From: an archaeon
GTDB lineage: Archaea; Micrarchaeota; Micrarchaeia; Anstonellales; Anstonellaceae
NCBI GenBank assembly: GCA_020056635.1
Contig: JAGVHI010000022.1
Coordinates: 1-53,847 of the forward strand
Length of the DNA: 53,847 bases
Direction: 5' to 3'
Each line of letters starts with the position of its first letter. The first letter of the stretch is position 1. The notes under the pieces are model-generated. The model did no database searches and was not told the DNA's origin. It saw nothing but the letters and a program-made list of their open reading frames with translations. Position numbers and translations under genes: made by a program. Below, piece after piece: positions 1 to 53,847 of this stretch.

Positions 1-2
1 AG

Positions 3-2372
3 TGGTGCGTGCCTGATTTGGGAAAATTGAATTTTGATGAGTTGACATATTATATCCGCCCGGAGGACAGGAAAGTGAATTCCTGGGAGGAGGTGCCTGT
101 CGAGATTAAGAATACATTCGAAAAACTCGGGATTCCGCAGGCTGAAAGGAAATATCTGGCCGGGGTGGTAGCGCAGTACGAATCCGAGGGGGTTTATTCC
201 AAATTGAAAAAGCAGTGGGAGGACAAGGGAGTGATAATGACCGATATGGATACTGCGGTGCAAAGATACCCGGAGCTGGTGAGGAAATATTTCATGAAGT
301 GCGTGCCGCCTGCGGACAACAAGTTTTCCGCATTGCACGGGGCGGTCTGGAGCGGCGGGAGCTTCGTGTACGTGCCAGCAGGGGTGAAAGTGGATTTGCC
401 ATTGCAAACGTATTTTAGGATGAACGCGGCGAACGAGGGGCAGTTCGAGCACACGCTCATAGTTGCGGAAGAGGGCTCGAACGTGCATTATATTGAGGGC
501 TGTTTTACCAAAGGCGCGAAAGTTAGCACAAAAAATGGTGAGAAAAAAATAGAAGAGGTAAAAGAAGGCGACGAGGTTCTGACTCATAAATCCCGCTTTA
601 GAAAAGTTTATCGTACGCAGGTCAGGCCGTATTCTGGGCCACTGTATTCAATCCAATGCTACGGGGACACTAATTCGATGGTGGGAACGGTTACAGCTGA
701 ACACCCGTTTTTCTGCGTAAAAAGGCAGCGCATTGATTATAAGAATACGGAATGGAATGCAGAGTGGGTGAAGGCCGGAGATCTGCAGAAAGGCGATTAC
801 CTTGCTATTCCAATAGATGATATTGAAGAGACTAGCGATGCGCGGCTTTTTGCAGTAAAAATCGGGCATGGCAGGCATGCGTGGAAGGATGTCGAATTGC
901 CAATAATCACTGATGCGGATTTCTTCAGGCTTGTAGGGTATTACATTGCCGAAGGCACAACTATTGGGGAGCATTATGTGACGTTCACATTCAACAAAAA
1001 TGAGAGGGAGTATGTTGAAGATGTTGCGCAGCTTTTAGAAAGATATTTTGGAAAGGCACCGCTGGAGTATAAAGAATACAAGAACGGGATTAGCGTTGTC
1101 CTCTGTTCGACTTTGGCTGCAAGATTCTTCATTGGCCAGTTCGGCAACCACGCGGCGACAAAGCATCTGCCTGAGTGGGTTATGAAAGAAAATCGGAAAA
1201 AACAGGGCGAATTGATTAAGGGATTCTGGAGGGGGGATGGAAGTTTCATGTGCGCCCACTATTCGTGGGGCATCAAAAGGATGTTCCGGATAAATACGAT
1301 ATCTGAGAAGCTTGCCATTCAAGTCAGGCAGATGCTCCTAAGGATTAGAATTTTTGCATCGCTTAACAGAGCAAAACGAACAGCGCCACGGCATGATATG
1401 CTGACAGTTTATGTTGGAGGGGCCTTCCTTGGCCCATTTGCAGAGCTAGTTGATTATAAAATTGCAGCGGAAGTGTCGGTTGGAAATCAAAAGATTTTGG
1501 AGGTTCTTTCCACACGGGCAAAATCTTACGCTTGCATACAAGGCAATCTTTGGTTTGTTCCAATAAAATCCATAACAAAAACAGGATCGGAAAACATAAA
1601 GGTCTACAATTTCGGAGTCGAAGAAGATGAGAGCTACGTAGCTTGCGGGGTCGCGGTCCACAATTGCACCGCACCCAGGTATTCCACAGCTTCGCTGCAT
1701 TCTGCGGTTGTTGAAATTTATGTGAAGAAGAATGCCCATGCAAGGTATACAACTGTGCAGAACTGGAGCAAGAATGTCTATAATTTGAATACGAAGAGGG
1801 CGATAGTCGAAGAGAATGGGTTTGTGGAGTGGGTCGGGGGGAGCCTGGGGGGAGGGGTTTCCATGCTGTACCCGTGCTCAGTGCTTTCAGGCAGGGGCGC
1901 AAGAGCGGAACATTTGAACATTGCAATTGCAGGAAAAGGGACGATAAAGGAGGGAGGGGCGAAAGTCATTCATGCTGCCCCGGATACGCAATCGAAAGTG
2001 GTTTCAAAGAGCATCTCTTCAGGGGGCGGGCATTCGGTTTTCCGGGGGCTGGTAAGGATACACAAGGGGGCGATTGGCTCGAAAGCAAGCATGAGGTGCG
2101 ATGCACTCATGCTGGATGCGGAAAGCAAGTCAGATACGTTCCCTTCTGCGCAGGTTTGGGAGAACGACGTGGAATTCGGGCACGAGGCAACAGCAGGCAG
2201 GATTAGTGAGGAGCAGCTGTTCTACCTCCAATCGCGCGGGCTGACTGAGGCCGAGGCTGCCGGGATGATTGTGCTTGGATTCATAGAGCCGGTGGTAAAG
2301 GAGATTCCGCTTGAATATGCGGTGGAATTGAACAGGCTGATAACACTTGAAATGGAAGGGTCGATTGGATGA
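3..2372 (+). CDS. sufB: Fe-S cluster assembly scaffold SufB, 5' partial, interrupted by an intein
   Basis: SufB is the scaffold subunit of the SufBC(D) complex that builds Fe-S clusters in the cytoplasm. The reading frame is open to the window edge. A GTG at 9 is possible, but the first residues align with a point roughly 80-90 residues into bacterial SufB, so the N-terminus is probably cut off by the window. The extein carries YIEG followed after the intein by CTAPRYS, i.e. the conserved SufB GC(S/T)AP site with its catalytic cysteine. Downstream are AVVEIYV, TVQNWS and the C-terminal GHEATAGRISEEQLFYLQSRG and LPLEYAVE-type blocks. A 388-residue intein splits the gene just before the conserved Cys, so activity requires protein splicing. 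The stop overlaps sufC by ATGA, so translation is probably coupled. No SufD follows in the operon, so a SufB/SufC-only complex is possible. Confidence 0.95.
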   Translation, partial: WCVPDLGKLNFDELTYYIRPEDRKVNSWEEVPVEIKNTFEKLGIPQAERKYLAGVVAQYESEGVYSKLKKQWEDKGVIMTDMDTAVQRYPELVRKYFMKCVPPADNKFSALHGAVWSGGSFVYVPAGVKVDLPLQTYFRMNAANEGQFEHTLIVAEEGSNVHYIEGCFTKGAKVSTKNGEKKIEEVKEGDEVLTHKSRFRKVYRTQVRPYSGPLYSIQCYGDTNSMVGTVTAEHPFFCVKRQRIDYKNTEWNAEWVKAGDLQKGDYLAIPIDDIEETSDARLFAVKIGHGRHAWKDVELPIITDADFFRLVGYYIAEGTTIGEHYVTFTFNKNEREYVEDVAQLLERYFGKAPLEYKEYKNGISVVLCSTLAARFFIGQFGNHAATKHLPEWVMKENRKKQGELIKGFWRGDGSFMCAHYSWGIKRMFRINTISEKLAIQVRQMLLRIRIFASLNRAKRTAPRHDMLTVYVGGAFLGPFAELVDYKIAAEVSVGNQKILEVLSTRAKSYACIQGNLWFVPIKSITKTGSENIKVYNFGVEEDESYVACGVAVHNCTAPRYSTASLHSAVVEIYVKKNAHARYTTVQNWSKNVYNLNTKRAIVEENGFVEWVGGSLGGGVSMLYPCSVLSGRGARAEHLNIAIAGKGTIKEGGAKVIHAAPDTQSKVVSKSISSGGGHSVFRGLVRIHKGAIGSKASMRCDALMLDAESKSDTFPSAQVWENDVEFGHEATAGRISEEQLFYLQSRGLTEAEAAGMIVLGFIEPVVKEIPLEYAVELNRLITLEMEGSIG
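501..1664 (+). mobile_element. SufB intein with LAGLIDADG (DOD) homing endonuclease domain
   Basis: This is an in-frame insertion of 388 codons. It starts with Cys1 (CFTKGAKVSTKNG, block A) and ends with VAVHN directly before extein Cys+1 (CTAPRYS). Block B has TAEH at intein residues 65-68 with the conserved His. Two dodecapeptide motifs are visible: LVGYYIAEG near residues 144-152 and LIKGFWRGDG near 238-247, each with an acidic residue. Block F reads VYNFGVEEDESYVACG, and the penultimate His-Asn is intact. All splicing residues are therefore present and the endonuclease acidic residues look intact, which suggests an element still capable of splicing and possibly of homing. Inteins at this SufB site are known in mycobacteria, as far as I recall. 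Base composition is somewhat more A/T-rich than the flanking exteins, consistent with transfer. Confidence 0.95.
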
Positions 2373-3139
2373 AGAATAAAAAAGCCGGGAATGCGCCGGT
2401 GCTTGAAATCCGCGATTTGCACGTGTCAATCGAGGGAAAGGAGATTGTGAGGGGGGCCAGCCTTAGAGTGAAGCAGGGTGAGATTCACGCGCTCATGGGG
2501 CCGAACGGGTCGGGAAAAAGCACGCTTTCGCTTGCTATAATGGGGCATCCGAAATACAAAATAACCGGCGGGGACATATTGCTGGATGGAAAAAGCGTGC
2601 TTGGGATGAAAACTTATGAGAGGGCAAGGGCGGGGCTGTTCCTTGCGTTCCAATACCCAAGCGAAGTGCAGGGGGTTGGGATGTCCAACTTCCTGCGCAC
2701 AGCGCTTAATGCGAAAAGGGGGAAAAATGCGCCAACAATACCGGTGCCTGAGTTCGTGGCGGACTTGAAAAAGAAAATGGGGAAGCTTGGGATGAAAGAG
2801 GAGTTCTCAAAGCGGTATTTGAACGATGGATTTTCTGGCGGGGAGAAAAAGCGCAGCGAAATACTCCAGATGGCCATGCTTGGGCCGAAGTTTGCAATAT
2901 TGGATGAGCCGGATTCAGGATTGGATGTGGATGCGCTAAAATCTGTTGCAAAAGGGATCCGCGCGCAGGCGGGGCCGGGCCTAGGGGTGCTTATAATCAC
3001 CCATTATGACAGGATATTGAAATATGTCAAGCCGGATTTCGTGCATGTGATGATGAATGGCAGGATTGTGAAATCTGGCACAGGGAAGCTTGCAGGGGAG
3101 CTGGATTCAAAGGGTTATGGCTGGATAAACAAGGAGTGA
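2369..3139 (+). CDS. sufC: Fe-S cluster assembly ATPase SufC
   Basis: SufC is the ABC-type ATPase that drives conformational change in the SufB scaffold during cluster assembly. The 256-residue length is normal for SufC. Motifs in order are Walker A GPNGSGKST, a Q-loop in FLAFQYPSEV, ABC signature FSGGEKKR, Walker B FAILDEPDSGLDVDAL and H-loop ITHYDRIL. The ATG start overlaps the sufB stop (ATGA), indicating translational coupling. sufS begins 13 nt after its stop. There is no membrane segment, as expected for this soluble ABC family member. Confidence 0.97.
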   Translation: MKNKKAGNAPVLEIRDLHVSIEGKEIVRGASLRVKQGEIHALMGPNGSGKSTLSLAIMGHPKYKITGGDILLDGKSVLGMKTYERARAGLFLAFQYPSEVQGVGMSNFLRTALNAKRGKNAPTIPVPEFVADLKKKMGKLGMKEEFSKRYLNDGFSGGEKKRSEILQMAMLGPKFAILDEPDSGLDVDALKSVAKGIRAQAGPGLGVLIITHYDRILKYVKPDFVHVMMNGRIVKSGTGKLAGELDSKGYGWINKE

Positions 3140-3152
3140 GGGGGCGAGGCAG

Positions 3153-4376
3153 GTGGGTCTGGATGTCGAGCAAATAAGGAAGGATTTCCCGATTCTGCAG
3201 CGCAAGTTCCGTGGGAAAACGCTTGCGTACCTTGACAATGCGGCTACAAGCCAGAAGCCGATTCAGGTAATTGATGCCATCTCCGATTACTACAAGCAGA
3301 ACAATGCGAACCCGCACAGGGGGGCGTACGCGCTCTCGCTTGAGGCAACGCAGGCATATGAGGGAGGGAGGGAAAAGGTTGCAAAATTCATAGGCGCGGG
3401 AAAAGAGGAGGTCGTGTTCGTGCGGAATGCGACCGAGGGCATGAATCTCATTGCGTACATACTTTCACCAACCCTTGCTGCGAACGATACGGTGCTGCTT
3501 ACCCAGATGGAGCACCATGCAAATATTGTACCATGGCAATTGGCTGCAAAAAGGACCGGGTGCAAAGTGGAGTATGCCCCAATAACTGCAGAGGGAGTCG
3601 TCGACATGGCTGCATTCGAGGGGCTTGTGAAGAAAAAGAAGCCGAAAATAGTTTCATTTGTGCATATTTCAAACGTGCTTGGGACGATAAATGATGCGCA
3701 GAAGATGTGCAAAATCGCAAAGGAGGGCGGCGCGATTGCCATTGTGGACTGTGCGCAGTCAGCCCCGCACATGAGGATAAACGCAAAGCAGATGGGATGC
3801 GATTTTTTGGTGTTCACAGGGCACAAGATGCTTGCACCAATGGGAACAGGCGTGGTGTTCGGAAGAAGGGAGCTGCTTGAAAAGTACGGCCCGTTCCTTG
3901 GGGGCGGGGACATGATTAGGGAAGTGAAATTCGATGGGTCGACCTGGAATGACATTCCCTGGAAATTCGAGGCAGGGACTCCGAATGTCGAGTGCGGGGT
4001 TGGTTTTTCCGCAGCGATTGATTACTTGAATAAAGCCGGATTGGAAAATATTCGAGCGCATGAGGTTGAGCTTACCGCGTATGCGCACAAAAGGCTAGGA
4101 GAGATACCTGGCTTGAGGATATTCGGGCTTGCGGATGCGAGCAAAAAAGGCGGAGTGGTGTCTTTCAAGGTGGATAAAGTGCATCCGCATGACATTGCAA
4201 CAGTGCTTGATGAGGATGCAATAGCGGTTCGGGCTGGGAACCACTGCGCACAGCCGCTTGTGAACCTTCTTGGAGAAATTGCCACAACGCGCGCAAGCTT
4301 TTACCTGTATAATACGAAAGAGGAAATTGACAGGCTTGCGCAAGCTGTTGCAAGGGCTGCAAAAATATTCGGATAG
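3153..4376 (+). CDS. sufS: Cysteine desulfurase SufS (class II, PLP-dependent)
   Basis: SufS removes sulfur from L-cysteine to give alanine and an enzyme persulfide for Fe-S assembly. At 407 residues it matches SufS/CsdA length. Visible features are QMEHHANIVPW (cofactor-stacking His region), DCAQSAPH (PLP aspartate region), TGHKMLAPMGTG with the PLP-binding lysine, and RAGNHCAQPL with the catalytic cysteine near residue 360. The N-terminus IRKDFPILQRKFRGKTLAYLDNAATSQKP is typical of class II desulfurases. The GTG start at 3153 follows a GAGG-type ribosome binding site. It lies between sufC and sufU, its usual persulfide acceptor, in one operon. Confidence 0.96.
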   Translation: MGLDVEQIRKDFPILQRKFRGKTLAYLDNAATSQKPIQVIDAISDYYKQNNANPHRGAYALSLEATQAYEGGREKVAKFIGAGKEEVVFVRNATEGMNLIAYILSPTLAANDTVLLTQMEHHANIVPWQLAAKRTGCKVEYAPITAEGVVDMAAFEGLVKKKKPKIVSFVHISNVLGTINDAQKMCKIAKEGGAIAIVDCAQSAPHMRINAKQMGCDFLVFTGHKMLAPMGTGVVFGRRELLEKYGPFLGGGDMIREVKFDGSTWNDIPWKFEAGTPNVECGVGFSAAIDYLNKAGLENIRAHEVELTAYAHKRLGEIPGLRIFGLADASKKGGVVSFKVDKVHPHDIATVLDEDAIAVRAGNHCAQPLVNLLGEIATTRASFYLYNTKEEIDRLAQAVARAAKIFG

Positions 4377-4385
4377 AGTGGGCAT

Positions 4386-4772
4386 GTGGACATTATGGGA
4401 GAGAACGAGCAGCTGTATAGGGAAATCATTCTTGAGCACTACCGCAGCCCGCACAATAAGGGAAAGATGCAGAAACCGGATGCGGAAGCGATTGGGGCGA
4501 ACCCATTTTGCGGGGATTCGATACTTGTCCACCTGAAATTGAAAGGGAATATTCTTGAGGATATCAAGTTTGACGGGGCAGGATGCGCAATTTCTGTCGC
4601 GTCTGCATCAATGGTCAGCGATAAGTTAAAGGGGATGAAAATAGGCGAGATAAGGAAATTGGGCGATTCGGACATTGTGAAGATGATTGGCATGGACCCG
4701 GGGGCTGCAAGGATTAGGTGCGCAAGGCTTGCGCTTGAAACTGTGAAAAAGGCGCTTGCAGGAAAGAAGTGA
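4386..4772 (+). CDS. sufU: SufU/IscU-type Fe-S scaffold or sulfur-transfer protein
   Basis: This 128-residue protein belongs to the NifU-N/SufU family, which accepts sulfur from SufS or acts as a scaffold. The three conserved cysteines are visible in NPFCGDS, GAGCAIS and RIRCARL, together with the LYREIILEHYRSPHNKG N-terminus. It starts at GTG 4386; ATG 4395 is an alternative. It is shorter than Firmicute SufU in the region between the second and third cysteines, so whether it works as an IscU-like scaffold or a SufU-like transfer protein cannot be decided from sequence alone. It is the last gene of the suf operon and is convergent with deoxyhypusine synthase, 8 nt away. Confidence 0.93.
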   Translation: MDIMGENEQLYREIILEHYRSPHNKGKMQKPDAEAIGANPFCGDSILVHLKLKGNILEDIKFDGAGCAISVASASMVSDKLKGMKIGEIRKLGDSDIVKMIGMDPGAARIRCARLALETVKKALAGKK

Positions 4773-4780
4773 ACTGCCAG

Positions 4781-5764
4781 TTACCAGCCGAGAACGTACG
4801 CGAAAACTAGCGGAGCTACAATAGTGGCATCCGATTCGATTATGAACCTTGGGGTATCTGAATCGAGCTTGCCCCAGGTGATTTTCTCGTTAGGGACAGC
4901 TCCGGAATAAGAGCCGTAGCTTGTGGTGGAATCCGAAATCTGGCAGAAGTATGACCAGAAAGGCACGCTCTGCTTCAAATCCTGTATTATGAGAGGCACT
5001 ACGCAGATTGGGAAATCGCCTGCAATGCCCCCGCCTATTTGGAAAAAGCCGATTTTGTGCTTTGCTGACTCCGCCTTATACCAGCGCACGAGAGATTCCA
5101 TATATTGAATGCCGGTCTTCACTGTCAGGAGGTTCTTTATCTTGCCCTTGAAGTGCTGCGACACGAACATGTTGCCAAGCGTCGAGTCCTCCCAGCCAGG
5201 GACGTACATTGGGAGGTTTTTTTCAGCAGCTGCCAAAATCCAGCTGTCCTTGGGGTCGATTTCGTAGTGGCCTGCAAACTTGCCTGATTTGAGAAGCTCG
5301 TACAGGTATTCGTGCGGGAACCTCGGAGTCCCGGCATCGTCGTGCTTTTTCCAAAGCTCGATAACCCCGCTCTCCACGCGGCGCATCGCCTCCTCCTCTG
5401 GGATGCACGTGTCGGTTACGCGGTTTAGGCCCGCTTCGCAGAGCTTTTTTTCATCCTGCGGGGTGAGCTGCCGGTAATGCGGGACGCGCTTGTAGTGCTT
5501 GTGCGCAACCAGGTTGAACACATCCTCCTCTAAATTAGCGCCAGTGCACGTGATCGCATGCACCTTGTCCTGGCGTATCATTTCCGCAAGCGACTTTCCA
5601 AGCTCGGCGGTGCTCATCGCGCCCGCGAGCGTGACCATCATCTTCCCTCCTGATTCCACATGCTTTTTGTAGGCTTCGGAGGCGTCAACTAGTGTTGCTG
5701 CGTTGAAATGCTTGTAATGCTCTTTCATGAACCCGCTTATTTTTCCATCGCCCAAGAATTTCAC
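4781..5764 (-). CDS. dys: Deoxyhypusine synthase
   Basis: This NAD-dependent enzyme transfers the aminobutyl group of spermidine to a lysine of initiation factor aIF5A, the first step of hypusine formation. The 327 residues fit the archaeal family. Recognisable blocks are THCTGANLEEDVFN-like (here ITCTGANLEEDVFN), HYRQLTPQDE, GLNRVTDTCIPEEE, GGGIAGDFPI, SYGSYSGAVP and WGKL near the C-terminus, where the WGK lysine corresponds to the catalytic lysine that forms the imine intermediate. The start is GTG at 5764, about 33 nt from the centre of an AATTATATAATT element, giving a very short leader. The gene is convergent with the suf operon. Confidence 0.95.
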   Translation of the reverse strand: MKFLGDGKISGFMKEHYKHFNAATLVDASEAYKKHVESGGKMMVTLAGAMSTAELGKSLAEMIRQDKVHAITCTGANLEEDVFNLVAHKHYKRVPHYRQLTPQDEKKLCEAGLNRVTDTCIPEEEAMRRVESGVIELWKKHDDAGTPRFPHEYLYELLKSGKFAGHYEIDPKDSWILAAAEKNLPMYVPGWEDSTLGNMFVSQHFKGKIKNLLTVKTGIQYMESLVRWYKAESAKHKIGFFQIGGGIAGDFPICVVPLIIQDLKQSVPFWSYFCQISDSTTSYGSYSGAVPNEKITWGKLDSDTPRFIIESDATIVAPLVFAYVLGW

Positions 5765-5791
5765 CGCTTATGGAATGGAGTTGATTGGAGA

Positions 5792-5803
5792 AATTATATA
5801 ATT
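5792..5803 (-). promoter_or_regulatory. TATA-like element for deoxyhypusine synthase
   Basis: The palindromic sequence AATTATATAATT lies 28-39 nt upstream of the GTG start on the minus strand. No Shine-Dalgarno sequence precedes that start, so a nearly leaderless transcript is inferred. Confidence 0.55.
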
Positions 5804-5898
5804 GCATCGGAAATTTTTTCAAAAAATGTTTGGAAAAAAATGGAAAAGGAAAAAATTATCGCGCCAATGCGCTACTCGCTTCACATCAGTTTGGGATT

Positions 5899-6138
5899 TT
5901 AGTATTCCCTGCCTCTGATTGGCTGCATCCTGTTCAGGGTGCGCCATGCGCACATCCTGGAAACCCCGAAAAAGTCCGCAAGCTCGCGCACCGTAACGAA
6001 TTCTGAAAAATAGATGTCGCGCATTCGCTGCGCTAATTGGGGGGATAATTTTGCTGGACGACCTTTCGATTTCTTAGAGTTGCAGAATAGAAGCTGGGCT
6101 GACGATTTGCAAACACCCTTTTGCGGCGCAACCTCCGT
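5899..6138 (-). pseudogene. Helix-turn-helix protein remnant
   Basis: The minus-strand frame is open for 79 codons between stops at 6139 and 5899, but has no ATG, GTG or TTG before its midpoint; the first ATG is at 6024. The translation contains SKKSKGRPAKLSPQLAQRM, then RELADFFGVSRMCAWRTLNRM and ends IRGREY. The GRPxKLS linker followed by an ELADFFGVSR helix-turn-helix resembles the DNA-binding part of resolvase/transposase-type or MarR/Hin-like HTH proteins. The missing N-terminus and start suggest the 3' fragment of a decayed gene, possibly from a mobile element. A 41-residue product starting at 6024 cannot be excluded. The rest of the stretch 5765-6182 holds only the dys promoter and nothing else that I recognise. 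Confidence 0.5.
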
Positions 6139-6182
6139 TTATCATTTACCCAGCCTCCAAATTAATTGAATTGTGGCACTCC

Positions 6183-6977
6183 TTAAGCCTGTTTTATTTT
6201 AAAAGCGTTTGTCCCGAAAATCGCGAGGGAATATATGTCATACTTGAGTGATTTTGACTCTGAAAGCTCGCTTCGAATTTGTTCCTGAACCAATTTCTTT
6301 ATACGCATGTAAGCTTCCCTGCCAACCTCCTTGTTACCGATCGCGTACCGTTTCCCTTTTGTGTTGAAGCAGAACATGCATTCAACCAGGTTCTCGCAGT
6401 TATGGCAGAAGTAGCAGTCTGTGCAGCTGTTTGAGTCGTTCACCTCGAAACAGCGGGAAAGCTTCGTGGAGCTGTAGCAATGGATTGAGAAATTGCAGTT
6501 GGCGGCAACATTGGAGCAGCCGAAAAGGTGCTCCGACTCGCGCGGCCAGAAGCTGTATGCTATGTATTTTGAGAACCAGCAGAAAGTGCTCCTGTAGCAA
6601 TATTGGGTTGGGCCGTAGTTTGAGCATTCCTCCGAGCCGATGTTCTCCCCGTAAATTATTTCAGGGGTCGTGGTTTTGATTTTGCCGAGTTTCCCTCTTG
6701 CGTTGGATAACGAGATGGATTCCACTTCCTTGAGGGAAATTGCATTTTTGCCAAGCTCAAGCGATTCATCCAGGGTTACGATGTTCGGCTCAAGCCGCCT
6801 ATAGAAATCAACGTCCGGGAGGAAAACGTCCCTTGCGCTTATTGCTGATTTTCTCCAGATCACCTTTCCTTTCACGTGCTTAGTGAGCCATTGACCATAC
6901 TCGTCTATGCCCCCGGGCAGCGGGCCGTCTAACAGCAGCTCGCACGTGCGCCTGAATGCCCGCTCGATTTTTTCCAT
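6183..6977 (-). CDS. Cysteine-rich hypothetical protein, paralogue of its upstream neighbour
   Basis: This 264-residue protein has no catalytic motif that I recognise. The N-terminal 60 residues (RRTCELLLDGPLPGGIDEYG and following) align by eye with the adjacent 255-residue protein (STCRVFLGRPVGGIETYE). The middle third is rich in Cys, Ser, Asn and aromatic residues, with short repeating units such as CYFCHNCENLVECMFCFN. It ends with a KRYAIGNKEVGREAY block and a coiled-coil-like tail. A similar Cys-rich domain followed by a (K/R)xYxIxNKxxxxExY segment occurs in uncharacterised proteins of CPR bacteria and DPANN archaea, as far as I remember. A right-handed beta-helix or metal-binding repeat fold is a guess. 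ATG follows the TAG of the upstream paralogue with no spacer, so the two are co-translated. Confidence 0.8.
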   Translation of the reverse strand: MEKIERAFRRTCELLLDGPLPGGIDEYGQWLTKHVKGKVIWRKSAISARDVFLPDVDFYRRLEPNIVTLDESLELGKNAISLKEVESISLSNARGKLGKIKTTTPEIIYGENIGSEECSNYGPTQYCYRSTFCWFSKYIAYSFWPRESEHLFGCSNVAANCNFSIHCYSSTKLSRCFEVNDSNSCTDCYFCHNCENLVECMFCFNTKGKRYAIGNKEVGREAYMRIKKLVQEQIRSELSESKSLKYDIYSLAIFGTNAFKIKQA

Positions 6978-7745
6978 CTAACCGCCTATTATGTCAAGGA
7001 TTGAGATTAGCGCGCGCTTGGACTCCAACTCCTGCGCCATCTCTTCCTGCAGCTTTGCCTTCAGTTTCGAATAGTTCTCCTGCGAAAGAGCGAGGTTGCC
7101 TATGCAGCGCTGCTTGGAGCGCAGGTTGAACGAGAAAAGGCAGTCCGAGCAGTGCTCAAGGTTTGCAGAATACATGATATCCGAGGACAGGTAAACGCGC
7201 ACGCATTCGAACAGGCGCGAGTCCTGCCACGTTTCAAATGATTTCACCGCAAAATGGGTACCCTGCCCCACGCTTTCGCACCCGAATATGTATTCGCTGT
7301 ATTTTGAGAGGTAGGTGTGCGCAACATACTTGCTGTAGAACACGTCGTGCGCCTTGTATACGAAGCTCGAATCCACTATGCGGTTTGAATGGGCTACGAA
7401 GGAGGAGTTGCCAAGCACGTCGCTTCCGGAATAGCAGATGTGCTCGGAGAGGGCGCGCAGTATCGAATCGATGTCCTTTATTTCGTTTATGTTCAGTTTT
7501 GCCTGCTCGATAATTGGGGCGTAGCGCTGGATTTCATTCCCTGCAATGAATTTCGAGCCTTTTGCATAGTTGCCAGTGACTACAACTTCATCCCCGCTAA
7601 GTGCGGACTTGGAAACGCCGCAAGGCATCACGTATTTTTGAAGGTATTTTTCATACGTTTCGATCCCGCCTACCGGCCTTCCAAGAAATACCCTGCATGT
7701 GCTTTCCCAAGCCTTGCTGATGTACGGCGCGGTTTCATCTTTCAT
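6978..7745 (-). CDS. Cysteine-rich hypothetical protein, first gene of a paralogous pair
   Basis: The 255-residue product shares its architecture with the downstream gene: an N-terminal helical part with CRVFLGRPVGGIETYEKYL, a central region of short Ser/Cys/aromatic units (YSGSDVLGNSSFVAHSNRI, DIMYSANLEHCSDCLFSFN), an RSKQRCIGNLALSQENY block and a Glu/Lys-rich C-terminal helix. It has fewer cysteines than its paralogue. No signal peptide or transmembrane segment is evident, so it is probably cytoplasmic. The ATG at 7745 sits about 31 nt from the centre of an AATTTATAA element, fitting a nearly leaderless mRNA. The pair looks like a tandem duplication followed by divergence; function unknown. 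Confidence 0.8.
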   Translation of the reverse strand: MKDETAPYISKAWESTCRVFLGRPVGGIETYEKYLQKYVMPCGVSKSALSGDEVVVTGNYAKGSKFIAGNEIQRYAPIIEQAKLNINEIKDIDSILRALSEHICYSGSDVLGNSSFVAHSNRIVDSSFVYKAHDVFYSKYVAHTYLSKYSEYIFGCESVGQGTHFAVKSFETWQDSRLFECVRVYLSSDIMYSANLEHCSDCLFSFNLRSKQRCIGNLALSQENYSKLKAKLQEEMAQELESKRALISILDIIGG

Positions 7746-7771
7746 GTTCTCAATTTAGGTATGGCTGGCTG

Positions 7772-7780
7772 AATTTATAA
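7772..7780 (-). promoter_or_regulatory. TATA-like element for the cysteine-rich pair
   Basis: The element TTATAAATT on the minus strand is centred 31 nt upstream of the ATG at 7745. It lies back to back with the plus-strand promoter at 7807-7815. Confidence 0.5.
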
Positions 7781-7806
7781 CGAGGATAGGCGCGATTGGA
7801 GCAACC

Positions 7807-7815
7807 TATTTATAG
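7807..7815 (+). promoter_or_regulatory. TATA-like element that sets the start of the MBL-fold gene
   Basis: TATTTATAG is centred 27 nt before the ATG at 7838. It lies inside the longest possible reading frame (TTG at 7796), which argues for the downstream ATG and a leaderless mRNA. Confidence 0.55.
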
Positions 7816-7837
7816 CATAAGAAGCATATGCAAAAGC

Positions 7838-8461
7838 ATGCAGACGACTCATTTTGCAGGGGTGGCAATCACGCACCTTGGGCATGCGTCAGTGATGCTT
7901 GAGCAGGCGGGCTTTCTTATTCATATAGACCCGTTCGTGCTCCCGCGCGAGATGAGGAAGCCGAACCTTGTGCTGCACACGCACAAGCACTTCGACCACT
8001 GCGCAAACGTCGAGAAGCATGAGAGGATGGGCGTGCCCATAGTCGGGTGCGGGTGCGAGCACCCGTGCAGGAGCATCCATCCTGGGGAAAAGATTGCCGC
8101 AGGGCCTGCAGTAATCATAGAAGCAGTGAAAGCGTACAATATCGGCAAGCCATACCATGATTCGGAGCTTGGTTGCGGCTTTATCGTTTCATTGGGGAGG
8201 ACAAGGATATACCATGCAGGGGACACGGATTACATTCCTGAAATGAAAAATTACAAATGCGATGTTGCGCTGCTCCCCATAGGCGGCAAATACACTATGA
8301 ACATTGAGGAGGCGGTAAAAGCCGCGCTTGATATCAAGCCAAAGCTAGTTATCCCGATACACTATAACTACCTTGATGACACGAAAGCAGATGCAAAAAT
8401 CTACAAGGACGCTGTGGAAAAGCAGTCGAACGGCGCGATTGAAGTGAGAGTACTTGCTTAG
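7838..8461 (+). CDS. MBL-fold metal-dependent hydrolase (UPF0173-like)
   Basis: The product is a metallo-beta-lactamase fold protein of the small archaeal/bacterial hydrolase group related to UPF0173 and the UlaG/RomA branch. It shows ITHLGHASVMLE at the N-terminus, HTHKHFDHC as the metal-binding HxHxDH-type motif, HAGDTDYIPE with the bridging aspartate, and VIPIHYNY with the last His ligand. The set of zinc ligands looks complete, so it is probably active, but the substrate is unknown. The ATG at 7838 was chosen because a TATA element lies 27 nt upstream and would be inside the longer frame. It is followed 37 nt later by NAD kinase, apparently in the same transcript. Confidence 0.88.
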   Translation: MQTTHFAGVAITHLGHASVMLEQAGFLIHIDPFVLPREMRKPNLVLHTHKHFDHCANVEKHERMGVPIVGCGCEHPCRSIHPGEKIAAGPAVIIEAVKAYNIGKPYHDSELGCGFIVSLGRTRIYHAGDTDYIPEMKNYKCDVALLPIGGKYTMNIEEAVKAALDIKPKLVIPIHYNYLDDTKADAKIYKDAVEKQSNGAIEVRVLA

Positions 8462-8498
8462 GGGCAAAGGGCCCGCCTTGAGATTGGGTGTGTTGCAA

Positions 8499-9212
8499 AT
8501 GAAACCCGTAAAGTCCGCAGTGGTGGTCGCAAACCCGAGCAAGAAGAATGCGATTGAAACCAGGAAGCAGGTTCTCGAATTTTTGGGTGAGAAGGGAGTG
8601 CGGATTAGCGGGAGGAGCGCGGATTTGTTCATCGCAATAGGCGGGGACGGGACCGTGCTGTTCAACAAGGGGCATTTTGACAAGCCCATTTTTGCAATCG
8701 GGAGCGAAAGTAGCTTCATCTGCCAGGCGCAGCACCATGATTGGAAGGAGAAGCTTGGGAAGATATTGGGCGGGTTCCAAACAGAGGAAAGGGCGATGCT
8801 TTCCTCAGAGCTGGACGGGAAAAAGCTGCCGGACGCGCTAAACGAGGTGTGCGTGCGCAACAAGGAGCACAGGATACTTGCAATGCACCTCAAGGTGGAC
8901 AAAAAGGACTATGCGTTTAGGGCGGACGGGGTGCTCTTTTCCACTGCAACCGGCTCCACCGCGTATTCCTATTCGTGCGGCGGGGAGGAGATGGGGCAGA
9001 CTGACACGCGCTGCCAGATTGTTGCGATTGCGCCTTACAGGAGGTCGTTTGAGCCCATGATTGTGCCGCAGGGCGCAATCTCGACGCTTATTGTGGAATC
9101 GGAGTGCGATGCGGACGTGGTGATAGACGGGCAGCATGTGTTCCCGCTTGAGCGCAGCGCTGTTGTGAAAGTTTATGCATCGGGGAAGAAGGCAAAATTC
9201 GCTCTGGTTTAG
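8499..9212 (+). CDS. nadK: NAD kinase
   Basis: This enzyme phosphorylates NAD to NADP using ATP or polyphosphate. The diagnostic GGDGTVL motif lies in LFIAIGGDGTVLFNK near residue 45. A second family block, DGVLFSTATGSTAYSYSCGG, follows at about 145-165, with IVAIAPYRRSFEPMIVP further on and DGQHVFPL near the end. About 237 residues from ATG 8499 is compact compared with bacterial NadK. The start was chosen because GGTG lies 8 nt upstream; a longer frame from 8454 would overlap the MBL gene. It converges on the lipoprotein gene at 9269. Confidence 0.92.
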   Translation: MKPVKSAVVVANPSKKNAIETRKQVLEFLGEKGVRISGRSADLFIAIGGDGTVLFNKGHFDKPIFAIGSESSFICQAQHHDWKEKLGKILGGFQTEERAMLSSELDGKKLPDALNEVCVRNKEHRILAMHLKVDKKDYAFRADGVLFSTATGSTAYSYSCGGEEMGQTDTRCQIVAIAPYRRSFEPMIVPQGAISTLIVESECDADVVIDGQHVFPLERSAVVKVYASGKKAKFALV

Positions 9213-9268
9213 CGAAGGGATGCATAGCTTTGGCGGCTAAGGGATTTGCGATGTATTTTTCTTTCCCC

Positions 9269-11533
9269 TTACGGCCCGCCCTGCGAAACGTAGTACGGGT
9301 TGTTGATTTCCCGCCCTGCGCAGTCATAGCTGTCGCAGCCGCGCAATGCATCATAGTAGCCCAATACAGATTGCGCGTAGCTTCCGTCCTTGCACTCGAT
9401 TATGTACTCGATGAAATTGTCGTACTGGCTGCCGTCCGCAGGGCAGATGTGCCCGTTTGAATCAAACTCGCTAAACCAGGTGAGGTACTGGTCCCCGTGG
9501 TACGCAAGAAGCCCGAGGAATATTGCAACATATGCATCTTGGTCATCATCGCCAGATAGGCCAAGCTCGGAATAGTGAGTTGATACGAACTCTTCAGCAT
9601 CGTGTATGTACTCGCTTAATTTCACAGAGCCGCAGCAGGCTGAGTCGCCAGGCGAGAGCGGGCTGTACTGGGTTCCGCCGCACAATTTTATCGCATCAGG
9701 CAGGCTGCCTGGGGGATACGAGCTCCCGTTTTTCTCAATGCATTGGAGCAGCCCGTATGCGCACGGCTTGCAGTCTGCGCCAGTGCCAGTTGGCGAGCAT
9801 TCCCCTGTGCCGTCAATTTTCCACGGAGTGGTGTCGATTGGCTGGCCAGTTGAGGGGCAGGTCGGGCTTGGGCCGAATATCTGCTCAAGTGTCTGAGGCG
9901 GGTCATTGCACCCCGAGTTCCCCATCCTAGTCCAGCTGATTGCGCACGGGTCAAGCGCGCTTTCCTGCAATGCCACTGCGCGAAGCAGGAACGGGTCGGT
10001 GTCGGCAATCTCAGCGTTCAAGTCGATTTGCGGGAACCGGGTGCAGTTCTCCTCAGGGATGCTTGCGTGCGAGGTGACCCAATCCCCGGGCGGCTCCTCA
10101 TCGTAGCTTATGCAGGACGGGCAGCGGAAAGAGATGTTGTAGTAGCCAGTCATTTCGGATGGAAGCTCGTATTCCTCCCCGTACTCAAACACCCGCCGAG
10201 TGGTTGCCCAGCCCTGCGCAAACGAGCAGAATGCAGAGGTGCCGTTTGTTGAATAGACAATTGGGATAACGTTCCCTGCATTGAAAATGTCTGCGCAGGT
10301 TGAGAACCATGCAGCTGCCTGCGGCTGCTTGAACTTGAAATCCGAGTCCGCAAGCCCGAAATTGCAGTCGCCGGCGTTGCATGGGAGGATGTCCCTTGCG
10401 TCCGCAAGCTGGTAGGGCGCAACCCCGATAATTCCGGAATCCACCATTGCCTGCTGGTTTGTGTGCAGCTGCAGGTAGCCGCGCGCAATATCGCTGTTTG
10501 TCCAATTGCACCCTGCAAGCGCGGTCGGGCCGGGGGACATGCCAACATACATCCAGAGCACAGGCTTCCCGTAGTTCCTAAGTATGGTTTCTTTTGCATA
10601 TGAGAGGCGCTTTCCAATCAGCACGTCTATGTCGCAGCTGTCCGCATCCTCGTTTAGTATGAAACCCTGCCCGATTGCATCTATCAGCGTGGATGGATTT
10701 TGCCCGCGGGATGAGATTTCTTCATAAACTGCCGCAATGTCCGAGTCGTTCATGTCGCGCGCTGCAAGCACTGTAAGGCAGTTTGGGCATTCGTCCTTGG
10801 ATGCGTTGAGCTGGGAAACCACTGCATCCACTACGGCTGGATTGCTCCCGTTGAAGTTCGCCTCAGTGGTGATGAATACTGGCCCGACGCCCTTAAGCGC
10901 GTGCGCAATTTCCCTGGATGCCGTTTCGTTTATGTTCGAGCCGTTGGTGTAGTATATGTATAGGGGCATCACATCCTTGTGCAGCAGGCAGCCTGCCTGC
11001 TTCTCGCTTGGGGCGTAGGGCGCATGAAGCTCGTTTCCCAGCATCCAGCGCACCGCCATCTTGAGCTGGGACGAGCAGAGCGCGTTTGCGCCCCCTGTGA
11101 AATTGGCGCCTGAATCGTTTGTGAGCGTTGCCCCGGAGTATTCAAAGAACGTCTGCCCCTGGCCCACCATGAAAAAGCGCGAGATGTTCGTGCCGTTCCA
11201 CCCGTTGAAATTTGAGTAGTTGCACTTGTAGAAGCCGCATTTGCCCTTCGCAAGCGAGCGGTCAAGCCAGCTGTCCGGGATGAGCCACCGGTCCATCCAC
11301 CTTGGCATCGGGATGCCAAGCACGCTTGAGCGGTTATCGCAGTACATGCACGTGCATGGGTTGATTTGGTCTGCCGGGAGGCATGGGTTCTGCGAGAGCG
11401 TGTCAAGCAGGTTCTCGGTCATGTTTGACTTTATATAGCTGACTCCAGGGAATTGGGTGCGGAAAGTGCAGCCTGAAAGAAATAGTAATGATAGTAGGGC
11501 TAGCGCGCCTAAAAGGACCCCCCTCGTTCGCAT
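9269..11533 (-). CDS. Secreted lipoprotein with TIM-barrel-like region and lytic-transglycosylase-like (SLT) domain
   Basis: The 754-residue protein begins with a lipoprotein signal peptide (LLFLSGC lipobox, residues about 16-22) and many Asn-x-Ser/Thr sites, so it is extracytoplasmic and probably glycosylated. Residues about 170-430 contain VGPVFITTEANF, KPVLWMYVGMSPG and GIIGVAPYQLADARD, suggestive of a glycosidase-like TIM barrel. From about residue 520, PFLLRAVALQESALDPCAIS followed by CAYGLLQC resembles the catalytic-Glu and GLxQ blocks of SLT/lysozyme-like transglycosylases, with a 60-residue Cys-rich insertion between them. Such domains (VirB1) accompany type IV secretion systems. This fits the neighbouring membrane genes but is odd for an archaeon without murein. 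The start is about 27 nt from a TATA element. It is the last of three minus-strand genes. Confidence 0.8.
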   Translation of the reverse strand: MRTRGVLLGALALLSLLFLSGCTFRTQFPGVSYIKSNMTENLLDTLSQNPCLPADQINPCTCMYCDNRSSVLGIPMPRWMDRWLIPDSWLDRSLAKGKCGFYKCNYSNFNGWNGTNISRFFMVGQGQTFFEYSGATLTNDSGANFTGGANALCSSQLKMAVRWMLGNELHAPYAPSEKQAGCLLHKDVMPLYIYYTNGSNINETASREIAHALKGVGPVFITTEANFNGSNPAVVDAVVSQLNASKDECPNCLTVLAARDMNDSDIAAVYEEISSRGQNPSTLIDAIGQGFILNEDADSCDIDVLIGKRLSYAKETILRNYGKPVLWMYVGMSPGPTALAGCNWTNSDIARGYLQLHTNQQAMVDSGIIGVAPYQLADARDILPCNAGDCNFGLADSDFKFKQPQAAAWFSTCADIFNAGNVIPIVYSTNGTSAFCSFAQGWATTRRVFEYGEEYELPSEMTGYYNISFRCPSCISYDEEPPGDWVTSHASIPEENCTRFPQIDLNAEIADTDPFLLRAVALQESALDPCAISWTRMGNSGCNDPPQTLEQIFGPSPTCPSTGQPIDTTPWKIDGTGECSPTGTGADCKPCAYGLLQCIEKNGSSYPPGSLPDAIKLCGGTQYSPLSPGDSACCGSVKLSEYIHDAEEFVSTHYSELGLSGDDDQDAYVAIFLGLLAYHGDQYLTWFSEFDSNGHICPADGSQYDNFIEYIIECKDGSYAQSVLGYYDALRGCDSYDCAGREINNPYYVSQGGP

Positions 11534-11554
11534 GGATTTGCTATTCTCGTGCGC

Positions 11555-11565
11555 ATTAAAATAAG
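11555..11565 (-). promoter_or_regulatory. TATA-like element for the SLT lipoprotein gene
   Basis: CTTATTTTAAT on the minus strand is centred 27 nt upstream of the ATG at 11533, which fits a leaderless transcript. The gene can therefore be expressed separately from the 2341-residue protein upstream. Confidence 0.5.
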
Positions 11566-11590
11566 CTTTGCCCAGCAGCCGGCGAGTAGT

Positions 11591-11764
11591 TCAGTAATCT
11601 TCTATTACCCTAAAAGCCATGGTTGCGCCAGCGCCTGCCGCAAATATGCCGAACTTGAATCCCTCACCTACCCCTGGCATCATGTCAAGCGGGGTGTGGG
11701 ACGCAAACGTGCTTATCCCTGCAACAAGCGTGACCACGGTGAGTGCGTTTGAGGCTGCGGACAT
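11591..11764 (-). CDS. Small membrane protein, two predicted spans
   Basis: This 57-residue protein has two hydrophobic stretches, ALTVVTLVAGISTF and FKFGIFAAGAGATMAF, separated by a short loop with HTPLDMMPGVGEG, and ends RVIEDY. The longer frame starts at a TTG (11812), but a CTATTTATT element at about 11796-11804 lies inside it and predicts a transcript start near 11773, so ATG 11764 is preferred. It sits between the giant protein gene and the SLT lipoprotein gene on the same strand. Its size and two-span layout recall VirB3- or VirB2-like subunits, but there is no sequence motif to support a name. Confidence 0.65.
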   Translation of the reverse strand: MSAASNALTVVTLVAGISTFASHTPLDMMPGVGEGFKFGIFAAGAGATMAFRVIEDY

Positions 11765-11814
11765 GTGAACCAAATTCCATTTCGATTCTGGAGAATAAAT
11801 AGGTATTGCCAAAG

Positions 11815-14800
11815 CTAGGGTGTTGTTCCTGGCGGCGTATGGGTGCTAGGGCCAGAATACCTGGCAGTCCTGCCAAGCGCAGAGCAGTAGTGCAGCATGT
11901 TGCGCGAGGTGCTGGCTCCGCAGAGCGCACAGGTGTAGGAGTTGAGCCAGGGCTTGCGCTCGTGTGAAGAGACCGAGTGTTCGATCGCATCTGCTTGTGC
12001 CGAGGTAAGAAGCAGCTTGTGAAGGTGAGTCTTGACAAACAATTGCTTCCCCCCTTCGTATAGCCCGCCCTTGAGGCCGCGCTGGTAAATGTAATCGTAG
12101 TTGAAAGCCCACATTCCAAATAGGGGTGACATGGGCCAGCCGAACGCGAGGTTCGAGGGCATGGTTGGGGAGAGGAGTGCTTTTACCACTGCCTTTCCAG
12201 TCTTTGGCACCCAAGTGTCCGGTTCCCACCCCATCATCTTGTCATCCAGTTTGTCCAACCCCAATCCAGCCGGAGCCGACATCTTTGTCCAGTGGTATTG
12301 CTTTGTGCCGAATGCCCTTATTTCTGACCAGCGTATGTGCGAGAGGAACTCGCCAGGCAGGTTGCGCCGCAGTATGTCGCCCCTTGCCATCTCGTCAAAT
12401 GTGTCCCAGCGCGGGTTGCTGCTCATCACAGGGGCGCCCCTGCGGGAGAGGTAGGATGCAAGCGCCGGCTCAAGCGTGCCTCCTGCGAATATTTCCGGCC
12501 TGAAAAGGTCCTGGCGGGAAACTGGCAGCCAGTAGAACATGCCAGGGGGCTGCACCGAGAATGCGGTTTTCCACATGCCCATATACAGGTAGGGCTTCCT
12601 GGTGCGGACACCGTGCGCGCCCTGAATCACGCCGGCGCGCTGGGTTGCGCTGTAGAGGGAGCTCCAGGAGTACCATCTGTCAAACTGGTCCATGGAAGTG
12701 CCGCCATAGAGCTCCTTGTCAAGCTCGTGGCGCATCTGCTTGTAACCCTGCATCGAGCGGGGCAGCCTCAAGTTCCTAAAGTGCATTGCTGCTTCGGGCT
12801 CAAATGCTTTTTCAGAAATCCTCCTTGCGTAATTAAGCTTCTCCCTATGCAGGAAGAAATCGTCTATTTCGCTCATGCCGCCCCCGATTCCGTGGGGGTA
12901 GTCATACAGGAAAGTGAATGGGGTGAGCAGCCTGCCGCCCATGTTCGGGTCCATGAGCAGCCTAAACCTGCCAAACTCGTCGCGCACCCAGTATTTGAAA
13001 TAATCCTTGACATTGTGGATATGAGGGAGCCTGAGCCTCTGGTAGTTGTCGAACCCCTTGAAAGGCGAGAGCAGCGAGCGCAGTCCTTCCCAATACCTGG
13101 GCTTGGAGAGCCTGCCCCCCGCCTCCAGGTCAGAATCCGCAGTGACCGGGTATTGTGAGAAGAAAGAGAGCGCTGTGCGCACGTGTGTGATGAACCCCAT
13201 CTGAATCCAGTAGGAGGGCTTCACCCCCCAGACGTTTGCCCAGTCAGAAGACATCAGCCTGGAGCCAAACGGTATGTTTGGGGGCTCGTAAACCAATTGG
13301 GTGGATTGATAGCCCACTTGGGTGGAAGGCGAAACGAAACCTGAGTGGCTGCGCCTCCAGTCCCTCATGGCTGACATGTCGTTCCAGTAGTAGAACACAT
13401 CGTATAGTGCCTGCATGTCGTATGCTGCCGCATCAACCTTTGCTGAGCGGGTGCTGCGGTACAGCTTGTTCATCTCCCTTTCCTGCTGCGTAAGAAGCGG
13501 CATGTACTCGCGCATGGAATTGCGCCTTGAAATCGCGTCTGCTGCGTCGTTTATCAGCTTGTCTACATCCCCTATTTTCAATGAGCTTAGTTTCTGCCTG
13601 CTTGGAGGCATCTTCTCCAGAAGTTCGTTATAAGCAGAAAGCGTTTTGTTCAGCCGGTCCGCGTCTGCAAGAAGCACACTGCGCCTGACTGCGCTCAGTG
13701 CTGGAAGCGAAAGCTCGCCATTTACCCTTGAGAGTTCGCTTTCTGCATCCTTAATCTTGCCAGCCAGATGCTCCTTTCCACCCAGGAATGCAAGCTTGCG
13801 TGCGGAGGTTGAAACCTCATTCACTACGTCGGTCCATTTCCCCATCTTGCCCTGCACCATGCGCAGGTCCTGGAGCTCCTGCGAAACTATTGCGTTCTCA
13901 TTGTCCATGAGGAATGCGCGGTTGCGGAACTCCCATAGGGCCTGCCTTGCAAGCGCCTGCGAGGAGTACCAGTTCTGGAGCCTCTCCATTGAGGGGGCAG
14001 AGCCGCGGGTCACGAGGCGCTCAAGGTAGCCGTGGAACACCTTGAATGAGTTCGGGTAGGCGTAGCGCGCCTCCCTGGGGAGCGGGATTCCCTCGCGGTC
14101 CCGCATCTTCGCCTCGATGTCAGCAACATAGCCTGCAGGGCCGAATTGGTAGGTCTTTGGCTTGCCGCGAAGCGGGAATGCCCGCCGCTGCCCGTCGGCA
14201 ACCGCGTCCTCGTCTATGAGGCGCAGGCGCAGGTTGTCGCGCGCCACGCGCATCATCTGGTCGCGCACAGGCCCGACTGCAATTTCCGCCTCCTGGAACA
14301 TTGCCTGGTAGGTGCGCTTGATTTCCTTGCTGCCGCTCTCATACGGGTTGCCTGGAAGCCAGCCGTGCTTTGCAAATTCAGCCATGTTGGCGTCCTTGTA
14401 CCTGCCGATTATCTCCCCGCGCTCGTTTCGCAGCTCGCCGTTTTGCATCTTGATTGCCCCGCTTTCGATGCCCTTGTTGATTTCGAAGAGCGAGACTTTC
14501 TTTTTCACATCGTAGAATTCGATCATGCGGGATTTGGTTTCGTTGCCCTCCGCGTCGCGCTCCACCGCCCGCCTGTATTTCGGGTTCATGTATTCCTTCA
14601 CTTCGTTCATGCACCAGTCCGCAGGGCTGTAATATACGTTGAGCGTCTTGAACACCGCAAGCTCGCCGTTGCGCTTCTTGCGCACTGTGTATTCTATCCG
14701 CTCGCCAGTGCCCTCCTTCCTCGCAACCACCTTTATCTCATCGCCTGCCTTGCCGTTCCTGTGCAGCTCTGCAATCCCGTCCCGCGCGCCCTTTGTGAGC

Positions 14801-17800
14801 TTTGCCTTGTCCGCATGCTCAAGCTCGCGCGCAATCGTGCCAAGCTCGCTTGAGCTCACCTTGTGTATGAAACGCGCGTACGGGACCATGGTGTCGTTGC
14901 CTGTCCCGAACCAGACCGATTCGAACAAATCGTTGTACCTAAAGCCGCGCTTCATGAGCTCGGAGTACCACTTGGGGTTGCTCTCGACCTTTATTTCGTT
15001 CCCGAATATCCCCTTTTGCGCGTACATCTTGAGCGTTTCGAATATGCCTGAGTTGTAATCGTAAGCCTCATGGAAATCGCGGTGCATGTTCTGCCTGTAT
15101 CCGTCCACTATCCTTGAAATCAGGTATGCCTCGTGGAGCCGCACGTTGTATTCGAACGAGAGCCCGTCCAGCTGCTTGCGCATGCCAGACCGTTTTCCAA
15201 GCTCGAATTTCTGGTCCTGGTACTTGAGTAGTTTATAGTCATCAAGGACCTCGGTTGGGAGCATCCTTGATTCTGCAGTCGAGGATTTGATGTTCCGGAA
15301 CACCCATTCCTCGGTGCCTGCAAAAGTCAGCGCGTCGCGCAGCTGCCCTTTTTGCATTCTTTCGAGTATGTCGCGGTAGTTGGTATGCGCATAATCGTGA
15401 ATGCCGGACACTTCTGCAAGCATCTCGATTGTCTTCACCTGCCCGCTTACCGCTTCGAAGAATTTGCCGGCCCTAAGCTGGAGCAGGGCTGCGGAAGTCG
15501 TGCCTGCCTCCAGCATCTCGATTTCCTTTTGAACTTTTCCGTGCTCGTCATTTTTTATCATCCGCTGGATATTGCGTATAGTGTCATTGGATGAGTGGAT
15601 TTGCCCCTTCCAACCCTTTTCGTAAATTGCGATTGCCCCTTTGCCGACCAGCTTGTTTAGGTCCTCTATGATTCCGTTGCGAAGCAGGAAGCTGCGCTTG
15701 AGCGCGGCATCGTTCGGGGATGCGCGCAATGCAAGCGAATCATTGGTTGCATCCGCCTGGAGCCTTGCTATAAGCGCCCTGTAGCCCTTAACGTCTGAAG
15801 GCAGCGGGCCCGTTGCCCCTATGCCCAAAAGCCTTTGCGAGAGCGCAACCCCCTTGCTGCGGTGTTCTGGCGAGTCCAGTTTTTCAGCTATTTGGCCGAG
15901 CAGGAAAGTGTCAAGAGCCGCCCCTCCTTTCAGCAGGGACTTGATTTCTGCAATGCGCGCTTCGTAATCAGCGATGTTGCGAAGCAGGCTGCCTTCCTCA
16001 AGGCTTGCGAGCCTGATGTTTTTGAGGTATGAGAGGTAATCCTCATAGCCCTTTACCACCTTGCCAACTCGGTCCCGCTCAAGCAGCGGGTGGGTGCCCT
16101 CCTGGTTCACGAGCTTTAGGAACCGCACCATTTCCTCTTCCGCAAGGTACTGGGCTGCGCGCACGTTCACCTCGTCAAGCAGGCTCTTTTTGAGGTCCTT
16201 GCCGTTCCAGTAGACCTCGCGCTTGCCCCACATGTCCTTTGCCTTTTCCAATATCTCCTCGCTTGTTTCATTGCCCGAAAGGAGCTTGTAGGGCTTGTTG
16301 CCCTTGGCGTCCTTGATCCCTGCAGGGTCGTCTGCATGCGCTACAAGCGTATCATAGAGCGCGCCAACCAGCATGTCCTGGCCCATGTAGCGGTATGCCT
16401 TGCTCCAGTGCTCACCTGTTGTGCCCCCATTGGTCAGCACCCATTCCCTGTACGCCTTTGCCCCGTTTTCAGCCTTGTTTTTGAACCACTCCGTTTCTTG
16501 GAGAATGGTTTCCATTGTCATGTACGAATGCACCAGCCTGCCATTCGAATCGAATTCCCTGGCAAAAGGCCTGAGGACTTTTTTCATCTCCTCGTTCCCT
16601 GCAACTGTCCCGTACTTGTATTCTTCCCGGTCATTGAAAACTATTGAGAGCGCATAGCGGTGGTTTAGGATGTCCCTCAAATCATTCATGAGGTGCCTGT
16701 GGTTCGCGTCTTTCTTGAAATCTGCAGCAGCAAACGTTCCGCCGCTTGCGGTCTTGAGCCCCGCAGCTTCGGCAGCCCGAAGAAGCTCGTTTAGGTGCCC
16801 CTCGTATTGCGCGTATGTCTTTTCCTTCCCAGTTGTGGTGTCCTTTGCCTGCATGAAACGGGATACTGCAAGCAATACATGAGCCTCATTTAGCAGCTCA
16901 GTATCCGGCGTATTTTGTATTGGTGTGAGCTTCTTGACAATGTCATCCACCATTGCCCTGGCCTGTGCGTCGTACGTCTTTGCTATTTTTTGTATTTCAC
17001 GGTCGATTGCCTCCTTCTCGGATGCTGATTTCCCCTTCTTCGATGCCTCTTTTCTATCTATCTTGCTTTGCATTTCTGCAAGGCTTGCATCGATCTGATT
17101 GGTCAGGTCATCAAGATTCCCAATGAGATGCTCTTTGCCTTTGATTTTCTCCCAGTACTTATCCGTAAGTATCGCCTTCACAATCTCGATTCTCGCCCGC
17201 TCGGTCATTTTTTCAGAGAGGTCAAGCCCCTGCTTTGCCCAGGCATCCAGCGGGTCGTGGAAATGCGCCAGCATTATGTTCTCCGCCTTGGCAGCAGGGT
17301 CGAAGAAGAATTTTGACATGGCGCGAGGGCCGATGAACACAAGCGGCGCCATCAGGATTGATTTTATGCCTTTCCCGTTGTGCCAGTATGCCTCGTGCCT
17401 TGAAACCTTCACATTATTGCCAAGGTTGTCCTTTTGCGCAACATAGCGCTCGTAGAGCTTTGTTGATTTCTCCACCAGCCCGAAAGGCTTGCCAATCTTT
17501 TCACTGACCGCATCCGCCCCTGAAATCAGTTCCGCGAACATCGCTTTGCGCGTGTCGCGGCGCAAGGAACGCGCGCCGCCTGAAACAGACAGGAATGAAC
17601 CCCACAAATCCAGTGCAGTACCTACCATTGGGACCCTGCTTAAGTAGAACTCGCGGCCCATTATGTTCCAGTGCTTGTCGTACGCCCATTCCTGCAAACC
17701 ACGGACTTTCCCTGCAAACCAGCTGCTGGGCGCCCCGCCGCCCCTTGCGAGCCTGATTGCATTAGATTCATTCTGCCCGATTGCCAGCTGCTCGTGCAGG

Positions 17801-18840
17801 TTGATCATGTAGTTTATCCGCCGGCGCATCGATTCGATTGCGCCTTGGGCAAACCCCCAGGAGGAAAGCTTGGAGTCTATCTCCTTGCGCTTTTGGTCTG
17901 CTGTTTTTTTGCTCTCGAGAATTTTCCTGATTTCATCTTTCTTGAGCTTGTCGTTTAGCTCAGCCCAGTCTGCCCACTGGTATTCGATTGATTTTGTTGC
18001 GCGCCGCACGTATTCCCTTGCGGAGCGCGTGGATTTCATCAGGTGGAATGGAGTCACGATCCTTGTGACGGCGCGAAGCTTCCTGCCCTGCGGTACGCGC
18101 GGGGTGGTGATGTCAAATAGTGAGAGCGGGTTCTTGCCCATATAATACATGGAGCTGATGAGCAGCCCTGCGACTATGAGCACAGGCAGGCAGACCAGCC
18201 GGTTTGCCGCCTGGTTGAACACCTCCTGTATCGCCTGCCCGAATCCGCTTGTGCCGTACGCGTGCTGGGGGCATGCGGTAATCAGGGCTGTTGCAGGCTT
18301 GATTGATTTGTTCCCATAATAGATTAGCTCAATCTGGAGGCAGCGGGTGTAGTTCGGGAATGGAATGAGAGTTCCGCTTTGCAGCTTGAGGTATTGGAGC
18401 CTGCAGACAGCAGTCCCGTTTATGTTCGTGACCACTGGCTGGCAAATCGTGCTTCCTGAGGGGTTGGTGAGGTTTTGCACCTGCGGGTCCTGGGGGTAGA
18501 AGTAGATTTGCGCGAACGAGAGGTTCTGTGTGTAGATTGAAAGGTCGATGTCGGTCTTGATTGTATTTGCGCCGCCCTGGTTCGGGTCCCTGCCAGCGCT
18601 CACCTCGCCAAGCACGCGTTCCGATTCGCCCGGGATGGATTTTGACTTGAAGGTTGAGTTTATGTAGGTGGCAATTATGATTATGGAGTTGTTGCTCACG
18701 TATGCATCAAGCGTTGCGCGCCCGCAGAAATCGCACGGGGGCTCCTCTGAGCCGCGGGGGGGAGGGGCTTGCGCAAACAAAAAGGGCAGCAATAGGGCAA
18801 GGGTGAAAATGCAGACTAATTGCAAGCTCGGATTGCGCAT
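11815..18840 (-). CDS. Giant membrane-anchored protein (2341 residues), function unknown
   Basis: Residues 1-23 form a signal peptide. An outer domain (about 24-210) follows with a CDFC pair at 36-39, several more cysteines and Asn-x-Ser/Thr sites, then a single transmembrane segment near 213-234 (CLPVLIVAGLLISSMYYMG). The remaining roughly 2100 residues start with basic sequence (PQGRKLRAVTRIV) and should be cytoplasmic. They are rich in Lys/Glu/Arg helices, with long coiled-coil-like stretches and a few moderately hydrophobic segments (IKSILMAPLVFIGPRAM). Near the C-terminus CALCG, followed 10 residues later by another Cys, may bind a metal. I see no Walker A motif. It is divergently transcribed from the six-gene membrane array, about 95 nt apart, and its ATG is 26.5 nt from a TATA element. 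A structural or coupling component of the same machine is my inference. Confidence 0.85.
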   Translation of the reverse strand: MRNPSLQLVCIFTLALLLPFLFAQAPPPRGSEEPPCDFCGRATLDAYVSNNSIIIIATYINSTFKSKSIPGESERVLGEVSAGRDPNQGGANTIKTDIDLSIYTQNLSFAQIYFYPQDPQVQNLTNPSGSTICQPVVTNINGTAVCRLQYLKLQSGTLIPFPNYTRCLQIELIYYGNKSIKPATALITACPQHAYGTSGFGQAIQEVFNQAANRLVCLPVLIVAGLLISSMYYMGKNPLSLFDITTPRVPQGRKLRAVTRIVTPFHLMKSTRSAREYVRRATKSIEYQWADWAELNDKLKKDEIRKILESKKTADQKRKEIDSKLSSWGFAQGAIESMRRRINYMINLHEQLAIGQNESNAIRLARGGGAPSSWFAGKVRGLQEWAYDKHWNIMGREFYLSRVPMVGTALDLWGSFLSVSGGARSLRRDTRKAMFAELISGADAVSEKIGKPFGLVEKSTKLYERYVAQKDNLGNNVKVSRHEAYWHNGKGIKSILMAPLVFIGPRAMSKFFFDPAAKAENIMLAHFHDPLDAWAKQGLDLSEKMTERARIEIVKAILTDKYWEKIKGKEHLIGNLDDLTNQIDASLAEMQSKIDRKEASKKGKSASEKEAIDREIQKIAKTYDAQARAMVDDIVKKLTPIQNTPDTELLNEAHVLLAVSRFMQAKDTTTGKEKTYAQYEGHLNELLRAAEAAGLKTASGGTFAAADFKKDANHRHLMNDLRDILNHRYALSIVFNDREEYKYGTVAGNEEMKKVLRPFAREFDSNGRLVHSYMTMETILQETEWFKNKAENGAKAYREWVLTNGGTTGEHWSKAYRYMGQDMLVGALYDTLVAHADDPAGIKDAKGNKPYKLLSGNETSEEILEKAKDMWGKREVYWNGKDLKKSLLDEVNVRAAQYLAEEEMVRFLKLVNQEGTHPLLERDRVGKVVKGYEDYLSYLKNIRLASLEEGSLLRNIADYEARIAEIKSLLKGGAALDTFLLGQIAEKLDSPEHRSKGVALSQRLLGIGATGPLPSDVKGYRALIARLQADATNDSLALRASPNDAALKRSFLLRNGIIEDLNKLVGKGAIAIYEKGWKGQIHSSNDTIRNIQRMIKNDEHGKVQKEIEMLEAGTTSAALLQLRAGKFFEAVSGQVKTIEMLAEVSGIHDYAHTNYRDILERMQKGQLRDALTFAGTEEWVFRNIKSSTAESRMLPTEVLDDYKLLKYQDQKFELGKRSGMRKQLDGLSFEYNVRLHEAYLISRIVDGYRQNMHRDFHEAYDYNSGIFETLKMYAQKGIFGNEIKVESNPKWYSELMKRGFRYNDLFESVWFGTGNDTMVPYARFIHKVSSSELGTIARELEHADKAKLTKGARDGIAELHRNGKAGDEIKVVARKEGTGERIEYTVRKKRNGELAVFKTLNVYYSPADWCMNEVKEYMNPKYRRAVERDAEGNETKSRMIEFYDVKKKVSLFEINKGIESGAIKMQNGELRNERGEIIGRYKDANMAEFAKHGWLPGNPYESGSKEIKRTYQAMFQEAEIAVGPVRDQMMRVARDNLRLRLIDEDAVADGQRRAFPLRGKPKTYQFGPAGYVADIEAKMRDREGIPLPREARYAYPNSFKVFHGYLERLVTRGSAPSMERLQNWYSSQALARQALWEFRNRAFLMDNENAIVSQELQDLRMVQGKMGKWTDVVNEVSTSARKLAFLGGKEHLAGKIKDAESELSRVNGELSLPALSAVRRSVLLADADRLNKTLSAYNELLEKMPPSRQKLSSLKIGDVDKLINDAADAISRRNSMREYMPLLTQQEREMNKLYRSTRSAKVDAAAYDMQALYDVFYYWNDMSAMRDWRRSHSGFVSPSTQVGYQSTQLVYEPPNIPFGSRLMSSDWANVWGVKPSYWIQMGFITHVRTALSFFSQYPVTADSDLEAGGRLSKPRYWEGLRSLLSPFKGFDNYQRLRLPHIHNVKDYFKYWVRDEFGRFRLLMDPNMGGRLLTPFTFLYDYPHGIGGGMSEIDDFFLHREKLNYARRISEKAFEPEAAMHFRNLRLPRSMQGYKQMRHELDKELYGGTSMDQFDRWYSWSSLYSATQRAGVIQGAHGVRTRKPYLYMGMWKTAFSVQPPGMFYWLPVSRQDLFRPEIFAGGTLEPALASYLSRRGAPVMSSNPRWDTFDEMARGDILRRNLPGEFLSHIRWSEIRAFGTKQYHWTKMSAPAGLGLDKLDDKMMGWEPDTWVPKTGKAVVKALLSPTMPSNLAFGWPMSPLFGMWAFNYDYIYQRGLKGGLYEGGKQLFVKTHLHKLLLTSAQADAIEHSVSSHERKPWLNSYTCALCGASTSRNMLHYCSALGRTARYSGPSTHTPPGTTP

Positions 18841-18861
18841 GCGCTAGATTGATGATTTTTT

Positions 18862-18871
18862 GCTTAAAAAG
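18862..18871 (-). promoter_or_regulatory. TATA-like element for the giant protein gene
   Basis: CTTTTTAAGC on the minus strand is centred 26.5 nt upstream of the ATG at 18840, indicating a leaderless mRNA. Confidence 0.55.
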
Positions 18872-18902
18872 GCTTTCCGAGAGTGAGGATTGCCGGGCAA
18901 TC

Positions 18903-18913
18903 TTATTTTAATT
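18903..18913 (+). promoter_or_regulatory. TATA-like element for the six-gene membrane protein operon
   Basis: TTATTTTAATT is centred about 28 nt before the ATG at 18936. The five following genes have only short gaps and internal ribosome binding sites, so this is probably the main promoter of the array. Confidence 0.55.
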
Positions 18914-18935
18914 GAAAGCTGGAATATAGCTTTCG

Positions 18936-20276
18936 ATGGGTAGGCGTGGCGTGCTGCCGGCGGTTATTTTGTTCCTTGCGCTAGTTTCTGCAATCGGCGC
19001 AACGCCAGCATGCAACCTTGCAGGGGACATAGTTTACAAAACCGCGACAAGCGACATGATAAAGCTCGCGGTGCTGCTCACAATCGGGATAATCGCGCTT
19101 GCGAAAATGTATGCTGAGGCGGTGAATTCCGTCCCGCTGCAGGCGTGGGTGAAAGCCGAGCTCTGGGAGGTGGTGGTGACAGTCTTCCTTGTGGCGAGCA
19201 TCCCTATTTTTGCGGGAATTTTGGACCATGTCACGTGCAATTTTCTCGGGGACACCCCGAATCCCGCGCTTCCGGTCGATCCTGCCAATACGAATATGCT
19301 GTACCATTGCGGCTGGGCTACAGACCCTGGTGGGGGGAGCCGGACTATTTTCACTGTTTCAAAATTCTTCCTTGGGTGCAGCGCTGGGGAGGGGGTGCTG
19401 CTCAAGAAACTGAGCAAGGTCTATGTTGACCTGATGGCGTTTGAGTTCACCATGGCAGGGCTTGCAAGCTGGCAGTTCAACATCCCGCTTCCGGCATACA
19501 CAGTGGTGGTTTCCTCAATTATGATAATGCCGTATTCCGGAACCAATCCGGTAGCGGACGCGCACGTTTTCATAGTGGATGCGGTCGGGCTTGCGCTTGC
19601 GTCGATTGCCGCGCAGAACATGCTTTTGGGGTTCGTAGAAAGCGTGGTGATTGCCGCGTTCCTGCCACTTGGAGTGCTGTTCCGCGCAATCCCAATTACA
19701 AGGAAAGTGGGCAGCACCATAATTGCAGTGGTGTTTGTCGCTTATTTCGTATATCCGAGCACTGTGGTGCTCTCCTACCATGCTTACAACCACATCAAGG
19801 CGATTGATTTCCTTGAGTACAAGAACAAGATCGAGTTCTGCAAGGAGCAGGACCCGGTGAAAATCAATGAGAGCATAAATAAAACGTTAGCACAGCTTGA
19901 GCAGCAGCAAAGCGAGTTTTTCGGCCCGACCGCCCCTACCCGGGGAGGGTTTTCGAAGTTCCTACATTTCCTTGGCGCGGGTACGGAGTGGGTGTTCACA
20001 TGGGCGTATAGGACATATACGACATTTGGGGATCCGTTCGGGGTCTTCAGGCTCGTTACAGGGCACGAGAACACCGATTTCATGCTCACCCCTGCGGACA
20101 CCACGCTCTACCTGTTCGAATCCGTGATTGACGAGACCACGGTGGCTGGGCAGCTGCTTGCGTTCATGACACTCTCGCTTGTGATGAGCATAATAATCAC
20201 AATCACATTATTCCGGGACATTTCAACTGTGATGGGCGGGGAAGGGAGGATAATCGGGATTTCAAAGCTGGTGTAG
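18936..20276 (+). CDS. Polytopic membrane protein, VirB6/TrbL/CedA-like, array member 1
   Basis: The 446-residue protein has a signal peptide (6-22), a span at 41-60, the motif KMYAEAVNSVPLQAWVKAEL (57-76), a span at 76-95, a Cys-containing outer loop, and further spans between 190 and 278. The block FLPLGVLFRAIPITRKVG occupies 242-259 and is followed by a long hydrophobic segment ending FVYPS. A loop of about 110 residues and a final span near 395-425 follow, and the tail is MGGEGRIIGISKLV. The same two motifs recur in the next five genes, so these are paralogues. Multi-span topology of this kind is seen in VirB6/TrbL channel proteins and archaeal CedA. Assignment rests on topology and context rather than a diagnostic motif. 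It is the first gene of the operon and apparently leaderless. Confidence 0.75.
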   Translation: MGRRGVLPAVILFLALVSAIGATPACNLAGDIVYKTATSDMIKLAVLLTIGIIALAKMYAEAVNSVPLQAWVKAELWEVVVTVFLVASIPIFAGILDHVTCNFLGDTPNPALPVDPANTNMLYHCGWATDPGGGSRTIFTVSKFFLGCSAGEGVLLKKLSKVYVDLMAFEFTMAGLASWQFNIPLPAYTVVVSSIMIMPYSGTNPVADAHVFIVDAVGLALASIAAQNMLLGFVESVVIAAFLPLGVLFRAIPITRKVGSTIIAVVFVAYFVYPSTVVLSYHAYNHIKAIDFLEYKNKIEFCKEQDPVKINESINKTLAQLEQQQSEFFGPTAPTRGGFSKFLHFLGAGTEWVFTWAYRTYTTFGDPFGVFRLVTGHENTDFMLTPADTTLYLFESVIDETTVAGQLLAFMTLSLVMSIIITITLFRDISTVMGGEGRIIGISKLV

Positions 20277-20306
20277 TAGATGGGTGCCGATAAACTGGTG
20301 TGATTG

Positions 20307-21311
20307 ATGGTTTGCGGAATCGAGCAGGACATTGTCGAGCTGTTTGCCATTGTAGTTACCATAATGGCTGTCGCGGTTGCGCTCATTTACATGGCCGCGC
20401 AGGCGCTGCGCAAAAGCCAGATGGTGCAGACGCCGACAGGGCAGCTTATTGGAAGGCCGGAATTGGAAATCCTCGTGTCAATTGAGCTCTACCAGGTGTT
20501 TGTGTCGGTAATCATTTGGGTGGTGGTGCTTGCATCCGCGCAGACCATGTGCTCGGTCAGTGAGGGGATTGCGGGGGGAGACCCGTTCGAAATATCCGTG
20601 GGCTACCTAAATGGGCTCACCTATTCGCACGCGCTGCCCACTGTGCAGAGGCTGTGGAACGCGCAGGTTTTCTGGCAGTACGTGGGCGCGATACGAGGGA
20701 AAATCGGGCCTGGAGCATGGGGCGTGATATTCCACGTGTTCCCGTTTGCCGAGTTCCTTGAGAGCAGCATTGATTTTTTGATAACGCTGATCACTCCTTT
20801 CATCTCAAGCCTGCTTGTCCAGGTGGTCGGGCTCCAGCTCATCCAGGCGGTTGCGCTGCGGTTCGTGCTGCCCGCAGGCATATTGCTGCGCGTGATACCT
20901 TTCACACGGGACGCAGGCTCGTTCCTCATAGCATCCGCGCTTGCATTCTATATTGTTTTCCCTATGACATATGTGATGCACTCAATGGTGATGAAGGATA
21001 TTGTTGAGCACAATGTGAATGCGATTGGGGGCGGGATTGACCCTGGGATGGATGAGGAGGTATGGAGCGACAACCAGGATTATGTGGACAAGTACATTGA
21101 TGGCGGGTTCGGCGGTTTGGGAGGCGCGGGATTGCCGATTGCGGCGGGCAGTGGGGTGCTCTCCTCAGCATGGCACCTGCTGTTTGGCGGAAGCTTTGAT
21201 TTCCTTGCGTACATAATGCTGCAGGCTGTGTTCCTGCCTGCGCTTTCGATGACCATAACTGTCACGTTTGTAAAAGCAACAGTGAGCTTCATAGGGCAGA
21301 AGCTCACATGA
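20307..21311 (+). CDS. Polytopic membrane protein, VirB6/TrbL/CedA-like, array member 2
   Basis: The 334-residue protein starts at ATG 20307, with GGTG 6 nt upstream. It has no cleavable signal; the N-terminal span (8-30) leads into IYMAAQALRK. The linker before the ELYQV segment is about 15 residues longer than in the other members and contains GQLIGRPELE. The core signature LPAGILLRVIPFTRDAG lies near 189-205, followed by a span ending YIVFPMTYV. A Gly-rich loop (GGFGGLGGAGLPIAAGSG) precedes the final span, and the tail is TFVKATVSFIGQKLT. It lies 30 nt after member 1 and 15 nt before member 3. It lacks the acidic C-terminal motif of members 4 and 5. Confidence 0.75.
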   Translation: MVCGIEQDIVELFAIVVTIMAVAVALIYMAAQALRKSQMVQTPTGQLIGRPELEILVSIELYQVFVSVIIWVVVLASAQTMCSVSEGIAGGDPFEISVGYLNGLTYSHALPTVQRLWNAQVFWQYVGAIRGKIGPGAWGVIFHVFPFAEFLESSIDFLITLITPFISSLLVQVVGLQLIQAVALRFVLPAGILLRVIPFTRDAGSFLIASALAFYIVFPMTYVMHSMVMKDIVEHNVNAIGGGIDPGMDEEVWSDNQDYVDKYIDGGFGGLGGAGLPIAAGSGVLSSAWHLLFGGSFDFLAYIMLQAVFLPALSMTITVTFVKATVSFIGQKLT

Positions 21312-21326
21312 GAGGATGATGGGAAA

Positions 21327-22685
21327 ATGGGGTTGAACCTGCCGAAAATGGCAATTGCGCTTGTTTTGCTAGCAGCGCTTGCATTGCCCGCGCTTGCGCA
21401 GCCCATTGATGTGGGGAGGAACGTCAATGACCTTTGGAACATTGGCGCCTTCCCGAGCTGGAAGGAAATATGGATTGTGATGGTTGTCTTCTCGGTTGCA
21501 GTGATTTCGATAACATATATGGTCTCGCAAGCGACTGGGAATGACCCGCTTAAGGCCTGGGCAAGAAACGAGCTTGTGCAGGTCTTCTTTTCCGTGCTTG
21601 CGGTGATGGCTGCGCTTGGGGGAATTGCGGTTGGGACACAGGCGCTCACGCAACTGGCCCAAATCGACCCGCAGGCAAGCACCATCTGCCCGCTTTACCA
21701 GACGGTCTGGCCCTGCCACGTGGCGCTTGGGATAAACTACCTTGATATCATGTTCATGACAGGAGTGGACAATGCAAAGCACCTAATCACATTCAACTCG
21801 TACCTCATGCCTGTTGCAACAATGAGCTTTAATTTCGGGCAGATGGCAGGCCTGCGCGCAATGAAAATGACGACCCCGTTCTCAGGGCTCACCATGCTTG
21901 GGGAGAACATAGCGACCGTGTTTGATTTGCTTGTGAAAACGCTCATGGCAATACGGTTCCAGCAGTTCATCCTAGATTTCACTGTGCAGTACCTCTTTCC
22001 CGTAACGCTTGTGATGGGGCTCATGCTGCGCACGCTTTTTTTCACAAGAAAGCTTGGGGGGCTGCTGATTGCGATTGCGCTCTCGCTTTACTTTGTGTTC
22101 CCGACAATGTACGCGATAAATGGGTGGGTGCTCTACCTATGGTCCGGCGGGTTTGACTTAAGGAGTGAGAATGCGCTTTTCACAGTGAATTTCAATGACA
22201 CTGGAGTGTCGCACCCAGGCTTTGAAAACCCGGTTTCCGGCTCTGTTGATGGGGGGTCGCAGATTGAAGGGCTTGGTGGGGTGCAGCTTTATTTCAACGC
22301 ATCGTATGCCAGGGGGAACCGCGGGCAGAATATCACATTAGGCCCTATGCCTGCGCAGCTGGACCTGTGCAATGATACGCCCAGGGCAGGCGACATGAAC
22401 ATTGCGCACCGGTTTGCATACAAGCTCCAGGACAAGATGATATCGAGCCCGACAAGCGCTGTGAAAATCGCATGGTACTTGGCAAACCTCGGCACTTACA
22501 ATGTGGCGTGGGGTTTTGATTTCTTCCTGGGCCCAGACGGGTATCTCGGAAACCTTGCAAAGCTGTTCCTGTTCTCGCTTGTGGTCCCGTTCATAGGCGT
22601 GATGACCACGCTTGCATCAATCAAGGCGCTCTCACCCATGCTGGGGGGGGATACGGAAATTGCAGGGCTTACGCACCTGATATGA
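21327..22685 (+). CDS. Polytopic membrane protein, VirB6/TrbL/CedA-like, array member 3
   Basis: The 452-residue protein is the longest of the array. It has a cleavable-looking signal (10-27, ending ALAQP), a span with ISITYMVSQATGNDPLKAWA and the ARNELVQVFFS segment. A Cys-containing loop (STICPLYQTVWPCHVALG) follows. The core signature GLMLRTLFFTRKLGG lies near 230-244, with a span ending YFVFPTMYA. The outer loop of about 130 residues after it carries Asn-x-Ser/Thr sites and probably faces outward. The C-terminus LGGDTEIAGLTHLI resembles the tails of members 1, 4 and 5. The start at ATG 21327 follows an AGAGGATGAT ribosome binding site. Confidence 0.75.
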   Translation: MGLNLPKMAIALVLLAALALPALAQPIDVGRNVNDLWNIGAFPSWKEIWIVMVVFSVAVISITYMVSQATGNDPLKAWARNELVQVFFSVLAVMAALGGIAVGTQALTQLAQIDPQASTICPLYQTVWPCHVALGINYLDIMFMTGVDNAKHLITFNSYLMPVATMSFNFGQMAGLRAMKMTTPFSGLTMLGENIATVFDLLVKTLMAIRFQQFILDFTVQYLFPVTLVMGLMLRTLFFTRKLGGLLIAIALSLYFVFPTMYAINGWVLYLWSGGFDLRSENALFTVNFNDTGVSHPGFENPVSGSVDGGSQIEGLGGVQLYFNASYARGNRGQNITLGPMPAQLDLCNDTPRAGDMNIAHRFAYKLQDKMISSPTSAVKIAWYLANLGTYNVAWGFDFFLGPDGYLGNLAKLFLFSLVVPFIGVMTTLASIKALSPMLGGDTEIAGLTHLI

Positions 22686-22698
22686 GGATGGTTTGGGG

Positions 22699-23907
22699 AT
22701 GGAAAAGAGGAAAAACTGCAGCAGCCTGATGCTCCCGCTTGCGCTAGCATTGCTCCTGGTTCCGAATGCGCATGCGCTCATAGGCGAAATTACCGGCGAC
22801 TGGGGGTTTGCAAATGTCAAGAATATTGATGATGCGTGCCCTGAGAGGCAGTTCTTCCCAGGGGGGTGGATATCGCTCGCATATGTGGCACTCGTGCTCT
22901 CCGCGGTGTTCCTGGGGTTCATTTACATGGCAACCAGCGCGATGCACACGCCCAGGCTTGCTGCATGGTGCAAGCGCGCGCTTTACGATTGGGTCGTAAG
23001 CGCAGTGGTGGTTTCGGTTTTCGTGGCATCGTACGTCGGGCTGGACACTGCCGGGATGGGCCAGCTTGAGATGGCATACCGCTCCACACAGATAATCAGG
23101 AACACAATAACACAGGATTTCCTCTGGGTGACCGCGGTTGATGTGGTGGTGAACCTGTACGGCAACTTGAACGTGAGCTTCGGGCTCCTGTTCACAGGGA
23201 TAAACTTTTCGACCAAGACCATTTTCAAGCCCATATCCGATGCGCTTGGAATAATGATAAACGCGCTTGCGGCTGCGCTTTTGCAGTGGAACCTGAACAT
23301 GTTCCTGCTCTGCTTTGCAAGGACCAATATGATGGCTGTGCTGGTGCCGATTGCGATTTTCCTGCGCGCGTTTGACTTTGGCAGGGGGGCAGGCAACGTG
23401 TTGCTTGCGATCTGCGCCTCGCTCCTGTTTGTCTACCCGTTCCTGCTCACCATGAACGGGGTGATGCTCTCCAAGTATTTTGGGGGGATTACAAATGATG
23501 CCGATTTGGATGTCACCATAGACCGCGCTGACGAGGATTTGAATTACAGCCTGTTCATGGACGGAACATTCCCTGACCTGTGCAGGACAAGCAAGTGTTT
23601 CTTTAGGGGCAACCTAAGGTCCATTATCGAAGGGGTGACCACTGGCGGCTACCAGGGTTTCTCTTGGGGAGGCAAAATAGGCGCTGTCGCATTGGGGGTG
23701 CTTTTCCTAGGGCTGCAGGCAGGCGCGTTCCCGTACGTTGCGACCAATGCAATATATTCCATAATGATGAAGGTGGCGCAGGATGTTTTTGTGACAAGCT
23801 TCCTGCTCCCGCTGTTCAACATATTCATAACGCTCACGTTCGCAAAGGAGTTTGCAAAGTATTTGGGGAGCGAAGTAGACCTCTCGGCGATTGAAAAGCT
23901 GTTCTGA
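22699..23907 (+). CDS. Polytopic membrane protein, VirB6/TrbL/CedA-like, array member 4
   Basis: The product of 402 residues starts at ATG 22699; the in-frame TTG at 22693 is less likely. It has a signal peptide ending at NAHA, a span with FIYMATSAMHTPRLAAWCK and the KRALYDWVVS segment. The core signature VPIAIFLRAFDFGRGAG lies near 216-232, with a variant Gly-Arg-Gly in place of Thr-Arg. The next span ends FVYPFLLTMNG. A loop with DLCRTSKCFF has two cysteines that could form a disulfide. The tail FAKYLGSEVDLSAIEKLF nearly matches that of member 5, indicating that these two are each other's closest relatives at the C-terminus. It begins 13 nt after member 3. Confidence 0.75.
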   Translation: MEKRKNCSSLMLPLALALLLVPNAHALIGEITGDWGFANVKNIDDACPERQFFPGGWISLAYVALVLSAVFLGFIYMATSAMHTPRLAAWCKRALYDWVVSAVVVSVFVASYVGLDTAGMGQLEMAYRSTQIIRNTITQDFLWVTAVDVVVNLYGNLNVSFGLLFTGINFSTKTIFKPISDALGIMINALAAALLQWNLNMFLLCFARTNMMAVLVPIAIFLRAFDFGRGAGNVLLAICASLLFVYPFLLTMNGVMLSKYFGGITNDADLDVTIDRADEDLNYSLFMDGTFPDLCRTSKCFFRGNLRSIIEGVTTGGYQGFSWGGKIGAVALGVLFLGLQAGAFPYVATNAIYSIMMKVAQDVFVTSFLLPLFNIFITLTFAKEFAKYLGSEVDLSAIEKLF

Positions 23908-23919
23908 AGGGTGGCAACC

Positions 23920-24939
23920 ATGAGCTTCACTGAAATCTGCAATTCCGCATCCGGCGGGTTCCTAGGGAACAACATTTTCGGGGCTGAGTGGGTGCAGCTT
24001 GTTTTCCTTGCGCTTGGGGCGTCGACTTTGATAATGGCGGTGCTGTTCATGGTCTCATCCTTCCTGCGCAACATCCAGTACGAGGCGTGGGTGAAGTACG
24101 AGATATACCAGATACTTGCGATAGCCGTGTTCATGATTTTCATCGCCTGGATTGTCGGGCAGATGTGCTCGTTTGACATAAGCTTCCTTGGGGAGCGCTA
24201 CAGCGTGGCAAACGACAACCATACTCCTTACAAGGCTGCAGAGAATTATTTGCGGGACATGAAAATAGCGGGCAAGGAGCTTTACTGGATACTGATGGTC
24301 GCATATTCGGTTGTTGCAAGGCTGGCCGAGCCCGTATGGAACAGCATCCCGCTCGGGGTGGGAGTCACCCTACAGCCTTTTGCCGGGCTTGCTGCGATAA
24401 AATCAGTCATAATGCTGCTCTCAAAAGGATGGATGATTTCGTACATAGTGCTGCTCACTGAAATGGCGATACTCGAGTACTCGCGCAGGGCGATGTTCGG
24501 CTTCCTGCTGCCCATAGGCGCGGTGCTCATGGCATTCTCGCCCACAAGGCAGTTCGGGGGGGCGATGGTCGCAATCGCGCTCGGGCTGTTTTTCGTGCTG
24601 CCCCTTTGCCTCACGTTCAACGATTTGATGCTCTATGATTTGGTGAACCAGCCGATAAACGAGACGCTCACCGGCATAAAGGCCGCGGACCCGGATTTTG
24701 ACAGCGACAAGCTGCTGAACAACCTTTATGGCGAGATTGGGGATTCCTCCAAGCGCGACATGAACATACTCAATTCGGCAAAGTGGTTCCTAAACCCGCT
24801 CACCCTGATAAGCAGGTATTCGATTGCAGTGGTGGTTTTCACGGCGATAAATTTCACGGTCACGGTCCAGGTGATACGGGAATTTTCCGCGCTGCTCGGG
24901 TCAGAGGTTGATGTGAGCAACCTCACAAGGTTCATATGA
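23920..24939 (+). CDS. Polytopic membrane protein, VirB6/TrbL/CedA-like, array member 5
   Basis: The 339-residue protein starts at ATG 23920, preceded by GGGTGG with a 5-nt spacer; the in-frame GTG at 23911 is an alternative. It lacks a cleavable signal. The first span carries VLFMVSSFLRNIQYEAWVK and the KYEIYQILAI segment, and QMCS follows. The core signature FLLPIGAVLMAFSPTRQFGG is near 195-214, with Met replacing the usual Arg before the small residue. A span ending FFVLPLCLTFND comes next. The tail SALLGSEVDVSNLTRFI matches that of member 4. The gene is 12 nt from member 4 and 24 nt from member 6. Confidence 0.75.
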   Translation: MSFTEICNSASGGFLGNNIFGAEWVQLVFLALGASTLIMAVLFMVSSFLRNIQYEAWVKYEIYQILAIAVFMIFIAWIVGQMCSFDISFLGERYSVANDNHTPYKAAENYLRDMKIAGKELYWILMVAYSVVARLAEPVWNSIPLGVGVTLQPFAGLAAIKSVIMLLSKGWMISYIVLLTEMAILEYSRRAMFGFLLPIGAVLMAFSPTRQFGGAMVAIALGLFFVLPLCLTFNDLMLYDLVNQPINETLTGIKAADPDFDSDKLLNNLYGEIGDSSKRDMNILNSAKWFLNPLTLISRYSIAVVVFTAINFTVTVQVIREFSALLGSEVDVSNLTRFI

Positions 24940-24963
24940 TATAGCGCAAGCGATAGGTGTTTG

Positions 24964-26013
24964 ATGATGCCAACCGACATTGACCTGATGATGCAGGTCA
25001 TCACAGGGGACTACAAGAACATACTGTTCCTAGTGGTGATGGCAGGCTTCTTCATCAACACCCTGCTTTACATGTTCGCAAAGGCGTTTTCCTTCCAGTC
25101 CATGAAGCAGTGGTGCAAGAGCGAGTACATGCAGCTTCTAGTCACGCTGCTCCTGCTTGCGCTCCTGGTCGGATTTGTCGAGACTGTTTGGAACAGCGCA
25201 GGTAGGATAACCGCGATGACGCTTGAGAATGCCGCAGGGGTCAATGTGGCCCCGAATGCGCAGCTCTCGCCGTTTGAAATGACCAAGGCCTACCTTGGCA
25301 ACCTCGCCGAGTGCGAAAAGCATTATTACGCATACCTGTACCGCATCAACTTCTGGGTCGAGAAGGCGGCGAATTTCGGGCAGGATGTGACAGGCGCAGA
25401 GCCGCTTGGGATGTGGTATCTCTCAGGCTGGGTTGGGCTGATGCACTACATAAACGGGATGCTGGTGTACGGGCTCATGCTCCAGTACGTGCAGTATTTC
25501 GCGCTTGATTACATATACATCACGATGCTGCAGCTCTGGCTGCCCCTCGGGCTCGTGCTTCGCGCATTCCCATATACCCGTGGCATTGGGGGGTTCATGA
25601 TAGCATTTTCCCTCGGGTTCTTCTTCGTTTTCCCGCTCTCGTACATGATAATCATTTCACTCCCTGGCACGAACTTCTCGTGCGGCGGGGATTTCGTGGC
25701 GCAGGTGAAAGCGGAGAATGACAAGTTTGCGCAAAAGCCCATCTGCCCTGATTACACCATAGGGGACTCGGAAGCCGCGCGGGCCGAGGTGAAAAGGAAT
25801 GTTGAGCGCTCAACTTTCGGGCGCGATTCCAAGTTTTTCGGCTGGCTGCATTTTGTGGACAGGATACGCGACCGCGCGGTGTACATACTGCTCCAGTCAT
25901 TTTTCTACCCGATTATCGCGCTCACAGTGACATTCACGTTCATACGCCAGGCTGGCTCGCTCTTCGGCGCTGATTTGGCGGAAATCGGGAGAGGCTTAAT
26001 CAAGCTTATTTAG
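24964..26013 (+). CDS. Polytopic membrane protein, VirB6/TrbL/CedA-like, array member 6
   Basis: The 349-residue protein starts at ATG 24964 (or 24967) behind an AGGTG site. The first span contains LLYMFAKAFSFQSMKQWCK and the KSEYMQLLVT segment. A long amphipathic loop with ENAAGVNVAPNAQLSPFEM follows. The core signature WLPLGLVLRAFPYTRGIGG lies near 192-210, with a span ending FFVFPLSYM. A loop with FSCGG and KPICPDY provides two cysteines. The C-terminal region has FTFIRQAGSLFGADLAEIG and ends IKLI, in line with the other members. It closes the array; the next gene, DUF1405, starts 17 nt later and may be co-transcribed. Confidence 0.75.
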   Translation: MMPTDIDLMMQVITGDYKNILFLVVMAGFFINTLLYMFAKAFSFQSMKQWCKSEYMQLLVTLLLLALLVGFVETVWNSAGRITAMTLENAAGVNVAPNAQLSPFEMTKAYLGNLAECEKHYYAYLYRINFWVEKAANFGQDVTGAEPLGMWYLSGWVGLMHYINGMLVYGLMLQYVQYFALDYIYITMLQLWLPLGLVLRAFPYTRGIGGFMIAFSLGFFFVFPLSYMIIISLPGTNFSCGGDFVAQVKAENDKFAQKPICPDYTIGDSEAARAEVKRNVERSTFGRDSKFFGWLHFVDRIRDRAVYILLQSFFYPIIALTVTFTFIRQAGSLFGADLAEIGRGLIKLI

Positions 26014-26030
26014 GGCAATGGAAGGCTGCC

Positions 26031-26618
26031 ATGAAACTAAACAACCTCGCAAAATCAATCCTCGCGATAAACCTAATAGGAATGCTGTATGGGTTCTATT
26101 ATTACATTCCAAAATTGCAGCAGACTGGCCCCGCGCTTTGGCCCCTTGTGCCAGATTCGCCAGTTTCAATCCTGTTTTTCATTTTAGTTTTTATTGGGGT
26201 TTGGAGAGGGGAATTCGCTTCTTTTTTCGCAAGCGCATGGCTCATAAAATACGGGCTCTGGACAGTGTTTGTGATGCTTTTCCATTCCAAATACTACATG
26301 TCGCCGGAATATTTTGCGGGAAGCTGGCTCCTCTACATAATTCCGCATATTTTCATGGCGGTAGAGGCGGTGCTGATAATGAAACCTAAGATTCAACCGC
26401 TGCATGCAATAGCGGTGCTAGCGATTTTTCTGGTGAATGATTTTTCGGATTATATAATCGGGACCAGGCCGCTCATTCCTGAGGAGAATTTGAATATAGT
26501 GGCGGCATCTGCGGTTTTCCTATCGCTGTTTGCATTCGGGTTCCTTTTCTTTTTCTCAAAAGCTGCGCTTGAAAGCAGATTGGCGGATGATGTGAGAAAA
26601 TCAGCGGGAGTCAGATAG
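26031..26618 (+). CDS. DUF1405 family membrane protein
   Basis: The 195-residue protein has about six hydrophobic segments. The hallmarks of DUF1405 are visible: an early GFYYYIPKL segment, then PLVPDSPVSILFFIL, IKYGLWTV and PHIFMAVEA. The family occurs in Bacillus and in haloarchaea and other archaea, and its function is unknown. It follows the six-gene array by 17 nt. It may be carried along on the same transcript, but the sequence family is unrelated to the array. The next gene has its own TATA-like element (GATAAATAG near 26630). Confidence 0.8.
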   Translation: MKLNNLAKSILAINLIGMLYGFYYYIPKLQQTGPALWPLVPDSPVSILFFILVFIGVWRGEFASFFASAWLIKYGLWTVFVMLFHSKYYMSPEYFAGSWLLYIIPHIFMAVEAVLIMKPKIQPLHAIAVLAIFLVNDFSDYIIGTRPLIPEENLNIVAASAVFLSLFAFGFLFFFSKAALESRLADDVRKSAGVR

Positions 26619-26672
26619 AGGAAAGCGATAAATAGAGGCTGGTGGCAAATATCTGCCAGAGGGGTGCATGTG

Positions 26673-27839
26673 ATGGGGAAAATGCTTGTTTCTTCTCTTG
26701 CGATTGCTCTTTTTGCGCTTTGCATTTTCGCGCTCCCAGATTATGTGCCAGGGGTTTCCTATTCGCCAAACCAGCAGGCTGACACCCCCTTTGAGATGAA
26801 CTTCACCACCACGAATGTAGGGAACCACAGCGCGAACAATTCCTCCATGACACTTGTGCAGTACGGGATTGGGCTTGGCCCTATAACCGTCATGGCGCTT
26901 GTGCCAGGGCAGGTGCACCGTGCAACGCTTGGGTTCACGTGCCATGAGCCCCTTGTGCAGTTCAATGTGACTGCAGACATGTACCGTGCAGTTGAGGAGT
27001 CCAGCGAGCTCAACAATTTCATCGGGCAGTACTTCATCAACTGCTCGGCTGCAAACATGATTGCGGAAATACGGCTCAATGGGAGCTTCACAAATGCTTC
27101 CGGCACCTATTACATCGCAAGCATTATCACAAGGAACATTGGGGGCGTTCCCGCCGGCTCTTCGCAAACAAGGGCATTGCACCAGCCCTCAGGGATAAAC
27201 GAGCTTGCGTGGGTCGGGCCGCTTGCGCCAGGCGAATCGGCTGAATCCGGACCTTGGTTCCCGAGGTGCAGCAATACTGTGCCGTTCATGGCGGTTGCGG
27301 ATGCGAGCCCCGTCATATTTGAGTTCAATGAGACTGACAACAGCGCAAGCGCGCCGCTTGCGTGCCCGCTTCCAGACCTTACAATCACAGCACTGAGCGC
27401 GCCATCGCTTATGAACATCGGGCCGTTTTACACAGGAAGCGTGGCAACTCGAAACAATGGGTCTGCAGCTTCCCCCGCAACCAATACGAGGATAACGCTT
27501 GGCGGGAACCTGGTTGCGAATCTTGCAATCCCTGCGCTGCAGGTGAATGAAACTCGCCCAAGCAATTTCAGCATACGCTGCTGGCATGAGGGCAGGTTCC
27601 CGGTCGTGGCAACCGCAGATTCGGCAGATGTGGTCGTTGAGGAAAGCGAAAACAACAACGTGAGGGAGATTTCTGTTCGGTGCCAGAGTGGGGTGGTGAG
27701 GGCGAATAATTCCCAAATGCCGCTTGACAAGGTGGAGAAGCCGAAAACCACTCGCTCAGAGGGGATTTTCAATTCGCTCGGGCTTGGGGAGATAGACAGG
27801 GCGGTTGAGGGTTTCTTCAGATGGATGTTTGGCGGGTAG
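26673..27839 (+). CDS. Secreted CARDB-domain surface protein (three domains)
   Basis: The 388-residue product has a signal peptide (cleavage probably after IFA, before LPDYVPG) and about three CARDB-type beta-sandwich domains. Each ends with an acidic-asparagine block such as ESSELNNF, EFNETDNS or EESENNNV and a paired-cysteine pattern. It has many N-glycosylation sequons. CARDB domains occur in archaeal cell-surface adhesins. The C-terminus carries KTTRSEGIFNSLGLGEID followed by an amphipathic RAVEGFFRWMFGG tail, almost repeated in the 821-residue protein at 31621. The start at ATG 26673 is favoured by GAGGGGTG upstream; GTG 26664 is possible. Confidence 0.85.
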   Translation: MGKMLVSSLAIALFALCIFALPDYVPGVSYSPNQQADTPFEMNFTTTNVGNHSANNSSMTLVQYGIGLGPITVMALVPGQVHRATLGFTCHEPLVQFNVTADMYRAVEESSELNNFIGQYFINCSAANMIAEIRLNGSFTNASGTYYIASIITRNIGGVPAGSSQTRALHQPSGINELAWVGPLAPGESAESGPWFPRCSNTVPFMAVADASPVIFEFNETDNSASAPLACPLPDLTITALSAPSLMNIGPFYTGSVATRNNGSAASPATNTRITLGGNLVANLAIPALQVNETRPSNFSIRCWHEGRFPVVATADSADVVVEESENNNVREISVRCQSGVVRANNSQMPLDKVEKPKTTRSEGIFNSLGLGEIDRAVEGFFRWMFGG

Positions 27840-27859
27840 GGGGAATAAGGGGCGGGCTG

Positions 27860-29140
27860 ATGAAAAAAATCCTATTTCTGCTCTTTGCCTTTGCAGCATG
27901 CGCGTTTGCCATCCCTGATATTTCGCTAAGTTTAAATGTTGGCGAAAACCCATACACAAACTCTTCTGGAACCTACTATGATGTTTCGATACACACGAGA
28001 AACATTGGGCAGGATGCCTCCCCCGCATCAAGAACTTACGCAAGCGGGCCCACACAGCCCCCGTTTGGCTGGAGGATTGAAGTGCCAGAACTCACCCAAT
28101 TTGGAGAACACACAGTCACGCTTGGGGTGCAATGTCTTGAGGGCGGGCAGGAGAATGTGCTTGCAGTTTGGGCGGACCATCTCAACCATATAGCCGAATC
28201 TGACGAGGGCAACAATCATGCCGCCATAGCCATACCGGCATGCCCTAATCCAGGCGGGGATGACATCGGGCATCCCACTGGGGCGGATTTGGTACCAGTC
28301 GCATCAGCCCCGTATAATTATACTGTCAGGAATTCAATGTATTACCTGCTTAGTGCAAACATAACGAACGAGGGGTTTGAGCGTGCGCCTGCCTCTGCTG
28401 TGCGCATCATAGGCCCTGCAGGAACCATAAAAATCCAGGTTGCCAGCCTGCAGCCTGGCGAATCACAGCGCATATCAAACCCCGTTGAGTGCCAGGAGTC
28501 GGCATCGCAGGTGAGATTTGTCGCAGACGCAGATGATGATGTGTTGGAGAGCGACGAGGGCAACAATGAGGTTTCTGTTTTGGTGCCATCCTGCAGCCCC
28601 CAGCCTGCCGCGGACATTTCCGTTTCTGTCGATGTTCCTGAAAACCTTGCCGTAATGGAATCAGAAAGAGTTAGCGTAACCATCCAAAACAACGGGACTG
28701 GAAGAGGGAATGCATTGCATGTGGAGGTTGGGATGCTGCAGTATGGGGATCAGTTTGGCGTGTATAATTACGATGTGCCGGCGCTCGTGCCCGGGCAGGA
28801 GAATAGGAGGACTTTCAGCATAAAATGCCCTAATGACGGCGGCATCAGTTTCGTGGCAACGGTTGAGGGAGGTGAAAGCTTCTCTCGCACAGCGACCGCA
28901 GATTCCGAATGCATTCTCCCTGAGCCTGAAATCCAGCCTTTACCGCAAAATGAGTCCGGCTCGGGCGAGCCTGCGAACGAAACGCCCCAGGAAAATGAAT
29001 CGCAATATGCCAAGGTGCTGCTGGTTGCCGATGGAAATGCCTCCCATAAATCCTCCGCACAGTCCGCGAATGAAGCCCCGGGGCTTTGCATTCTTGGCGC
29101 GCCGTTAAGGATATTGGCGATGCTTTTCGGAAATGGATAG
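27860..29140 (+). CDS. Secreted CARDB-domain surface protein
   Basis: The product of about 426 residues starts at ATG 27860, giving a clean signal peptide (KKILFLLFAFAACAFA). It has about three CARDB-like domains. The first two end with ESDEGNN motifs; the third lacks it. A Glu/Gln/Pro-rich linker (about 340-390) with PEIQPLPQNESGSGEPANE and further sequons follows. The C-terminus ends in a short hydrophobic helix, CILGAPLRILAMLFGNG, rather than the RSExIxNSxGLG motif of its two relatives. It is closely spaced with the preceding CARDB gene (20 nt) and is probably in its operon. Confidence 0.85.
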   Translation: MKKILFLLFAFAACAFAIPDISLSLNVGENPYTNSSGTYYDVSIHTRNIGQDASPASRTYASGPTQPPFGWRIEVPELTQFGEHTVTLGVQCLEGGQENVLAVWADHLNHIAESDEGNNHAAIAIPACPNPGGDDIGHPTGADLVPVASAPYNYTVRNSMYYLLSANITNEGFERAPASAVRIIGPAGTIKIQVASLQPGESQRISNPVECQESASQVRFVADADDDVLESDEGNNEVSVLVPSCSPQPAADISVSVDVPENLAVMESERVSVTIQNNGTGRGNALHVEVGMLQYGDQFGVYNYDVPALVPGQENRRTFSIKCPNDGGISFVATVEGGESFSRTATADSECILPEPEIQPLPQNESGSGEPANETPQENESQYAKVLLVADGNASHKSSAQSANEAPGLCILGAPLRILAMLFGNG

Positions 29141-29143
29141 CTG

Positions 29144-29155
29144 CTTTTTATTTTC
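29144..29155 (+). promoter_or_regulatory. TATA-like element for DNA polymerase B
   Basis: CTTTTTATTTTC is centred about 25 nt before the ATG at 29174, with no Shine-Dalgarno sequence in between. This fits a leaderless mRNA. Confidence 0.5.
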
Positions 29156-29173
29156 TTCATGCAAACTTAGCTT

Positions 29174-31558
29174 ATGGTAGTTCATACTGCGCTCCTCATT
29201 GATGTTGATTATTCCGTGCGGGAAGGGAAGACCAAAGTCCGGCTTTTGATGAAGGGAAAGAAGAAGATGTTTAGGCTGTATGATGATTACGAGCCATATT
29301 TCTATTTAGATGCGCCAAAAAGCGAGAAGGAAACAATTGAAAAAACAAGCACAAACTTCCGTGGCTCGGTTGCAAAAGTGGTTCGTGTTGAGGAGCATGA
29401 GATACAGTTTGGAGCGCACAAGAAAAAACTGCTCAAAATTTATGCCGAGCACCCGTTCCACGTTCCTGCGCTGCGGGATGCTCTCAAGGACTATGAGGCG
29501 TATGAGCACCGGATTCCGTTTGGAAAGCGGTATATGATTGACAAGGGGCTTGCGCCCTTCACGCTTGTGACCTATGAGCGCGAGAGGCAGCAGATTAGGA
29601 AAATACTCAAAGTGCGCGAGAGCGGGCCCGTGAAATTGAGAATGCTTGCTTTTGACATTGAAACTTACAACCCGCACGGGGCACCGCGGCCTGAGCTTGA
29701 CCCTGCGATAATGGTCTCATACGCGGACGAAAAAAGCGGGGTGTTCACCTGGAAAGAGACTGGGAAGAAGTTTGCGCACAAGGTGAATGATGAAAAGGAA
29801 ATGCTCTCCGCTTTTTGCGAGCTTGTGAAGAACAATGATGCAGAGATGATTCTTGGGTACAATTCCGCATCTTTTGACCTGCCTTATTTGAAGAAACGGG
29901 CCGATGTGCTCGGGGTTAAGCTTCCGCTTGGCAGGGATGGGAGCGATTTTAGGAAAATGCAGCGGGGCATACGGGATGTGGTGAAAGTTACAGGCAGGCT
30001 GCATATTGACCTGTACCCGGTTGTTCGGTTCCTTGGGGCGATTGGCGCGCTCAAAGTATCGAAATTCACACTTGAGAACGCGTATGAGGAGATTACAGGG
30101 AAGAAAAAGCACATGGTGAAGCGGCTTGAGATTTGGCAGATGTGGGATTCGGATGAGGAGAGAAAGGAGCTTGCAGAGTACTCGCTGCATGATGCAGAGG
30201 TTACGCTTGAGATAGGGAAAATAGTGCTGCCGCTTGAGATTGAGATGAGCAGGCTTACCAAAACCCCGCTTTTTGATGTGTGCAACTCGTCCACCGGGCA
30301 ATTGGTTGAATCGCTCCTCATGTACCGCTCGTTCGAGCACGGGATGCTCATCCCGAACAGGCCGGATGAGGGAGAAGTCAAGAGAAGGGAGGCAAATCCG
30401 ATTCAGGGGGCGTTCGTGAAGCTGCCTTCGCCAGGGATTTACGATAACATGGTGGTGTTCGACTTCCGCGGGCTGTATCCCTCGATAATTATGGCGCACA
30501 ATATCGACCCGTATACATTGGACTGCGATTGCTGCAAACCAGACGGGCATAAATCCCCTACAGGCGCGCGCTTCTGCAAGAAAAAGAAAGGGCTTGTGCC
30601 CACCGTGCTTGGGGATTTGATTGGAAAAAGGGCCGAGCTTAAGGATAAGCTCAAAGGGCTCTCACGGGATTCTGAAGAGTATAACGTCCTTTTTGCCCGG
30701 CAGCAGGCATTGAAAATATTGAACAATTCGTTTTATGGGTACCTTGCGTATGCACGCTCTAGATGGTATTCAAGGGAGGCAGGCGAATCAGTTACCGCTT
30801 GGGGGAGGCAATACATACAGGATACGATTGCAAAAGCTCAAGAAACCGGGTTTGAAGTGCTTTACGGGGACACCGATTCGATTTTCCTTCTTATGGGAGA
30901 GAAGAAAAAGGAAGATGCGATCTCTTTCATGAAAAAAATCAATTCCGAGCTTCCCGAAACGATGGAGCTGGAATTGGAGGGGTTCTACCCGCGCGGCGTG
31001 TTTGTGACTAAGAAAGGGAATGAAAAAGGGGCGAAGAAAAAGTATGCGCTCATTGGGGAGGATGGGAGGATTAAGATTAGGGGGTTTGAGCTTGTGCGCA
31101 GGGACTGGAGCGATGCTGCGAAAAAAACGCAGCGCGCGGTGCTTTCTGCAATCCTAAAGGACGGCTCCAAGGAGAAGGCGGTTTCGGTCGTGAAGGAGAT
31201 GGTTGGAAGGCTAAAGGACGGGAAAGTGCCGCTTGAGGAGCTTGTGATTTACACCACGATTAGAAAAGACCCCGCAAAGTACGAACTATTATCCCCGGAA
31301 ATTGCGGCTGCGCGAAAAGCGATTAAGAGAGGGATGAAATTGGGGAGTGGGAGCATGATTGGGTATGTGATTACGAAAACCGGCGCATCTATTTCAGATA
31401 AGGCAGAGGTCGTTGATTTTGCCAAGGATTATGATGCGAATTATTACATCGAGCACCAAATCCTGCCCTCCGTGATGAAAATTTTGAAAGAGCTTGGTGT
31501 TTCCGAGGACGATTTGAAATTCAAGGGGACGCAGAAGGGATTGGGCGGGTTCTTCTGA
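29174..31558 (+). CDS. polB: Family B DNA polymerase with 3'-5' exonuclease
   Basis: This is the replicative-type archaeal DNA polymerase, 794 residues and close to the usual 775-800. The exonuclease motifs are AFDIETYN (Exo I), LGYNSASFDLPY (Exo II) and YSLHDAEVTLE (Exo III). Polymerase motifs are DFRGLYPSIIMAHN (motif A, with Gly where most have Ser), KILNNSFYGY (motif B) and YGDTDS (motif C). A Cys cluster CDCCKP, followed by a second Cys about 13 residues later, lies between motifs A and B, as in many archaeal PolB. No intein is present at the common motif A/B/C positions. The C-terminus LGGFF is a plausible PCNA-interaction tail. It lies alone between CARDB genes. Confidence 0.96.
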   Translation: MVVHTALLIDVDYSVREGKTKVRLLMKGKKKMFRLYDDYEPYFYLDAPKSEKETIEKTSTNFRGSVAKVVRVEEHEIQFGAHKKKLLKIYAEHPFHVPALRDALKDYEAYEHRIPFGKRYMIDKGLAPFTLVTYERERQQIRKILKVRESGPVKLRMLAFDIETYNPHGAPRPELDPAIMVSYADEKSGVFTWKETGKKFAHKVNDEKEMLSAFCELVKNNDAEMILGYNSASFDLPYLKKRADVLGVKLPLGRDGSDFRKMQRGIRDVVKVTGRLHIDLYPVVRFLGAIGALKVSKFTLENAYEEITGKKKHMVKRLEIWQMWDSDEERKELAEYSLHDAEVTLEIGKIVLPLEIEMSRLTKTPLFDVCNSSTGQLVESLLMYRSFEHGMLIPNRPDEGEVKRREANPIQGAFVKLPSPGIYDNMVVFDFRGLYPSIIMAHNIDPYTLDCDCCKPDGHKSPTGARFCKKKKGLVPTVLGDLIGKRAELKDKLKGLSRDSEEYNVLFARQQALKILNNSFYGYLAYARSRWYSREAGESVTAWGRQYIQDTIAKAQETGFEVLYGDTDSIFLLMGEKKKEDAISFMKKINSELPETMELELEGFYPRGVFVTKKGNEKGAKKKYALIGEDGRIKIRGFELVRRDWSDAAKKTQRAVLSAILKDGSKEKAVSVVKEMVGRLKDGKVPLEELVIYTTIRKDPAKYELLSPEIAAARKAIKRGMKLGSGSMIGYVITKTGASISDKAEVVDFAKDYDANYYIEHQILPSVMKILKELGVSEDDLKFKGTQKGLGGFF

Positions 31559-31620
31559 AAATCTTTATATAATTGCCCCCCCCTTGTTATGCAAAATAAA
31601 ACCTTGCGGGGTGGGTATTG

Positions 31621-34083
31621 ATGAAAAATCTGCTTTTTAGTCTCTGCTTAGCATTATTTGTGGGAACGATGTTTGCGCTGCCGGATTACATGCCGTATAT
31701 TTACCCAAATTCAAATTCCACTTCCAGCACCACGTTTATCATTTACACAACAAACAGCGGCTCTGCCGCAACCAACTGGTCTGCAACCACGTACAACACC
31801 ACACTTGGGCAGATAGGCAGCTTTTCAGTGCCGCCATTGAACCAAGGCATATGGAATAGGAATGATGCCGTGGTCCCGTGCTCCCCGGGGCAGATTGTTA
31901 CCCTTTTTGCAAAGGTTGATGCAACTGGCAATGTCACCGAAAGCAATGAAGCCAATAATGTGAAAAATGCAACCGGCTATTGCATCGATCCAACATGGCC
32001 TAATTTGAAACCTGTCGTGAACCTATCATATTTCCAGAACCGCTATGTGGGGGTTCCATTCACAGCCCCGATTACGACATTGAATGATGGGCAAACTTCT
32101 GCAGGCGCTTCTCTGACCAGGGTCTATTTTTACACAGGGGGAATTTTTGAGAATTATAATTTAACAGTTCCGGCTCTTGCCCCTGGGCAGAGCAACACTA
32201 CGGTCCTGACTCTGACATGCCATGGCACAAGCAGCGGATACGTAGCCATTGGCGTAGACAACACAACCGTCATTTATGAAACAAATGAATCCGACAATAC
32301 ATGGTCCTTGTATCCGTTCAACTGCGTCAACCCGCCTCAGCTGCCTGACCTTGTGGCAAGCGCGCCTGCGGCAGACCTTGCCGGGAACAAGACTGTTGGC
32401 GTCCAGTTCAGTGTCAGAATAAATACAACCAATATCGGAAATGTGACCGCCGGGGTGTCAACTACAAGAGTCATTTTCTCAGGAAGCAGCCAATACATCG
32501 CAGTTCCTGCACTCAATGCGGGTTTTAACAACATGCAGACAGTGAATGTTACGTGCACCACGCCGGGGCAAAACACATTCCAACTTTCGGCTGATTTCTT
32601 CAACAACGTCTCGGAATCGAGTGAAGACAATAACAATTGGGTATATGTAAATGTCAACTGTGTTGCCCCGCAGCTTCCGAACCTCGTGCCCCAGGTAAAT
32701 CCTGCACAGCTTGCTGGGCAGAAGATAGTAGGGGTCCCATTCACCGTGAATGTCACAACACTGAACAACGGGGCCGGGGCAGCAGGGGCATCTATAACAA
32801 ATGTCCGGCTGTCTAACTGGAACAGTATCAACCTGGGAGTTCCCCCGCTTTCAGCAGGGGCAAGCAACACGTCGGTAGTGAGCCTGACATGCCAGGCAGC
32901 TGGTACGGCCTGGTTCATAGCGTCTGTTGACAATACAACGCTGGTCACTGAATCCAATGAAGCAGACAATACGATTTGGTATACAGTCAATTGCACAGCC
33001 GCGCAGCAGCCAGACCTGATTGTAACCACAAACATCAGCAGCACGCCTCTTCCGGGAGGCCATTGGATTGCAGTAACGCTGCGGAACATTGGCTCAGCTT
33101 CGGCGGGCGCGTCCATTGTCAGGACATGGTACGGAGGCTCTGCTCATGACATGGCCTTCCTTGCGCTGGGCGCCGGCAGCCAGATAACAATGAACAGGCC
33201 AGTATCTTGCAATCCGGTGAATACAGCATTCAATGCAACTGCAGATTTCTTCAGCAATGTATCAGAATCAAATGAGAACAATAACAACGCGGCTCCATTG
33301 ACCGTGCCGGCCTGCTGCAGGGTGAATGGGATGGATTGCCCAGCCAACAACTACTGCTGCTCGAACATCTGCATTGGCGGAACGTGCCAGTCGTGCCTGC
33401 CGCTAGGGTCTGCATGCCTGAACAACAGCCAGTGTTGTTCCGAATACTGCAACGGGCTCACGAACATCTGTGAGGAGGAACCCGAACTCCAGCCAGACCT
33501 TGTTATTTCCGCGCTGATTGTGCCACGAAGTATGGCGCAGGGGAGAACATATGGCGCAACTGTCACCACAAGGAATACTGGACAGGGAACGTCTGTTCCA
33601 AGCACCACAAGAGTTACCTATGGCGGGAGAGTGGTTGCAGCCGTCCCGGTTCCTGCACTGGATCCGAACGACCAGCTCCAAGCTGAATTCAGCATGAGCT
33701 GCACTGGCCTTGAAAACAGCGATGGAGTAAGCGCAACTGCCGATTACGGCAATGTGAGCGCTGAGTCCAATGAGAACAACAATGGCGCGACCGGAAGGAG
33801 CTTGTGCATAAGGAGGGCGAATGCGACCATAGACCGGATAGAGCCGGTTCCCGGGCCTGGAGGGATTGGTGAGGTAGGCGCCGAGGATATTGGGAATGCC
33901 GAACCAAAGGAAATAGGAAAGGAAGTGAAAGAAGCCGGTGCTGAGAAGGAAGAAGCTGCAAAAGAGGAGAAAAGCGTGGAGGAGGCGAAAACCTCCCGCT
34001 CCGAGAGCATCCTCAATTCAGCCGGGCTTGGGTTCGTGGATGACTTCTTCGCATGGCTCGGCTCGCTTCTAGGGGGAAAATAG
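31621..34083 (+). CDS. Secreted CARDB-domain surface protein with cysteine-rich module
   Basis: The 820-residue product from ATG 31621 has a signal peptide followed by LPDYMPY, matching the start of the mature protein at 26673. Five CARDB domains follow, each ending in a variant of ESNExNN (ESNEANNV, ETNESDNT, ESSEDNNN, ESNEADNT, ESNENNNN). Then comes a module with 13 cysteines in about 55 residues (CCRVNGMDC through CEEEPE), reminiscent of small disulfide-rich animal-type domains. A sixth CARDB domain, a Glu/Lys-rich linker and the C-terminal TSRSESILNSAGLG segment follow. The protein is rich in Asn-x-Ser/Thr sequons and certainly extracellular. A TATA element (CTTTATATAAT at about 31563-31573) gives a leader of about 25 nt containing a GGGGTGGG site. 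Confidence 0.88.
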   Translation: MKNLLFSLCLALFVGTMFALPDYMPYIYPNSNSTSSTTFIIYTTNSGSAATNWSATTYNTTLGQIGSFSVPPLNQGIWNRNDAVVPCSPGQIVTLFAKVDATGNVTESNEANNVKNATGYCIDPTWPNLKPVVNLSYFQNRYVGVPFTAPITTLNDGQTSAGASLTRVYFYTGGIFENYNLTVPALAPGQSNTTVLTLTCHGTSSGYVAIGVDNTTVIYETNESDNTWSLYPFNCVNPPQLPDLVASAPAADLAGNKTVGVQFSVRINTTNIGNVTAGVSTTRVIFSGSSQYIAVPALNAGFNNMQTVNVTCTTPGQNTFQLSADFFNNVSESSEDNNNWVYVNVNCVAPQLPNLVPQVNPAQLAGQKIVGVPFTVNVTTLNNGAGAAGASITNVRLSNWNSINLGVPPLSAGASNTSVVSLTCQAAGTAWFIASVDNTTLVTESNEADNTIWYTVNCTAAQQPDLIVTTNISSTPLPGGHWIAVTLRNIGSASAGASIVRTWYGGSAHDMAFLALGAGSQITMNRPVSCNPVNTAFNATADFFSNVSESNENNNNAAPLTVPACCRVNGMDCPANNYCCSNICIGGTCQSCLPLGSACLNNSQCCSEYCNGLTNICEEEPELQPDLVISALIVPRSMAQGRTYGATVTTRNTGQGTSVPSTTRVTYGGRVVAAVPVPALDPNDQLQAEFSMSCTGLENSDGVSATADYGNVSAESNENNNGATGRSLCIRRANATIDRIEPVPGPGGIGEVGAEDIGNAEPKEIGKEVKEAGAEKEEAAKEEKSVEEAKTSRSESILNSAGLGFVDDFFAWLGSLLGGK

Positions 34084-34152
34084 GCAATTGTTTTTCTTTT
34101 TCCCCTTCCGTTTTTTATTTTCCCTCTTTCCAATCCCTAGTGGTGCAGCCTG

Positions 34153-34542
34153 TTGAAAAAAATCATCCTCGATACCAATGCGCTCATGCTCCCGTACCAG
34201 TTCAAGCTTGATTTGCAGGATGAGCTCTCCAGGGTGGTGGAGGAGCCGCATGAGCTTGCAATCCCAAGCGGTGCGCTGCTTGAGCTTGAGGGGATTGCAG
34301 GCGAGAGGTCCAAAAACGGCGTGTTTGCAAAGAATTCGCTTGAGTATTGGAGAGGAGAGATTGCAAAGGGGAATGCGCGCGTGCTTTTGAGCAAGGGAAA
34401 GGTGGATGACTGGATTGTGCATACCGCCGCATCCCCGGATGTGCTGGTCTGCACGAACGATTCAGGGATGAGGGCGCGGCTGAAAGGCAAGAAACTCAAG
34501 GCAATCGTGCTTAGGGAAAGGTCGCACTTGGCAATTGTTTAG
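34153..34542 (+). CDS. PIN-domain nuclease-like protein (FCF1/VapC9-like)
   Basis: The 129-residue protein is a stand-alone PIN domain. It has the N-terminal acidic motif ILDTNALMLP, a central conserved glutamate in GALLELEGIAG, and CTNDSGMRARLKGK with the C-terminal Asp. PIN proteins of this archaeal type are related to eukaryotic Fcf1/Utp23 and to Mg-dependent RNases. It stands without an obvious antitoxin partner, so ribosomal RNA processing is more likely than a toxin role, but this is inference. The start is TTG 34153, supported by GGTG 7 nt upstream. Confidence 0.85.
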   Translation: MKKIILDTNALMLPYQFKLDLQDELSRVVEEPHELAIPSGALLELEGIAGERSKNGVFAKNSLEYWRGEIAKGNARVLLSKGKVDDWIVHTAASPDVLVCTNDSGMRARLKGKKLKAIVLRERSHLAIV

Positions 34543-34623
34543 AGTATAAATTCGTGTATTTAGGGATAGGTTTAAATACCGGGCTTGAGGAATATTTCCA
34601 TTCAATTAGCTAGGTGATAATCC

Positions 34624-35262
34624 ATGACTGATAAGGGTGGATGGACAGGGTTTGGGCGAAAAGTGCGTGCGCGCAACAATCAGCCGTATAGGGATACCAC
34701 TTCACTCAGGCTCACTAGGGAGCTTTCGCGCGATGTTGCACGGCAGGAGAGTCGGCGGGCTTGGGGGCGCGCAAAGCCATGGGTAGTGCTTGGCACAGTG
34801 GTTGTGCTTGGAGTAGGGGCAATCTTTTTCCAAAGGCACATGCACGAGATGAATTTGTATGAGAAGGCGAAAGCCGCGGCAGGGGCGCACCAGGGGGAAT
34901 ACCCGGGTTCATCGCAATTTGAGCTTATACCGCTTTTCAGGGCTGCAAACGACTATGGGATAAATGATGCAGCCGCAAGGGCGGTTTACAACGTGGTGAA
35001 AAAGTTCAATGCGCAGAACCCGCAGGAGCCGATTGACTTCGAGCGGGCGCTCCAGACGATTGCGTACAACATTCACGACATTGATGGATATGTGCTGGGC
35101 TGGGCAGTTGAAGGAACTGCTGGCAAGCAGCAGGCAAGGTTTGCGAGAATTTCGAATGTTATGGGGATTGCCAAAAAGGAGATGGATGGCAGGCCAGATA
35201 TAACTGCTGAATTTGTGCGCATCTGCCCAGCTGTGCGCGACATGCTTAGCCCGCAGGACTAG
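34624..35262 (+). CDS. Hypothetical single-span membrane protein
   Basis: The 212-residue protein has a basic, Arg-rich N-terminal segment (about 1-55). One transmembrane helix follows (WVVLGTVVVLGVGAIFF, about 58-75), then a helical domain of about 135 residues. The Arg-rich side before the helix predicts an inside N-terminus and an extracytoplasmic C-terminal domain. That domain contains ELIPLFRAANDYGINDAAAR and ends VRDMLSPQD. I do not recognise the family. A GTTTAAATACC element near 34570-34580 and an AGGTGAT site 6 nt before the ATG give a leader of about 24 nt. Confidence 0.75.
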   Translation: MTDKGGWTGFGRKVRARNNQPYRDTTSLRLTRELSRDVARQESRRAWGRAKPWVVLGTVVVLGVGAIFFQRHMHEMNLYEKAKAAAGAHQGEYPGSSQFELIPLFRAANDYGINDAAARAVYNVVKKFNAQNPQEPIDFERALQTIAYNIHDIDGYVLGWAVEGTAGKQQARFARISNVMGIAKKEMDGRPDITAEFVRICPAVRDMLSPQD

Positions 35263-35307
35263 GCATTAGTTCGGCTTTTGTCTAACCCAGGTTCGTTAGT
35301 TTCGATA

Positions 35308-35317
35308 GATTTAAATT
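35308..35317 (+). promoter_or_regulatory. TATA-like element for the XRE-type regulator
   Basis: GATTTAAATT is centred 26.5 nt before the ATG at 35339. This fixes the start inside a slightly longer reading frame and indicates a leaderless mRNA. Confidence 0.6.
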
Positions 35318-35338
35318 GCCTAGTTGAGAGTAGTTTGC

Positions 35339-36022
35339 ATGGAAAAAATCAAGGCCGAGATTGCAGGCGAGGTCACACTGTCAGCAGAGCCTGGCTCGAC
35401 CATGCGAAAATGGCGCGAAATATTCGCAATAAGCCAAAACGAGCTTGCATCGCACCTTAAAATCTCCGCTTCAACCATCAGCGATTATGAGGGGAACAGG
35501 CGAAAGAGCCCGGGCTCGGGTGTGATTAAGCGGTTTGTGGAGGCATTGTTCACCATAGATTCCGCGCGCGGCGGGGCGATGATTGCCAAGCTTGCGCACG
35601 GGCAGGACCAGGAGGGCAAGTTCTTTGAGGCGCACGAGTTTGCAACCTCGATTACAGCTCTTGATTTCATGAAACTTATAGGGGGAAAGGTAGTGGGCGG
35701 CGAGGAGCTCCTAAAAAGCAAGAAACTGTATGGATACACGCTCATTGACTCGCTCAAGGTAATCCTTGACATGCCGTTCAACCAGTTCCCGAGGCTGTAC
35801 GGAAGCATGAGCGAGCGGGCGTTCATTTTCACCCAAGTATCGACCGGAAGAAGCCCGCTTGTGGTGATCCGAGTCACGCCTATGAAGCCCAGCATCGTGG
35901 TGCTGCATGGGATTGACAATGTGGATGCGCTTGCGCTCAAAATTGCGGAGCGGGAGCAGCTGCCCGTGGTCACCACGAATACCGACGTAGCGAAAATCAA
36001 GGAAGTGCTTGGGAAACTGTAG
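35339..36022 (+). CDS. XRE-family HTH transcriptional regulator (archaeal, upstream of mevalonate genes)
   Basis: The 227-residue protein has an N-terminal cro/cI-type helix-turn-helix (about residues 25-70: MRKWREIFAISQNELASHLK, then ISASTISDYEGNRRKSPG). A C-terminal domain of about 150 residues follows, containing LYGYTLIDSLKVILD, FTQVSTGRSPLVVIRVTP and AEREQLPVVTTNTD, probably a sensing or dimerisation domain. This two-domain protein is found in many archaea next to HMG-CoA synthase. It therefore may control mevalonate entry genes or be autoregulated; neither is shown by the sequence. It is leaderless, with a TATA element 26.5 nt before the ATG. Confidence 0.88.
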   Translation: MEKIKAEIAGEVTLSAEPGSTMRKWREIFAISQNELASHLKISASTISDYEGNRRKSPGSGVIKRFVEALFTIDSARGGAMIAKLAHGQDQEGKFFEAHEFATSITALDFMKLIGGKVVGGEELLKSKKLYGYTLIDSLKVILDMPFNQFPRLYGSMSERAFIFTQVSTGRSPLVVIRVTPMKPSIVVLHGIDNVDALALKIAEREQLPVVTTNTDVAKIKEVLGKL

Positions 36023-36056
36023 CAATTCGTTTTTTGCCGAATTAACTTACGTCTGT

Positions 36057-36065
36057 GTTTATATT
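36057..36065 (+). promoter_or_regulatory. TATA-like element for the HMG-CoA synthase operon
   Basis: GTTTATATT is centred at about 36061, predicting a transcript start near 36087 and a leader of about 80 nt. This is unusually long for the window, where most first genes are leaderless. Confidence 0.45.
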
Positions 36066-36103
36066 CCTGCGGATGCACACTTTTCCACTCTGGATTAGGG
36101 GAC

Positions 36104-36157
36104 ATGAGACGTGTGGAAGCCGGGCCTATGAAGGCTGGAATGCAGATTTGGCACTAG
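36104..36157 (+). CDS. Possible 17-residue leader peptide upstream of HMG-CoA synthase
   Basis: Within the predicted leader of the mevalonate operon an ATG opens a 17-codon frame ([17 protein letters not shown]) ending in TAG at 36155-36157. Its stop overlaps the AGGGGAG ribosome binding site of HMG-CoA synthase (ATG 36168). A GGGG sits 3 nt before its own ATG. Translation of this frame would cover or expose that site, so it could regulate the operon. Chance occurrence of such a short frame is quite possible. Confidence 0.25.
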
Positions 36158-36167
36158 GGGAGTTCAT

Positions 36168-37214
36168 ATGATAGGGATTGTAGGGTATGGCGTATATGTT
36201 CCAAAATACCGCATCAAGCCCGAGGAAATTGCGCGGGTTTGGGGCGAGGAGGGCGAGCGGATACGCAAAGGGCTTGGGATTGAGGAGAAATCGGTCCCGG
36301 GAATAGATGAGGATGCGGCCACGCTTGCGGTCGAGGCTGCAAGGAACTCGATGGCAATGGCTGGAATACTGCCTGAGAAAATTGGCGCGCTTTTAGTTGG
36401 AAGCGAATCCCACCCTTATGCAGTAAAGCCTACTGCGACCATAGTTGCGGAGGCTGTGGGCGCGGGCCCGAATATAATGTCAGCTGATTTGGAGTTTGCA
36501 TGCAAGGCTGGCACTTCAGGGATGCAGTATTGCATGGGGCTTGTGGGCGCTGGAATGATTTCCTACGGCATGGCTATTGGGACCGACACGTCTCAGGGAA
36601 GGCCAGGGGATGCGCTAGAGTACACCGCAGGCGCCGGGGCGGCTGCGTATATCATTGGAAGGGAGAAAACGGAGTGCATTGCTGAAATACTTGCAACGTG
36701 CTCGTATGCCACAGACACGCCGGACTTTTGGAGAAGGCAGCATGCAGAATTCCCGTCGCACGGAGGCAGGTTCACCGGGATTCCTGCGTATTTCAAGCAT
36801 GTGATTGCCTCGACGCAGCTGCTGTTTGAGAAAACCAATACCACTGCCAAGGATTATGATTATATTGTGTTCCACCAGCCCAATGGGAAATTTCCGCTTG
36901 AGGCCGCAAAAAAGATGGGAATTGATGAGGGGAAGCTGAAATTGGGGCTGGTTACGCCGGTAATTGGGAACACTTATTCCGGAGCATCCATTATCGGGCT
37001 TGCAAATGTATTGGACAGCGCAAAAGCTGGGGAAAAAATACTGGTCACTTCGTTTGGCTCAGGTGCAGGGAGCGACTCGTTTGCAATCGAAGTGACCGAT
37101 GTGATCGAATCAAAGCGCGGAAAATCGCCTAAGCTTGCAGATTACCTAGTGCACAAGGAATACCTGGATTATGGGCTGTATGTGAAGCATAGGAAGAAAC
37201 TGAAGAGCTTGTAA
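36168..37214 (+). CDS. Hydroxymethylglutaryl-CoA synthase (archaeal type)
   Basis: This enzyme condenses acetoacetyl-CoA with acetyl-CoA to HMG-CoA for the mevalonate pathway and archaeal lipid synthesis. The 348 residues fit the archaeal family (about 345-350). Visible active-site blocks are [11 protein letters not shown] with the general-base Glu region, EFACKAGT with the nucleophilic Cys near 111, and FHQPNGKFP with the catalytic His. The C-terminal [14 protein letters not shown] block is typical. It is followed by a small ORF, thiolase and DUF35. In methanogens and other archaea, HMG-CoA synthase, thiolase and DUF35 form a complex that channels acetoacetyl-CoA. Confidence 0.95.
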
Positions 37215-37226
37215 GAGGCAGATTGG

Positions 37227-37448
37227 ATGGTTGAAGTATTCCCGAAATCCGATAGGCAGCCAATAACAGTGGAGCGTATTAGCCCAGTGATTAAGGGCGG
37301 GACCACAGGAGGCAGGTTTGCAGGCTGTTCCGTGCTTGGGCAGGGCGGCGAGACGTTCTCAAAATGCATAGGGGGCGGACAGGAGCCAATACGCAAGGAC
37401 ACTGCCACAAGTTACCCAGATAGGTTTGAGGAGAGGCATACGAATTAG
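37227..37448 (+). CDS. Small hypothetical protein inside the mevalonate cluster
   Basis: A 73-codon frame fills the 243-nt gap between HMG-CoA synthase and thiolase. It begins 12 nt after the synthase stop behind a GAGGC sequence and ends 9 nt before the thiolase ATG. The product is hydrophilic and Gly-rich (VIKGGTTGGRFAGCSVLGQG, then FSKCIGGGQEPIRKD), without a recognisable domain or membrane segment. Co-directional packing supports translation. The absence of any known family and the low complexity argue for caution. In other archaea the two enzyme genes are usually adjacent, so this insertion may be lineage-specific. Confidence 0.45.
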   Translation: MVEVFPKSDRQPITVERISPVIKGGTTGGRFAGCSVLGQGGETFSKCIGGGQEPIRKDTATSYPDRFEERHTN

Positions 37449-37457
37449 GTAATTTTT

Positions 37458-38621
37458 ATGAGGCAAGTTGCAATAGTTGGAGTTGGCATGACACGGTTCG
37501 GCGAGGACTGGAGCCGTGGGTTTAGGGATTTGATACTGGAAGCTGGGGTGCGTGCGCTTGAGGACTGTGGGCTTTCGGGCTCCGAAATCGAGGCGCTGTA
37601 CTGCGGCACCATGGCATCGGGCGCGCTGGTCGGGCAGGAGCACGCAGGGGCATTGATTGCGGACTTCATGGGATTGACCCCGATTCCCTCCACCAGGCTT
37701 GAGGCAGCGTGCGCAAGCGGAGGGGTTGCGCTGCGCCAGGCATATGTCACGGTTGCTTCCGGAGTGCACGACATTGTCGTGGTAGGCGGGGTTGAGAAGA
37801 TGACCGATGTGCCCACTGCCGAGGCATCATACGCGCTTGGGGGCGCAGGCGACCAGGAATGGGAGCTGTTCATGGGCGCGACTTTTCCCGGGCTCTATGC
37901 GCTCATGGCAAGAAGGCACATGCTTGATTATGGCACTACCCAGGAGCAGATGGCAGCTGTTGCAGTGAAGAACCATGCGAACGCCGCGAAGAATAAGTAT
38001 GCGCAGTTCCAGAATGAGATTACGATTGAAACTGTGATGAAATCAAAAAGCGTAGCATCGCCCCTTAAGGTGTTTGACTGCTCGCCAATTACAGACGGGG
38101 CTGCGGTAGTGGTGCTTGCGCCGCTTGAGAAGGCGAAAAAAATATGCGAGCAGCCTATCGAAATCGTCGCATCCGAGCAGGCGTCCGATTCGATTGCGCT
38201 GCATGACAGGGAGAGCCTGACCAAAATAAAGGCGACCGAGATTGCGGCAAAAAAGGCGTTCGAGCGCGCGAAGCTTGCGCCAAAGGACATCCATGTTGCA
38301 GAAGTGCATGACTGCTTCACGATTGCCGAGATAATGGCGATTGAGGATTTGGGGTTCGTAAAAAAAGGCATGGGCGGAAAGGCGACAGAGGATGGGCTCA
38401 CCAGGATTGGCGGGCAGGTTGCGATCAACACAAGCGGCGGGCTCAAGGGGTGCGGCCACCCAGTAGGCGCGACTGGGGTGAAACAGGCGGTTGAAATCAC
38501 ATGGCAGCTGCGCGGCAAGGCGGAAGGAAGGCAGGTAAAAGGCGCGGAGATAGGGCTTGCGCACAATGTAGGCGGGAGCGGCGCAACCGCAGTGGTCAGC
38601 ATATTCAGGAAGGTATGGTAG
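37458..38621 (+). CDS. Acetyl-CoA C-acetyltransferase (archaeal thiolase)
   Basis: Thiolase makes acetoacetyl-CoA from two acetyl-CoA, the substrate of HMG-CoA synthase. The 387 residues are typical of the archaeal SCP-x/thiolase family. EAACASGGVALRQ carries the nucleophilic Cys near residue 84, AEVHDCFTIAEI has the conserved His, and GGLKGCGHPVGATGVKQ carries the C-terminal GHPxGATG block. The start ATG is preceded by AGGTAAT at 37447-37453. The synthase, thiolase and DUF35 arrangement supports the acetoacetyl-CoA channelling complex known from methanogens. Confidence 0.95.
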   Translation: MRQVAIVGVGMTRFGEDWSRGFRDLILEAGVRALEDCGLSGSEIEALYCGTMASGALVGQEHAGALIADFMGLTPIPSTRLEAACASGGVALRQAYVTVASGVHDIVVVGGVEKMTDVPTAEASYALGGAGDQEWELFMGATFPGLYALMARRHMLDYGTTQEQMAAVAVKNHANAAKNKYAQFQNEITIETVMKSKSVASPLKVFDCSPITDGAAVVVLAPLEKAKKICEQPIEIVASEQASDSIALHDRESLTKIKATEIAAKKAFERAKLAPKDIHVAEVHDCFTIAEIMAIEDLGFVKKGMGGKATEDGLTRIGGQVAINTSGGLKGCGHPVGATGVKQAVEITWQLRGKAEGRQVKGAEIGLAHNVGGSGATAVVSIFRKVW

Positions 38622-38682
38622 GGGTGAAGGGGAAATCGAGGAAAAACCGCGAGGGGGCGACAGCCCCATATGAGGTTTGTCT

Positions 38683-39084
38683 ATGGAAGAATCGCTTGCA
38701 ATCACATGGAGAAGGATTCCGGAGCGCTACAGGCTGCTTGGGACAAGATGCATAACGTGCAACGGGAATTATTTCCCCCCAAGGAAAATATGCCCTAAGT
38801 GCAGGAGAAAGGGGAAGATTGAGAATGTCCAGTTCACTGGCAAGGGGAAGATCTATTCATTCACCACGATTTTCGCGCCTCCCTCGGGGTTCGAGCTTGA
38901 GGCCCCCTATGTGTTTGCGATTGTCGAGCTTGATGAGGGCGTGCGGGTGACTGCGCAGCTTGTGGACTGCCGCGAGGAGGACGTGAAAATAGGCTCAATA
39001 GTGCGGATGGTGTTCCGCAGGATTGCGGAGGATTCTGATGAGGGATTGCTCCACTACGGGTTCAAGTTCGCGCTTGTGAGATGA
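38683..39084 (+). CDS. DUF35 OB-fold protein with zinc ribbon (thiolase/HMG-CoA synthase partner)
   Basis: The 133-residue protein has the N-terminal helical region (SLAITWRRIPERYRLLG), a rubredoxin-like zinc ribbon with RCITCNGNYFPPRKICPKC (four cysteines) and the OB-fold with GKGKIYSFTTIFAPPSGFE and PYVFAIVELDEGVRV. DUF35 proteins bridge thiolase and HMG-CoA synthase in archaeal complexes. ATG 38683 is preferred over TTG 38677 because GAGGT lies 6 nt upstream of it. It is the last gene of the cluster. Confidence 0.92.
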   Translation: MEESLAITWRRIPERYRLLGTRCITCNGNYFPPRKICPKCRRKGKIENVQFTGKGKIYSFTTIFAPPSGFELEAPYVFAIVELDEGVRVTAQLVDCREEDVKIGSIVRMVFRRIAEDSDEGLLHYGFKFALVR

Positions 39085-39087
39085 AAT

Positions 39088-39097
39088 GATTTAAATA
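39088..39097 (+). promoter_or_regulatory. TATA-like element for the class III pilin-like gene
   Basis: GATTTAAATA is centred about 25.5 nt before the ATG at 39118. The transcript is probably leaderless. Confidence 0.55.
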
Positions 39098-39117
39098 TCG
39101 CCCCCGTTTTCTTTCCC

Positions 39118-39642
39118 ATGCGGCTTTTGAGGGGGCAGGGCGCTACAGAGTACCTGTCGATTTTTGCAGTCGTGCTGCTTATTGCGCTTACTGCGATGGT
39201 GCTCATGGCTTTTTTTCCAGGGCTTGCAGGGGATGCAAAAACCAACCAGTCAAGCATTTATTGGAGAGGGGTTGCAAGCCCGTTTGGAATTTCCGAAGCG
39301 ATGCTGAAATATTACGATGCTGAAAAATCCAGGTTCTACTTTGTCATGCAGAATAAGGGGACGGATGGGATATCGCTTACAGGTGGAACCGTAGCCGTTG
39401 CAGGGAATGGGACACTCGGCACCATTGGGGATGAAACGAAAAGCACGAGTTTTAATTCATTTTTTTCTCCAGGGCAGGAACACAGGCAAACGACAGATGT
39501 GAATGCGTATTTTATCTGGGATTTTGTATGCACCCCGGGGCAGAGCTACGAGCTCACGCTGTCCCTTAATTACACCAAGGGAAGCTCGTGGCTAACCCAG
39601 GTTGGCGCAAGGCCCCTTACGCTTAAGTGTTATTCTGCCTGA
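39118..39642 (+). CDS. Class III signal peptide (DUF361-type) pilin-like protein
   Basis: The 174-residue protein starts with RLLRGQGATEYLSIFAVV. This is a short basic leader followed by Q-x-x-x-E and a hydrophobic helix, which is the archaeal class III signal peptide cleaved before the Gln by an EppA-like prepilin peptidase. The mature ectodomain (about 150 residues) is Ser/Thr/Gly-rich with one pair of cysteines (DFVCTPGQ and LKCYSA) and NQSS and NGT sequons. It probably forms part of a surface pilus or a minor pilin-like structure. It is monocistronic and apparently leaderless. Confidence 0.88.
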   Translation: MRLLRGQGATEYLSIFAVVLLIALTAMVLMAFFPGLAGDAKTNQSSIYWRGVASPFGISEAMLKYYDAEKSRFYFVMQNKGTDGISLTGGTVAVAGNGTLGTIGDETKSTSFNSFFSPGQEHRQTTDVNAYFIWDFVCTPGQSYELTLSLNYTKGSSWLTQVGARPLTLKCYSA

Positions 39643-39666
39643 AGGGCGCCCAACCAAAAACCCGGG

Positions 39667-39801
39667 TTATTCCTCGCCATTGGCATAATGCGAGCCTTCG
39701 TAGTCCGCAGCCCCGCTATATTCAAAATCCTTCAAAACACGCTTTTTTTGCGATGCAAGAGCCTCTGACATTCGCAGGAAATCACGTTCTTTGTATACCA
39801 T
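39667..39801 (-). CDS. Small hypothetical protein (44 residues)
   Basis: A minus-strand frame starts at ATG 39801 and gives MVYKERDFLRMSEALASQKK, continuing with a basic then acidic tail ending GSHYANGEE. It looks like a short soluble helix without known family. A CCTATATACC element is centred about 30 nt upstream, giving a very short leader. A longer frame from 39867 would include that element and is less likely. It lies between two plus-strand genes with no overlap. Composition looks coding, but the evidence is limited. Confidence 0.4.
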   Translation of the reverse strand: MVYKERDFLRMSEALASQKKRVLKDFEYSGAADYEGSHYANGEE

Positions 39802-39937
39802 AGAGGACTCAAATGCCAGCTTGAGGGGTATATAGGTTGGCTGCGAGCAATTTGTCAGTGTTGGCAAAGCGCGGGTGTTTTTTGCAGGGAACGAAAAACA
39901 TAATGGATTATATGCAATCCCGCAAAATACTTTCCCG

Positions 39938-41032
39938 ATGGGGCTGCATGAAAAACTCTTGGAGCTTGAGACCGAGCTTCACCGGACGCAGAAGAACAAG
40001 GCTACGGAGTTCCATATCGGAATCCTAAAGGCCAAGATTGCGAAATTGAAAAGGGAGCTCATTTCCCCAAGCAGGCGCGGCGGAGGGGGAGGGGGGCACG
40101 GGTTCGATGTGAAAAAGAGCGGGGATTCAACTGTTGTGCTCATTGGATTGCCATCTGTCGGGAAATCAACCCTGCTCAACGCGCTCACAAACGCCAAATC
40201 CAAAATAGCGGCGTACCAGTTCACAACGCTGACGTGCATCCCTGGGATAATGGAGCATAATGAGGCGAAGATACAGATTCTGGACCTGCCCGGGGTAATT
40301 GCAGGCGCTAAAGAGGGAAAGGGAAGGGGGCGCGAAGTGCTGGCTGTTGCGCGCAACGCCGACCTTGTGCTTATCCTGCTTGATGTGTTCCAGCCCAACA
40401 TGCTGCGCGCAATCCAGGATGAATTGGAAGGGATAGGCATCAGGCTCGACTCAAAGCCCCCCGAGATTACTATAAAAAAGGCGCTGCGCGGCGGGATTAC
40501 GATAAACCGCACCATGAAGACCACGAAGCTGGATGACAGGATTATTGTCGGGATACTAAACGAGTATGGGATTCACAACGGGCAGGTGGTGCTGCGCGAG
40601 GACATATCGCAGGACCAGCTCATTGATGTGCTTGAGAACAACAGGAGGTACATCCCTTCGCTTGTGGTGCTGAACAAGGTGGATTTGGTCACCCCGCAGT
40701 ACCTGCTAACGCTTGGGTTCGGGTTCGTGCCAGTCTCGGCTGACAAGAGGCAGAATGTCGAGAGGCTAAAGGATGAGGTTTACAGGAAGCTGAATTTGAT
40801 ACACATCTACACGAAGCCCAGGATGGGAGAGGCGGATATGCTGGAGCCGATGATAATGCGCACAGGAAGCACTGTTGCGGATTTCTGCGCGCGCGTGCAC
40901 CGTGACTTGGCAAGGGATTTCAAGTATGCGCAAATCTGGGGCAAAAGCGCCAAATTCCCCGGGCAGAAGGCAGGATTGGACCACGCGCTTGCAGACAGGG
41001 ATATTGTGAGCGTTGTGAAAAAGCAGGGCTAG
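39938..41032 (+). CDS. DRG-family GTP-binding protein with TGS domain
   Basis: This is an Obg-superfamily translation-associated GTPase, the archaeal form of eukaryotic DRG1/Rbg. MGLHEKLLELETELHRTQKN and KATEFHIGILKAKIAKL at the start are hallmark DRG sequences. They are followed by the Gly-rich linker GGGGGGHGF, G1 GLPSVGKST, a G2 region TTLTCIPG, G3 DLPGV, G4 NKVD and a C-terminal TGS domain (LIHIYTKPRMGEAD to DIVSVVKKQG). At 364 residues it is the normal length. ATG 39938 was chosen over a longer frame because the family begins here and a TTATATG element lies 27 nt upstream. Its stop overlaps that of superoxide dismutase. Confidence 0.94.
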   Translation: MGLHEKLLELETELHRTQKNKATEFHIGILKAKIAKLKRELISPSRRGGGGGGHGFDVKKSGDSTVVLIGLPSVGKSTLLNALTNAKSKIAAYQFTTLTCIPGIMEHNEAKIQILDLPGVIAGAKEGKGRGREVLAVARNADLVLILLDVFQPNMLRAIQDELEGIGIRLDSKPPEITIKKALRGGITINRTMKTTKLDDRIIVGILNEYGIHNGQVVLREDISQDQLIDVLENNRRYIPSLVVLNKVDLVTPQYLLTLGFGFVPVSADKRQNVERLKDEVYRKLNLIHIYTKPRMGEADMLEPMIMRTGSTVADFCARVHRDLARDFKYAQIWGKSAKFPGQKAGLDHALADRDIVSVVKKQG

Positions 41033-41640
41033 ACGTTTGCGGAAGTTGCTTTCCTGAATTTCGCATCCACCTTTGCCCAGTCCACGTTCGAAAGGAATGC
41101 CTCTATGTACTTTGCCCTGTCAGGCCCGTAGTCCTTGTAGTATGCGTGCTCGAACACATCGTTTGCAAGGAGCGGGATTGCGCCCCATACCGCGCCCCCG
41201 TTGTGGAAATCGCACAGGAAATTGTGCAGCTTCCCGTCAGTTGGGTCGTAGCAGAGTATTGCCCAGCCCAAAGAGGCTTTTGAGCAGGCGATGAAATCCT
41301 CGCGCCATTTCTCGAATGAGCCGAAATCGGAAATCAGTTTTGCTGCAATTTCCGAATTTGCATCAATTTCACCCTTGCCGCCCATCATACCCCAGTAAAT
41401 CTCGTGCAAAATCTGCCCTGAGGCATTGAACGTTTCGCGCCTCTTGAGTTCCCCGTATGGGGAATAGTTTGCGTTCGCTTTGGAGCGGTCCGCAGTTTCA
41501 AGCGAAATTTCTATTTCGTTCCGCTTGTTCACGTACCCCACATAGTGCGTGTCATGGTGCCACTTGTTCACCTGCTCAGAAATCCCTTGAGTGGAATCAT
41601 ATGCGAATGGCAATGGTTTTGGCTTGTGTTCACCTGGCAT
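41029..41640 (-). CDS. Fe/Mn-family superoxide dismutase
   Basis: The enzyme converts superoxide to oxygen and hydrogen peroxide. Metal ligands are recognisable: His28 in KWHHDTH, the His of QILHEIYW, and Asp and His in NDVFEHAYY. In place of the water-binding Gln near the C-terminal sheet (NQD in Mn enzymes) this protein has DFHNGG, and the position matching Gln69 of Fe enzymes is Gly. It thus carries a His at the secondary site. The 203-residue length is normal. The ATG is preceded by GAGGTGAT with a 5-nt spacer. It is convergent with the DRG gene, the stops overlapping by 4 nt. Confidence 0.95.
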   Translation of the reverse strand: MPGEHKPKPLPFAYDSTQGISEQVNKWHHDTHYVGYVNKRNEIEISLETADRSKANANYSPYGELKRRETFNASGQILHEIYWGMMGGKGEIDANSEIAAKLISDFGSFEKWREDFIACSKASLGWAILCYDPTDGKLHNFLCDFHNGGAVWGAIPLLANDVFEHAYYKDYGPDRAKYIEAFLSNVDWAKVDAKFRKATSANV

Positions 41641-41750
41641 AATATCACCTCAAAATTAACAGCATGCATGAAACGGCTTTTTGGCTATTAACCTTTTGCC
41701 CAAACTGCAAGATAGGCACGGTTACTGCCAAGATTTGCACTCGCACAGAT

Positions 41751-42908
41751 CTACCGCCCAGCCACGATTTTTATCACGTCGCCGTGCCTAAGCACGTATT
41801 CCTTGCCGTGCCTCATGTGCGTGCGGCAGTCAATTGCGCCTATGAATTTTGCCGCGAGGTCTGTGTGCACTTTTGCGGCAAGGTCAAGGGCTGTGCTCCC
41901 TTTTGGCATGAGGAACGCATGCGGCAGCACATGACCGAAATTGTCAGCCCAGTGGTGCTCGTCCTCAACCGGGTAGGCAGCGACCATGCCAAGCGAATCG
42001 TAAATTGCTGTTTCTAGCGCCTGCTGGACGCCTGAGCCATTGTTGGAAGAGATGAAGGATTTCATGGTTTCAAGCGCGGCTTTTTGCTTCTCGTCCCCGC
42101 CCAAAATTTCGAATGACGCATCGCCTGGAACGTAGGAGATGACATTTGCCTTTGCTGCCCTCCTTAGTGCAAGTTCAATGGCCGCGGAGCATGGGATTGT
42201 GTTTTTTGGTGCAGTCGCTGCTTTCAATTTCGCAAAATTTGCCCGGGCAGCAGGCGAATCCATCTTGTTTGCAGCGATTACAAACGGTTTTTTCTTGAAT
42301 ATTTCCTTTGCGAACAAAAGCCGCCCGGTTGCGTCCCAGCTTATGCCCTCGGTCGGAAGCATGAGTGAATCCGCAACGTGTGAAATTTCAGCCTTGCTTA
42401 CCTTAAGACCTGTGAGCACGGTTGCAAGCTCGTCTATCCCCTTCCCCTGTATTTTCGCCCAATTCCGCTCCAGAATGCTCTCAAGCCACCAGCAAAGCTC
42501 GTCGTATAGGAATTTCACCTCCTCTGCAGGGTCTGCGGCAGTTGCAGGATTTCCTTCAAGGTCTGTGTGCCCGGAGCAGTCCACAATTTGGATAAATGCG
42601 TCTGCTTCGCGCAAATCATCCAGGAATTTGTTCCCAAGCCCTCTTCCTTCATGCGCGCCAGGAACCAATCCCGCAACATCGATTAGCGAAATTGGGATTA
42701 GGCGCGTGCCATTCATGCAAGAGCCTATTTTAGGAGTGCAAACTTTTCCGTGCTCGGTGTGCGGGCATTTTGCGCGCACAAACCCGATTCCCTTGTTTGG
42801 CTCGATTGTGGTGAACGGGTAGTTTGCAATAAGCGCATCCATCATCGTGGCTGCGCAGAAGAAGGTGCTCTTTCCCGAATTTGGCTTGCCGCATATCCCT
42901 ATCTGCAT
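41751..42908 (-). CDS. YchF/OLA1-related archaeal GTP-binding protein
   Basis: This 385-residue P-loop protein has G1 GKPNSGKST, G3 DVAGLVPGAHEGRGLG, a G4-like NKMDS and a C-terminal TGS domain (STALDLAAKVHTDLA to HGDVIKIVAGR). Cysteines cluster in RAKCPHTEHGKVCTPKIGSC, as in the archaeal branch of the family. The nucleotide preference (ATP or GTP) is not obvious from the sequence. Its role is ribosome-associated. It is divergent from the RFC large subunit gene, and both starts lie exactly 26.5 nt from the centre of one palindromic TATA element. Confidence 0.92.
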   Translation of the reverse strand: MQIGICGKPNSGKSTFFCAATMMDALIANYPFTTIEPNKGIGFVRAKCPHTEHGKVCTPKIGSCMNGTRLIPISLIDVAGLVPGAHEGRGLGNKFLDDLREADAFIQIVDCSGHTDLEGNPATAADPAEEVKFLYDELCWWLESILERNWAKIQGKGIDELATVLTGLKVSKAEISHVADSLMLPTEGISWDATGRLLFAKEIFKKKPFVIAANKMDSPAARANFAKLKAATAPKNTIPCSAAIELALRRAAKANVISYVPGDASFEILGGDEKQKAALETMKSFISSNNGSGVQQALETAIYDSLGMVAAYPVEDEHHWADNFGHVLPHAFLMPKGSTALDLAAKVHTDLAAKFIGAIDCRTHMRHGKEYVLRHGDVIKIVAGR

Positions 42909-42929
42909 ACCTTCGGATTTGGTAAGAAG

Positions 42930-42939
42930 GGTTTAAACC
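42930..42939. promoter_or_regulatory. Palindromic bidirectional TATA element (YchF-type GTPase / RFC large subunit)
   Basis: GGTTTAAACC is a perfect 10-bp palindrome centred at 42934.5. The ATG of the GTPase (42908, minus) and the ATG of rfcL (42961, plus) are both 26.5 nt from that centre. The single element can serve both directions with leaderless mRNAs. Confidence 0.65.
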
Positions 42940-42960
42940 GCTAACTGCCCAAATCAGATT

Positions 42961-44394
42961 ATGCTCTGGAGCGAAAAATACCGCCCAAAGGACCTAAGCG
43001 AGTTTGTTGGCAACCCTTCCGCAGTGGAGGAAGTGCGCAAATGGGCGATTGAGTGGGAGAGGAAGAAGGCGGGAAAGCCGATAATGCTTGCAGGGCCTAG
43101 TGGGGTCGGGAAATCATGCCTTGCATATGCGCTTGCAGGGACATTGGGCTGGGAAGTAATCGAGCTTAACGCGTCGGACTTTAGGGATGAGAGGAGCGTG
43201 GAAAAGCTGTTTTTGGGAGGGGGGGCAAGCTCGCTGTTCGGGAAAACAAGGCTCATGCTTGTTGATGATGCCGATTCGATGGCGCCAAGCGAGGACAGGG
43301 GCGGATTGGGCGCGGTTGCAAAAGCCGCATCGGCAATGGCGATGCCGATAATTGTAACTGTGGAGGATGCGTATGACAGGAAAGTTGCGGCTCTCAGGAA
43401 CTATTGCGCGAGGGTAGATTTGAAAAGGATAAACTCGGCGACGGTTGAGAAAGTGCTGCGGCGCATTGTGAAGGAGGAGGGGGCAAAAATAAGCGAGGAG
43501 CAGCTCTCCGCGATTGCGCAGAACGCGTCAGGGGATTTGCGCAGCGCTATAAACGATTTGCAAGGTGGCAATTTTGCGTCCGCGCGCGAGCGGGAGAAGA
43601 ACGTTTTTGATTCTGTCCGAAGCGTGCTGAAAGGGGATAATTACCTAGAGGGGAGGCAGGCGGCAATGTCACTTTCGGTGGACCATGACACTTTCAAGCT
43701 TTGGATCGGGGAGAACATACCGAACGAATATGAGAAAAAGGAGGATGTGGCGCTTGCGTTTGACAGGCTTTCGCGCGCGGATGTGTTCGACGGGCGGATT
43801 TACCGGAGGCAGTACTGGGGGCTCATGAGATATTCCAACGACTTGATGACTGCGGGGGTGGCGCTCTCAAAGCAGGAGAAGTACCATAAGTTCGTAAACT
43901 ATGCGTTCCCCTCCTATTTGCGCTCGATGGGCGCAAGTAAGGGGAAGCGCGCGGTCTCAAAATCCATAGCCGGGAAAATTTCGCTTTTGTGCCACTGCTC
44001 GCTCCCTGATGCGCGCTGGTACATGCACGTGCTTGAGCTTTTGTGCAAGCAGGATGTTGCAGGGGCGAAATTCCACTTCGGGCTTGAAAATTCCGAGATT
44101 GCGTCGATTTTGGGGAAGAGTGAGGATGATGTTGGGAGGATGCTTGAAGAAGCGGAGAAGAACAATGCGGATGAATCAGATGATCCAGAAAAAACGAAAA
44201 TCATTGAAAAAGAAAAGCCTGCGAAAAAAACAAAGGGCGCGAAGGAGAAACTGGCGAAAGGGGGCGAAGGAGAAACTGGCGTGAAAAAAGCCATTTCAAA
44301 AGAAGCGCCTAAGGAATCTGCCGAGAAAACCGAGAAGGAACGCGATGCTTCTAAAAAGGAAAAGAAATCAAACGGGCTCTTGGACTATTTGTAG
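42961..44394 (+). CDS. rfcL: Replication factor C large subunit (clamp loader)
   Basis: RfcL pairs with the small subunit to load PCNA. The AAA+ core has WSEKYRPKDLSEFVGN, Walker A GPSGVGKSC, Walker B MLVDDADSM, sensor 1 region PIIVTVEDAYD and sensor 2 SGDLRSAINDLQ. The collar domain follows, and a Lys/Glu-rich tail of about 90 residues ends KSNGLLDYL. At 477 residues it fits the archaeal family (460-510). An exact 18-bp repeat lies in the charged tail at 44239-44256 and 44264-44281. Both copies are translated, in different frames. It starts leaderless from the palindromic element at 42930. Confidence 0.95.
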   Translation: MLWSEKYRPKDLSEFVGNPSAVEEVRKWAIEWERKKAGKPIMLAGPSGVGKSCLAYALAGTLGWEVIELNASDFRDERSVEKLFLGGGASSLFGKTRLMLVDDADSMAPSEDRGGLGAVAKAASAMAMPIIVTVEDAYDRKVAALRNYCARVDLKRINSATVEKVLRRIVKEEGAKISEEQLSAIAQNASGDLRSAINDLQGGNFASAREREKNVFDSVRSVLKGDNYLEGRQAAMSLSVDHDTFKLWIGENIPNEYEKKEDVALAFDRLSRADVFDGRIYRRQYWGLMRYSNDLMTAGVALSKQEKYHKFVNYAFPSYLRSMGASKGKRAVSKSIAGKISLLCHCSLPDARWYMHVLELLCKQDVAGAKFHFGLENSEIASILGKSEDDVGRMLEEAEKNNADESDDPEKTKIIEKEKPAKKTKGAKEKLAKGGEGETGVKKAISKEAPKESAEKTEKERDASKKEKKSNGLLDYL

Positions 44395-44396
44395 AA

Positions 44397-44798
44397 TTAT
44401 CTGCCTAGTGCAGGCACCAGAACGGGCTCCTTGGATTGTGTTGGGGAAAGCTGCGCCTCGACCAGAGGCAATGTCCGGTCTATGGCATTTAGGCTATGCT
44501 TGATCGCTTGGGAAGCGGCAGACGATGTAGCCGCGTCTTTTTCCAGAAGCGACATAGTCCAGTGGTGCACTTGCCAAGCGTTCTCGCCAATTTTTCCAGG
44601 GGTTGGAGGGGCGAGTTTCCCAGCAAGCTGATGAATTTCGTGCGCCTTGAGCACTGTATGATATCCGCGCGGCTCGGTTGCTATCTGGCGCATGAGAGCC
44701 CGTATTTGCAGGGTTATAGTGCGGTTATCATGGAGCGCCTTGAACCTCGGCATATAGTTGCCGGCGAATGCAATGAGCGCAGTATTGAAGTTCCTCAT
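44397..44798 (-). CDS. Hypothetical helical protein
   Basis: The 133-residue protein appears all-helical and soluble, with RNFNTALIAFAGNYMPRFK at the start, a middle LKAHEIHQLAGKLAPP and a Pro/Gln-rich C-terminus. No family is recognised. ATG 44798 has a GGTGAT sequence 9 nt upstream; TTG 44804 is too close to it. It is convergent with rfcL, stops adjacent, and divergent from the ACT-domain gene. Confidence 0.65.
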   Translation of the reverse strand: MRNFNTALIAFAGNYMPRFKALHDNRTITLQIRALMRQIATEPRGYHTVLKAHEIHQLAGKLAPPTPGKIGENAWQVHHWTMSLLEKDAATSSAASQAIKHSLNAIDRTLPLVEAQLSPTQSKEPVLVPALGR

Positions 44799-44911
44799 GG
44801 ACAATATATCACCTTTCCGTGCCCTTCTTCGGCCTGTGATTGCTATTTATATATTCCGGCGCAAAAGTGGCAATTGCAACTCAAAATGTAGCAAATGAGA
44901 CGGTGGGAGAA

Positions 44912-45541
44912 ATGGCAGAATCAATTGCAAAAAAAGTTTCCAATTACCTTGATTCGGACAAGGGGGCGACTGACGCGATGAGGAGGGGGATTGCAAACCT
45001 CTCTGCAGTTGCTGAACATATAATGAAGGAGTGCGCGCTGCCTAAATCCTCGTATTTTGCCGTGAAGGCGGCAGTGAGGAGGTATGGGGAGAAGCTCGAG
45101 AAATACGATGCGGCGCGCGAGCTTAGGGAATTGGTGAAAAAAACAAAAGTGAGCATACGCTCCTCTGTTGCAGTGATACGCACTCCGCCAAAATTCAGGC
45201 AATTGCTCAAATTGCGGGAGATTGAGAGGAATGCACGGGATTTTTCGCTGATTGAGAGCGAGAATGCGATTACAATAATTGTGGATGACGAGTATGCAGA
45301 TGAGGCATTGGCGCAGCTTGGGAAGGTCAATGTGCTCCAGGCGGAGAGGGGGCTGCATATGATTTCGCTCGTTTCGCCCAAGGAACTGGAAAAAGTGCCT
45401 GGGTTCGTGGCGTTTGCGACAGATGCGCTTGCAAGAAGCGGGATAAACATCAAGGAGTGCTTCTCGTGCCATACAGACACTGTATTCATATTGGAAAAAG
45501 AGGATGCAATGAAGGCGTTTAGGATACTGGATGGGTTTTAG
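44912..45541 (+). CDS. ACT-domain protein (archaeal, uncharacterised)
   Basis: The 209-residue protein has an N-terminal winged-helix-like or helical part (about 1-80, with GIANLSAVAEHIMKECALPK and SSYFAVKAAVRRYGEKL). Two ACT-like segments follow (KVSIRSSVAVIRTPPKFRQ and LHMISLVSPKELEKVPGFVA with GINIKECFSCHTDTVFILEK). Such proteins are widespread in archaea and presumed amino-acid-responsive regulators. ATG 44912 follows GGTG by 6 nt. A TATATA element near 44845-44855 predicts a leader of about 36 nt. The DsbA-like gene follows 62 nt later. Confidence 0.82.
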   Translation: MAESIAKKVSNYLDSDKGATDAMRRGIANLSAVAEHIMKECALPKSSYFAVKAAVRRYGEKLEKYDAARELRELVKKTKVSIRSSVAVIRTPPKFRQLLKLREIERNARDFSLIESENAITIIVDDEYADEALAQLGKVNVLQAERGLHMISLVSPKELEKVPGFVAFATDALARSGINIKECFSCHTDTVFILEKEDAMKAFRILDGF

Positions 45542-45603
45542 GCGTGGGGTTTGGGGCGAGAGTTAAAAAGGGGGCGAAAAAATCATTGAGTGGAGTGGTT
45601 TTC

Positions 45604-46179
45604 ATGGAAATGAAGTTTGCATTGGTTGCAGTGCTTGCAGCAGGATTGCTGCTTTTCGGGTGTGCAGGCACGCCGGACAGGGGAACAAGCAAAATATTCG
45701 GGCCGGATGACGCAAAAGTCAGCTTTGTGATTTACAGCGATTTCCAATGCCCTGCGTGCGGGAGCGCCGAGCCCACGGTCAATCGGCTTATGGGGGATTA
45801 TGCAGGACGGGTGAGGTTCGTGTTCAAGCAGTTCCCGCTCCGTGGCATACATGAGAATGCACAGAAAGCTGCGGAGGCTGCGGAATGCTCGCTTGACCAG
45901 GGCAAGTTCTGGGAGATGCATGATAAGATGTTCGAAAACCAGCAGGCGCTCTTTGATGCCGACTTGAAGAAATATGCGCGCGAGCTTAAGATGGACGGAA
46001 AAACTTTTGATGCGTGCCTGGATTCCGGGGAAAAATACGATGCTGTGCAGAAGGATTTGGATGATGGGGTGGCGGCCGGTGTGCAGGCCACGCCGTCGTT
46101 CTTCATAAACGGGCAGCTGATTGAAGGAGGGGTGGCTTACAGCGAATTCCAGAAGGCAATAGATGCTGATCTTGCTTGA
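45604..46179 (+). CDS. DsbA/BdbD-like thiol oxidoreductase, lipoprotein
   Basis: The 191-residue protein begins with a lipoprotein signal peptide (LAAGLLLFGCAG). The thioredoxin-fold DsbA domain follows: YSDFQCPACG with the CPAC active site, a helical insertion (KFWEMHDKMFENQQALFD) and the cis-Pro loop VQATPSFFINGQ. It should catalyse disulfide formation outside the cytoplasm. This would suit the many Cys-containing surface proteins here (CARDB proteins, pilin-like proteins, VirB6-like loops). ATG 45604 gives the compact signal; the longer frame from 45544 places a basic extension before it. Confidence 0.92.
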   Translation: MEMKFALVAVLAAGLLLFGCAGTPDRGTSKIFGPDDAKVSFVIYSDFQCPACGSAEPTVNRLMGDYAGRVRFVFKQFPLRGIHENAQKAAEAAECSLDQGKFWEMHDKMFENQQALFDADLKKYARELKMDGKTFDACLDSGEKYDAVQKDLDDGVAAGVQATPSFFINGQLIEGGVAYSEFQKAIDADLA

Positions 46180-46225
46180 GCAGGCGGGCGGTTATTGGGC
46201 GACCTCGTCAGACTTGCAAAATAGC

Positions 46226-47098
46226 CTAGTTCTTGCCCCTGGAGCGCACAAGCGAAATGAGCTCCTGCTTTGAGCCAAGCTTGGAGAGCTCCGATTTGCT
46301 CACTTGGGCGATTCCGAAAAATGAGTCGCCCTGCTTTTTCTCAGTAAGGAACAGCGGGAGGGACCGCATCACGGGGGCTATTTGCGAATATGCCCCGCTG
46401 CGTTTTTTTGCCTCGCGCACATCAGAAAAGCTCGATACCATAAGGGAGACTCGGGATTCTTTTGCGAATATTTCAAACGGCGAGCCGACGCGCACAGCAT
46501 CCATCTGCATGAACTTGAATGTTTTTGCATGGGGGGAGGGGATGCAATGGGCCTGGGACAGGGGGAGGCTGCCCAGCACCCCTTCAATCGCGCTGGCGTT
46601 TTCCTGCGATGCGCCGATCAGCTCGGCCTCATACCGGTAGAGGGTCTGGCGCGAGATGCCCAGGAGGGATGCAAGCTTTTGCACCGAGAACCCTGATCTT
46701 TTCCTTGCGGATTTTAGCGCAGGCCCGCAAATCCGGACCTTTGCCTTTTTGAACTTCTCGAGTTTGGGGGGCTTGCCTTCCATAAGCGAGAGCGCAGTTG
46801 CGCCAGTAGCGCACCAAATCCCGTGGCGGAAGTACAGAACGTCCTTGCGCATGCGATAGCAGTTTGCGTGAGTGCCGACCACAATTGCAGTTCCGCCAAG
46901 CAGGAAGCTTATGCCTGAGAGCTCGGCTGCGGATTTTGGAGAAAGGGAATCGATGTTGCCAAGGGCTTTTAGCAAAAAAGGAGTTTTCGTCCGTGCCGCA
47001 ATATCAAAGCAGCTTCGCACCCCGAGGCAGGGAGCCCACTCGGCACCGATTGAATCAAGCCCTGATGAAAGCTCTGAAACAAGCTTATGGCAACCCAC
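46226..47098 (-). CDS. Archaeal HTH-type transcriptional regulator (MF_00584-like)
   Basis: The 290-residue protein belongs to an archaeal family of putative HTH regulators. Its N-terminal part has PFLLKALGNIDSLSPKSAAE and FLLGGTAIVVGTHA. The central cro/cI-type helix-turn-helix (about 130-175) reads ARKRSGFSVQKLASLLGISR then QTLYRYE. The C-terminal domain contains PFEIFAKESRVSLMVSSFSD and ends LVRSRGKN. The start is GTG 47098, and a TTTTAA element centred 27.5 nt upstream lies within the 3' end of the preceding pilin-like gene, so the regulator can be transcribed independently and without a leader. Confidence 0.87.
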   Translation of the reverse strand: MGCHKLVSELSSGLDSIGAEWAPCLGVRSCFDIAARTKTPFLLKALGNIDSLSPKSAAELSGISFLLGGTAIVVGTHANCYRMRKDVLYFRHGIWCATGATALSLMEGKPPKLEKFKKAKVRICGPALKSARKRSGFSVQKLASLLGISRQTLYRYEAELIGASQENASAIEGVLGSLPLSQAHCIPSPHAKTFKFMQMDAVRVGSPFEIFAKESRVSLMVSSFSDVREAKKRSGAYSQIAPVMRSLPLFLTEKKQGDSFFGIAQVSKSELSKLGSKQELISLVRSRGKN

Positions 47099-47124
47099 AT
47101 ATGGGATTATGCCCGAGCCCTGTT

Positions 47125-47514
47125 TTAAGTGTTTGCGGAGTGCGGGCCGAGGGCTATTGAAACTGATGCCACACCGTTGGAATAGGGGACCAGGCGCTGG
47201 ACTGTTGTCTTAGGGTCTAAAACAGGGCATGAGTAAAGAGATTTGGAACTAGAAAGCAGGATGCACCTGCCAGTGAGGTTGGAGATTTGCTTTAGGTCGG
47301 CTAGCAGGGAATCTGGCACAGGGGCGCCTGCTTCCGAGTATTCCGCGAACTTGGAGAGCGAGTTTTTCTTGTAGAGCGCCTCCGCCGCATCGTTTGCAAG
47401 CTGGAATTCGTAGAGGGATTGGATGGAGTTTTGCATAGGATGCTGGGATGAGATGGCGATAATGATGAGCGCGAGCGATGCAACGAGACATGCAATGGAA
47501 TCAATTGACATCAT
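47125..47514 (-). CDS. Type IV pilin-like protein, gene 4 of pilin-like operon
   Basis: The 129-residue protein starts at ATG 47514, with GGAGGTG 8 nt upstream. Its N-terminus MMSIDSIACLVASLALIIIA has a short polar leader and a hydrophobic helix, as in archaeal minor pilins or class III-type substrates. The ectodomain includes DAAEALYKKNSLSKFAEY and two cysteines (GRCILL and YSCPVL). It overlaps the preceding gene by ATGA. It is the last of four coupled genes that have the same N-terminal layout but different ectodomains. Confidence 0.7.
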   Translation of the reverse strand: MMSIDSIACLVASLALIIIAISSQHPMQNSIQSLYEFQLANDAAEALYKKNSLSKFAEYSEAGAPVPDSLLADLKQISNLTGRCILLSSSKSLYSCPVLDPKTTVQRLVPYSNGVASVSIALGPHSANT

Positions 47515-47963
47515 GCACCGCACACCTCCAGCTTCGTTATTTCGCCCTTGTAGAGCGCAATGCGGGAAATGCAGTAAAGATGGGAGGGCGCATCTGGCGA
47601 GGTTGAGATTACTGCGCCCCCTGTTGAAATGCCAAGGTAGGCAAGGCCCATTCGTTTTGCAATGCCTTGGGCATCGGTGTCCGAGTCCCAGTTGGATGAA
47701 ATCTCATGGTGCGAGGCAAAGCTTGAAGCTGGGAATGCGGAATCGGACTTTATTGCTGCGCCTTCTTTTATGAGAAAATCGGCCGTTTGCAGGATGGCAG
47801 ATTGCCGTTCCAGCGAATGCGAGAGGGAGAGAGATTGTGATGAGAAGTGCGCATGGGCAGATGAGATTGCATGCACGATTAGCAGAAGCGATATGAGGGC
47901 GACTGCCGCATCGAATGAGAAGAACCCCAGTTTGCCATCATATTGGCTCGAATTGCGTCGCAT
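47511..47963 (-). CDS. Type IV pilin-like protein, gene 3 of pilin-like operon
   Basis: The 150-residue protein from ATG 47963 has a leader MRRNSSQYDGK. A helix GFFSFDAAVALISLLLIVHA follows, which shares the S-(F/I)-D-(A/S) pattern with gene 4 and resembles archaeal prepilin helices. The ectodomain has YLGISTGGAVIS and a cysteine pair (YCISRIAL and EVCGA). It overlaps the preceding gene by 26 nt and the next by 4 nt, so the operon is translationally coupled. A longer frame to 48110 exists but lacks a signal-like start. Confidence 0.7.
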   Translation of the reverse strand: MRRNSSQYDGKLGFFSFDAAVALISLLLIVHAISSAHAHFSSQSLSLSHSLERQSAILQTADFLIKEGAAIKSDSAFPASSFASHHEISSNWDSDTDAQGIAKRMGLAYLGISTGGAVISTSPDAPSHLYCISRIALYKGEITKLEVCGA

Positions 47964-48270
47964 GCACAAGGTAACCCCCCTTTCCCTCAATTTCAGCAAT
48001 CGTAGGAACGCTTGAGCCGCCGCACGTGATTTTTCCCTCGCTTGCTGTGCAGTTGGAAAGCGCGGCGGGCGGAATGCAATGTTTGCATGAGAGCCAAAGT
48101 TCAGATGCAAGGAGCGAGGACTGCATTGCGGTTGAATGAGATGACTGAAGCGAAAGGGCGCGGGAAGCGCGCGCAGATGTGTGCGCTAGGGATGATGAAA
48201 GCAGGAAAAGCACTGCGAGGAATGCCGCGACAGAGAGCAGGAGCTCTGCGGAAAGCTGCGCTTTTTTCAT
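47938..48270 (-). CDS. Type IV pilin-like protein, gene 2 of pilin-like operon
   Basis: The 110-residue protein has the N-terminus MKKAQLSAELLLSVAAFLAV. This is a basic dipeptide, then Q-L-S-A-E with the conserved Glu five residues into the mature part, and a long hydrophobic helix. It is a good match to the archaeal class III signal peptide. The ectodomain is short with four cysteines (SCKHC, NCTAS, TCGGS). The ATG overlaps the stop of gene 1. Confidence 0.75.
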   Translation of the reverse strand: MKKAQLSAELLLSVAAFLAVLFLLSSSLAHTSARASRALSLQSSHSTAMQSSLLASELWLSCKHCIPPAALSNCTASEGKITCGGSSVPTIAEIEGKGGYLVHATQFEPI

Positions 48271-48854
48271 CCAAAACCAACCCTTTTTGAAATTGGAACG
48301 TATGAAACGTGCGAAATCCCATTCGAATAAAGGGAAATGCCTATTCCTTGCGCCTCATCAAACAGCGCGCTTGTTGGCATCTCAAGCCAGAGCTGCATTG
48401 CAACCGGGTCGACCTGGATGAAATCTGCGCAATAGGGCGATTCGAGCGGGCTTGCACCAGATGGAATTGTGAGGGGTTCTGATTCTGATGCGCCGATTGC
48501 AGGAGGCGTGAGTGATTCTTCTGAAATCGGGCCGCACCAGATTGCAGCGTTTGGGGGTAGGGAATTAAAGAGGGTTGCAAGGCGCTCATGCACATGGCGT
48601 TTCACCAGCTTTGCAAGGTCGGCTTCCTTATCCCCGGCAGAAATTCGCGCAAAATATTCCTTTTTCGCATCAAGCGCGCCGAGCCTGGCTGATTCGAGTA
48701 TTGCATCCTTGAGCCCAGCCGAATCATAATAAGCGCGCTCAAGTGAGATGGCGCTTGAAAGCTCCGGGGCTGGAGGGAGGGGGACTGCTATTGGCGCAAG
48801 TAGTGGAAGCGAGGCAAGAAGGAGCAAAAACGAGGCGAACGCCCTCACGCCCAT
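48267..48854 (-). CDS. Secreted or anchored protein, gene 1 of pilin-like operon
   Basis: The product of about 195 residues has a hydrophobic N-terminus (FASFLLLLASLPLLAPIAV), an ectodomain with AYYDSAGLKDAILESARLGA and a pair of cysteines (WCGPIS and YCADF). No pilin Q-x-x-x-E motif is visible, so a signal anchor or a cleaved signal peptide is more likely. Possible starts are GTG 48860, ATG 48854 and GTG 48848; the last lies 27 nt from the TATA element it shares with the glycosyltransferase. The operon of four genes probably encodes a small pilus or pseudopilus. Confidence 0.68.
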   Translation of the reverse strand: MGVRAFASFLLLLASLPLLAPIAVPLPPAPELSSAISLERAYYDSAGLKDAILESARLGALDAKKEYFARISAGDKEADLAKLVKRHVHERLATLFNSLPPNAAIWCGPISEESLTPPAIGASESEPLTIPSGASPLESPYCADFIQVDPVAMQLWLEMPTSALFDEAQGIGISLYSNGISHVSYVPISKRVGFG

Positions 48855-48870
48855 GCTCACGCTGCTACGG

Positions 48871-48879
48871 CATAAAAAG
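48871..48879. promoter_or_regulatory. Shared TATA-like element (pilin-like operon / glycosyltransferase)
   Basis: CATAAAAAG (CTTTTTATG on the minus strand) is centred at 48875. It lies 27 nt before the ATG at 48902 (plus) and 21-27 nt before the candidate starts at 48854 and 48848 (minus). The two divergent genes therefore seem to share one promoter region. Confidence 0.45.
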
Positions 48880-48901
48880 ATTTGGATTGGAAAAGGGGTG
48901 C

Positions 48902-50353
48902 ATGCAGCATGAGGAGAGGCTCTGGCTTATTGCGCTATTATTGCTGACAATTCTTGTGCGCCTCCCATTCCTCGGGCTGCAGGCGCTTGTGCTTGATGAG
49001 GCGCTCTATGCGGGCATTATCGATGAAACAATAGCGCATCCGCAGGCGATTCCGCACTATTTGGGGCAGGAGGTGGCATGGAGGCCGCCGCTCTTTTTCT
49101 TCGCTTATGCGCCGTTTGCGGACGCGCTTCTCAAGTCAGGGCTGCAAACTGAGGTCGCGTACAGGCTTCCTTCCGCAATACTAGGCACGATAAATGTGCT
49201 TCTTGTGTACCTGTTTGCAAGGAGGCTGTGGGGCAGGGATGTGGCTTTTGCCGCAAGCGCGCTGTTTTCCGGAAGCGGGCTTGTGATTTATGTGAACTCG
49301 ACAGTGCTTGCAGACACGCTCCTGCTCACGTTCATCATGCTTGCGATGAACTTCTATGTGCTTGGGCAGCAGGAGAGGAGGCTGTTCCTTGCTGCAGGGG
49401 TTTTTGCCGCCTGCGCGTTTTTGGTGAAAACAGTCGTAGCGCTCATAATCCCAGTCCTTGCAGTCTCGTATTTTGCCACCAGGGAAAGGGGGGCGCTCCT
49501 TGACAAATATTTCATTGCATCGTTTTTCATCCTCGCGCTCGCGGCGGGAGGATATTTCCTTGCGTTTGAAGACAGGCAGGCGATAGTTGATGAGTACCTG
49601 CATAACGCTACGGACAAGCTCCCGTCAGCAGATGCAGGGGGGGCGCTTGAGCGGCTGATGCGCTCTGCCATACCATTTGTCGCGCTCTCGTTCTACATGG
49701 TCGGGTTCTATGTCAGCGGCGCATGGCAGCTTAGGGGGGATTATTTCGTGCTTGCCTGGCTTGCGATGGGGATTTTCGCGCTTTTCGGCGGGCAGTGGAT
49801 GCCGTGGTATTTCATGCCCATAGCCCCGATGCTGTCCGTGTGCGCAGGCCACTTGTTTGCAAAGGGCGGGCTGAATGTGCTGGGAAAGGCGGTGATTGCC
49901 GCCTGCATCGTTGCGATGGTCGGCAGCACGTATTGGGTTATGTCAAGCCTTGATTTTGGCGCGAACGGGGAGAGGGATGCTGGAATTTACCTTGCAGGGA
50001 AGGAGAACGTGCTTGTTGCAGGGTCGTATTCGCCAAGCGTGGTGTTTTACAAAAACCATTTCGATGGGAAGGGGGGGCGGGGGCTCTGCTGGAGCATTCC
50101 TGGCGAGGGGTCGAATATCACGAACCCCGAATACATGGTCAGGGTTGCGCAGGATTATGCCGGCTTAAATAGCACGAAGCTTACAGACATATTCTGGAGA
50201 AAGGCGGAATTCGGGCTGCCGTGCAGCTTTGCAAGTTTCAAGTACATATCCGTGAAGAGGGCTGATGTTAGCGGGCTGCTGGAAAACGGTTACATTGCTG
50301 AGAAGGAGTTTGAAAACAACGTGACTGTGCTAAGAAGAATACAGGCAGCCTAG
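48902..50353 (+). CDS. GT39/ArnT-like membrane glycosyltransferase
   Basis: The 483-residue polytopic protein resembles dolichyl-phosphate-mannose protein mannosyltransferases (PMT_2, GT39). The first span is followed by RLPFLGLQALVLDEALYAG with the acidic DE pair in the first outer loop. Then come WRPPLFFFAYAPF, AYRLPSAILGTINVLLVYL and about ten hydrophobic segments. The C-terminal part (from about 370) is a soluble outer domain with two cysteines (LCWSIPGEG and LPCSFASF). It should transfer a lipid-linked sugar to extracellular targets, and the neighbouring pilin-like proteins are obvious candidates. ATG 48902 is leaderless, 27 nt from a TATA element. Confidence 0.85.
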   Translation: MQHEERLWLIALLLLTILVRLPFLGLQALVLDEALYAGIIDETIAHPQAIPHYLGQEVAWRPPLFFFAYAPFADALLKSGLQTEVAYRLPSAILGTINVLLVYLFARRLWGRDVAFAASALFSGSGLVIYVNSTVLADTLLLTFIMLAMNFYVLGQQERRLFLAAGVFAACAFLVKTVVALIIPVLAVSYFATRERGALLDKYFIASFFILALAAGGYFLAFEDRQAIVDEYLHNATDKLPSADAGGALERLMRSAIPFVALSFYMVGFYVSGAWQLRGDYFVLAWLAMGIFALFGGQWMPWYFMPIAPMLSVCAGHLFAKGGLNVLGKAVIAACIVAMVGSTYWVMSSLDFGANGERDAGIYLAGKENVLVAGSYSPSVVFYKNHFDGKGGRGLCWSIPGEGSNITNPEYMVRVAQDYAGLNSTKLTDIFWRKAEFGLPCSFASFKYISVKRADVSGLLENGYIAEKEFENNVTVLRRIQAA

Positions 50354-50679
50354 CAGGCGTCGCTTATCCCGGACTGCAGCGTGTTTAGGACCTGGGGGGT
50401 GATGGTTGCGATAATAAGCCCGATTAGCGCGCCTGTGAGGCAGGAGGTCGCCCATACATTTGCGCGGGCGCGGGTTTCTGCGCCCATCATCTGGCCTGCA
50501 GCATAGATTACCGCTGCAAGCGTAATCATGAGCATCGCTGCCACAGGAACAAGGTCTTTTACGCCCACGCACAGGTTGTATAGGGCGGATGAGAGGGCAG
50601 AGGTCTGCGCAGCAGCCAGGTTGAGCAATAGGGCAAATGCCAATGCCGCAAGCCTGATTCTCAGTGTGCCTGTTTCCAT
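50350..50679 (-). CDS. VirB2/TrbC-like pilin candidate 2
   Basis: The 109-residue protein starts at ATG 50679 behind GTGAT. It has a signal peptide (AALAFALLLNLAAA), a polar stretch with one cysteine (YNLCVGVKDL), then two long hydrophobic helices separated by GQMMGAETRARANVWATSC. It ends with a lone Cys (ISDAC). Signal peptide, two helices and a short positively charged loop are the layout of VirB2/TrbC conjugative pilins and of archaeal Ced/Ted pilins. It is a close paralogue of the upstream gene, with an almost identical loop. It overlaps the stop of the glycosyltransferase gene by 4 nt. Confidence 0.75.
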   Translation of the reverse strand: METGTLRIRLAALAFALLLNLAAAQTSALSSALYNLCVGVKDLVPVAAMLMITLAAVIYAAGQMMGAETRARANVWATSCLTGALIGLIIATITPQVLNTLQSGISDAC

Positions 50680-50689
50680 TCTAATCACG

Positions 50690-51034
50690 CTAGGGGGTTG
50701 GTGTGCATGAGATGTCAAAGCCGGATATTTGCGCAAGCACGGTTGGCGCGATTGCGACTATCAGGACCCCGATTAGCGCGCCTGTGAGGCATGCCGTGGC
50801 CCATACGTTGGCCCTTGCGCGGGTTTCTGCGCCCATCATCTGGCCTGCCGCGTATATGACGCCCGCAAGCACTAGCATGAGCATCGATGCCACAGGAACA
50901 AGTGACATTATGCCAGCGCACAGGTTCGCCATCGCCTCGCTGACCGAGGCAGTGGGGTTGGAAGATTGAGCGAATGGAATGGAAAATAGCGCGAAAATTG
51001 CCAATGCAGCCTTCGCCACGGAAAGAAACCTCAT
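50690..51034 (-). CDS. VirB2/TrbC-like pilin candidate 1
   Basis: The 114-residue protein has a signal peptide (KAALAIFALFSIPFAQS), a segment MANLCAGIMSLVPVASMLML as first helix, the loop GQMMGAETRARANVWATAC and a second helix LTGALIGVLIVAIAPTVLA. It ends FDISCTPTP. The two cysteines (in NLC and ISC) match positions in its paralogue 10 nt downstream, so an interlinking disulfide is possible. A CTTTAAATACCC element near 51065-51076 precedes the gene with a short leader. A partner role for the VirB6-like array 25 kb away is inferred from family analogy only. Confidence 0.78.
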   Translation of the reverse strand: MRFLSVAKAALAIFALFSIPFAQSSNPTASVSEAMANLCAGIMSLVPVASMLMLVLAGVIYAAGQMMGAETRARANVWATACLTGALIGVLIVAIAPTVLAQISGFDISCTPTP

Positions 51035-51146
51035 CGTATCGCCAGATGGTATTGGCGAGAAAGGGTATTTAAAGCAGTATTTTGCGCCCGACCCCGCACG
51101 CTGTTTTTATAAATATGAGGAGAGAAATGGCGTTAGGTAGGTTTGA

Positions 51147-51821
51147 TTGACAACCGTAAAATACCATGGGCACTCGTGCTTTGAGATCGAGAGCAGCACG
51201 CACAGGCTGTTTATCGACATATTCACTGGCAAGGAGGTGGATGGGAAGGAGAGGCTGCTCCCAAACACGCTTTCCCCTGCCAGCGTGAAGGCTGCTGATG
51301 TTATTTTCATAACGCAGGAGAATGAGGACCACTGCGACGTTGCGGCAGTGACTGAGATATCCGACCGGACAAAGGCGCAGGTGGTGGCGCCACAAGCAGC
51401 GCTTGACAAACTTAAGATATCGGATAGGTTTAAGGTTGCGGTAAAGGCAGGTGACAAGTTCAAGGTGCGGGGGCTTGATGTTGAGGTTGTCCGCGCATAC
51501 CACCCCCAGGCAAAGGAATCGGTCGGCTATCTGTTCAAGCTGCCGGGGCTTACAATTTACCACGCGGGGGACACTTACAAGTACACTGAGATGGCAACGA
51601 TAAAGGCCGATTTGGTGATGGTGCCGATTGGCGGCTCGACCACGATGGACGCGTTTTCAGCAAGCGAAGTGGTCAAGGAAATCAAGCCCAGGTGGGCGAT
51701 CCCGATGCACTACGACACGCACGAGAAGATACGCGTTGATGAGATGAGCGAATTTACAGAAGGGCTCGGGAACGTGAAACCAGTGGTGCTTCGGCCCGGG
51801 CAGGCAGTCAGCCTGAAATGA
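51147..51821 (+). CDS. MBL-fold protein with a degenerate metal site
   Basis: The 224-residue protein has the same fold as UPF0173 hydrolases (VKYHGHSCFEIES, YHAGDTYKYTEM, IPMHYDTHEK). However, the HxHxDH motif is replaced by FITQENEDHCD, losing the first two His ligands while keeping Asp-His. The later His (AYHPQ), Asp (AGDT) and His (MHYD) remain. The enzyme may bind one metal, be non-catalytic or have a different role. The start is TTG 51147; a TTTTTATAAAT element lies near 51105-51115. It is followed 25 nt later by the SecB-like gene. Confidence 0.85.
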   Translation: MTTVKYHGHSCFEIESSTHRLFIDIFTGKEVDGKERLLPNTLSPASVKAADVIFITQENEDHCDVAAVTEISDRTKAQVVAPQAALDKLKISDRFKVAVKAGDKFKVRGLDVEVVRAYHPQAKESVGYLFKLPGLTIYHAGDTYKYTEMATIKADLVMVPIGGSTTMDAFSASEVVKEIKPRWAIPMHYDTHEKIRVDEMSEFTEGLGNVKPVVLRPGQAVSLK

Positions 51822-51846
51822 AATTGCGATTTGCGAGGTGTTTTGG

Positions 51847-52251
51847 ATGATAGTAGGCGGGAAAATTACCTCTGTTGAGGCAAAAAGGAACAATGACGCA
51901 GAAATCAAAGGGCTTGACATCAACATAGCCGTTGATGATGTGAAAGCGACAGGGGAGAATGTGGAGGTATACTACACGTATGCGGCCACGTACCAGGAAG
52001 GGGTTGGCTCGCTGAAAATTACAGGCGTGCTCAATGCAAAAGAGGAGCCAAAAACTGCCAAGGAGATTGCAGACACTTGGAAAAAGGATAAGAAATTGCC
52101 AGATGTGTTTGCAGAGGTCGTGCTAAATACGGTGAATTTCACATGCGGCACGAACGGAACGCTTGTGGTAAGGCCGGTGAACCTGTCCCCGCCGATGATT
52201 CCACCCAGGATTCAGATTGCCAAGGGCGGCGCTGCGGGAAAACAGCAATAA
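51847..52251 (+). CDS. Possible SecB-like or uncharacterised archaeal protein
   Basis: The 134-residue beta-rich protein starts MIVGGKITSVEAKRNNDAEI and contains VEVYYTYAATYQEGVGSLKI and GVLNAKEEPKTAKEIADTW. Its C-terminal region has FAEVVLNTVNFTCGTNGTL and VNLSPPMIPPRIQIAK. The pattern of beta-strands followed by a C-terminal helix and a Pro-rich loop resembles SecB-related proteins of archaea (MJ0357 type), but this is by-eye similarity. ATG 51847 is preceded by GAGGTG (51834-51839), 7 nt upstream. It appears co-transcribed with the MBL gene. Confidence 0.6.
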   Translation: MIVGGKITSVEAKRNNDAEIKGLDINIAVDDVKATGENVEVYYTYAATYQEGVGSLKITGVLNAKEEPKTAKEIADTWKKDKKLPDVFAEVVLNTVNFTCGTNGTLVVRPVNLSPPMIPPRIQIAKGGAAGKQQ

Positions 52252-52320
52252 TGGGGGGTTAGGCAAGGGCGCGCTTTGCCCTTTTTCTATATTTCCAGTC
52301 CCAGTCTAGCTTGGCTGCAG

Positions 52321-53190
52321 TCAAATTTTAATTTTCATTCCGTCTTTTGCAATTTTTACCTTCGGAAAAATAGCCCTTGCCTGCTCTGCAAGCAGTTTTG
52401 CATCAGCGTAGCGGGAAGAGATGTGTGTGAGCACAAGTTTCCTTGCCTTCGCTGCGGCCGCCATTCGTGCCGCATCTGTGCAAGTAGAGTGCTTCCGCTC
52501 GCGCGCTTCAGCTTCCATTTTCTCATCGAATGTGGATTCGTGGACGAGCAAATCAGCCTTTGATGCGAATTGCGCCAGCGGCTCGAAATATGGGCAATCG
52601 CCCGAATAGCATATTTTCTTCCCCTTCACTTCCCTGGAAACCTGCGATAATTTCACCTTTTTCCCGCTTATTTCAAGCTCGCCCAGTTTCTGTATTTGCG
52701 TGAACATCGGGCCGCGCAACCCCAGCCCCTTTGCTTTCGCCTCGTTGAACTTCCTCCTTGCATTTTCCTGGAGAAGGAACGCATAGCTCTCGGTTGCGTG
52801 CGGATTCTGCATCGCTTTGAATGTAAAATCCTGGAATTTGTATTCGAATCCATCCCGAAGCTGCATGAATTGAACAAACGGGAACTCGCGCATGAAGCTC
52901 TCGGTGCCATTTGGCCCGAATATGAGAAGTTTTTGCTCTGGAGTGCGCCCAGACAATTTCATCGTTTCGAGGAGCCCGGGCAAGCCCAGAACATGGTCTA
53001 GGTGCAAATGCGAGATGAAAATAGCCTTGATTTTCATTATGCTTAGCCCGAATTTCATCATCTGGCGCTGCGTGCCCTCTGCGCAGTCAAACAGGAGCAA
53101 ATCTCCCTCGCGCTTTACCGCGATTGAGGAGAGGTTCCGCTCGCGGGAGGGGATTGATGCGCTTGTTCCGAGGAATGTTATTTCAAACAT
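52321..53190 (-). CDS. rnz: Ribonuclease Z (tRNA 3' endonuclease)
   Basis: RNase Z removes the 3' trailer of tRNA precursors. The 289-residue protein begins MFEITFLGTSASIPSRERNL, has the metal-binding SHLHLDHVLGLPGLL, a GPNGTESF block, an exosite-like region (QNARRKFNEAKAKGLGLRGP), SGDCPYFEP, LVHESTFDE and LTHISSRY. All are typical of the short archaeal/bacterial enzyme. The ATG at 53190 lies 26.5 nt from a TCATAAAC element (53213-53220, minus strand), so the mRNA is apparently leaderless. Confidence 0.95.
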   Translation of the reverse strand: MFEITFLGTSASIPSRERNLSSIAVKREGDLLLFDCAEGTQRQMMKFGLSIMKIKAIFISHLHLDHVLGLPGLLETMKLSGRTPEQKLLIFGPNGTESFMREFPFVQFMQLRDGFEYKFQDFTFKAMQNPHATESYAFLLQENARRKFNEAKAKGLGLRGPMFTQIQKLGELEISGKKVKLSQVSREVKGKKICYSGDCPYFEPLAQFASKADLLVHESTFDEKMEAEARERKHSTCTDAARMAAAAKARKLVLTHISSRYADAKLLAEQARAIFPKVKIAKDGMKIKI

Positions 53191-53239
53191 GGAGTAGGTT
53201 GGGAGTTGGAGAGTTTATGAATGTAAGCGAGTAGGGATA

Positions 53240-53277
53240 TAAAAAAATTAGAAATCGCCAGCCCAAATAAGCTGGCG
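53240..53277 (-). terminator. Hairpin plus T-run after the two-repeat protein gene
   Basis: On the minus strand CGCCAGC (53277-53271) pairs with GCTGGCG (53262-53256) across an 8-nt loop. A TTTTTTT run (53247-53241) follows 8 nt after the stem. It lies 17 nt downstream of the stop at 53295. Confidence 0.5.
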
Positions 53278-53294
53278 AGCTTTTTCAAAAAAAT

Positions 53295-53510
53295 TCAAGC
53301 GTTTTTCAGCTTCGCCTTGTAGACGTAGCCGTCCTTCCCGAGATAGTACATGTAGCCGCCCTGCTTGTCGACCTTCTCTGAGCCGATCTTCTTCTTGCGA
53401 CCGCTCTTGTTGTGCTTCATCGGCGCTGCCCATACATAGCCGTCCTTGCCGATGTAGTAGAGGTAGCCGTCCTCTCGCTTGATTTTTTCACTGCCTACTT
53501 TCTGTCCCAT
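53295..53510 (-). CDS. Small two-repeat archaeal protein
   Basis: The 71-residue protein from ATG 53510 consists of two copies of a unit of about 30 residues: GSEKIKREDGYLYYIGKDGY and GSEKVDKQGGYMYYLGKDGY, each followed by a basic strand (VWAAPMKHN and VYKAKLKN). Similar short proteins with a GYLYFIDKDGDV-like core are widespread in DPANN archaea. Function unknown. The second copy is shortened. The upstream GGGAGGTG (7 nt) and a TTTATAAAC element near 53556-53566 support expression. A hairpin terminator follows. Confidence 0.8.
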   Translation of the reverse strand: MGQKVGSEKIKREDGYLYYIGKDGYVWAAPMKHNKSGRKKKIGSEKVDKQGGYMYYLGKDGYVYKAKLKNA

Positions 53511-53611
53511 TATATACACCTCCCAAAATTACAATCTGCAGGGATGCTTTCGAGGTAATGTTTTATAAACGTTATCTCGGAGACGGGGTAGAATACGTCG
53601 GAACGCGGGAT

Positions 53612-53845
53612 TTATCGTCGGTTGCGCAGGTAGAACCAGCCTGCAGCCACGAGGAAGAGGATAAGAAGGACGGCACCTGCAAGCGCAGTTGAGCCAAGGA
53701 GCGGCACCTCGGGCAGCTTGCCGCCTTGGGATTTTGCAGGGGGCGAAATTAGTGCGGAGAGGGTCGCGCCCGAAGAGGAATTGTTTTCGCCCCCGGAGAT
53801 GCTTGATGAGAGCGCATCCTGCGCAGCCCCCACAAGCTCCTCTGC
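53612..53845 (-). CDS. C-terminal part of a membrane-anchored surface protein (partial)
   Basis: The minus-strand frame is open to the window end and ends at 53612. The visible 77 residues are Ser/Gly-rich (SSSISGGENNSSSGATLSAL) with a Pro linker. A single hydrophobic helix (STALAGAVLLILFLVAAGWF) and a basic YLRNRR tail follow. This is the C-terminal anchor of a secreted or S-layer-like protein whose main part lies outside the window. No complete domain is visible. Confidence 0.6.
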   Translation of the reverse strand, partial: AEELVGAAQDALSSSISGGENNSSSGATLSALISPPAKSQGGKLPEVPLLGSTALAGAVLLILFLVAAGWFYLRNRR

Positions 53846-53847
53846 AA

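Follow-up and report, generated by a model that had tools for sequence, protein, structure and literature searches.

Does a run of six similar membrane proteins, encoded side by side in an archaeal genome, form part of a T4SS-like machine, and why are there six of them? The genes lie at positions 18936-26013, on the + strand of the window (the whole 53,847-nucleotide stretch of DNA that was analysed), and encode six mutually homologous polytopic membrane proteins, here called the V6 family, in a single operon. No description of a six-member V6 array was found in the literature searched.

18936..20276, + strand: V6 p1, 446 aa, about seven hydrophobic spans; p1 clade with 20/20 arrays
20304..21311, + strand: V6 p2, 335 aa, TTG start; clade with 20/20 arrays in FastTree, two changes needed in IQ-TREE
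21327..22685, + strand: V6 p3, 452 aa; p3 clade recovered; orthologue of C13:17505, on contig 13 (C13) of the same genome
22693..23907, + strand: V6 p4, 404 aa, TTG start; a 15-array clade and a separate 5-array type-B clade
23911..24939, + strand: V6 p5, 342 aa, GTG start; p5 clade recovered
24961..26013, + strand: V6 p6, 350 aa, TTG start; p6 clade with SH-aLRT 98

The TTG starts of members 2, 4 and 6 and the GTG start of member 5 are mechanically chosen start codons. From p1 to p6 the genes are separated by 27, 15, 7, 3 and 21 nt, and with gaps of 3-27 nt the arrangement is therefore operon-like. In BLASTP run without composition correction, every one of the 15 V6 pairs gave a match (E about 1e-17 to 1e-7). 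The sequence-only reading of six consecutive paralogues in one operon is thus borne out, and the opposite outcome that it had named, six proteins non-homologous to each other, did not occur. In the six-member alignment, the invariant columns include the R..G within the core motif and the proline in (F/Y)-(I/V)-x-x-P; across 84 V6 relatives, only R201, R207, G210 and P225 (member 6 numbering) are near-invariant besides the initiator M. The wording of the shared motifs proposed by eye was slightly generous, as members 3 (LVMGLMLRTLFFTR), 4 (LVPIAIFLRAFDFGR) and 5 (LPIGAVLMAFSPTR) depart from it. The AWxK segment of member 2 is indeed modified and longer, as had been claimed.

The following genes neighbour the array:

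9269..11533, - strand: putative lipoprotein, 754 aa, adjoining the giant protein
11815..18840, - strand: giant protein, 2341 aa, transcribed divergently from the V6 array
26031..26618, + strand: DUF1405 membrane protein (PF07187, E 3.8e-32), 17 nt downstream of p6

The DUF1405 gene is probably co-transcribed with the array. The giant protein consists of a signal peptide, an exterior part of ~190 aa, one span near 210-230 and a remainder of ~2100 aa; its homologues adjoin type-A arrays in eight other loci, and it shares a short TM-segment match with the giant protein C13:30732. A homologue of the lipoprotein, 33% identical, lies beside the array of genome G004. An SLT domain considered in the 754-aa lipoprotein was rejected (E 0.14).

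Number and order of V6 genes across Micrarchaeota

The sequence-only reading had proposed looking for the same array in other DPANN genomes. The V6 family was found in 263 of 301 Micrarchaeota genomes, and the member count was exactly six in 57/57 distinct intact Micrarchaeota arrays, among them those of the complete genomes of Ca. Micrarchaeum sp. A_DKE and Ca. Fermentimicrarchaeum limneticum. Apparent four- or five-member arrays could be traced to overlapping gene calls, to the ends of loci or to a frameshift, and a six-frame search returned six. Contig 13 carries a second, collinear six-gene array, in which p3 reaches 1109 aa and p4 carries a CARDB domain; the positions differ from one another in the length of their loops and in the exterior domains that they have inserted.

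The order of the genes is conserved as well. In BLASTP between arrays, best matches fell on the same position in 0.678 of cases, compared with 0.167 in shuffles. FastTree analysis of 20 arrays recovered five of the six positions as monophyletic, with 20/20 arrays, and the position labels required 7 changes on the IQ-TREE phylogeny (minimum 6; shuffle mean 60.5). Judged from these sequence comparisons, each array position is an orthologous lineage, and the constant six together with the positional orthology exceed chance. The view that the members are distinct subunits and no recent copies is upheld, and they form one paralogue family with conserved positional orthology. The accompanying generalization that secretion systems normally have one or two VirB6-like subunits does not hold everywhere: the five divergent VirB6 genes of Rickettsia (PMC2653234) are an exception and a precedent for the array.

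V6 and the components of T4SS

The profile and Foldseek searches suggested earlier yielded no clear match to VirB6/TrbL. PF04610 (TrbL/VirB6) was not among the families listed for the 84 V6 members scanned (0 of 84), and its profile matched nothing in the window's own genome; among 196 genomes of the class, no match passed the cut-off; the best sub-cut-off loci class-wide, where opened, were paired TadB/TadC-like or unrelated proteins without a V6 match. By hhalign, V6 had no profile similarity to IncW/IncN VirB6 (R388 TrwI group; P 0.22, against a small alignment of 9 sequences) or to a Brevibacillus (Firmicutes) VirB6 candidate (P 0.12, against an alignment of 2 sequences). Zero matches were returned for the V6 profile in the PDB, and nothing significant emerged from Pfam, NCBIfam, PHROGs and PDB together; an unrelated transporter family, the other outcome named beforehand, did not appear either. 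An AlphaFold2 model of p6 (pLDDT 84.4, pTM 0.79) retrieved no VirB6 from the PDB by Foldseek, and its top fold match in a viral library was a TrbL, weakly (E 0.085, probability 0.75). Foldseek matches to TTYH channels and designed helical bundles were discarded (query TM-scores ~0.2-0.3), and the 12-span protein of pNOB8, tried as an archaeal VirB6 comparator, had no V6 match. That V6 has no direct sequence match to VirB6/TrbL, and at most a weak fold match, is an observation against the model given below. The proposal of a VirB6/TrbL-like machine survives in part: PF04610, hhalign and Foldseek do not support direct homology, but a linked VirB4-type ATPase, N-domain subunits and a candidate VirB2-like pilin support membership in a T4SS-like machine in this DPANN lineage.

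The window itself contains two pilin candidates:

50350..50736, - strand: VirB2-like pilin candidate, 128 aa, of the same family as V6-adjacent pilins in other genomes
50690..51034, - strand: second VirB2-like pilin candidate, 114 aa

The 128-aa candidate matched PF18895 at E 0.0012, short of the cut-off, and the best PDB match of the pilin profile was TrwL 8s6h (E 0.0039). In several loci a pilin gene adjoins a V6 gene; each genome has several pilin genes, whose number varies from one genome to another and does not correspond one-to-one with the six V6. The V6 N-terminus resembles the system's own pilin (hhalign P 3.3e-5, probability 72), and a pilin-like N-terminus of the platform protein has been reported for CedA/CedA1 and VirB6/VirB2 (PMC9905601).

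In some families the V6 array and an operon encoding a VirB4/HerA-type ATPase and separate VirB4-N-domain subunits are fused, with a candidate VirB2-like pilin nearby. The ATPase adjoins the array in type-C/D loci, and in one group of families the array is directly followed by two VirB4-N-domain subunits and then the ATPase.

G000 C25:6987-8552, with orthologues: VirB4/HerA-type ATPase (AAA_10, P-loop_TraG, DUF87)

This ATPase matches VirB4 4ag5 in the PDB and plasmid TraC/TraG conjugation ATPases by tblastn; the VirB4-class ATPase of VirB-type T4SS, including Ced/Ted, is thus present. The VirB4 N-terminal domain, or VirB3-like membrane-anchoring part, is found in a 277-aa subunit with two N-terminal spans (AlphaFold2 pLDDT 78.7, pTM 0.52). 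Its PDB fold matches 1-7 are all R388 T4SS structures named for or containing VirB4, with probabilities of 0.91-0.99 and moderate E-values of 0.005-0.09; a profile search against the PDB had given coiled-coil noise only, and the fold search resolved the identity.

Some genomes have a compact second locus with a pilin, a single V6, the VirB4 N-domain and the ATPase in that order. The V6 of this locus is related to those of the six-member arrays (hhalign P 7e-35), and the gene order indicates that the V6 family occupies the VirB6/CedA slot. Taken together, the same six genes in the same order beside conjugation-like T4SS parts suggest a channel built of six different subunits, not of one repeated. 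The window's own lineage has its ATPase operon on a different contig, C25, unlinked to the array, and the window does not contain the complete machine. One ATPase and one N-domain gene would serve two six-gene arrays in this lineage, an observation that also runs against the model. No ATPase relatives were found on viral contigs. A 683-aa DUF87/TrwB-domain ATPase on C5 is an unlinked candidate coupling protein, and no clear coupling protein was otherwise identified, which likewise counts against the model.

Proposed platform and rival explanations

It is fairly likely that the array encodes six non-interchangeable subunits that make up the inner-membrane platform, or channel, of a Ced/Ted-like T4SS located on the chromosome. 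For these we infer a VirB6-type role, a heteromeric ring, pilus assembly and DNA cargo. An ancestral single VirB6/CedA-slot protein, retained in the pilin-V6-N-domain-ATPase loci, would have expanded into six paralogues that became non-interchangeable, and each position may have been kept once and in fixed order as a consequence of their joint assembly. In the simplest case all six subunits would form a single ring, and such a V6 hetero-hexamer is plausible. VirB2-like pilins would be extracted from the membrane and assembled into a polymer on this platform, with energy from the VirB4/HerA-type ATPase held at the membrane by the two-span VirB4-N-domain subunits. By analogy with Ced and Ted, the likely cargo would be DNA, moving between Micrarchaeota cells or to and from a host. 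A stricter version, to which we give somewhat less than an even chance, has an obligate hetero-hexamer of six VirB6-slot subunits fixed since the ancestor of most Micrarchaeota, with two rings, one of type A and one of type B, sharing one ATPase in many lineages.

The machine might instead serve protein secretion or host attachment and not DNA exchange, with the giant divergent protein as an adhesin or delivered protein. Micrarchaeota in cultivation depend on hosts, the arrays have large exterior proteins and CARDB proteins as neighbours, and nanohaloarchaeal giants carry VirB4-like ATPase domains that were interpreted as belonging to a secretion system (PMC10266531). However, Ced and Ted, the nearest archaeal systems described, transfer DNA (PMC9905601, PMC11868833), and no secreted substrate was identified in this analysis. 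We regard this explanation as rather unlikely. It seems improbable, too, that the six are alternative homo-oligomeric platforms, each with its own pilin, substrate or partner and never mixed in a ring. The differences in loop length and exterior domains between positions, the several pilin genes per genome and the proposal that the five Rickettsia paralogues form multiple uptake channels (PMC2653234) would fit such a kit, but alternatives should vary in number, whereas all 57 intact arrays have six genes; the order is fixed, and the pilin genes do not pair with the six.

Most improbable to us is that V6 is an unrelated membrane family, perhaps of transporters or envelope scaffolds, whose proximity to T4SS genes in some lineages is incidental. 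The empty database searches and the array unlinked to the ATPase in the window's family are in its favour; V6 nevertheless has pilin, VirB4 N-domain and ATPase as neighbours both in the single-V6 loci and in the six-gene loci, which are independent locus types, its N-terminus is pilin-like, and other families give no significant score either.

The VirB6 rings known so far are pentamers, not hexamers (PMC9259494), an observation against the platform model; an obligate hetero-hexamer, if real, would be an asymmetric platform that departs from the known homopentameric VirB6 architecture. With subunit number apparently fixed at six by gene count, the platform would offer a direct test of how a VirB6-type ring sets pilus symmetry. 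If nearly all Micrarchaeota have a T4SS-like system, these archaea, most of which depend on hosts, would possess a defined cell-to-cell transfer machine, which can be sought in existing Micrarchaeota co-cultures.

Comparison with known systems

The rvh T4SS of Rickettsiales (virB6a-e) resembles the V6 array in being a highly divergent set of orthologous paralogues from a host-dependent lineage; large additional regions lie on either side of the membrane domain. It differs in having four or five members and one recorded loss, where we found six without exception, in its TrbL/PF04610 domains, which V6 does not match, and in its Gram-negative envelope with VirB8-10, in contrast to the archaeal setting here. 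With R388 (Trw), the Micrarchaeota system shares the VirB4 N-domain fold of the 277-aa subunit, the VirB4-type ATPase and a pilin profile matching TrwL. Unlike it, R388 has a homopentameric VirB6 and a separate VirB3; VirB5, VirB7-VirB11 and a clear coupling protein were not recognised in the Micrarchaeota system, and V6 has no profile match to TrwI.

Among described archaeal systems, the closest likeness is to Ced and Ted of Sulfolobales and Thermoproteales, whose components are CedA/TedA, CedA1/TedC and CedB/TedB, and also CedD and CedE. Their function is demonstrated, whereas the Micrarchaeota system is known here from its genes. Six platform proteins stand against one there (two with CedE); the Micrarchaeota ATPase is without any N-domain, which is a separate protein of 240-315 aa, and conserved proteins of ~99, 121, 260 and 800 aa are added. 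Like Ced and Ted, the system is chromosomal and archaeal and combines a polytopic VirB6-slot protein, a candidate VirB2-like pilin and a VirB4/HerA ATPase, and its platform protein has a pilin-like N-terminus. The VirB4 N-domain is likewise divided between proteins in Ced (CedB/CedD), and the single-V6 loci of Micrarchaeota contain essentially the Ted gene set.

The six-gene array and its second copy

All six ORFs were found at window 18936-26013 (+), on a common strand with intergenic gaps of 3-27 nt. The encoded V6 proteins (p1 to p6 in array order) are 335-452 aa long with four to seven hydrophobic segments each by a simple hydropathy count. Every pair is mutually similar and a shared core is visible in the joint alignment of the six, bearing out the sequence-only reading of six tandem, mutually homologous ORFs. 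Pfam and NCBIfam searches gave no significant family match for any of them. The window is contig 2 of its genome (1.1 Mb, 27 contigs, estimated 79% complete), and searching this genome with all six revealed a second set on contig 13 (C13):

C13:15252, 16517, 17505, 22224, 24772 and 25605: second V6 set

Best matches between the two sets are collinear (p1-p1, p2-p2, p3-p3, p5-p5, p6-p6), implying duplication as a whole unit. Some C13 members carry large inserts, p3 reaching 1109 aa and p4 854 aa with an inserted CARDB domain. Beside each array lies a giant protein that has a signal peptide and a single span:

11815-18840, minus strand: giant protein of 2341 aa, beside the window's array
C13:30732-37118: giant protein of 2128 aa, beside the second array

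Giants at type-A arrays of other families (types A-D are our own naming) have a common N-terminal 400 aa and some also a C-terminal block (1812-1994). On the other side, a DUF1405 protein (26031-26618, +) starts 17 nt past p6 and is related to the NCBIfam LhaT lipoprotein N-acetyltransferase, far under the cut-off (74 vs 255 bits). Three related secreted proteins at 26664-29140 and 31618-34083 (+), one of them containing six Pfam CARDB repeats, lie on either side of a 794-aa protein resembling family B DNA polymerase.

Number, order and position across the phylum

Beyond the window, V6 is present in 263 of the 301 genomes of the phylum. When members were counted by six-frame HMM search in arrays taken from many families, exactly six V6 were present in 60/60 intact arrays (57 once duplicates were removed), the exceptions being truncated by a locus end or having one gene frameshifted. 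V6 lengths vary widely between arrays, implying that constraint acts on number and order, not size. V6 matches with an in-frame stop (G027:C2:86649-91900 and G109:C9:4434-5630, in two other genomes) are possibly draft sequencing errors or decaying members. Families f14, f18, f19 and f21, of the same class, have no V6 or a single V6 only; the six-array therefore either arose within the class or disappeared from part of it.

Best hits among the 57 arrays paired identical positions in 67.8% of 19,117 cases, against 16.7% on shuffling (17.8% at most), an effect far larger than the clustering inflated by near-copies and by an alignment and HMM derived from the V6 family itself. Within each of the four array types the value was 96-100%. 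In a FastTree phylogeny of 20 arrays, p1, p2, p3, p5 and p6 formed one clade apiece (20/20 members), p4 split 15+5, and single-gene V6 proteins formed a separate clade. IQ-TREE analysis of 14 arrays gave largely the same picture, with a single clade each for p1, p3, p5, p6 and the single-gene V6, two changes for p2 and three for p4 (7 label changes in total; minimum 6, shuffle average 60.5). Taken together, these patterns indicate that V6 position is heritable across arrays, and the members are distinct subunits rather than recent copies, as had been proposed.

ATPase, N-domain and pilin-like partners

One group of families has the array followed by two homologous 270-280-aa proteins and a 500-512-aa ATPase; the same loci also encode proteins of about 99, 121, 260 and 800 aa. 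The ATPase matches the DUF87, AAA_10 and TraG P-loop domains, HerA and VirB4 (4ag5) in the PDB, and plasmid TraC/TraG conjugation ATPases, and its named relatives nearly all bear the label Candidatus Micrarchaeota. Because it starts almost at the P-loop, the VirB4 N-domain is absent from it. The model of the 277-aa protein among the array's followers (pLDDT 78.7, pTM 0.52) combines an alpha/beta domain with two spans at the N-terminus, and its seven best PDB fold hits are all R388 T4SS structures with VirB4 common to all (E-values moderate, 0.005-0.09). The agreement of these hits is telling despite the moderate E-values, and the predicted fold indicates that this protein supplies the missing N-domain.

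In the window's genome the ATPase operon, on contig 25, has one N-domain gene only; given the incompleteness (79%), more copies are possible. Two-array lineages (types A and B; here the window and C13 versus contig 25) have one VirB4-N-domain/ATPase operon, and in type-C and type-D lineages a single array goes with two N-domain paralogues. In most loci a conserved 780-900-aa protein follows the ATPase operon (e.g., L053:9818-12451, L138:13047-15482); it has two spans, one close to the N-terminus and one around residue 540-640. Pfam gave no family above cut-off for it, and it is a candidate further subunit.

Pilin-like proteins of 104-138 aa adjoin V6 in several loci, and the best PDB match of their profile is TrwL, a VirB2 pilin (E 0.0039). 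The window encodes two:

50350-51034, minus strand: two pilin-like proteins of the same family as the V6 neighbours

Homologous small proteins at 39118-39642 (+) and C13:4608-5372 (-) share an N-terminal GQ(A/G)ATEYL that resembles the N-termini of archaeal type IV pilins.

A compact locus of pilin, one V6, N-domain and ATPase also occurs in genomes G110, G103 and G090; G116 has it without a called pilin, and pilin and V6 are adjacent in G029 and G108. The single V6 can be aligned with the V6 of six-arrays along almost its entire length (P 7e-35) and fills the slot that VirB6/CedA has in a Ted-like system. We infer that the six-array arose by expansion of this slot; with unrooted trees, the direction rests on the simpler layout.

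Role of V6 and comparison with known systems

V6 matched neither the TrbL profile, TrwI-type VirB6 nor a Firmicutes VirB6 candidate. AlphaFold2 modelled p6 with confidence; a PDB fold search with this model returned no convincing neighbour, and its best match in a viral library was a TrbL, weakly (E 0.085). The V6 N-terminal part resembles pilin (P 3.3e-5), and a like resemblance is reported for CedA/CedA1 and VirB6/VirB2 (PMC9905601). V6 is probably a VirB6 by its role in the machine; the comparisons with TrbL and VirB6 gave no clear sign of common descent.

The V6 arrays very probably belong to a T4SS-like machine. By analogy with Ced and Ted, DNA exchange is the favoured reading of its cargo, with host-directed transfer the main alternative. 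In open-licence literature excluding preprints we found no description of a VirB6, VirB4 or Ced system in DPANN/Micrarchaeota, and an earlier one is possible; the passages found in papers on Mia14 (PMC5498576) and Ca. M. harzensis do not mention this system.

We lean slightly towards co-assembly of the six V6. A mixed ring of six would match a hexameric ATPase, a strict hetero-hexamer that we put forward tentatively; alternatively, the ring might combine fewer V6 with an accessory member. Among known systems, Rickettsia has five divergent VirB6 genes (PMC2653234), and CedE is a paralogue of CedA (PMC11868833). In R388, pilins are thought to assemble on VirB6, which is a homopentamer, while six-fold order applies to VirB3 and to the inner-membrane complex (PMC9259494). 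The V6 arrays hold six different putative platform genes, each always single-copy, which suggests a mixed ring.
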